Assembly: GCA_900088475.1 (NCBI GenBank)
Contig: FLMG01000094.1
Span: 21,922 to 61,530 of the forward strand
DNA length: 39,609 nt
Direction of reading: 5' to 3'
Source of the DNA: Hyphochytrium catenoides
Taxonomy: Eukaryota; Sar; Hyphochytriomycetes; Hyphochytriales; Hyphochytriaceae
The position numbers and the translations under genes are program-made. Shown here piece by piece: positions 1 through 39,609 of this stretch (positions within the stretch are counted from its first letter, which is position 1; every line of letters begins with the position of its first letter). The notes under the pieces were generated by a model. That model searched no databases, had not been told where the DNA came from, and was given only the letters and a program-made list of their open reading frames with translations.

Positions 1-17
1 GAGAGAGAGAGAGAGAA
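1..17. repeat. (GA)n microsatellite at the left edge
   Basis: The window opens in an uninterrupted GA dinucleotide run that probably continues to the left. No coding signal accompanies it. Confidence 0.85.
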
Positions 18-920
18 GGAAAGAGAGGAATAAATTTTTGTCTGTGGTTAGAGGCGGAAAATGTTTCCCACACTCTCAGGGGTTCGCATCAGCCGCCCCT
101 CTGCGGACTATCTATGGGTACGACATCCGCTAGGGATACTATCTCACTCCCCTTGGAGGAATATCTTTGGATAGAGGAAACAAAAGACATCAAAAGCTGG
201 TGACGGTAGGATTCTGAATGTACTTAGATAAGCGAGTGGTATTTAGGACGAGCATGGACATCGTGCCCACAGTACAGTACTGTAAGCGGTTTGAGCGGTT
301 CGTCTGACCTTTCACCCTGTCCCTCTCTCTTCTCTCTGTCTTCGTCTCTCTCTCTCTCTCTCTCTCTTTGTCTCGCTCTCGCTCTCTCTTTGTTTCTCTC
401 TCTCTCTCTCTTTGTCTCGCTCTCTCTCTCTCTCTTTGTCTCGCTCTCTCTCTCTCTCTCCCCCTATGTCTCTCCTTTTATCTTTCTGATGGATATTTCT
501 CCCTCATATTCCCCGAAGCTTGCGCTTTCCGGCACCGTCTCCATCACTTGTGCAGTACATCATCGCAAGCTCCATTCTCCCGCCACTCGCATGCATCGTT
601 GAGCTCCACATCAGCTCACATTTCCACCATCAATAACTTGCGTCCAGCACACCGACCTCTCTCTCTCCAATCTCCCTTTGTTCCTTCCTCTCTCTCTCAT
701 AAACCTAATCTTTATCAATCCAGGAAAGCCTCATAAACCTTTGTACCTCCTCTCTTGACTTTTCTTGGACCATCTCTCTCTCTCTCTCCTTCTGAAGCTT
801 TGATCTCCAGACGTAGAGGTGGCCAGAGAAGGAGAAACCAAGCTATTCAATAAGAATTTGATAATATTGCCAACCAATAGTTCTTGATGTCTGCCTTCTC
901 TCTCTCTCTCATGAAGAGTA
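18..920. other. Intergenic stretch without a recognisable gene
   Basis: Apart from the TC-rich tract and shorter CT runs near 660, 775 and 897, I see no coding region, RNA gene or other element here. It lies downstream of the minus-strand P-type ATPase homologue, so it should hold that gene's 3' untranslated region and terminator. I found no distinctive poly(A) signal. Confidence 0.5.
341..472. repeat. TC-rich imperfect tandem repeat
   Basis: This is a long pyrimidine tract in which (TC)n runs are broken at intervals of about 25 to 30 bases by a TTTGTCTCGCTC unit. It looks like a small minisatellite built from a microsatellite. Open frames across it encode only Ser-Leu repeats and are artefacts of composition. 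Confidence 0.8.
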
Positions 921-3900
921 TCACCTTTCTCTCCTGAGCAGCACCAGCGTGCTATTCAACGCGTGTACCTCGCCTTCCAGGTCCCGAACTCTCCTAGTAA
1001 GCCGCTGCACTGCGCCATGACGGTCTCCTCCACCAGCCACTGCGCGTCCAGCCACATAGCTCGCCCTCAGGTCTCCTCCCCCTGCTGCCTTGGCGCCCAA
1101 TAGCCTTCGGTTCCGCCTCTGTGCCTCGCGTAGGCGAGACAGAGTGGCCGTGTTTCCATATCTTGCTTGGTTCGACTGAGAGAGCTCCAGGTTGTCCAGA
1201 AACAAGAGACACGCCGCCTTCACTAGATCTGCCCCCAGAAGGGCGAAAGAGAAGAGAACAGATCAAGGAGAACAGCAAAGGGTAAACGATGGGAGATGCC
1301 GTGAACGCCAGAGAGGGAAGAAGCTTACAACAAAGAATGCCACAAGGGATAAAGTGAAAGTTTATGAACTGGGACGGGACGTCCAATACATGCTTCTCCT
1401 GGTCCGGGCCACATGAGTGCAAAGAACATAGAGAAAGGAGCAAAGGCTTGGGAGAGCACGAAAAGAGTGGGACAGGAACAGAGAACAGAGAGACGGGGAA
1501 AGAGAAAATGTAGAGGTCACTGAGCCTAGCGCCCTTGACATCCCTTACCTCCAATAACAAACCAGAAGAGGCAATAGACCAAGACAAACAGCACCATTAG
1601 ACTGGACAAGTGCGGAGCAGGATGGAAGGGCCAAAAAACAGCGAATGCAGCGACAAGGAGCACACGAAGTGCAGTCACTCCTAACCCCAAGGCCCCAGGT
1701 CGTGGCGATAACATGAACAAACGCTCCTCCTTCGCAGAGTAGAAAGCTAAGGCGTCACTGACGCCAATCTGCAGGAACATTAGGTTGAAGATCTGCCTAT
1801 AGGCCAGCGGAGGAAGATGGAGCTGTCGAAAAGTGGACCGCGGATCATGCGAGGTTAACGCCCAGTGTAAGAGGAGTAGAGAAGAGACTACCAGAGAAGA
1901 AGAGAGAGAGAGAGAGGTCCATAATACTCTGCCAAAATCCCAAGTCTCTGGCCGTCTCCGGGCCCGGAACTTCTCTGCTGGCAGTCCCGAAGTAACGAAG
2001 AAGTGGAGTATGGTGACTATTATGAGAAACACTGTGGGCAAGCGGAAGGAGCTTGGAACCGGCTCTCCATGTCCTCCCTGGCTAGGACACATCCCGTTGA
2101 CAGGCATAAACCCAGGATATCTGCAGCTGTCCGGGCGGACAAAGACGGTACCAATGAAGACAAACAGCAGCAGGCGGAGACTGCAGGCCATCCTGTAGGT
2201 GATCGCACTGCGCATCCGCTGCACCACCTCCCGGGCAATTTTAATACCGCACACGAGAACAGAAAGGCCAGGCTTCGTCAGGACCACGTCAGCAGCACTT
2301 CTCGCTGCATCCACGGCCCCTTCCACTGCCACGCCAACAGTAGCCTTTCTAAGTAGTGGAATGTCACTGACAGACTCGCCTGTAGCCGATAACAAGCTGC
2401 CCCGGGACATCAGGACATCCGCAATGATTTGCTTCTGCTGAGGGTGGACTTGCGCGTAGGCATCAGCCGTCTCTAACACCTCCGCGTAGTTGCTGGTGAG
2501 AGCCAGCTCACTTGGGACGAGTTGGTAGCTCCCCGCGGGCTCATCCTCATGGTCAGGGGCAGGAAGAACAGGAAGAGCGTTGGCCCCAATGACTGTGCTT
2601 CCTAGTCCGAGCTCACGGCAGACGTTAAGCGCATTAGCAGCTGTATCACCCGTCACAATTTTCACGTCAATGCCATGTGCCAACGCGTCGGCCACCGTGT
2701 CCTTAGCGTCATGCCTAAGGTTGTCTTTGAATGCAATGAGCCCCAAGAAGACCCAGAATCCATCTGCCCTACCATGATGGTGTGCCTGTTCTGCTGCTCC
2801 TGGGCCCGGTAAATGAGGCTGATGGCTGTCACTTTCGGAGAAAGCAGTGCGCGCAACAGCTAAGGACCGTAACCCTCTGCTTGCCAGCTCTAAGCAAGTG
2901 CTTTCGACTGCAGGGCGCAGGTCAACCGCGTTATGTGCAAGCTCTAGAACGGCTAAGGGACAGCCTTTGGTGGTCCGGAAGATGGCGCCGTTGGAAGCCC
3001 TTAATATGGCCTCTGAACGCCGTCTCTCTGCAGTGAATGCCTGGTAGTCCAGCTGCTCGTATTGGTCTAGCGGCCTTAGATCAAGAGCGTTGAGACAAAG
3101 GACATCGATTGCATCTTTGGGAGGCTCTTTCCATTTTGACGCTAGCGCTGCCGCGACCAAGACGTCCTCTCTTGAGATATTCTGTGCAAAGACAGAGATT
3201 TCTGACTGCATCTCAAGCTTGTTTCGTGTCAGCATTCCCGTCTTCTCTGTGAGTAGAAGGTTCACTCGAGCTAAAGCCTCAATAGCGCTAAAGCTGGTCA
3301 CTACCACCTTCTCCTGGGCGAGCTGCTGAGATCCAATTCCAATGATAGTTTGGCAAGCCATTTGTAGGTTGATTGGGATACACGAGATGAGGATCACGGA
3401 GCAAATGATAGCTCCATGGGTAACAGAGTAGCCCTCAGCGAATAAGCGTCCTAGACAGAAGCCTAAGAGAAACAAAGACAATACGAAGAGGTAGAGGAGC
3501 ATTTGCATCACCACGGAGTGAGAAAGTCCTTTGTCTTCTAGCAAGTGAAGGCTCCGGACGCTCTGCCAGTAGAGAGTCCGAGAGCCTGTAGCCGTCACCA
3601 CCGCTTCTGTCTCCCCTTTAATGACGAATCCCCCTGCCCTGACTGCATCACCTGTGCGGACTCTGACTCGCATACTGGGCCCAGTTAGAGAGCTCTCATC
3701 CACCACGACCTCCTTAGGGCCCACAATCATGCAGTCAGCCATCACGGCTGCTCCTGAAGGCAGCGAGACCCGGTCTCCAGGAACCAAGAGTGATGACTTG
3801 ATTATCTGATAGACGCCATCGCGCTTAACTGATAAGGTTAACAAGAGGGCCAAACAATAGATTAAGCGATGAAAGAGCAACCAACCAATGGACAAGCCCA

Positions 3901-4568
3901 AAAGGTGAGGGACACAGGGAAAAACGAGTACTCGGACGGCCTACTTTTTTGAGGTTAACGGACTAACCTTTGGCCTCGGGCGTTAGAGAGGATCGGAGCA
4001 GATTTGAAGCGATAGAGAGACGATTGCCCTCATTCCAGTTTATTGTCGCGTTAATTGCTTGGAGGAGGAGTAGCGCCAGAGCATCGGCCCATCTTGATTC
4101 CAAGCAACTGAGGATGAACCCTAGCCAGACCAACAGAGCTAATGGCCTGGTGAACTCTATGGCATAACCCCGCTGTAAGGACGGCAAGCGGATAAGATTG
4201 AGGCTTTGATCGATCAGCGTCAAGCTGAAAGTTGACAGCCTACCAGTCCGACTCCAGAAGCATCATGGAGGTCATTGCTGCCATACACAGCAAGGCGTTT
4301 AGCTGCCTCAACGCTGGATAATCCATTGTCAGGGGTTGGTGGAAGGTTATAATCAGGACCTTCCACACCAAAGTCCTTACAGCCAAAGAGTTGTAAGACC
4401 AATCAGTCAAGCTATGAGGCAAAAGCACGATTATACCGATGAAGCGAAACTTACTTCTCCAAAGGTATAGGTCTGATGCTCGCGAATGCTCCCTGGTTGC
4501 TGGCCATTGCTGGAACGGGCAACTTCACTCCGTAAGAGAGACGTGTGCTCTTCTCCTTGCCTTGCCAT
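921..4568 (-). CDS. P3A-type (plasma-membrane H+-ATPase-like) P-type ATPase with degenerate catalytic motifs; probable pseudoenzyme
   Basis: Five exons on the minus strand (4568-4455, 4375-4244, 4172-3968, 3828-1549, 1228-921) join in phase to 1,012 residues, close to the usual size of fungal and plant proton pumps. The N-terminus has the EAAKRL..YG.N.L pattern of the cation-ATPase N domain. Actuator, P and N domains and hydrophobic segments follow in the usual order. The M4 stretch leading to IGIGSQQLAQ..V and the block before the phosphorylation site are P3A-like. The tail after GDLVKAA is charged and coiled-coil-like. Active pumps carry DKTGTLT, TGES and GDGVND; here these read EKTGMLT (Glu345 for the phosphorylated Asp), TGPS (Pro201) and GESVSD (residues 634-639). 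The LNDGT block of M6, which holds the proton-binding Asp in plant pumps, is not recognisable. ATP hydrolysis is therefore unlikely. I infer a regulatory or scaffold role, or early decay with the frame still open. Start ATG is at 4568; the gene diverges from BRX1. Confidence 0.85.
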
Positions 4569-5429
4569 GGCAGCCAGGTGCTACCCTACTATACAGCTAG
4601 TATATCAACTTTGGAAGGGCGACGAGTCTCTATGGTGGTGACGGCATACCACTCTCTAGCGTGGTAAGTAGATTTTGCTGGAACTTCTGACGCCCAATGA
4701 AAGTTGACTCCTCAAGAGTGCCTTATCCTTTGCTATGACAGCTGGCAGGGAGATGTTTGAATGGGAAGTAGCGACCTGCACTCCTTCTGTTGGAGCATGG
4801 TGCATACTCACTTTCTCTTCAACTGCAGTTCATCGTTCTGCCGCTCTCATCTCTCATCAGCTGATGGCTTGCCTTCAACTGAGCCTCTGAAGGTGATGAT
4901 AGGCGTGTTCTTTCTACTCGTAGAGATCCGCCAAAGATTCACTCACTTGACCTGCTGCGAAACCCATAATCCATCATCGGGCAACCCATAATTCGCTGAT
5001 TTTGCAAGTCCTTGGTAACCCATTATTCTGGGGCGTTGTGATTGGTCCTTTTGAGGCAAGAGTGAAGCAATCACCCAATGAAAAGCCATCTTGATACTAA
5101 AGCGGGTCAAGGTTTGAAACTTGGGTATCTGCTAAAAGAGAGGACCCAGCTGAATATTTGATTATCGCCTTTAGGATGTTAAGGATAATCACGAATCTGA
5201 TCTGTCAAGTTAATTTGTCAGAAGCGGTGATGAGCTTCTTGCCCAACCATTCGCCCTTGTCAACAGAAACGGAAAGCCGTCATCAGAGCTCTACAAAGAA
5301 AGCTCTGGTTGGATGCAGCTCTCTTTCTATCTATGAAGTGAAGTCTGGCTGGTCCTGCGCAGAGACATTGGCACAATCCGGACAGAATATCTGATAGACT
5401 GAGATATCTGCCTGAGCTCTATAGTGAGA
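4569..5429. promoter_or_regulatory. Divergent promoter region between the pump homologue and BRX1
   Basis: This 861-base stretch separates two genes transcribed away from each other, so it must contain both promoters. No convincing TATA box was seen. Three near-identical decamers, AACCCATAAT at 4961-4970 and 4983-4992 and AACCCATTAT at 5017-5026, sit in the same orientation and are candidate protein-binding sites. I saw no credible exon here. Confidence 0.5.
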
Positions 5430-6947
5430 ATGGTGGCCAAGCCTTCCAGCAAGAAGCGTGCGGCACCAGCAGCGAAAGAAGCTGTAAAAGTATCCGACGA
5501 AAAGAGAGCTAGGTTGGAGGATGGTGCGCCAGGGCAGCCAGACGCAGATCAAGAGATGGAAAACTTAGTTTATGATGGAACATACAAGAACAAACAGCGA
5601 GTGTTGGTCCTCTGCTCTCGGGGTATAGTCTCCCGCCATCGCCACTTTATGGAGGATATCAAACTTCTCTTGCCACATCATAAGAAGGAGAACAAGTTTG
5701 ACTCCAAGGGCACGCTCCAGGTTATCAACGACATAGCAGAGATGAAAGGATGTAATAACTGCATCTATCTGGAGACCAGAAAACGACAGGACCTGTACAT
5801 GTGGATCAGCCGCACGCCTAATGGTCCTTCTGCCAAATTCCGAGTCCTGAATGGTACGCCTAAAGTGATGTCTTACGTGAGAGCGTGCCTCAACCTTATC
5901 TTCTTTGCTCTCGCCTCACACTTGCCAGTGCATACGATGGATGAGCTCAAACTCACTGGGAATGCCATGAGAGGCTCTCGGCCTCTACTATCCTTTGACA
6001 CAGCCTTCGATAGCCAGCCCTATTTGAAGCTTATCAAAGGCATGTTTGTACAGGTAAAGCATAGATGATGGGCTGACACTTGGCTACTAGGGCCCTCGCT
6101 CATTCTCCTACCCTAGGTCTGGGGAACACCGCGGGGCCACCCTAAGAGCAAACCATTCATTGACAGAATGATGTCCTTCTGCTTTTTGGATAACAAGATC
6201 TGGGTTAGGAACTGGCAGGTGAGACGCATTCGCAGAGGCTTTCAGACAAGAAGAGCGAGGGGAGAGATACTGTTGGGAATCCTAGGCATGTGAGAGGATC
6301 AAGTCTCTTAACCCTGAGCAGAAGGAGCCAGGAGCGACAAGGAGTACATCAGCAACATCCTTCACTGCTGGCCAAAGATATATATTGTGGAGATGGGGAG
6401 ATAGGGGAGTCTCTGTGGATGCAGACTTAACTGTGCCAGAAAGTAATACTGCTGCTTCCTCTTCTCAGATCATTGATGAAGGGGGAAACAGAAAGGAGGA
6501 GCTGGTTGCGGCACACAAGGGCGAAGATCTTACACAGCTTGTAGAGATTGGGCCACGCTTCGTCCTGGACCCGATCAGAATTTTTGACGGCAGCTTTGGC
6601 GGTGCAACGCTGTATCAAAGCCCAAGCTATGTGTCTCCTAATGAGGTTAGTCTGCTTTGAGCTTTTACTTGGTGCTTCCTGCTTTCTTCTTTTTTTTTGA
6701 CTTGAGACCATCAACAAGCTGTGTTCCCTCTCATCGTTATTCATGAACTTCCGTCTGTTTTTCTTTGGCGGACCTATCATGGGGCATGTCACTGATATTG
6801 TGGTGGCTGCAGTTGCGACGAGAGCAGCACACAAAGCATCACAACAAGTATGCGAACAGAGTGGCAGCCAGACAAGCCGCCCAGCAGCGGAAGGCTGAGA
6901 ATGTTATGCCTAAGGATGAGCTAGAGGATGTATTTAAAGCTGAATAG
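5430..6947 (+). CDS. BRX1: Ribosome biogenesis protein BRX1 (Brix domain)
   Basis: Five exons (5430-5853, 5929-6053, 6117-6218, 6469-6645, 6813-6947), all with GT-AG borders, join into one 320-residue frame. BRX1 is a nucleolar factor needed to assemble the large ribosomal subunit; its Brix domain binds pre-rRNA with partner assembly factors. Family landmarks appear in order: NKQRVLVLCSRGI near residue 50, LLPHHKKENKFD, KKRQDLYMW-like and GPSAKF blocks, KLTGN..RGSRPLLSFD, HPKSKPFIDRM.SFC.LDNKIW.RN.Q, VEIGPRFVL.PIRIFDGSFGG, then a basic tail. The N-terminus is lysine-rich, as expected of a nucleolar protein. Length is slightly below the human protein (about 350). The first in-frame ATG is 5430, just after a GTG that would only add two residues. 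Assignment is firm because every exon matches the family and the phases agree. Confidence 0.95.
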
Positions 6948-7194
6948 ATTGATCTGAAGATCTCTCAATCAGAGTTCTCGCTTTCTATCTGCTAATCTCT
7001 GCGCGCGCAATTATGGGTAGACAAACGAAAGAGAGCTTTCGACTAGCACGCGATATTGGGAGTGGCTATGTGGCTGTCCTTTAAAAAGGCACCAATTGTG
7101 GCAATCTTTGCTGGTAGTCAGCAAAAGCTTCAGTGAGGTCGAGCATGTCGGCAGTGACGGGGCTTCGTTCCAACGCAGCAGCTTGAGAACGCTG

Positions 7195-8783
7195 ATGAGC
7201 GTGGTCGAGAATGGACGGCCAATAATAGGATATATTGCTTTCTGTTCGTTCTTGGCCCTTGTCTCACAAAACCTTCTGCTATTATGGCTTCACAACACCT
7301 TCACGGTAAGAAAAAATGAAGAGGGATACTGAGTGGTGATCAAAGAGAAGAGAAGAACGCCCCAAATAAAGAGAACGAGGAGTCTGAGTGAGCTTCTATT
7401 GAATGGTTATTTGGTGGTGGTCTTGAAGCGGCGCTGTTATGGAGCGATTGCATCCTGGCGATTGGTGACCAGGATCATCAGTGACAAGGATGATGATGGT
7501 GGCTTATCCTTTGCGTAGCCGTATTTGTAGAGTAGACCATGATAACAAATGCAGAGAGGATGGGCATGCGTCAAGAAAGAGTGACGTGACCTATTTACTA
7601 GTCCACTCTCCTGTTCTTTCGCTGTCCCTCCTCTTCGGCCTTCGGGCCACCTTATTGGGACACTCAGTTATTTTATTGTTAGCTCGGAAGAGACGTCATC
7701 ATCACCACCATCATGTCGACAGCAGCCAGTTGAGAGAAGTAGAACTACGATTGCAACAAGGTTCAGCGCAGCTTTCTACAAGTGCAGGGACGGCGCACAA
7801 AAGATTAGATCATCGTAGTAGAGCCTAAAGGTCATCCTTTGAGCTTACTACTACTAATACATAATAAAGCGGGCTACTCGGGTCATCCTCCTCCTCCTCC
7901 TCATCCATCAACAGCCAGCAGCAGGAGGAGAGAGTAGCATCAGAAAGTGACGAGAAGAGGGCGAGGAGAGGAGGAGAACAGGATGCAACCCAACAAGATG
8001 CAACTTCTCTTCCTCGTACTCATCATCACCGCGATCAGGTTCCTTCGCGGCTCCCAAATCATCAAGAACCACCAGCCGTTCCACCACGGAATCTTTCAAG
8101 GAACATTCGTTCTGAACCTTTCAGCAGCAACACTATCAAAGACCTTGTTGTGCGCGAACCTTCTTTTCGCCCAAAGTTACGCAGAAGAAAGTTTCCGCCT
8201 CATCATGAGCTAATTCATGTCCGTTACACTCTCCTCGCGGATGATGATGGGACAGGAGGAGGACGAAGCCTGGGCTGGCGGCCCACAGAGCACAGGAGGA
8301 GCCCGTGTTCGGTTGGTTGTCTCCCTTCTTTCTTGGGACTCGGAGGCTTGAAGACAACCTCCTCTTTTTATGGGTACTCGCCCTTCTTCGCAGCAGCAAG
8401 CTCCTCAGAACCTCTTCGGCTCTTCTGCTGCTAGTGATGATTGATAAGACCACTGGAGTAGTAGTGCGCGGAAGGAGAAGTAAGCACATCCGCACTCAAG
8501 AGGCACTCAGGATCACCACTTGGGCACTTAGAGACCGCCCTACGTCACCCTGGACACTCCTCGTCCCGTGCTACGAATACATTGACTGCGGCTTGGGAAG
8601 AACAAAAATAGCTGTGGCCCCCTTTCCTATGGCGGCCCCAATTCACCCTCTTGTGCTGCTCCATCTCTGGATTCTTCTACAGTCTTGATGGCAGTAGAAA
8701 CGCCTTCAAACCCTCGTCTTCTTACAAAAAACAACTTTTACCTCCGTCTATGGCAGGAGCTGGTGGCGGGCACTACTGCTTGA
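7195..8783 (+). CDS. Unrecognised gene with an N-terminal membrane segment and a low-complexity body (exon borders partly unresolved)
   Basis: I do not recognise this gene. A first exon at 7195-7305 starts with ATG, encodes 37 residues dominated by a hydrophobic helix (GYIAFCSFLALVSQNLLLLW) and ends at a GTAAGA donor. A second hydrophobic stretch ending in LLLARKRR plus six histidines lies near 7601-7710. From about 7867 to 8302 a frame runs through a poly-Ser stretch (TCC repeats), Gln-rich, Lys/Arg/Glu-rich and Pro-rich sequence. It can continue across a 51-base intron (8303-8353) to a Gln/Ser-rich block near 8370-8430, and a last exon near 8686-8783 ends ..LWQELVAGTTA-stop. The inferred product is a small membrane-anchored, largely disordered protein. 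The joins between 7306 and 7867 are not settled, and it may be two genes. Confidence 0.35.
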
Positions 8784-8873
8784 ATGCAATACGTTTTGCT
8801 TTGAGCTCTCTCCCCCTGTCCCTACAGCTGCCTTCCTCACATCCCATAGGCGCGCCCATACTAATGATATAAT

Positions 8874-8879
8874 AATAAA
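8874..8879 (+). terminator. AATAAA poly(A) signal candidate
   Basis: A canonical AATAAA hexamer lies about 90 bases after the proposed stop of the unrecognised plus-strand gene, in an otherwise non-coding stretch, where a cleavage signal would be expected. Confidence 0.4.
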
Positions 8880-9209
8880 GCATGAGCTGAAGAAGGGCAT
8901 TGACCGTAAATAGAAGGAAAGGAAATAGCTTTCCCTGGTTTGCCTTCGGGCGCTAGTGCCTTGCTTCTTTCCTTCTTGTTGTCTCGTCCGGATCTTCCTT
9001 TCTTCCCTTATACCATAGTCCCGCTTCTGAACGTTGAAAGAAGGCTGTTAAAGTGAATGTTGTTTGGCAGCATCCCTGCAGCCTTCAGCCGTCTGAGTGC
9101 CCCAAGAAGGGTGACGGTAGCCTCACCATCGGCGGATAAGTAGGCACATCAAGGCCAACCAAGACCAGGTGAAGCAATCGTCAAACGTTACATTGGAATT
9201 AACGTGAAG
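8880..9209. other. Intergenic stretch upstream of the 7TM-RGS gene
   Basis: No coding signal was seen. An in-frame stop at 9141-9143 precedes the ATG of the next gene, so the coding region does not extend into this part. It should hold the promoter and 5' untranslated region of that gene. Confidence 0.4.
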
Positions 9210-10894
9210 ATGCTAGCTGCAGGAGCGGCGGATGGAGAGGAGGAGGGCCAAGAGGTGATGAAGAGTACGGCTCACGACACGGTGGCCCAGATCTTTATTG
9301 CGACACACGTGATCCTCACCTTGGTCATTACTTTGACATTTATTCTAAGGCGTAGCCTCTACCCTATGAACGTGATGCCGATCCACTGGTTGGTCTTTGC
9401 ACACATCAGCACGCCCATAGGATCCTTTGCCTTCCTTAGCAACTCCTTCGACTATCCGTGCAAACCCTTCATTACCTTCAAGTTGCACTTGGGAGGCTTC
9501 TTCCCAGCCCTGCCATCATTGCTGTCCCAGTGCTTCATCCTCTACTATACTCATCGTCATCAAGAGAAGCAAGTTCTCCTTAACGCTGATAACAACAAGA
9601 AGATGGGATTTTCTGGGCGAAGAAGAAGAGCATTTGCGCTGCTGCCGGATTGGGTCTCGTATAAGGCAAAGAGGGAGATCTACGCATGGATCACCTTCAT
9701 CTTGGTCACGTTGGTTATATTGCCGCAAGGAGTCCTTGTCCTTGTGGCTTACCAGGAGGCTCAAAGGCCGGAGACTCCGGACTCGGATCTTCTCTTTGAG
9801 TTGAAGACATGCACTGCCACAGCAGGCTATGTGGTATGTGATAGTAGTAGTGTCAGACTCTTTGCTCCCTTGCTCAATCTCTGTTCTGTTTTCCGTGAGA
9901 GATACATAGTTTGACCTCTTGTCGCTGGTATAATAGGTCTTATACAGGCCAGTCGCCACAGTCGCTCTTGGCCCATTGGTCGTGTTGACCTATTCGAGTT
10001 AAGGAGGCATTTGACATGAAGAAGCACTTTATGTTGTGCATCATATACACGCTCGTGGTGGCTCTTCCGCTACAAGCTGTAGACATTGTCCTAACAGGAT
10101 CAGCCGCTTCAACTTGGTTTCATCCTTTCTATCTCTTCATGTACTCTCTGGTCTATGTCATGTACGAGATCAACTGCGGCATCCTGCCTATCAGAACGTC
10201 TTTCATAGAGGCGAATCGGAGGTTGAAAGAGAGCTCACGACGTCCCTCTCGCTCGATCATTAGAAGTCCAAAGGTGCATTCTACGGTGGAGCTGAGGTCG
10301 ATATTGACGGCAAACTGCCCTGGTGTCAACGAGCGGTTCCAGGACTATCTGATAAAGGAGTTCTGCGTAAGATCCCTTCGAAGACCTCTCTTCTCTTCTG
10401 AGACTTTGTTCCTTCGCCACTGAGGTTGTCTTACGAGCCCTATTCTCGCCCTTTTGCTACGACGTACTATATATGTTGATTAGGTTGAGAATCTCCTGTT
10501 TTTCAAGGCAGTCATGGCGTACCGCATATCAAGTGATGGAACAGCGATGTTGGCCTCTGCGAAGAATATTGCTCAACAGTTCTTGACGCCAGCAGGCGCA
10601 TCTAGGGAGGTGAATATAAGCAGTGAGATGCGGATCAGAATTGTGAACGCGCTGGGCCAGCTAACGCCGACAACTGTGGAGATGGACTTCTTTGTGAAGG
10701 TGGAGCAGGAGGTCCTCTCTATGATGTTGGACCCCTTCAACCGCTTTCTCAGTACGGAAGGGATTCTCATACCTTTGGAGGCCTACGGGTCTAGTGCCCT
10801 GGCTGGGAAGAATGATGATCAGAGCAAGTCCGCTGTCAAGGGCAGCCCCACGAATCATAAGGATGATGACGTCGTGATGCCCTACTCAGGCTGA
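9210..10894 (+). CDS. Seven-transmembrane protein with C-terminal RGS domain (apparent frame slip in TM5)
   Basis: This resembles the 7TM-RGS proteins of plants, fungi and protists, in which a receptor-like membrane domain is fused to a domain that speeds GTP hydrolysis by heterotrimeric G-alpha. Exon 1 (9210-9833) encodes TM1-TM4, with four clear hydrophobic segments, then a loop ending ATAGYV. A second exon begins after an AG at 9936 and encodes a hydrophobic TM5-like segment (VATVALGPLVVLTYS). Its frame is one base out from the following EAFDMKKHF and TM6-TM7. The exon ends at 10366 with YLIKEFC and splices to 10484-10894 (VENLLFFKAV), which restores the RGS signature FCVENLLFF across the junction. 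MDFFVKVEQEV..ML completes the RGS fold. Total length is about 480 residues. First in-frame ATG is 9210, with a stop upstream. The role is inferred from family. Confidence 0.8.
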
Positions 10895-11643
10895 CGTCTC
10901 AAATCAAGAGACGGAATGGCACACTTAGCAGACCGCCCATCACTTCTTTCCACAGCCGATTGCTGGTTGGCAAGTGTTGACAGTATGACATGTTGCTCCT
11001 CTTAATTGCGCGGTAGTGCTGCTGCTTAGGACCTCCGAATAGCATCATGAAGCACAGCAGAACGATCTCGGATGACGATAGCCTCTTAGAACCCAGACTA
11101 GACCGCCAAATTTCCTTCTCCAAGCTCACTCGTCCATGTCTGGGTCCGTCTATAAAGCGCCAAGCGAAGCGAAGCAAACCTCTTGTTTTTGTTCCCCAAA
11201 GCTAAGTATCAGCAGCATATATCATGTCGGATTCATCGATCATATCGAACAGCGGAGGAGGAACGAGACGCCTATCTCTCTAGCATAGGTGCTTAGAACA
11301 GCTGGGGCTTCCAAGTGTACGGATAGTATGTCCCCTGACCTCTCATCTAGCACGCACGCGTTCTAGTGAGCCAGCATCTAAGAATAAACGGTCAGCAAGC
11401 ACCTCAATAATAGTTGCACCAGAATTCTTTATGGTTGTTCCCCATGCCAGCATGTGGTCGTGTCGTCCTTGGAGACGGCTCCTCCTCTTTGCCTTTTTGA
11501 TGATGGGCGTGCCACCCTCATGAACGAGGAAGACACAGAAGCCAGCAAGCACTCTGGCGCCAATAATCACCACGCAAATGGCTTGTCCATGCTAAAGCTT
11601 CCTTCACAAAGGTTCACACCTTACTTGCCACTCAGTCAATCAC
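10895..11643. other. Unassigned stretch after the 7TM-RGS gene
   Basis: Short frames exist on both strands; the minus-strand ones at 10899-11177 and 11343-11573 are the longest. None shows a recognisable domain or agrees in phase with a neighbour. It may hold the 3' end of the minus-strand coding-like segments to the right. Confidence 0.3.
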
Positions 11644-11943
11644 CTGGGGCAGGTCATCGCCCTGGTACTGCTTGCGCTGCTGCAAGGTTGGATCAGCTAC
11701 TTCTCCTAATCCTTCCTTAAAAAAGCTAACCGCTGCTTGTTGGTGCCCTTCCGAACCATCAAACTCTGGCGAAGACATCTTCTGCCCTGATGATGACAGA
11801 ACCATCCATGGTCCAGAGGAAGAGCCCTTCGCCGTATCTAGGACATGGTGGCACATAGGCGGCGGGAGGACTCGGACACTGAAGAATGTATGAGGTACAA
11901 GTGGGAGGAGCAGCTTTGTGATTGTGGGTGATGCAGGGTCGGA
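11644..11943 (-). CDS. Possible exon of an unrecognised minus-strand gene
   Basis: A 100-codon open stretch on the minus strand has balanced composition and ends GDDLPQ exactly before a GTGATT donor. Part of it (FDGSEGHQQAAVSFFKEGLG) looks like normal soluble protein. No family is recognised and no start codon belongs to it, so it would be an internal exon. It could be a chance frame. Confidence 0.25.
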
Positions 11944-12334
11944 CAACAATAATCATTCCTTCTTCTCTCCATTGGTCCGTCATATTGTTAGGGAGAACGG
12001 AGGAGATCGGTCATAATCTACGATGAGTGAAACTGAAGGAAGAAGGAGGAATGTTGAGACTTTCCATGTCCTAGTCCTGCTCATTCTTCCTCTGCTGGTC
12101 TTGGCGGCGGAGGTTGGACGAAGGACCAGTACCTTCCTCGAGAGACAGACAGCGGTTAAGGTCATGATGAGGAGGGAGTGGCTGCTGGTGGGACAAGCGC
12201 TGCTTGGCATTGTGATGGAAGAACATTGGCCAAGGATCTCATGAAGAGGCGAAGAGTTGTCCCCTCCTCTTAAAAAACGATGGGATCTGGAACTTCTGCC
12301 GCCTGACTACCTACCTTCTTCTTCTTATCATCAC

Positions 12335-12487
12335 CTCGTTCAGCGTGGCTAGCCTTCCTCTTGCGAGGCTGTCCGCTTGCAGCGATGCTGGCTCAGTAGG
12401 ACTTAGTGTACCAGTTGGGCAGAAGAGGAAGAAGATCCAGTTGATGATGAGCAATATGTCCAAAAGAATCCAGAGCTTTGGCCAATG
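12335..12487 (-). CDS. Possible exon with a transmembrane helix, unrecognised minus-strand gene
   Basis: A 51-codon minus-strand segment lies between an AG at its upstream side and a GTGATG donor. It encodes a strongly hydrophobic helix (LWILLDILLIINWIFFLF) followed by a polar stretch with TEPASLQADSLARGRLA. It could belong to the same gene as the possible exon at 11644-11943. An alternative frame through the same DNA encodes a basic, nuclear-signal-like stretch (QPRKRKASHAERGDDKKKK), so the choice of frame is uncertain. Confidence 0.25.
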
Positions 12488-13299
12488 GCTGGCTCACTGA
12501 CTGTTGGACAGATACCAAGGGCCACAGGATGATGGTCTATGTCTGTCTGTCTGTTGGGGGTCAGCAGTAGTACACGGCCATATGTGGATTCATCTTCTCA
12601 TCATCATGTCCATCTTCTGAGATGTGCAATAGGCTGCCCAGCTTGGGAACGGAGGGGCGGACATGTGGCATGATCGTGCATCCTTTCCTCCAGCGGATTG
12701 TTGACAGGCCAGGGCAACAACAATTCAAGCATCAAGCTCACGCTCTCTATGTCTTCTATTCTCATTCTATTGCTCGCAGTGGCCTGGGACCATGGTAGGA
12801 CAGGCTCTGCCGTGGTGGTGGTCCTGACAAGTTCCAAAAGTAAAAAGAGAAAGCTGGAGGAGGTGCAGGACCGAAGCAGCAAGAAGTCAGCCGGCCCGAA
12901 CAGCCTTAATAAGAAGACGGAAAGACAGAGTAGCAAGCAGCGAGGAGAGAGATAAAAGAGCAAAAGAGGAGGGATGGAGGAGGCAGGATGACGATGGAGG
13001 AAAGAGCTCAAAACAAGCGGAGAGGCACGAGTAGGAAGGAGGAGAGAGCAGCGAAGAAGAGATAGCGAGCGGGTGAAGAGGAAGAAGGATGATAAACATT
13101 TTTGCCCGCAGCAGAGGCGGCACGACCTGCTGGTTTCTTCTTCTTTATCTGCTCGCTAACTCACTGGCTGTCATCACTTCCTAATAATCTCCGTTGCGAG
13201 CAAGTGTCTCATAGTGCAGAAGCTCTCTTTACCTCGTTAGTCCCCTTGTCGCTCTTCTCGCTTTACTCTCTAGCGGCTCGTTCTCCTCGTCAAGAAAGG
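12488..13299. other. Unassigned stretch upstream of the flavin oxidase
   Basis: A plus-strand ATG frame at 12698-12955 encodes a hydrophobic start and a Lys/Ser-rich tail, and minus-strand frames overlap it. Neither is convincing. The right end should contain the promoter of the FAD oxidase. Confidence 0.3.
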
Positions 13300-16205
13300 A
13301 TGAAGCGGCAAGAAGACTTCCTTCGGCCACCGTCTACTGATGGTCGGCTAGCAATAATTGTTCTCACTACGAGCTTCCTTTCGATAGCCCAGCTGCTACA
13401 GGGTTGCCAAAGCTCAGGAGCTGGCTCAGGATTGGAGGAGGTACAGCCCAAGCAATGCTTCTGCCAGCCTTGGCAGCCCTGCTGGCCCATCCCAGCCGAC
13501 TGGCGCCGCCTAGCAGAGGCTGTGGGCCAAGAGAATCTGCTTGAGCTGGAGCCCTACGGCCAACCTTGCTATCAGTCCGGACAGGCAGCAAAGTGCGAGG
13601 ATCTTCGCAACCGCAGTTCGGACATTGACTATCGCATCAGGTGCTTTTCCTACAGCTGGTCGCTCCTTTGTCTTCAGTGACGGACTATATTGCCAATTAT
13701 ATCTAACGGCCACCGGTCGCGCCTACCACGACCTGCGCCTTCCCAACGATAGCTTGCACCCCAGTCACTCTCTTCCTCGTTCTCTTTTTTCCTGATTCTG
13801 TGTGTGTCTCTGTCTCTGTACGACAGCGCCTTTCGCGCCTCCATTGTTATCATATTCACCTCTTTCTTTTGGATCTCCAGCGTCACTCCGTTTCTCTCCC
13901 ACCTGTTGATCATCATCAGCCTGTGTTTGCTCACACATGTGCCCAGCCTGCCAGGTGCCTATGTGCAGGCTGTTTGGGAGTGGGATGGGCCACGTGCCTG
14001 TCCACCCTTTGGAAACTTGACGGGCCGGACATGCGAGCAAGGTGCTGTCCCCTTGCGTGCCGTTGTCGCTCACAATCCAAGGCACGTCCAGGAGGCAGTT
14101 CGCTTCTCGAGTAGGCACAGCATCCGGCTTGTAGTGAAGAACACTGGGCATGACTTCCTCGGCCGTTCAGCGGGAGCTAACACGCTGATGGTTAGCGGCA
14201 AATTGTCTTCTTCTTGGGTTGAGCGCCATGTCTCTTTGGTCGTCTGTCTTTGGCCTCCCTCTTCATGGCTGTCTAGTGAGGGATCTTTCTTGACTCTGAT
14301 GAACACGTGTCCCTCTTTGCTATCTCCTTCTCTGTGCGCTACCAGTCACGATTCTGCCTCTGCCTACATAGGTCTGGACCCACAATATGAAGTCAATTAT
14401 CTTTGACGAGCACTTCAGGCTTGAGACCTGCCCAGGCTTCACCGCTCAGGCAGAGGAACCGATTTTCGCTGTCAAGGTTGGGGCCGGGAGCCAGTGGTTT
14501 GAAGTCTATCAGGCTGCGCACAAGCGCGGACGAGTGGTCGTAGGCGGCGCAGGTAGGTGTATGAAGGCATTGACTAGTGACTCACTCATCATCAGCCTAG
14601 CAAGGCTAACGTCTCTCATTCTTTTTTTCCTCTTCCCATCTTTTCTTCTCCAACGAATGCTCTGAAACCCCATTCCTCTCTGCTCGCTGGTGCGGCCGAT
14701 GGGCTTATAGGTCGTACGGTAGGAGCAAGTGGTGGCTATGTAAGTTCTTTCTTGGATTCTCATGGCTGGCGTTCCAGAAAATAGTCCCTCTTTCACTTCC
14801 GGTTGTCTCCTTCTTCTTCCCAGTCTTCACCGCTTTCCTAGTTTCCATCTTTCTACCTCTCGGTGCATGGTCGTCCTCTCTCAGTCTTGACTTCTTCCGC
14901 AGCGTAGCCGCTCTTCACGTCTGACAATCTGATCTTTCTTGGTTTAGGTCTTGGGCGGTGGGCACAGCCCTCTGGGTCCACGCTTTGGGCTGGCCGTAGA
15001 TCAAGTCCTAGAGTTCCAGGTTGTCACGGCGGACGGGACGTTGCTTCGTGTGAATAGATGTCACCATGGAGACTTATTCTGGGCCCTTAGGGGCGGCGGT
15101 GCAGGTATAATCTTGAAAGGAGGGACAAGGACAAGAGGAAATGTTAGCAAGGCAGCGAGCTGGGAGCCTGAGCGATCCTGGAACAGAAGGGTTAGGAAAA
15201 GAGGATATGCACCCATAGTCAGCATAAGGGATAGAATGGCAGAGACATTATGTTGATTCGGACTAATGGAGCAAAAGGAGGAGGAGAAAGTGAAGCAGCT
15301 CATTGACTTGAAGACTCTTTCTAGGCTTTGGCATCATCATAGAGACAACTTTCCGGACCTTTCCCATGATCTCAATGTCGGCAGTCTCCCTTGTCGTGGA
15401 CATGAAGGGCAATACCCAGAGTTGGACACAGTTCCTGGCCCGGTTTGCGGCTCAGCAGCCTTCATTGACAGAGAAAGAGGTAGGATCGTACTTCACTCTT
15501 CATGGGACGAGCGGGCAGTTCTCTTTCTTTGCTGCCGACCTAGAGCTTCACCTGTTAGAGCAGCTTGTCGGCAACTTTTCGGACCCATCCACATACATTG
15601 GAGCGGAGATTCAACGCCAGGCAACGAACGCGGATACCTTTCTAGATTGGTACACCAACGCTGTACCTCCTGATGAGGGAGGTGCCGCCTTTCTACTGGG
15701 CTCCCGGCTTGTTACTCGAGCTTTCATCAGCAGTGAGCCTGCCAAAGTTGGCTCCGTCCTGGCAGAGCTGTCTCTCTCTGCAGCAGTTCCTCGGCCATGC
15801 TCGTTTTGTGTCGGGCAGGTGGTGGGTGCTATTGTCTCAGGGATCGGAGGGAACCAGACATCCCCAGAACGTCGAAAGGCCGTATCGGCTCATCCTGTCT
15901 GGCGCAAAGCTGGGATGCACATCATGTACGGTCAACTTCTAGGCCTTAATGAGGTTGACGCTGTAACTCGGTTTCCAGCTGTGGCTGGCATCGTGGGGGA
16001 GATGGTCCAGGTGCTCGATCGTATAGGGGAGAAAGGTGCTCAGTACGTCAATGAGGGATATCCTTTTGAAGAGGAATGGCAGAGCAGCTTCTGGGGAGAG
16101 AACTACCCTCGACTCTTAGAGATCAAGCGGGCGGTCGACCCCACTGGCTTATTCTCCTGCCATCCTTGCGTGGGCAGTGAGTTTGGAAGAGAGAGCTGCA
16201 GGTAG
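13300..16205 (+). CDS. Secreted FAD-linked oxidase (VAO/PCMH family with C-terminal BBE segment)
   Basis: Six exons (13300-13640, 13947-14190, 14372-14552, 14711-14739, 14948-15104, 15325-16205) join in phase to 610 residues, the usual size of fungal secreted FAD-linked oxidases. The enzymes oxidise small organic substrates and pass electrons from FAD to O2. An N-terminal hydrophobic segment (about residues 21-36) reads as a signal peptide. The Cys-rich [14 protein letters not shown] block follows, as in fungal homologues. The FAD domain contains [13 protein letters not shown], where His182 is the expected covalent flavin attachment site. Then come [27 protein letters not shown] and LRGGGAGFGII, the last rebuilt exactly by splicing. 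The C-terminus carries the BBE signature [26 protein letters not shown]. The Cys used by doubly linked flavin oxidases is not seen in TVGASGGY. The substrate is unknown. A fungal-type gene in a protist could reflect transfer. Confidence 0.92.
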
Positions 16206-16569
16206 TGATGCATTAAGATTGCATGTAGCTGCTGCTGATATCCCAGTAGACCGGAAGAGACACATTGTAGGGGCGGACACAGCTTCCATCAGCAGTCATA
16301 AGGTTAACTAAGAAAGAGATCGATTTAAACCGCCTGCCTCGATACCTCTTTTGCCTGGTCTACGTCTCTTCCCTATCCTTTTCTCTCCCTCTGCAGTAAC
16401 TCAACCACCGTTCGTCATCTTTTCCATAGTCAACACTCCCCTATTGAAAGATAGCTACCGGTGCTTAACGAGCCTAAGCTGGTGAGCACCCCTGAACGAA
16501 GAAGACGAAGCTCTGGCTTTAGGTATAATCTAGTTAACTAGCTCCATAAATATCTAACCTACTATCAGA
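16206..16569. other. Convergent intergenic region
   Basis: This short stretch lies between the stop codons of two genes that face each other, the flavin oxidase (+) and the giant HECT ligase (-). It must hold both 3' ends. I see no gene or strong hairpin. Confidence 0.5.
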
Positions 16570-18791
16570 CTATGCCATCAGGATGCCGCCCATACCAAAA
16601 TTGATCGTTGCCAGCAGCATCTGTCTCATTTTCTCCTCTGTGCGATAAGGCGGGAGCTCCAGAGAAAAGAAGCATGTGTGTGCTACTGGCAGGCTGTTCA
16701 CCGCATCTCTCCCTCCTTTCTTGCTCACTTTGAAGGGTTGAGTCCAGCGTCCTCGAGGCAGTCGCGACCTTCCCCAACAGAATCGGACAAAGTCTGCCCG
16801 CTGCTCGTCGGAGAAAGAACTCATAACTTTCCAGAAGAGGTTCACGGTTAAATCATCTTCCTCATAACCATCATATCGCGTGTGCTAGAAGGAAATGAGG
16901 TGTCAGAGGTGGATTAGGGGAGAGGCAATATGCACCAGACAGCATTCGAACAACAACCAACCGTCAGTTTGCTAAACAAGGACAAATGAAAGCAACGTAG
17001 ACAGCTAAAGAGGAGAAATCACAAGGAGCAGGAGGAGAGCATAAGAAAGAATTCCAAGAAGGCAAAGCGACACAGCAAGTGCTTGGTTAATGGCACGCCG
17101 AATCTCAGTTCCTACCTTCCTCCACACCGCGACGTCAATCTTAGGGCTGCCACACGTGGCGAGCTCTAGTTCCTGCCAGGTCAAAAGCTTAAGGCCACGC
17201 ATAGGGACAATAGACGCCATGCCGCGCTGAAGAGCCTTGATCTGTAGGTCATTAGCACGGGCAAATGAGACTCTATCATGACATCTCTATAGCTCTAACG
17301 GCACGGTCAGACAGACACTGTGCCGTCCCAAGTGAGAGCCAACAGCTTAAGATATCTTTCTCTTTGTCACAACTCTAATGCTTGAACTGACTGCTATTGG
17401 CACACTCATCTCATGAGTTCTCTCTCTTGCGTGTGGCCTCTCCTGACTCACCTGCTCATTGCACTCGTTGAGGCGGAAGTACTCTACCATATCGCAGTAT
17501 ATGACGCGGTTCTCAAAGGTCACCTTCTTTTCCCTTCCGCCGGGAAGGAGCTCAACCTATTGGTAGGGCAGATAGGGGTCCAGAGGATAGAAGGGGGGAA
17601 AAGATGAGCAACCGCATAACTGCGCCTCTTAGTAGTCCTATGGGCGGTCACCAATTCTCCAGTCCTTATCCATAATCCCTATCACTGCCCATTCCTCCCT
17701 GCCCGTTATGAGCCTGGAAGCCTCCGATCCTATAGTATCCGTTGGCCTATAATAGTCTACGGTTTTTCCAGGATCAACCTTCCTGCTTACCTCATTGCTG
17801 CTGCAGCTGGCAACGACGAAGCTAAGCTCAAGATCAGAGAAGGCTTCCTCAAACTGCTGCTGGTCCGTGATCGCATCTGCAGTGCAGTTTCTGATACCGT
17901 CCAACATCTGTAGTAGCATCACGTCGGTAGCTTCCAAATCTGAACGGTCCACAGCTTGTCCTACAAGCTTCTTCCAGACCAACGAGGGAAGCTCGAATGG
18001 GAAGTCGCCCTTGGTCCGCAAAGAAATGCCCTGAAGAGAAAGAGAGTTAGCTTCCAAGCAGAGGTAGAGACGACAAAGAAAGAGTGATGATGATGTGAGC
18101 CAAGTAACGTCTCCTCAACGTACCATGAGTTTTCCCATGAACTCGAACATCTGCAGCGCGACTGGAGAGACGCACTTCGGATTCGGAAGGTACTTGCCAC
18201 GATTGACACCTGAGGAGTAAGCGGTTCAAGGAAGAATGGTCTTTAGACGACTGGACGCCGAAGCCGCAAGAGCGCCGGGAGTATGCGAGAGGGAGCTGAG
18301 TGGCACAATGACCGAAGAGAGAATCACTTCGAGCTGATTATATGAGGATAGAATGCTGGAGTGGCTGGTTTCAGGGAAGAATAGACGTAACAACGCAGTC
18401 GACGACGCAGTTGCACGAGCCTCTTGACTGAAGATCAGGATTACCGGTGTCATGTTGGCCATTAGGACAGAGGACCAGCAGTGAAATTCTGTTGGAAAAC
18501 AAGTCATCCACAATGGAGTTCACGCCCTCTCGGTAGACGCCGCCCCAATCTACTCCTTCCTCTCCGCGAAACTTAACGTTGAACAGTCGTCCTTTGTTGT
18601 CAATCTACATTTTGAAGGATTTTGTTAGCTCACTCACTGGGCACTATGAGCTAAGAAAAGAAGCAACGGAGTATCGGAGAAATAAGACCAATTACCCGTC
18701 GCCGCAGAAGCGCTGTGTCCACGTCCTTCAACTGTCTGAAGGCCTGCCCGAAGAAGCACTGAGACACCGACGGCTCTGTCTCGCCTTCATC
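16570..18791 (-). other. HECT catalytic domain of the giant ligase
   Basis: Exons 18791-18696, 18604-18445, 18209-18124, 18030-17652, 17556-17452, 17241-17116 and 16884-16570 encode it. The N-lobe has FFGQAFRQL, VKFRGEEGVDWGGVYRE, YLPNPKC and FMGKLM followed by GISLRTKGDFPFELP. The C-lobe has VTFENR..Y, EYFRLNECNEQ, GLKLLTWQELE..TCG and ends LPVAHTCFFSLELPPY, with the catalytic Cys codon at 16674-16672. All features of an active ligase are present. The join between 17652 and 17556 does not keep phase with the best donor; an alternative GTGATA donor just upstream would. Confidence 0.93.
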
Positions 18792-21700
18792 CTGAGCGCA
18801 AAGGATACAGTCAGATGGCCCTCTATCATCAAATGACCCTTAAGCAGTTTTGCGTACCTGCGACTCCAAAGCCTTCATTCTATCAAGTGTTATCGCGGCT
18901 CCGTTGTTGTTATTGTCTGAAGCTTCCCATGTGGCATCCACTAAAGCTTCAAGATGTTTTAACTTCACATCGGTGCAGATACAGTGGGCAAGCTGACGGA
19001 GCTTATATCCCAAAGTCCATGAGCTCTCTGTGTCCTTAACATCTAAGAATTCAATGCATCGCTGGACTCGGAGGTTCAGACAGCGGAGCAAGGCGAAGCG
19101 AATGTGAAGACAGGGGAGGGGTAGCTCTATGAGAAGAGAACAACGAAGCTCGTCCAATTGAGGGACAAGGCGTATATCTGTGGGTTTCAGCTCCGTTGAG
19201 GCCTGTGTGAGGGGAAGACAAGAGTAAGATCCTGGCGCTTGGGAACTTCTCAGGCGGAAAGGTAGGTAACTAGGGAGAAGACGTGCTGCAGGTTCCCTTA
19301 ACAGACGGCGCAGGGTACACTGACGGGACTGGTATCAGGTAGATAGCCACATTCCCTCCTTACCGTGGAGCTAGTTTCCGCCTTGGCGTTGACCCACTCC
19401 ATGAACTGCATGTCCATCGGGACAGTCCACTTGCTCATCTCTGACAGTACTGCCAATCCTTCCTCCTTGGAAAATTTCCTGAGCTTGGCTTCATCGCTAG
19501 CCCCCAGTTCTGTAATAGTAAAGGCAAAGCCCCAAAGTCCATCGGCATTGTTAGCCTCCATGTCTACACTGAACTCATAGGATACCGAGCCCCCATTGAC
19601 ATCGATCACCCCTAAAGGCCAGCTCTCCGCAGATACTCCGTTTTCGCCCTCCTTTGCATGAACGGAGAGGATCTCATTGCCGTCTGGTCCTCGAACCACT
19701 AACGAGCAGCGGGTGCCTAAAGCGGAGCGGGGCTCAAACCTCAGGCGCAAGCCCGTACTTCCCTCGCTTCCCTTGTAGGACCCGTGCTTACTCTCCCCCG
19801 CAACGTACGGATGGTGGCTCTCCACGATCCCTACGCCACCGCGAGCATCAAGCCACGCTTCGTTGATAAAGCGGTCAGGAAGCTGGATAATGGAATGAAA
19901 CGCGTCCAGAAGATCAACGACATCCTGGAGGACTTGGGCCAAGGGCAGATCAGCCACCTTTATAGGCACAGAGATCGTTGTGCTAGAGAGAGTGTCTACT
20001 TCCGTCTTCATTTCCTCCTCTTCTTTCATCTCTCGCTCACCAGCCTGCGTAGCACCATTGTTGCTAGAGGCATCATGGCTGATGTACTTTATTCTTCTAG
20101 GACCGTCCTCAAAGACGTCAGCAGCTCGGTTAACCGCCATCGACATCTCCAAAAGCTCCAGAAGACGGCGAGGGAGGATGACCGTCGAAGCGGCCNNNNN
20201 NNNNNNNNNNNNNNNNNNNNNNNNNNNNNNNNNNNNNNNNNNNNNNNNNNCCTAGATAACAGAAAAATGCAATGCTGATGACGATATGTGGCCGCTAGCT
20301 CTGGAGGACTTCTGTCCAAGAACACTATTGGCTGTCACAATTCTGAGGACCCACCGAAGCGGCATCAAAGACAAGCGCTGCAATATGCTTCAATGAGGTC
20401 AGCCGCGGGCGCTGCTTTTTGGGGAAGTGGTCGGCCTGACGCAGGAGCTGCGCCAGAAGAGAGATAACTCTGTTCTTATACGGGGCCCCTGGCGACCGCA
20501 GATAACGTACCAGCGCGTCACAAACCTATATGAACAGATTGACCAAAGCGTTAGCACTGACTGTTTAGCTGCTCAAGCGTCCAATACTGGTTGAATGTTG
20601 TCACGAGGCTGGCGAAGCCAGGACTAATGGACGCCCGGGGAGCGGTCATAGCTCTCTAGGTACTTTCTCTTTCCACTATCTTCTTCCTCCTCACGTATCA
20701 CACCCTTTCGCTGCCTTTCAGTCCCCAGCTCTTTAAGTTTCCAGCGTTGGCGCGTTCCCTCATTCGTATCCGTTCTCTTACCATTTTGTTGTGTACTGCT
20801 CCCTCCTTAACCAGCTTGTTCGCGTCATTGAGGAGGAAGTCCAGGACCCAGCAGGCCCATTCAAGGCTGGGAGAGGACAGCACTTCTTCTTCTGAGGTCC
20901 ACTTGATGCTGCTCATTGGCCGCACATAAAACCGGAAGCCCCATCCATATTCTCCTTCTGTCGACTCCTCGCTGGCACTAAACCTACCAAGGCACAGGAT
21001 AAGAGGGATCAAAAGTGAGCAACAGAGGGACAATCCAAAGTACTTCGACCACCGTAGCCCTGGGCAGGCGGGACATCAAGGAGAGAGCAGACATAGCAGA
21101 GAACCAGACCCGAAGATAATGAGGCGAAGAGAGGGGGGACAGTGGAGGTAGCACGATAGGGTGGAGGCCGTGGCGTCCTTGCTTACCTGAACCAGAACTT
21201 GTTAAGGTGGATGACGGTGGGCCTAAAGACAGCACTTTCGCCTGTGAAAGTGGTTATGGCCTTCGTCATCTCACTATCACTATAGAAAGTAAGGGATGCT
21301 TTAGGACCCAGCTTACACCGAGAGTCGAACGTCACACGAAGAGCAGTAGCCTCTCCGCCGTTCTCCTCTTTATGCCTCTTGACCTCACCCTTGTAGTTGC
21401 AACGAGGAAAGTAAGGGTGGAGAGACTCAAAGACTTCTGTCTCAGTCTCCGCATCCGCCACCTTCGTAGATGCCAAAAAATGTGATACACATTCCTTCAC
21501 TAGAATGCGTGAGAGAAGCTTGCTCTCCTCTGAATTCTCAAGCATCGCGTCTTGAATTGGAGGTAAAGCCGTGGATCGTTCCTTCTTCTTGCTCTTGACT
21601 CCCGTACTTTGAGAGGCATGGCCCAGCGGGCTAGGATGTTGAGCGCCAGGAACGGCAGGTGCCGAAGGAGGAGTAACCGAAGATGGCGTTGAAGCAGGAG

Positions 21701-24700
21701 GAAGAGGCACTCCTTCCATTGATAGAGCGATTGCCCTTGCTAAGTCGTCGTCCGCATCCTCTCCCAACCAAGCAGCCACATCAAGCTCAGAGAGAGCAAT
21801 GGAGCGATCCAGATGAGGCTCAGATGGCACAGGGACGTGTGCTTCTCCTACCGATTGCTCTTGTGCCTCTTTAAGGAGAGAAGAGGTTGGTGAAATATCC
21901 CCCGCGTCCTTGCTTTCCTCCTCATGGTCGTCGTCTGACTCTGCTTCTTCCATCGTTCTCTCGGTGCTCTCATCCTCGCTGTGCAAGGCTTCCTCTCTTA
22001 AGATTTGGAGCATCTTATTTCTGAGCAGCTCCATGAGAGAAGACGAAGATGATGGAGCTTTTGCTCCTGCGAAATCAAAAACTTCAGATTGAGGAGAAGC
22101 GAGGTAATCTTTTGAGAGAGACTGAGGAAGTTGAGACGACGAGCTTGACGATGCTTTTCCGCCTCGTCTCTCCTTGAACACGTTCTCGGATGCCGCCAAC
22201 AGCTTTACCAAGTCGACAAGCCGATGAGGGCCACCGAAGACTTCGGCAGAAAAACGTGGCAGAGATATCTCCTGCGCATGATCTTTCGCAACCTCCATCT
22301 TTTCGTCTTCTGAGCTTTTAGGCCAAGCCGAGAGTAGTGCCACAAGCGCTCTTCTAGCGTAGTGAGATCCTAGGGCGGCCTCGGTCGCGTACATCAACCG
22401 CCTAATGCCCCCAGACCCATCGAGAGGCTCCTCGTAAAGCCGAGTAAAGCGTCTTACGCAGTCCGGAGAGAAAACGTATTCCTCTGAAAAGCCATTCTCA
22501 ATGTTGAGAATCCGTAGTCGAACGGAAGACGGAGTAGACAGCACCAAGGCTCCTGTTCTACCGGATAGTGGCATTCTCTCCACTGGTCCCATCTCTTCGC
22601 TGACAGTCAATAGAATGCCCTCAGGAAGGTACCCTTCCTCCAGCGGAGCAGGATGTCCAGGACTTGTCTCTGCTACTATTGGCGCCAGATGCACCTCTGC
22701 CTCTCCTCCCGCAGTCTCGCTTCCACTTCCACTACGTCGCTCTCTCCTTTCTTCTCCGGCACCGTCTTCGTCACTCTCTGTGAAGAGCTGCTCGGCAGCT
22801 TGGGCCTGCACATCCTCTAAGGCGGCAAGATCAGACAGTTCGCACCCTTCTTCTTTCCAGTCTTGATCCTTGGTGCTGGAGAGAGATGACAGATATCGTC
22901 TGCCAGAGTCCATTAGCCAGCCCATGGACTGATTCGGATCGTCTCCAAACATCTCTAAAGCTTTAAGAACTAGATCGTGAGGCATCCCAGAGATCCCTCC
23001 AAGTTCCAGCGCCAGATCCTCTCGTGTGCCGCCGCCTCCAGCCCCGGACGCAGTACTTACGGGCTGGTAGAGAGTGGCACGAACGACATCCGCCTCTGCG
23101 CTCGTAAGCCAATCGATAGCCCCTGTGAGGTCATCTCTGTTTCTCTCTAAAGCGACCATGCAAAGCTCGACCTCAAAGCCCATCGCAGCCAAGTCGCCAG
23201 CCATTTGTCTCCTCTGGCGCTGTTGTTCCGTCTCTTCTTGAGGCGGTTCCTCTACTTGCTGTACTTGGGCAGCCCCATCTCTCGCCACCTCTTCTCCTGC
23301 AGCGTCGACGACTGCCTTAGGAGGTGAGAGAGCCTTGAACATTAGCTCACCAGCAGGGGATGAGGATACTTCCAGCAGTCGCGCTTGTAGAACGCGGCTC
23401 CTTTCTTGAAGATGTCTCAGAGCTACAAAGGAAGAAAGCCGGACTGGTAGCATAGCCACCTGGCACAGCGCCTTCAGCAGTTCTCCGACTCTAAGCGCTA
23501 CCTTGGCAGAGCTGTCTTGTGCTAGAATGCGCTGTAAAGACAGCAGTGAGCGGGACTTTATCTGTGCTAGCCATAGCATTTGGTCCTGGATAATGCTGTC
23601 CGACTGACGGGACGGAAGGTCCGGGATAGCCAGGAAGGCAATGAAGAGTTGAATGAACTCTGGCGACAGATAAAGAGAGGGCGGAGCCTGGGATTCCACT
23701 GGAGAGAGAGAAGAGAGGCCTACTTGTTGCACGTTATGCGTGGGATCCGCGGCAGAGTCATACAGAGCATCAAAGAGAACCAGCCCGGCAGGTTTGTCCG
23801 GAACAAACTCTATAAGAGTTGCACGGGTAAGGCCATCCCGCTCTTCAGAGGATACTTCTACAGTACCACCTACTCGCAAACAATCTGCATACCCACCTAG
23901 AACAGCCAACGCAGCATTAGCGCGGGACAGCGTAGCCCTCTGTAGGAGAGAATAGGCCTTTCCATTATCCACTCCCTCCATAGGTCTGGTCATCTCCCGG
24001 ACGAGGGGTGCCCCGTTCCTTAGTGCTACAGCTAGAACAGCCATGACCTGATGAGACCATTGTTTCTCACGACTGAGCTTTCTTAATAAAGCGACACTCT
24101 CGGCAGCTAGTGCTTGGGCAACGTAACCGCTTCTGAAGCCTGAAAGTGCAGAAAGCGTGTCTGAGGCAGAGGGCAGAGAAGAAGGAAGAGAGCTGCCTGT
24201 CACTCCTTGACCTTGGCCCTCTTTACTGAACAACACAGCGGTCGATGAGTCCACCCAGAGCGCATCCGAGATTCGATCCACTAGCAGATCCAACAGGGAG
24301 GAGTCTGAGCCTAGGATACTGGCCACAGAGCGTGGGTCTAGGACGTTAGAGAGCGAACCTAATAGGCCTAACACCAGCCTTTGCATCCGAGGGGAGCCCA
24401 GCCTTAGAAGAATAAAGAGATGACGAAGGAGAGCAACGCGAGAGAGATGGCTTCTTCCTCCAGCCGTATCTCTCAGAGAGTAAAGGAAAAGTAGATGCCT
24501 GAAGAGGATGCTCTCTAGCTCCACCGGCTCTAGTGGGTGGCTGGTACCTACAGTGTTAGGAAGACGACCAGACACGGCAGGGGTAGAGAGAGATCGAAGC
24601 ATTGGAGGCCTTTGAGCCCTCAGCAGTCCCTCTGCCTCCTGTAGGATGTTAGCACCAAGGTCAAGTTCTTTCTCCAATAGCTCCAGAGCCTTTCGCTGGA

Positions 24701-27700
24701 GCTCCATGGTGAACCAGAGTGCCTGGGCACCTTTCTCTCCTCCAGCTGAAGCGCTCATGGCTGCGTCCTGAGCGGCTGCCGATGCTGCTTCGGCCTTCGT
24801 TTTCTCTTCTTCTACCGCTGGGTTTACAGTCTCCGGAGGTGCTTCACCTCCAATTTGCTGCTTAAGATCGCTTTCTCTTTCTCTCGCCTTCTGCCTTCTC
24901 TTTCTCTTTGCCGCTGCAGCAGCGGAAACAGTCTCTGTTTCTCTCCTGCTCCCCATGTTTCCACTCATCGCGATTGTTGTAATCAGCTGGAACACTGTAG
25001 CAGCGCACGTTCTCAGCTGGAGAAGCTGGTAACGATGATCTTTCGTCCACTTCTCAGCCTGAGAGATAAATATTTTCAGGCCCACAGGCTCGTGATGCCC
25101 GACGGCTCCTCCGCCTCCTCCAAGCTGGCCAATAGGGCTTCCAGAAACTTCTTTTTCTCTGTCATAATCGTCCGTATACTCTTCTTCCTCTCCCTCCTCC
25201 AAACTCGTGGCACCCGCAAGCTTTGCTTCCTTCTCAAACATAGACTTTGATCCTCGCTGGCCTATTTGTTTCCATCGGTGCCACTGACGGAACCAGCGTT
25301 GAAGGCGAGAGAGGGAAGTCAGAAAGACTTCCCAACTGAAACCTATTCGCAGTTGCCCTTCAAACAGTGGAGGCCTCTCGTTTCTCCATAAGCAATCTGT
25401 TAGAGTCGCATGACGAGGTGCCTCCTCCAAACGCGAGCTATTTAGCGTCGTAGAGGCATCGTGGAGACGATTGCCCTGTCCCTCAGAGACAGGCCAAAGG
25501 CCAATTAGATGGGACAGAGTTCTGCTGTCTGCATGGCTCCTGCCCGTAAGAATCAGCCTTCTGTACATGTTTTCGTCCAAGTCAGACGGAGAGAGGGATT
25601 GATCCCAAAGCCGTATCTCAGAGAGGAACCCAGTAAAGCCATGAACAGCTGGCTTAGAGGGCTGATTGGGCGCAAAGCTACCACCGAATCGACTTTGTCG
25701 AAGATGAATAATAGGCGTTGTGGACTTGAAGGAAACACTTTCTCTCGCGTGACGAGAAGGACAGAGATGGTCTGTCACATAGAGCGTTGCAGACTTTAGT
25801 GTCGCTGAATACGACACAGCAAGATGCGCCCACTGATGAGGAAGAAGAGAGAGATTGAATCGCGTGTGATGGGGCTCGTTTCCCTTGATAGACAGCTGGA
25901 CTTGACCGTCGACGAGGAAGAGAGAGACACTGCCAAGCCCATTCTCCCTCTCAGTTCTGATGGCCTGAGTACCTGTTACGGACTCGGGACAGAGCCACAT
26001 CTCCATGGTAAACTCTGTCAACTCTCCTATTTGTCCGATCTCCATGTAGCTATTCTGAGTGGCATCTAGATATAGAGAGTGACTCTTTCCCTGGGGGTGG
26101 TGCAAGGGGGATGCAGCAACCGAAGGGCTAGAGAGCAGTTGTCTCCCTTGCATGCTCTTCCTGAACTGTCCGTAGAGTACGACCAGAGCGGATGCGGTAA
26201 GGCTCGAAAGCACTTGCCTCCCTCGCCCCTGAAGGCCATGGGCTTGGTACCAAGACCGGGGTAAAGCCTTCTGAGGAGCACACAGCATGTGCCGAAGGAG
26301 TTCTGCAGAATGCACGAGAAGCGACAGTGCCATTAAATGATGAGCTTATAGAACAGACAGACCAAAGATACAAAGACAACAAGACAACTTTGAAAGAAGC
26401 GTCATCGTTCATCTCGATGATTAATCGCTACCTACCTCTCTTGGGGAAGCTGCCAGCCTTCACATTTGCCGCTATGTAGTCTTCAACGTATGGCTGCCAC
26501 TGCGATGCAAGTTCGTACCGCTCTGAATCTGAAATCCTCACTTTCAAAACAGAAGCGGGGCTTGCTGTCCCTTCTGCTCGTGGTAGGAAAGAGGTTGGTG
26601 GCTCCAAGGCGGGTCTCCGAGGCAGACTGATAACCGACAGAGGAGCCCTAGATAGCCGAGGCGCCTTCCTAGGCAGTCTTAGCTCAGACAAGGGCGATAC
26701 AGAGCCTTCTTTGGGTTCCTGAGCTTCAACCTCAGTTCCTCCCATCAACGCGTCAATTGACGCAATCACTTGAGTCGCCTCTGCGGAGAGAGAAGAGAGG
26801 GAGATGAGGCTCTGGAGAGAGGGAAGGATTCCTGATCTTAGGATGAATTCGTGGTCTTGAGCTTCGAAATCCAAAGCCCAGGCACAAAGAAGAGCTCGCG
26901 TGAGTCCGGAGTCCAACACAGTCTCGGAGCGTTGAATCATTTCGGCCAAATCGCCATAAAGGGCGGTGAAGGACTTACGGACCGCGTAAAGAAGGTGTTT
27001 GGGGCACCCTTCCAGATGCTTGAGATGATGGTGACGGAGTGTTGGTCGGAAGCCCCCTGCAACATGCACTCCTCCCTCACCTTCTCTTGCTTCTTTCTCC
27101 CCTTCTGTGAAGCCCCTAAGAGCTGGTCGGAGGAAAAGGAGCGTGTCATGCTTGGCCGAGTCGAAGGAAATGGAGGAAAGAAGAGCCTGCATGGCATAGA
27201 AACCATAAATCCTGCTCTCCGCCCTCCTCCGTCTCCTCTCCATCAGTTTTCTCAGAATATGCGGAGGAGCTCCCGCTCCGTTCTTGATATACAAGCCGCA
27301 TGCCTTGACGACCGCAAGCCAGCCTTCTTCTTCCCCAGACGGTGTCTCCCTTTCCTGTGCCGCTTCCACAGCCTTAACGCTCTGCAGATCAGAGTTGCTA
27401 TTGTTCCTCCACAGGTGTTGGGCACGTAAGACGCCTATAACACCTTGCCAGCGGGAAGAATCTTCCTCAGACACCGTCTGCCACCTTTCTTGCATTGGCT
27501 GAAGCATGTTTGGGCCTTGGCTTTGGTCAGCCCAAAGACGAGCCATCTGAGAGAGAAGAAGGGATGATTTTCTCATGTCGCTGGTAGGAGGCGCGAGGGT
27601 GCAGATAAACTTTGCCCTAGCGAATAAGTGGTCCTCCAGCTCCTGGAAGGAGGCAGGGAGCTGCAAATGCTTGAAAGATGGAGGCGAATCTTCCTCTTTG

Positions 27701-30700
27701 CCACCATCCAGGGAGAAAGACGCAGCATCTCCATCCAACGCATAAGCAGACGAGGAGCCGGTGAAGACGGGGCTTGAGGTGAGAATGACACGAAGTGGAT
27801 CCTCCTTTTCTTTCTCGTCGGCAGTCTCACCGCTTTTCGTCTCTTCCTCTCCTCCTTTGGTCTCCTCGCCGCCTTGGTCTTCCCCGTCATTGGCCGTCTT
27901 ACTTTCCTCTCCTCCTTCTCCTTGCTCTTTTGCCCTAAAGCCTTGACGGCACTTTATTAGCCAGTGACGAACTTCCAACACAGCGTTCCAAACAGAAAGA
28001 ACGGCAGATGAGTGGGCAGGATCTATCTCGGTCTCGTCTGCCGTTTCGGCGTGTGTCATCAAGTAGAGGGAAAGCTCCTCTGGCAGGTAGCGTGCCAGGG
28101 CGGCCAGGTAGATTCTCTCAGAGCGTGGAAAAGCACCCAGCAGCCTTAACACAGATCTATCTGGCCATTGACCTGACATCCACGATATCAATACAGCAGC
28201 GGGACCGCTATCCGATAAATCTTCAGATAGTGAAGACAAAAAGCGCTGGAGTTCCTTGGACATCGACGAGTCTCTCTCCTTATTTCTCTCTCCTCTCTCC
28301 TCTTCTTCCTTAAAGGACGCCCCGCTGACCATAGACAGAGTCAAAGAAGAGCCACCGAGAGTGGACAGACCACTCTTGCTAGATATCCTATCCAGCACAG
28401 GCTTGACTCTCTGTTTCTCTTCATTGTACTTTCTGACCCATTCCGAGGATAGTTGGCGCCCTTCCTCTGCATGCGCCTTCATACCTCCCGAAAGGAGAGA
28501 TGACTGCAACCAGGGGGCCAGCTCTTCCTCATCATCGTCTGCGGGTGTTCCAGCGATCATAGTAGCAGCAAGTCTTCCTCCAAGTGAAGCCAAGGTCTTC
28601 TCGAGGTCTAGCAGCCAGTGCAAGTCCATGGTACTCCCTGCGAAGCCGCCGGGTCTTACTCGAACGGCATCGTTCTCAGAGAGGAGAGAGAAGCCTGGAT
28701 GGATTGCACCAGGGAGCCAGTGGTTTAGAGCCGGTATTCGTCCATCTGGAAGAAAAGAAGATGCGCTGATTGCCACCCCAAGATCTGATCCATTGTAGGA
28801 GAAGGAGAGAGATGACCGATCCAGATCTAGGGTCATTCCTATCACTGCTCCGGTCGCAAGGTCAGGTATAGCCTTATATTGAGAGGCATAAGGCCGCCCA
28901 TTCCATAGCAAAGTGCCTGTCTCTACTACCCAGCCTAGGGAGTGCACAGAATCGCCGAGACGATAGCGGCCACTGGAGCAAGTGGTCCCGTACTGGCTAA
29001 GGACCCCCAGCACTAGGTGCCCTGCGGCGTTGCGAATGATCTGAAACTCCAGATCGTGGACCCCAGAGGCGAACGAGTTCTTTGTGATAGCTGTGGCCCA
29101 GACCTGGCAGAATAAAGCAGCTTAGCTCTAATATAATTAGAGTAAGCGGCGTGTAAGGAGGACGCTTGGGGTCAAAGGACAAGAAAGGAGAAAGGGATCA
29201 CGTAGAATCTCAAAGTAAGAAAAAACGGACGCAGGCAAAGAATGTCAGCGCAAATAAGGTGGCCCGACTCTAGCAGAGCTTAACCTGCGCGGGCTGGATG
29301 CCGCCACTAACCTGTGAGCTGCCGTTGACGGTAGCGCAGGAACCTTCATGAGAAAGAGCAACGTTTGGGCTTTTCCATTCCTCAGAGAGTCTGAGATCGG
29401 GGACGCCATATGAAGGGGCGGAGGTAGAGGGAAGAAGGCTCGCACCCTCACTATCGACATAGAACGTTGGAACGCCGTAGGGAGCCTTGTGCAGGTTCTG
29501 GTTGTTTGGATAAGATGTGGATCCTCCTGAGATGTAGCAGTCTCGAAGTATGCTAATCAGTTCTTTATCGTACTCTTCGTCCGGACGGTCTTCCTTTTTG
29601 TACCAAGGGTCGCCCGACTGGGAGTACTCGTGTGATGTGAGGCTGGAGCGGAGTTGTGTCGTGAGAAGATCAGGATCACAGCCATAGACTTCTACTTGTC
29701 AGTAGCACTTACCGGTATCTCTTGCCCGCAATGATCTGCACGGGCTTAGTGAGGCGACAGTAGGCGTATCCAAGGTGATCCTTCTTGCTATGCCCACTGA
29801 CTGCCGTCTCTGCTATAAGACTTTGTGTCTGTTCATCCCAGAGCCGGATCTTATGGGATTTTAGCAGTACGCCGTTATTATACCTACCAGGACGAAAAGC
29901 AGGAACCGTGAGTAAGGTGGGGACAAGAGAGGCCCAGCAACGTAGTGAAGAGAAAGGGGAAAAAGGAGGAGGCCATCAGCGCGAATATAACTCATCTAGG
30001 CATATAATAGCCCCAGGATAAAAGCAAGAAAACACAAGCCCGCCATGAACGTAGAAGAGGGCGGTCTATAAAGGAACAGGTGCGAGAGAGATGGGGTTAT
30101 GTTCGCTATGAATGCTGTTCGGCAGAAAGACACAAAGCCTTCACATTCGTTCTCGTGAGCCGCATTCGCCCAGCTTGCCGAATTACTTACTGAGGATTGA
30201 CTGATCTTCCAAGGCCCGAGATACTGAAGGAAGAGTTGGCCTCAAACTGGAAGCCAATTTGACCGTCAAAGTGGTCTTTGTCCCCAGTGTAGAGCCGGCG
30301 GAAGACATTCTGAACCTTCCGCTGCTCGCTCGAACCTTCAACTTCCACACACTCAGCAGAAGCCTCAAACTTGCAGAGACGAGTCTCCGTCGCACGAACC
30401 TGCGATACAAATAAAGGTTAACCTCTCCTTTTTGGCGTTGAATGTCTCTCTCAGTCCTTTTATTTCATACACCTGCCGCTAACTTGTTCAAGACCTATCG
30501 CCATGGTCGGTGTGAACTCCAATCATCCCGTACACACATTCGTCTATCTTTTAAAAAGTTACATAACTTGCCCATTATCGCACTGCTGCTCGTAACTTAA
30601 GACTGCCGCTTGTGGAGATGTGAGGTTCCCTTCAGCAGCACTCGACCGCCTGGCGTCTCACTTACCTCAGCAAGCTGGCAGTTCAGAGTGTCTAGGCTTT

Positions 30701-33700
30701 CGACTAATCCGATGACAGCTGGAAGAATGGGCTGGGCCAGCCAGGGTTGGCGACGGAGTAGACAAAGCGCAGCGGAAAGGGGAGGAACAAGTGCGCCGAC
30801 GAACGAAAACTTCAGGGTGCTTTCTACTTTCCTCTTCCTTTCTTCCTCTCCTGCACCAGGACCCACGACCATGTTCACAGAAGTTAATACTGCCCTGCAG
30901 TGCCGGGTCAGGAGGAGTGAGTAAGAAACGACGGACTGTTGAACTTGAATCTTCTTCGCCAGCAACTCTGGCTCCAAATGCCGCAACCTTCCGGTCAACT
31001 CTAAAGCCTCAGCAAGGAGATGCTCCTGGTAAGAGCTGAGCAGGGCACAAGCAGCATCCAGAACCTTGTTATCTTCTGGTATGTCTTGTCGCCCCACTTC
31101 ATTCTGGCTTCCCTGAGTGATTTTTTGATGACACCGAGTGGCTACAAGCTCCACTAAGGTGCTAATCATCCTGTCTACCTCCCGGTATTGCTCTCTTTCC
31201 TGATCAGCCGACAGAGACCCCGTCGCGTCTAGGGCAGACGCTGGCAGAAGCGATACGACGCCGCAGTTTCTCGAAGAGGAGAAATCCAATAGAAGGTTCC
31301 AAAGAAGAGAAAATGGCACTGAGGTCGGCGGGCAGCGGGATCGGAGGTACAAGTCGAGCAGTGACATCAAGAGACGAACGCGGTCCAGCGCTAAGGGATA
31401 GAGCACTAAAAGGCCGCTCCGCAGAGCCTGAGCTGCTGTGTCACTAACCTCTCTGGATACGCTTATGCCATCAATGACATGGATACCTACAAGTCCTTCC
31501 AACAAATGCCGCAGAGGAAAGAGATTGCCACAACCTATCTCCTTGGTATCTGTGGCCGTCAGAGGGCTCTTTACCCCTGGAAAGAAGTCCTGAGAATCCT
31601 TGAGCACCTCCAAGCCCACCGCCTTAGGGTTAACCTTGGCATCTACAAGTCGGCAGAGGTTACTCTTAAGCAAGTGGAGAATATAGACAACCATTTCCTC
31701 CTTCTTCTTCTCCTCGTCCCCACTAGCTGGAGCAGAGGGCTCGTCGGGAATATTCGTAAGATTTCCTAGCAGAGAATAGAGAGAGTGGATGCTCCACTTG
31801 TTTGGCTGTATGCAGTAGGCTTCATCTATGGCCTTCAAGCCTCGCCGGTAAGGGCAGAGATCTGCCAGAGAGGCCAGGTTCTTCAGAGTCTCCACTGTGA
31901 AAAGAGGAGAGTTTTAGGGAGTAAATTAGACTCAGAGAGCTGGATAAAGAGCAGAGATGATACACTTCGTAGCTAGTGCAGAGGAAACAAGGGGTAAATA
32001 AGGGCGAGACAAACTGTGGGCCCAAAAAGGCGACATACTGGGCGCTAAGCACTTGGAGATGAATGGAATTTGCTGCCACCGTGGACTGGTAGAGAGACAT
32101 CGTTGTCCGATAGCAAAAGAGCGATAGATTAGTGGCAGTACCGGCAAGGCTTAAGCCATCCAAATCTTTCTGGTACTTCGCCGGAGTAGCAGGCTTCTCG
32201 ATAGCAGACACCAGATCGTCATCGTGCTCCTTATCCCCATCCAGGATACCAGGATCAAGACCTGTGGATGCTACCGCCTCTTTCCTCTTCCCATCACCGC
32301 AGGAAGCGCAGGACGTCAAGGCCCCTGCATTCTTAAACTTACAGAGGTTACAAGTCCAGTCTATATGGGGAAGGACGAATGGATCCACATAGACAGCGTG
32401 AGCCTGTCAAGGACGGAGAGAAGAGACGTAAGAAAAGACAAAGAGTGAAGTTGATGACTAAAGGCCACTCGTTCCGCGGCAGGTGAAAGACTGAAGAAAA
32501 CACACTCAAAATCATTCTTGCTGACTCTTGCTTGGGCCTCCTTCTGCTCTTCTTGTTCTCCTAATTAACTCAGTCGGCTTCATCTTACCTTCACGTTTGA
32601 GCCAGGGCAGGTTGCTCTTAGTTCTAACGTCATAACATCGCTGACATCAACGTTGAACTCCAAAACTTCCCCTGGCTGTGACAGGGCGGAGGACGATCTC
32701 CATATCTCCACGTCATCTCCTAGAACAGAAAAAGAGACGGAGGTGCCGTTCTCTCGCATGCTCTCTCGTGGAACATCGTCATTGATTGCCACTGCTCCCT
32801 CTAGGGTCCTGTAGCGTCTGGAAAGGTCGTAACTAACGAACGCAGTCCCTTCTCGGGGAGGATGGAGAGAAAGAGCCTGACTTCTTCTCTTTCCTGCTAT
32901 CTTGACTCTCGCCTCACCTCCATCCTCCGGATCATAGCCCAGAACACCTCGGCGGCCAAACGAGCCATGTCCTACGTAAGACTCCCACTCTTGCTGTGAC
33001 GATAGATAGACAGGTGTTGCCTGGATCGCAGCTCGGTCTAGCCCGGATGAGGATTCAACTTTCTGCAAAGTGATGACCTGCAGAAAAATTGCACAGGGTA
33101 AGAGAATGGGTGAGGTTATGCGTCATATCTATCTCCTGGCTCCCAGCGGGTTACGGGCCGACAGACCTTGCCAGTTCCATAGAAAGAGACAGCAGGATAG
33201 ACTTCAAACCCTGCAAGGTCGTTAAAGGCAATTCCCTGCGGTTGAAGAAGAGATGGCATCAATAGGGTGAGATTAGTTCCTGCAAAGCCAGAATTACATC
33301 ATCATCAACACTGAGAGAGCGGTGAGGGATCCCTGTAAGCTACTGATCCGCAGTCAATGGAGACTGCTCTGGAACAGAGCACCTGCTAGTTGCAGATAGG
33401 CAGCGTGCAGCGATTCAGGGGGCTTCTACCTGGTCTTCTCCGTTGACTGCATAAGACAGTGTTCCTTCGTCCATATCTACCTCCACCCGTACCACGTCTC
33501 CAGGATGAACCCTACTCATGCTAAGATTCACCCTTAAGCCCCGCGCGTAGAGACAACCATTGTATCCTCTCAGCATCCAAAGAGACGATGAAGTGTCATA
33601 GGCTGAAGAAGAGACAGGAAGGATCGCAGCTCCGAAGCAAGTCATCTCATCGTCGGGAGTGTCCTCATCTAGGCGAAACTCCCAGCAAGCACGGCCTACA

Positions 33701-36284
33701 GAGCGACCCAGTCGTCATATAATGGCCATAGTCATTTTGAGATTAGCAGTAAGCAGAGCCTGTCAAGCAGTCAAAGAGATAGCAATGGAGATCCTTACCT
33801 GATGCAAAGCCAACATTGACAATGGCGTGTTGGGCGCTGCCCTCGCGTGTCCGAACCGTCATCGTGCCTTCCTCCACCGTGACCCCTGACGAGCAGAGGG
33901 AGGGATCAAAGCCTGCCTTTATCACCCGTGAAGGAGAATTGTGCTTGGTCCTCTTCTGCTTCTCTAATTCCCTCTCTCTCTCCTTGATGCGAGAGCGTAA
34001 AATAGATAAGATGGAGGATGGATAGGTCGTCTTCTCATCTGATGGACTATTTTTGCTGACGGTCGGCAGCAACATGCACTGGTTTTGGCATAGCAAATGA
34101 CACATGAGCACAAAGTTAACGCCACTGAACAAGAGATGTAAAATTAGAAACCAAATCCACAATGAAAGAGTCTGAACTCCTGGGGCAGCAAAGTAATCGT
34201 AAATGCATAAGTTAGGACACCAGGCGACTAGAGAGGTGGTAGACTAGACGATAAGCGCCACTGCTCAAGAGCAAAGCCCGACTAGACTTCTCTATCAAGT
34301 GATGAGGTAGCAATGTGAAAGGCGGTTGGCCTCAAGGACTTCTTCGTAATGGCCATGGACAGAGTAGACGTAAGAAGAGACAACCAGCCAAGTTACAATG
34401 CGAAAGCTAAACAACGAGGGGCTTCTGACCTGGACATACTGCAGCACTGATGTCAACGCCCCTGTGGCAAGTGCCCATCGGGAAAGTCCTTCAAGTGCTT
34501 TCCTCTTCACTCCTTCTGCACCCTCCTTCCAAGCTCTGCAGAGCCAACCGTCAAACTGCACCATCGTGTCCACGGGATCCACGTAAACACCGCCTGCAGG
34601 AACAAAGATTTGCACTTCTTCTATACTGTATATTCCTTCCTTATTTGCCTGAGAGGGTGAGATTAAGCAGGCATTAAGGTAGTGATTGACGTTCGGCAGA
34701 AAGACAAGAGGAAGAGCCAACCAGAGGCCCATTACAAGAGACAGATGGAAGGCCAAGGGATGAGAGCATGCCCAGCTCAAAAGAGCGCAAAGACATGCTC
34801 CATCATATAGTCTTCAAGATGTGAAGTGGAAGAACCTCGTGGCTGTGAATCCACGCGCAGAGGAAAGAGGAGAAGGAGTAGACCCGCACTAGATGCGATT
34901 AGACCTGGTAAGCAGCAAGCCAAAAGTCCCGGTTGGGTCATGACACTATGCAGTCTTCTTTACCTTTGGGAGCCCTGACATCTCTAGACGAAGGGCGGAA
35001 GCTTTTACACTGCCTAAGCCCACTCTACCTGGTAGGTCTGGATAGGTATACAATGCTACCGTCCGGAAGAAGTCATAACCTCCATTTTTGCCCGCCCTCG
35101 CCACCTGTATCTTGCAGCATTCAGGTACCTCCTTACCCCTCCATCTCACTGTCATGCTACTCAGCTCAACCTCCTCCTTATTGTCAGTTAGCTGAACGGT
35201 CCAGGTGACGGTACCGGGCCTCGGGGCTGAGGACCAGTAGGATGCCATAGAGCGATCTATAGCCATCTCTGGGCTACGAGGTGTGGATCCGGTGGCCGAA
35301 GAGCTAGCGGTCACCAGTCCCGGAAGGAGCTTGAGCTTCGCCTCAGGCGCGTCACGAGGCGGGGCCCAATAGGGCATCATGGAAAGTGGGCCCATGGAGT
35401 TGAGAATCTTCAGAAGTTCTTGAAAAGGTAGCGCAGCTTTCTCACCGCTAAAGTCAAAGCTTCCAATGAGGCTCTGTAGCATGCAGATTCCAAGCTGATG
35501 CAACTGCACATCAGGGGCTGGCCCTGCCGACGGCAGAGGTTGATAGAGACGCTGCGACTGAAGCCGTCTCTCTGCCAAAATGGCGGCGCCGTTGATAATA
35601 GCAGCACAGCGTCTCTCGAGGGTGTTAGTGAAGGCAGAAGTTGGTAGAGATTCCACCAAGAGTTGCTCTAGAAGGCGAACGATGGTCTTCTCTCTATTCT
35701 TCCCGTCCAGATAGCCCGCGTTCATGATCTTCTTTGATGTCTGGACATTGTGCTGAAGCTTTTGGATCTTCTGCTTGGTTAACCGGTGCTCGGTTGGTAG
35801 GTCACCATAATAATTGTCTCCACAAAGCAGGGAGGAGATGAACCTGAGCAGACAGAGCGAGGGTTAGTCAGAGAAAGTGGAGAAGAGAGGGCATTAGGAA
35901 GCAGGAATGGGCATAACCAAAGGTCACGATGGTCCTTTCTGCTTGCCTGTGCTCTTACCTATCATTTGCAATGTTATTATACAGTTGCTCTAGAAAAGCT
36001 TCACTGCCAATGTAGTCATCCCAGCTGGAGAACTGTGTATACCGCAGCCAGGCGCTGCATGTTTCACAGCGGTTGCGCCTGCCGGTATGGAACTTTGCCA
36101 GTGGCCTCGCCATCCATGTCTGAACGTAGTGCAGCTCAGACGGAGCTTGTTGTGCCTGGCCAGGACGCGCCTGGGACTCATTTTCTGGGCTCTCAGCTGG
36201 CGATGTCTGAGCTACAGCGTCATCCATAGCATTCCCTTGTGACTGCCGCCGTGAGAGAATTCTCGCAATTGTCGGTGCTGACAT
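16570..36284 (-). CDS. Giant multidomain HECT-type E3 ubiquitin ligase (about 5,300 residues)
   Basis: One minus-strand gene fills half the window. It transfers ubiquitin from E2 through a catalytic Cys to substrates. From the N-terminus it carries a discoidin/DOC-like fold (about 35400-34430), SPRY 1 (33799-33167), an NPCBM-like domain (33077-32589), a RanBP2 zinc finger (about 32300-32358), a helical-repeat region (31895-30666), SPRY 2 (29103-28600), a LamG-like jellyroll (about 26090-25480), a Lys/Ala-rich coil, two UBA domains, a UIM, two ESxHPY/CUB-like modules and a C-terminal HECT. Most neighbouring exons join in phase: 36284-35959/35843-34964/34648-34430/34078-33799/33695-33430/33235-33167/33077-32589, 29103-26436/26344-21187/20983, and 19202-18858 through 18030. 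Three joins are unresolved (near 32040, 30185 and 17556), and an N-gap interrupts it. Size rivals HERC1, HERC2 and HUWE1. The start ATG at 36284 is tentative; an upstream exon is possible. I cannot assign an orthologue. Confidence 0.88.
18858..19202 (-). other. Pre-HECT helical segment of the giant ligase
   Basis: One 115-codon exon carries LHIRFALLRCLNLRVQRC and WTLGYKLRQLAHCICTDVKLKHLEALVDAT. This is the pattern found immediately before the HECT domain in large HERC-like ligases. It splices in phase into the first HECT exon. Confidence 0.75.
19470..19840 (-). other. Second ESxHPY/CUB-like module in the giant ligase
   Basis: It starts VESHHPY and continues with a beta-rich pattern (LRLRFEPRSALGTRCSLVV) to WGFAFTITE. 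The same layout, an ESxHPY opening, an FD/FE.R...LG core and a WGF.F close, occurs in the copy upstream in the protein, so this is an internal duplication. The domain name is an inference from similarity to CUB-like folds in large ligases. Confidence 0.6.
20197..20250. other. Assembly gap (54 N)
   Basis: Unknown bases lie inside the giant ligase gene, between the exon ending near FDAASVGPQ and the exon that opens with PRRLLELLEMS next to the gap. The true gap length may differ from 54. A splice site or coding sequence is probably hidden here. Confidence 0.99.
20880..21450 (-). other. First ESxHPY/CUB-like module in the giant ligase
   Basis: The module opens FESLHPYF near 21440, carries a LRVTFDSRCKLGP core, crosses an intron (21186-20984) at FWFR/FSASEES and closes with YGWGFRFYV. 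It is the partner copy of the module at 19470-19840. Confidence 0.6.
21714..21752 (-). other. Ubiquitin-interacting motif (UIM) in the giant ligase
   Basis: The residues DDDLARAIALSME match the UIM pattern of an acidic cap, a hydrophobic residue, x-x-Ala, and a Ser three residues on. A UIM near a UBA pair also occurs in HUWE1/UPL1-type ligases, where it binds ubiquitin. Confidence 0.75.
22906..23010 (-). other. Second UBA domain in the giant ligase
   Basis: The sequence GISGMPHDLVLKALEMFGDD followed by QSMGWLMDSG has the three-helix UBA pattern, with MP in place of the usual MGF loop. It probably binds ubiquitin or a ubiquitin-like protein. Confidence 0.6.
23098..23204 (-). other. First UBA domain in the giant ligase
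   Basis: The sequence contains LAAMGFEVELCMVALERN and then GAIDWLTS. The MGF loop, the ALxxN helix and the closing A..WL motif are typical of UBA domains. Confidence 0.85.
25480..26090 (-). other. LamG/concanavalin-like jellyroll domain in the giant ligase
   Basis: The order is LYLDATQNSYMEIG, FTMEMWLCPES, a QWAHLAVSY strand, GFTGFLSEIRLWDQSLS and a GLWP..EGQGN end. This is the usual signature of a LamG-like fold. Such a module is normally extracellular, but no signal peptide is seen on this protein. Confidence 0.8.
28600..29103 (-). other. Second SPRY domain in the giant ligase
   Basis: Starting at VWATAITKNSFASGVHDLEF, the region contains LGWVVETGTLLWNGRPY, IGMTLDLDRSSLSFSYNG and IHPGFSLL, the strands expected of a SPRY domain. 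It is a protein-binding module. Confidence 0.85.
30666..31895 (-). other. Helical-repeat region of the giant ligase
   Basis: About 410 codons in one exon are Leu-rich and predicted all-helical by eye, with regular hydrophobic spacing similar to armadillo or HEAT arrays. No exact repeat unit was identified. It probably serves as a scaffold. Confidence 0.5.
32292..32358 (-). other. RanBP2-type zinc finger in the giant ligase
   Basis: The motif WTCNLCKFKNAGALTSCASC fits W-x-C-x2-C-x10-C-x2-C exactly. This class often binds ubiquitin or RNA. Confidence 0.93.
32589..33077 (-). other. NPCBM-like domain in the giant ligase
   Basis: A 163-codon exon has the order YLS..., a gly-rich turn, LSLHPP, a Y-L...Y-R-TLEGAVAINDD strand pair, GTSVSFSVLGDD and VDVSDVMTLELRA, and continues in the next exon with HAVYVDP. 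This is the layout of NPCBM modules, which occur with glycoside hydrolases. Its presence in a ubiquitin ligase is unusual. Confidence 0.7.
33167..33799 (-). other. First SPRY domain in the giant ligase
   Basis: Exons ending at 33799 and spanning 33695-33430 and 33235-33167 join as FASG/GRACWEFRLDED, then GDVVRVEVDMDEGTLSYAVNG and GFEVYPAVSFYGTG, the core strands of a SPRY domain. The three phases agree. Confidence 0.8.
34430..35400 (-). other. Discoidin/DOC-like (galactose-binding fold) domain in the giant ligase
   Basis: The sequence PEMAIDRSMASYWSS, then a WTVQL strand, LSSMTVRW and YSIEEVQIF at the next exon, follows the pattern of F5/8-type and DOC-like beta-sandwich domains. The fold is inferred by eye. 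Confidence 0.55.
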
Positions 36285-36951
36285 CCTTGAATAGCCACGC
36301 GCGGAATCGGTCAATCTTAGTGTGCCTGTTTCTACTCTGCATTCTCTGAGGCGTCCATCATTTAACTGCAGCAGAGATCAGGAGCGCAGCCGTGCCTGAG
36401 TATTGAGAATCAGGCACCAGCTCCCTCCAGCCCGTCTGGCCTGCTCGCCCTGGACTGCCACCAAGATTACCCGGAGAAGCAGGAGAGACCGAATAATAGG
36501 CCAATACCTATCTGTTACCTTAATGCTCTTTCCACGCACGCCCCTTCAGCTCCCAAACAGTATAAGAAGTCCGGCTCTTGCGTTCTGCCAGGATCCAGCA
36601 GCGTTATCCTCATCTTCAATCTTCAATCTTCAGGCCCGCACCCCATCCGCTCTAATATTATGACGGTACAGGGACAACCTATAGAGACGATGAAGATTTC
36701 CTCCTGATCTCCCTTCGCAACAAAAAGTTATCAACATTTTCTTCAATGCGGAAATTCCTTAATATGACCGCTACATTTGGAATGAGGACAACGTTAATTC
36801 TTGATCATACTCGCTTGCCGCTTCAGATGCAGACGATCTTCAACTTCCTCAAAAAGTGCCGATGACACCGCAGACGCAGAGTGCAAATCCTCGATTTCTA
36901 GAACTTTCAGACTAAACTTATACGGATATACAGCAGCTAGCGCTGCCTGAG

Positions 36952-37446
36952 ATGTGTGATAGGTCTCAGACTTTTGAGCGAAGGGTGCTGCTGACACTAG
37001 CTTTCGATTCTTCTCCCCATGTCGGGATGAAAATCTTCCTCCGGGCAATAATGGACATGCAGGTATTGTTCCGTGCAGCTTACGGATGGACATTACGGGA
37101 AGTCAGGTCATGGACACGTTTCGATCGATTTGCCCCCACTAAGCATTCTGCTCGTGCTTCAGATCATGGTGAAGGTCAGCTAAGAGGTAGTGCGATTGAA
37201 GGTTTAAAGCAGCTCCGTTCGCGTAGTCGGCTACCTCTGGGGCCGAACTGCCTCTCACTGTGGCCACTTTTTTTTGGGCCTCCGACTCTTTTGGCACCAT
37301 GCCTCCAATATTTTCTGGCTGATCCTATTGTTATCACGCTTAAAGTACGTCTTCACACACTTGGCGCTGATGAATTCTCTAGGTCCCTGCAAAATATCCT
37401 TCCAACCAATAGCTGGTCGGACCTTACGGAGGTGGCAACCTCGTAG
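36952..37446 (+). CDS. Hypothetical plus-strand ORF, 164 codons
   Basis: An ATG-to-stop frame of 164 residues with no recognised domain and no introns. It overlaps protein-like frames on the opposite strand, and one of the two must be a shadow. It contains a hydrophobic stretch (LWPLFFGPPTLLAPCLQYFL) that could be a membrane segment. Confidence 0.2.
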   Translation: MCDRSQTFERRVLLTLAFDSSPHVGMKIFLRAIMDMQVLFRAAYGWTLREVRSWTRFDRFAPTKHSARASDHGEGQLRGSAIEGLKQLRSRSRLPLGPNCLSLWPLFFGPPTLLAPCLQYFLADPIVITLKVRLHTLGADEFSRSLQNILPTNSWSDLTEVATS

Positions 37447-37455
37447 AACAAAACC
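37258..37455 (-). CDS. Possible minus-strand coding segment ending near an A8 run
   Basis: A 66-codon minus-strand frame without its own start codon contains AIGWKDILQGPREFISAKC and KTYFKRDNNRISQKILEAWC, then a basic stretch RRPKKK beside an eight-A run. Beyond the run, the continuation in another frame (AADY-like ..EVADYANGAALNLQ..) also looks protein-like. It may be a fragment or an uncorrected frameshift. No family is recognised. Confidence 0.25.
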
Positions 37456-37461
37456 TCAAAT

Positions 37462-39609
37462 TTATAATAGACCGCTCTCCGTCGCAGATCCACTCTGACT
37501 TCGCTGTAGCAAAAATGGGTCGTGGAGGTGTGATCTCGCCGTGGACGGGACCCATGGCGATCCCTGGGAGAGCTGAAGCGACTGGCATGTTAGCGACTGC
37601 GAGTTGGCAGTAACAGTCATTGCAGGCTTCATTGGCTGTCCGGCAACATGTTGGCGGCGCATCAGCTCGTTGAGGGATTGCTGAGGCCCCTGACGCCTAG
37701 TGCTGGCACCGTTAGCGGCCATGGAAGAAAGATCCTCCAAATTGATCAGCGAAACAGCGCCCGGCGGAAGGACCTTTGCAGTTTCAACTGTGGGAGTATG
37801 TTCCCCATCTTTCATCGTCGTCAAGCTGCCTTGTGGCTCGAGTATAGGCGCGGATTCCTTGTCAGCCTGTCCGCTTGCAGTCTTCGAAAGCGAAGAGGGT
37901 AGCAGAGTAGGTGTACTGCCAAACTCGAGCCCGAGAAGATCTGATCCTAAAGATGAGACAGTCAAACCGATGTCCTTTCTGCCCTTTTACTATACACGGC
38001 CTGGCCTCTTTAGACAGCCTTCATAGCTTCTCTGTTTCGGCCTCCCTCTATCAGTATTTTTACCTTACTTCCCTGGTATATCATCTACCTACCTTGAGCC
38101 TGGGACTGATTGCTTGCGCTTTTTGGAGATGTCTTTGAGCCAACAAAGGGTGGCGCTGACAGTAAATCAGTTGCAACGGGCGGCCCTTGAGAAGCCGCTG
38201 CTGGCAGGGAAATGCCCAATAAATCACTTGCCACAGAAGGAGGACTCCCGTTTCGAGGTCCAGAGTCTACAATCTGGTCGGGGCCCTCCGCCATAGAGCT
38301 AAAGTCAATCAGGTCTTCTGTTGCCCGTTCCTCTTTGACTTTAGTTCTGCAGTGGGAATCAGTGTCAGGAAAGACAGATATACTTTTTCAGAAAACCAAC
38401 ATTGGAAACCCAACCGAAGCACCCTCCTTGAAAGCAGAAGGAAATGAAGGAAGTCAAATGCCCTCTGTCAGGACATTGCTTGGAGCAACTCTGAGTCACT
38501 CACTTCTTTGTGTCCTTCCTTGAGCTCTTTGCCTTTGTGCTGTGGTTCTTAGTGCTACTTCTCCCTTTCCTGCTGGCTGGTCTTCCAACCTCTTCACTTG
38601 CAGACGACGTGGACTCTGACTTGTAGCTATCGGGCTCAGAGGCTGAGCTCTCTGTCGATGGGCGGTTCTTTGACCGGGCTTTACCTCTTTTAACACTATA
38701 GCGACAGAGATTTAGTTAATGTGGTGTGGCTGAGGGCACAAGGTATGGTGCCGATAATGGAGCAAGTAGCAGGGGGCAGGATATGATCTCACAAGCGACA
38801 ACGAGGATTGAATAGCTGAAGACAGTGATATGAGATCAAAGGAAAAGAGAACATGACAAAGAGGAGAGCAAGGTGGAAACATAGGGTGAATAGAATTTAA
38901 AATACCTAGCAGCCTCGTCTGAGCTCTCCGAGGAGTCGGAGCTTGACTCAGATGAGTAGAAGCTCTTCTTTCTTGCCCCGATCTTGCCTCTGCCCACAAG
39001 GCTTCTGGTCCTATTGGCTTTATGTGAGGAAGAAGAAGTATCTGACGAAACTTCTTCACTCTCAGATACTATCTTTCTCCTCCTGGCAGCGCTCTGGCCC
39101 TTAGACTTGACTCCTTTCTTCACGGTCCGCTTTTTTTGTTCAGGAACGCCTCCAGCTTTCTCTTTCTTGGTACTCGACGACCGCCAGTCGTCATCTGATT
39201 TGGAGAAATTACCTCTCTTAAAGTCCGAGTAGGCTGTGGGCCTCTCACCATAGTCTTCAGCCTGAAGATTACAGCCTCGCCTTAGCTTTGAAAGAATACA
39301 TCTGCCGTCGACTCTCAATTTAAAGGTCCTTGGTAGCTCTCCCCTTTATCGTCATTCGGGCGAGGGAGCTCTCTTTTTCCCTTTCTCTCTCTCTGTCTTA
39401 CTTCCTTTCGCTCTCTCTTCCTTCCCTGCTTAGCTCCTGCTGCTGTCCCACTGCCAAGTTATTTCGGTCTTGCTTGGCTTTCGCGGAGCTACCCAGCCGA
39501 TTATTGTCTGTCCTGTGATCTACTTCAGCGTAATCTCACCTGATACACCCGCTGACGGTATGGCCCAACATAGTCTCCACTGCGTCCATCTTGGCTGTAG
39601 GCGTTTCTA
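37462..39609 (-). CDS. Clathrin-adaptor-like protein (epsin-like architecture), C-terminal part, N-terminus beyond the right edge
   Basis: Five minus-strand exons (39609-39540, 39261-38906, 38695-38504, 38346-38093, 37946-37462) join in phase to a 451-residue C-terminal part; the start lies outside the window. The region is disordered. An acidic/Tyr-rich stretch comes first, then Ser/Lys/Asp-rich linkers with poly-Ser blocks. After these come clathrin- and AP-binding short motifs: a LIDF clathrin-box-like motif, ATDLL and SDLLG repeats, LINLE, and a DPF motif near the end (HDPFLLQ). This layout resembles the tails of epsin or other ENTH/ANTH adaptors that link cargo to clathrin. The folded N-terminal domain is not visible, so the family is inferred. 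Stop is TAA at 37464-37462. Confidence 0.6.
39361..39425. repeat. CT-rich tract in an intron of the adaptor-like gene
   Basis: A pyrimidine-rich run on the plus strand lies between exons 39540 and 39261. It resembles the pyrimidine tracts at the left edge of the window, and similar runs recur here. Confidence 0.5.

Follow-up and report, generated by a model that had tools for sequence, protein, structure and literature searches.

Gene structure and catalytic motifs

The window, a stretch of 39,609 nucleotides from Hyphochytrium catenoides, carries a gene for a P3A-type ATPase homologue on its minus strand, running from position 4568 to 921. When five exons are joined in phase, the frame encodes 1,012 residues with zero internal stops; the five exons, their single frame, the coordinates and the length given in the original prediction were thus reproduced. 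The introns are 79, 71, 139 and 320 bases long. The splice sites were inferred from GT/AG, phase and alignment with homologues, and the start codon was placed at the first ATG downstream of in-frame stops. The features are as follows.

4455..4568, minus strand: exon 1, start codon and N-terminal tail; phase 0, donor GTAAGT at 4454
4533..4550, minus strand: acidic dileucine motif EHTSLL, residues 7-12, in exon 1
4244..4375, minus strand: exon 2, N-terminal cation-ATPase region; placed by alignment to the P3A N-terminus, phase 0
3968..4172, minus strand: exon 3, M1-M2; placed by alignment, ends in phase 1
1549..3828, minus strand: exon 4, A domain to M10; 759 complete codons
3674..3685, minus strand: TGPS (TGES in intact pumps), residues 199-202
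3236..3247, minus strand: EKTG (DKTG in intact pumps), residues 345-348
2957..2968, minus strand: KGCP (nucleotide-binding KGAP, Lys retained), residues 438-441
2714..2725, minus strand: DNLR (DPPR in intact pumps), residues 519-522
2645..2653, minus strand: TGD, retained, residues 543-545
2363..2380, minus strand: GESVSD (GDGVND in intact pumps), residues 634-639
1997..2008, minus strand: LHFF in M6 (LNDG in intact pumps), proton-binding Asp gone, residues 758-761
921..1228, minus strand: exon 5, C-terminal tail, ASYVAGRAV block and stop codon; placed by phase and alignment to clade B tails

The catalytic motifs of P-type ATPases are strictly conserved. For motif scoring, the product of this gene (the window protein) was aligned with 17 clade B proteins (12 intact, five damaged) and nine intact outgroup proteins. 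Clade B is the second oomycete P3A branch (approximately 965 residues) and clade A is the main pump branch; both names were coined in this analysis. Thirty-seven motif columns are invariant in the 12 intact clade B proteins. The nine intact outgroup proteins retain 36 or 37 of these columns, and the window protein retains 25. In the window numbering, the alterations are Glu201 to Pro, Asp345 to Glu and Thr349 to Met in the TGES and DKTG region, Ala440 to Cys, Pro520 to Asn and Pro521 to Leu in KGAP and DPPR, Asp635 to Glu, Gly636 to Ser, Asn638 to Ser and Ala640 to Ile in the GDGVND region, and Asn759 to His and Asp760 to Phe in M6, where Gly761 is changed too. Measured against a working pump, the protein fails at the phosphorylated Asp (Glu345), the Glu of TGES (Pro201), GDGVND (GESVSD) and the M6 Asp (Phe760). 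Thr199, Gly200, Lys346, Thr347, Gly348, Lys438, Gly439, Pro441, Asp519, Arg522, TGD (543-545), Lys616 in the P domain, Gly634 and Asp639 are retained. Asp639 is the second Asp of GDGVND; the first Asp is gone.

The original prediction had read EKTG at 345, TGPS at 199 and GESVSD at 634, and all of these were found in the translation. Its statement that all core motifs are lost holds for the phosphorylated Asp, the Glu of TGES, the first Asp of GDGVND and the Asp of M6, but not for the 25 motif columns that remain. It had also described the M6 block as absent. However, the M6 helix is there (residues 598-612 of the exon 4 model): ILHFF aligns to ILNDG, and it is the proton-binding Asp that is replaced. 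M4 reads IPINLQ in the window protein and IPIAMQ in intact clade B proteins. Because the intact proteins share this form, the absence of the last Pro of M4 is ancestral.

By descent the window protein is a P3A ATPase, as seen in its sequence and fold, its A, P and N domains and M1-M10. The fold is seen in a predicted model of exon 4, in which the P3A ATPase fold was modelled with confidence and the best structural matches are Pma1 and AHA2. Thus, the window protein resembles Pma1 and AHA2 in sequence, domain order and modelled fold. It departs from these pumps at the phosphorylated Asp, the Glu of TGES, the first Asp of GDGVND and the Asp of M6, all of which are substituted.

The intact pump of the genome and the clade B relatives

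We searched the genome (42.5 Mb, 1,105 contigs) with two different queries and scored the best candidates only. Two strong P3A matches were obtained, the window gene and a gene on contig C145. The next-best matches were far weaker (59.6 bits with one query, 108.7 bits with the other) and were taken for other P-type classes. Among the best candidates scored with these two queries, no second clade B copy was found. The C145 gene is intact, with 1,066 residues in a single open frame, and its motifs are intact. Thus, the catalytically intact second P3A gene that the original prediction had proposed to look for is present in the same genome. Eight other contigs, C145 included, each have a P-type region with DKTGT; in the stretches examined, six of these regions also have GDGVND.

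The protein-database match lists used here comprised the best 120 of 394, of 7,999 and of 3,833 matches. Among the best 120 of 7,999 matches, the C145 pump is 62-66% identical to most full-length named oomycete proteins and 56-60% identical to a few; identity is 84% to one further sequence, and a single partial Aphanomyces protein reaches 76%. When 39 proteins were placed in a tree, the C145 pump grouped with three other sequences, and all named oomycetes tested fell into a separate group (supports 100/99 on both sides), which would place the organism at an early oomycete branch or close to the oomycetes. A pattern for the conserved 3' end of rRNA had no match in the genome. The pairwise alignment between the C145 pump and the window protein is unreliable past M7 (the C145 pump has a long insert), and it was excluded from the counts.

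The closest matches of the window protein are clade B proteins, with identities of 38-40% (best 120 of 394 matches). The window protein lies on the oomycete side of a branch that is supported 100/98 against ten outgroup rows and is thus a member of clade B. Its end branch is long (2.2-2.9 changes per column). In Peronosporales and Albugo, clade B has kept its motifs intact, as seen in Peronospora, Phytophthora cactorum, Globisporangium and Albugo. Two proteins, P0013 and P0016, were excluded from the intact set because of gaps in motif columns, perhaps from wrong gene models. The clade B proteins of Peronospora effusa (P0005), Globisporangium polare (P0006) and Albugo laibachii (P0011) have an M5-M6 insert, an N-terminal dileucine and a C-terminal block in common with the window protein. 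Unlike the window protein, they have intact motifs and evolve slowly.

Several other clade B proteins are damaged. The Pythium insidiosum protein (P0025) has AGES, ADSVSDIS and LHG in M6. GDGVND is GNDVQD in the Saprolegnia protein (P0242) and GDDVQD in the Achlya protein (P0017), and in four Aphanomyces species (P0023, P0034, P0036 and P0040) the GDGVND loop is shortened and the other motifs read TGET and DKTGS. All seven damaged relatives, P0025 included, retain DKTG. The M6 states were taken from the alignment of 12 intact, five damaged and nine outgroup proteins, since the M6 column of a larger alignment of 332 proteins is gap-ridden; among the five full-length damaged relatives, the M6 Asp is lost only in P0025. 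An M6 flag on P0287 in the 332-protein alignment is an alignment artefact. At the phosphorylation column, the window protein alone has a residue other than Asp among the 332 aligned proteins (gapped rows set aside). No orthologue with the same dead motifs (EKTG, TGPS and GESVSD) was found among the best 120 of 394 matches, the best of which is 40% identical. Like the window protein, the seven damaged relatives have an altered GDGVND region and a retained dileucine, and the five that were compared over their full length show accelerated evolution.

Conservation, evolutionary rates and the number of losses

Clade A and clade B identities were compared within pairs of genera or species; in the case of Globisporangium and Peronospora, the two clades are represented by different species of the genus. 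In genus pairs with intact clade B, the two values are about equal (clade A/B 89/87%, 83/83% and 85/85%). In contrast, clade B is more diverged than clade A in all ten pairs that have a damaged member. The values are 74/41, 74/41, 70/40 and 73/39% for the H. catenoides pairs (74/41 includes Globisporangium), 88/49 and 85/48% for the P. insidiosum pairs, 95/74% for Achlya and Saprolegnia, 91/68% for two Aphanomyces, and 82/55 and 81/51% for Saprolegnia and Aphanomyces, respectively, against Globisporangium. As judged by these identities, the damaged clade B members evolve much faster than the intact ones, and the constraint on them appears relaxed or changed. The fast evolution of the window protein is also compatible with slow decay.

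Neutral divergence was simulated from the present coding sequence; indels were left out of the model, and the time of the loss cannot be read from it. At 70% identity there were 12.8 stops on average, and none of 100 runs was stop-free. Stop-free runs numbered 1 of 100 at 90% identity and 0 of 100 at 80, 60, 50 and 40% as well. By this measure, constraint on the window gene is not gone. The catalytic residues would then have been lost in an open and constrained frame, which is what marks a pseudoenzyme; the constraint here rests on simulation, not on dN/dS. The view of this gene as an open, full-length P3A homologue and a pseudo-pump, put forward in the original prediction, is upheld in that the protein should not pump and neutral simulation predicts a broken frame.

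The window protein retains 284 of the 579 columns that are invariant in intact clade B. We considered whether catalytic columns had been lost preferentially. This idea was rejected: 25 of 37 motif columns are retained versus 259 of 542 other invariant columns (p 0.026), and when the outgroups helped to define invariance, the two classes were about equal (24/35 versus 108/186, p 0.27). Because motif columns are retained at least as well as other columns, plain abandonment of the active site does not describe what happened. By region, with domain borders chosen by us, the N domain is retained better than the rest (43/61 versus 241/518, p 0.0004). Retention is 15/25 in the N-tail, 13/21 in the C-tail, 38/73 in the A domain and 17/36 and 62/121 in the parts of the P domain; in the membrane regions it is 15/44 (M1-M2), 23/62 (M3-M4) and 58/136 (M5-M10). 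The bias toward the N domain was also observed in all five damaged relatives (p 0.0024 to 4e-8). It was significant in four of nine intact outgroup proteins (p 0.0014 to 0.028), and the other five gave p 0.1 to 0.88. The poor retention of the membrane helices speaks against a role that would rely on the transport path.

The GESVSDIP of the window protein resembles the ADSVSDIS of P. insidiosum, and both have LH in M6. An ancient dead paralogue common to both was considered and rejected. Over 246 columns invariant in 21 intact proteins, only 7 of 56 doubly changed residues are the same (12%), and the window protein shares 12-20% of derived residues with four saprolegnian proteins over the same columns; the sharing with P. 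insidiosum is thus at background. When only the 12 intact clade B proteins define the invariant columns, the values are 34/178 (19%) and 18-22%, respectively. The saprolegnian damaged proteins share 41-75% of derived residues among themselves. A quick tree joined the window protein with the P. insidiosum and saprolegnian proteins (SH-aLRT 98), and the program warned that long branches meet there. In AU tests, the window protein and P. insidiosum as one clade (p 0.255), all six damaged proteins as one clade (p 0.404) and the crown without the window protein (p 0.782) were not rejected. Because derived residues are shared at background level, two to three independent damage events are the simpler reading. 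The damage to clade B in other oomycetes thus appears, from residue sharing, to be independent of that in the window protein; the tree tests are also compatible with a common origin.

Sorting motif, possible role and alternative explanations

We scored the pattern [DE]xxxL[LI] within the first 20 residues. Of 27 clade B proteins, 25 carry it, the window protein among them (12/12 intact, 8/8 damaged and 5/7 further proteins), versus 0 of 37 clade A proteins and 13 of 248 other P3A rows beginning with Met; these counts are of related rows, which are not independent. In the two clade B rows that lack it (P0014 and P0244), the N-terminus is short or differently started. The residue before LL is Ser in the window protein (EHTSLL) and Pro in most clade B proteins. 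In PMC4649669, sorting to the yeast vacuole by AP-3 is described as often mediated by acidic dileucine motifs, and several AP-3 cargoes have Pro before LL. The dileucine motif of clade B points to the vacuole, or to some other endomembrane, as a probable destination.

It is very likely that the window protein has lost pumping, and this is well supported, although inactivity itself is what we infer from the residues. With Glu345, the aspartyl-phosphate should not form. The dephosphorylating Glu, one Asp of the Mg site and the proton-binding Asp of M6 are gone; because these residues are lost, established P3A chemistry would predict no proton pumping. According to PMC8575881, Asp730 is the proton carrier in M6. 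The protein would still fold as a P3A ATPase, according to the exon 4 model. We take residue 634 of yeast Pma1 to be the first Asp of GDGVND. PMC3692421 lists Pma1 D378E and D634N among the dominant lethal alleles, which it explains by misfolded protein that traps the wild type. A dead P3A protein must stay foldable and apart from the live pump, and a separate sorting signal would achieve this separation. Thus, endomembrane sorting through the dileucine motif might keep the intact pump from being poisoned.

A function has probably been retained in the window protein, and as to its nature, a role as regulator, scaffold or dominant partner may be proposed. Because the nucleotide-binding domain and the two tails are the best kept parts, the protein could serve at the endomembrane as a partner or scaffold that does not pump and possibly binds nucleotide. 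A model for such a partner is petunia PH1. According to PMC6391481, this P-ATPase has no known transport activity itself, but binds the tonoplast P3A pump PH5 and promotes its activity. PH1 is P3B, unlike the window protein, whose binding partner is hypothetical. Taken as a whole, the best explanation is a catalytically dead clade B P3A ATPase on an endomembrane, kept as a non-pumping partner or scaffold, and we give this a probability of about 50%. Counting against it are the fast evolution of the protein, the lack of an orthologue with its dead motifs among the best 120 of 394 matches, the good retention of motif columns, the N-domain bias of some intact outgroup proteins, the dileucine pattern in 13 of 248 other rows and the Ser before LL. 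A wider proposal is more tentative: clade B would be an endomembrane-sorted branch that turned non-pumping at least twice, probably three times. The window protein would be its fullest example, having lost the phosphorylated Asp, the TGES Glu and the proton-binding Asp but kept the nucleotide-binding domain, the sorting signal and the tail, and it would respond to nucleotide as a partner or scaffold at the vacuole or endosomes.

Pseudoenzymes are well known among kinases; to our knowledge, they have been little discussed among P-type ATPases. In the open-licence PMC literature (titles and abstract starts, among the matches listed), we found no description of a P3A pseudo-pump. A degenerate P4-ATPase domain is described in Plasmodium guanylyl cyclase beta in PMC6592433; unlike the window protein, it is of the P4 class, fused to a cyclase and from an alveolate. 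Parasites in which the Asp of the related GC-alpha domain had been replaced could not be selected, according to PMC7858053. What is new here is that an oomycete P3A branch marked by a sorting-type motif contains several damaged proteins, among them the window protein. With intact and repeatedly damaged proteins side by side, the branch forms a natural experiment on the non-pumping jobs of a proton pump, and clade B bears on how a dead subunit avoids poisoning a live pump, as happens in yeast.

Slow decay is the alternative that most needs weighing, and we consider it unlikely. In this explanation, clade B became dispensable in the lineage, selection was relaxed, and the frame has merely not broken so far, with no non-catalytic role. 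The strong acceleration over the intact branch, which recurs in the other damaged lineages, fits this idea, as do the poorly retained transmembrane columns and the lack of an orthologue in the same state among the best 120 of 394 matches. However, if the motif columns (25/37 kept) had diverged neutrally since the loss, approximately 13 stops would be expected, and no simulation in 100 was stop-free at 70% identity. Moreover, the splice phases, the dileucine motif, the N domain and the C-tail block are all retained. The four Aphanomyces proteins share the shortened GDGVND loop, and the two compared over their full length are 68% identical; therefore, damaged copies can persist.

The protein might instead be altered but active, with Glu345 phosphorylated, another solute moved or an ATP-gated channel formed. 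TGD, Lys438, Asp519, Arg522, Lys616 and Asp639 remain and the fold was modelled with confidence, which speaks in favour of this reading. We nevertheless regard it as improbable: according to PMC3692421, Pma1 D378E, the same Asp-to-Glu change, is dominant lethal and changes at D378 misfold the protein; the TGES Glu and M6 Asp are gone too, and every other protein among the 332 aligned (gapped rows set aside) has Asp at the phosphorylation column. An error in sequencing, assembly or the gene model has a very small chance. Although the splice sites are predicted and the genome is a draft of 1,105 contigs, the 13 altered motif residues all lie in exon 4 and need at least 21 base changes with the frame unbroken, and the eight other P-type regions of the assembly keep DKTGT. 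Because so many base changes would be required, sequencing error is very unlikely, as the original prediction had also held.

Pseudo-pump, intact pump and adjoining repeats

A CT/TC-rich microsatellite stretch adjoins each of the two P3A genes of the genome, that is, the pseudo-pump gene in the window and the intact pump gene at locus L002.

window 300-920: CT/TC-rich microsatellite, adjoining the pseudo-pump gene
locus L002 394-780: CT/TC-rich microsatellite, adjoining the intact P3A gene
locus L002 1078-4278: intact P3A pump, a single open frame with no intron required

The M7-M8 region of this intact pump contains a long insert.

Oomycete proteins with an altered GDGVND region

The GDGVND region is also altered in database proteins from Aphanomyces (P0023, P0034, P0036 and P0040), Achlya (P0017), Saprolegnia (P0242) and Pythium insidiosum (P0025). 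Some of these carry the source label "plasma membrane ATPase"; it is doubtful that every one of them is a functional pump.

Other genes and open frames in the window

The gene upstream of the pseudo-pump gene lies in divergent orientation, and the Brix match corresponds to its initial portion. The features below were assigned by domain matches, the SPRY match being weak.

5433-6050, +: Brix domain, BRX1-like ribosome biogenesis factor
10484-10894, +: RGS domain
15312-16205, +: berberine-bridge-enzyme C-terminal (BBE) domain
21183-26345, -: open frame of 1,720 residues, Laminin_G_3 and UIM
26428-29121: open frame of 897 residues, SPRY
32580-33122, -: NPCBM domain

The SPRY frame comes next after the Laminin_G_3/UIM frame.
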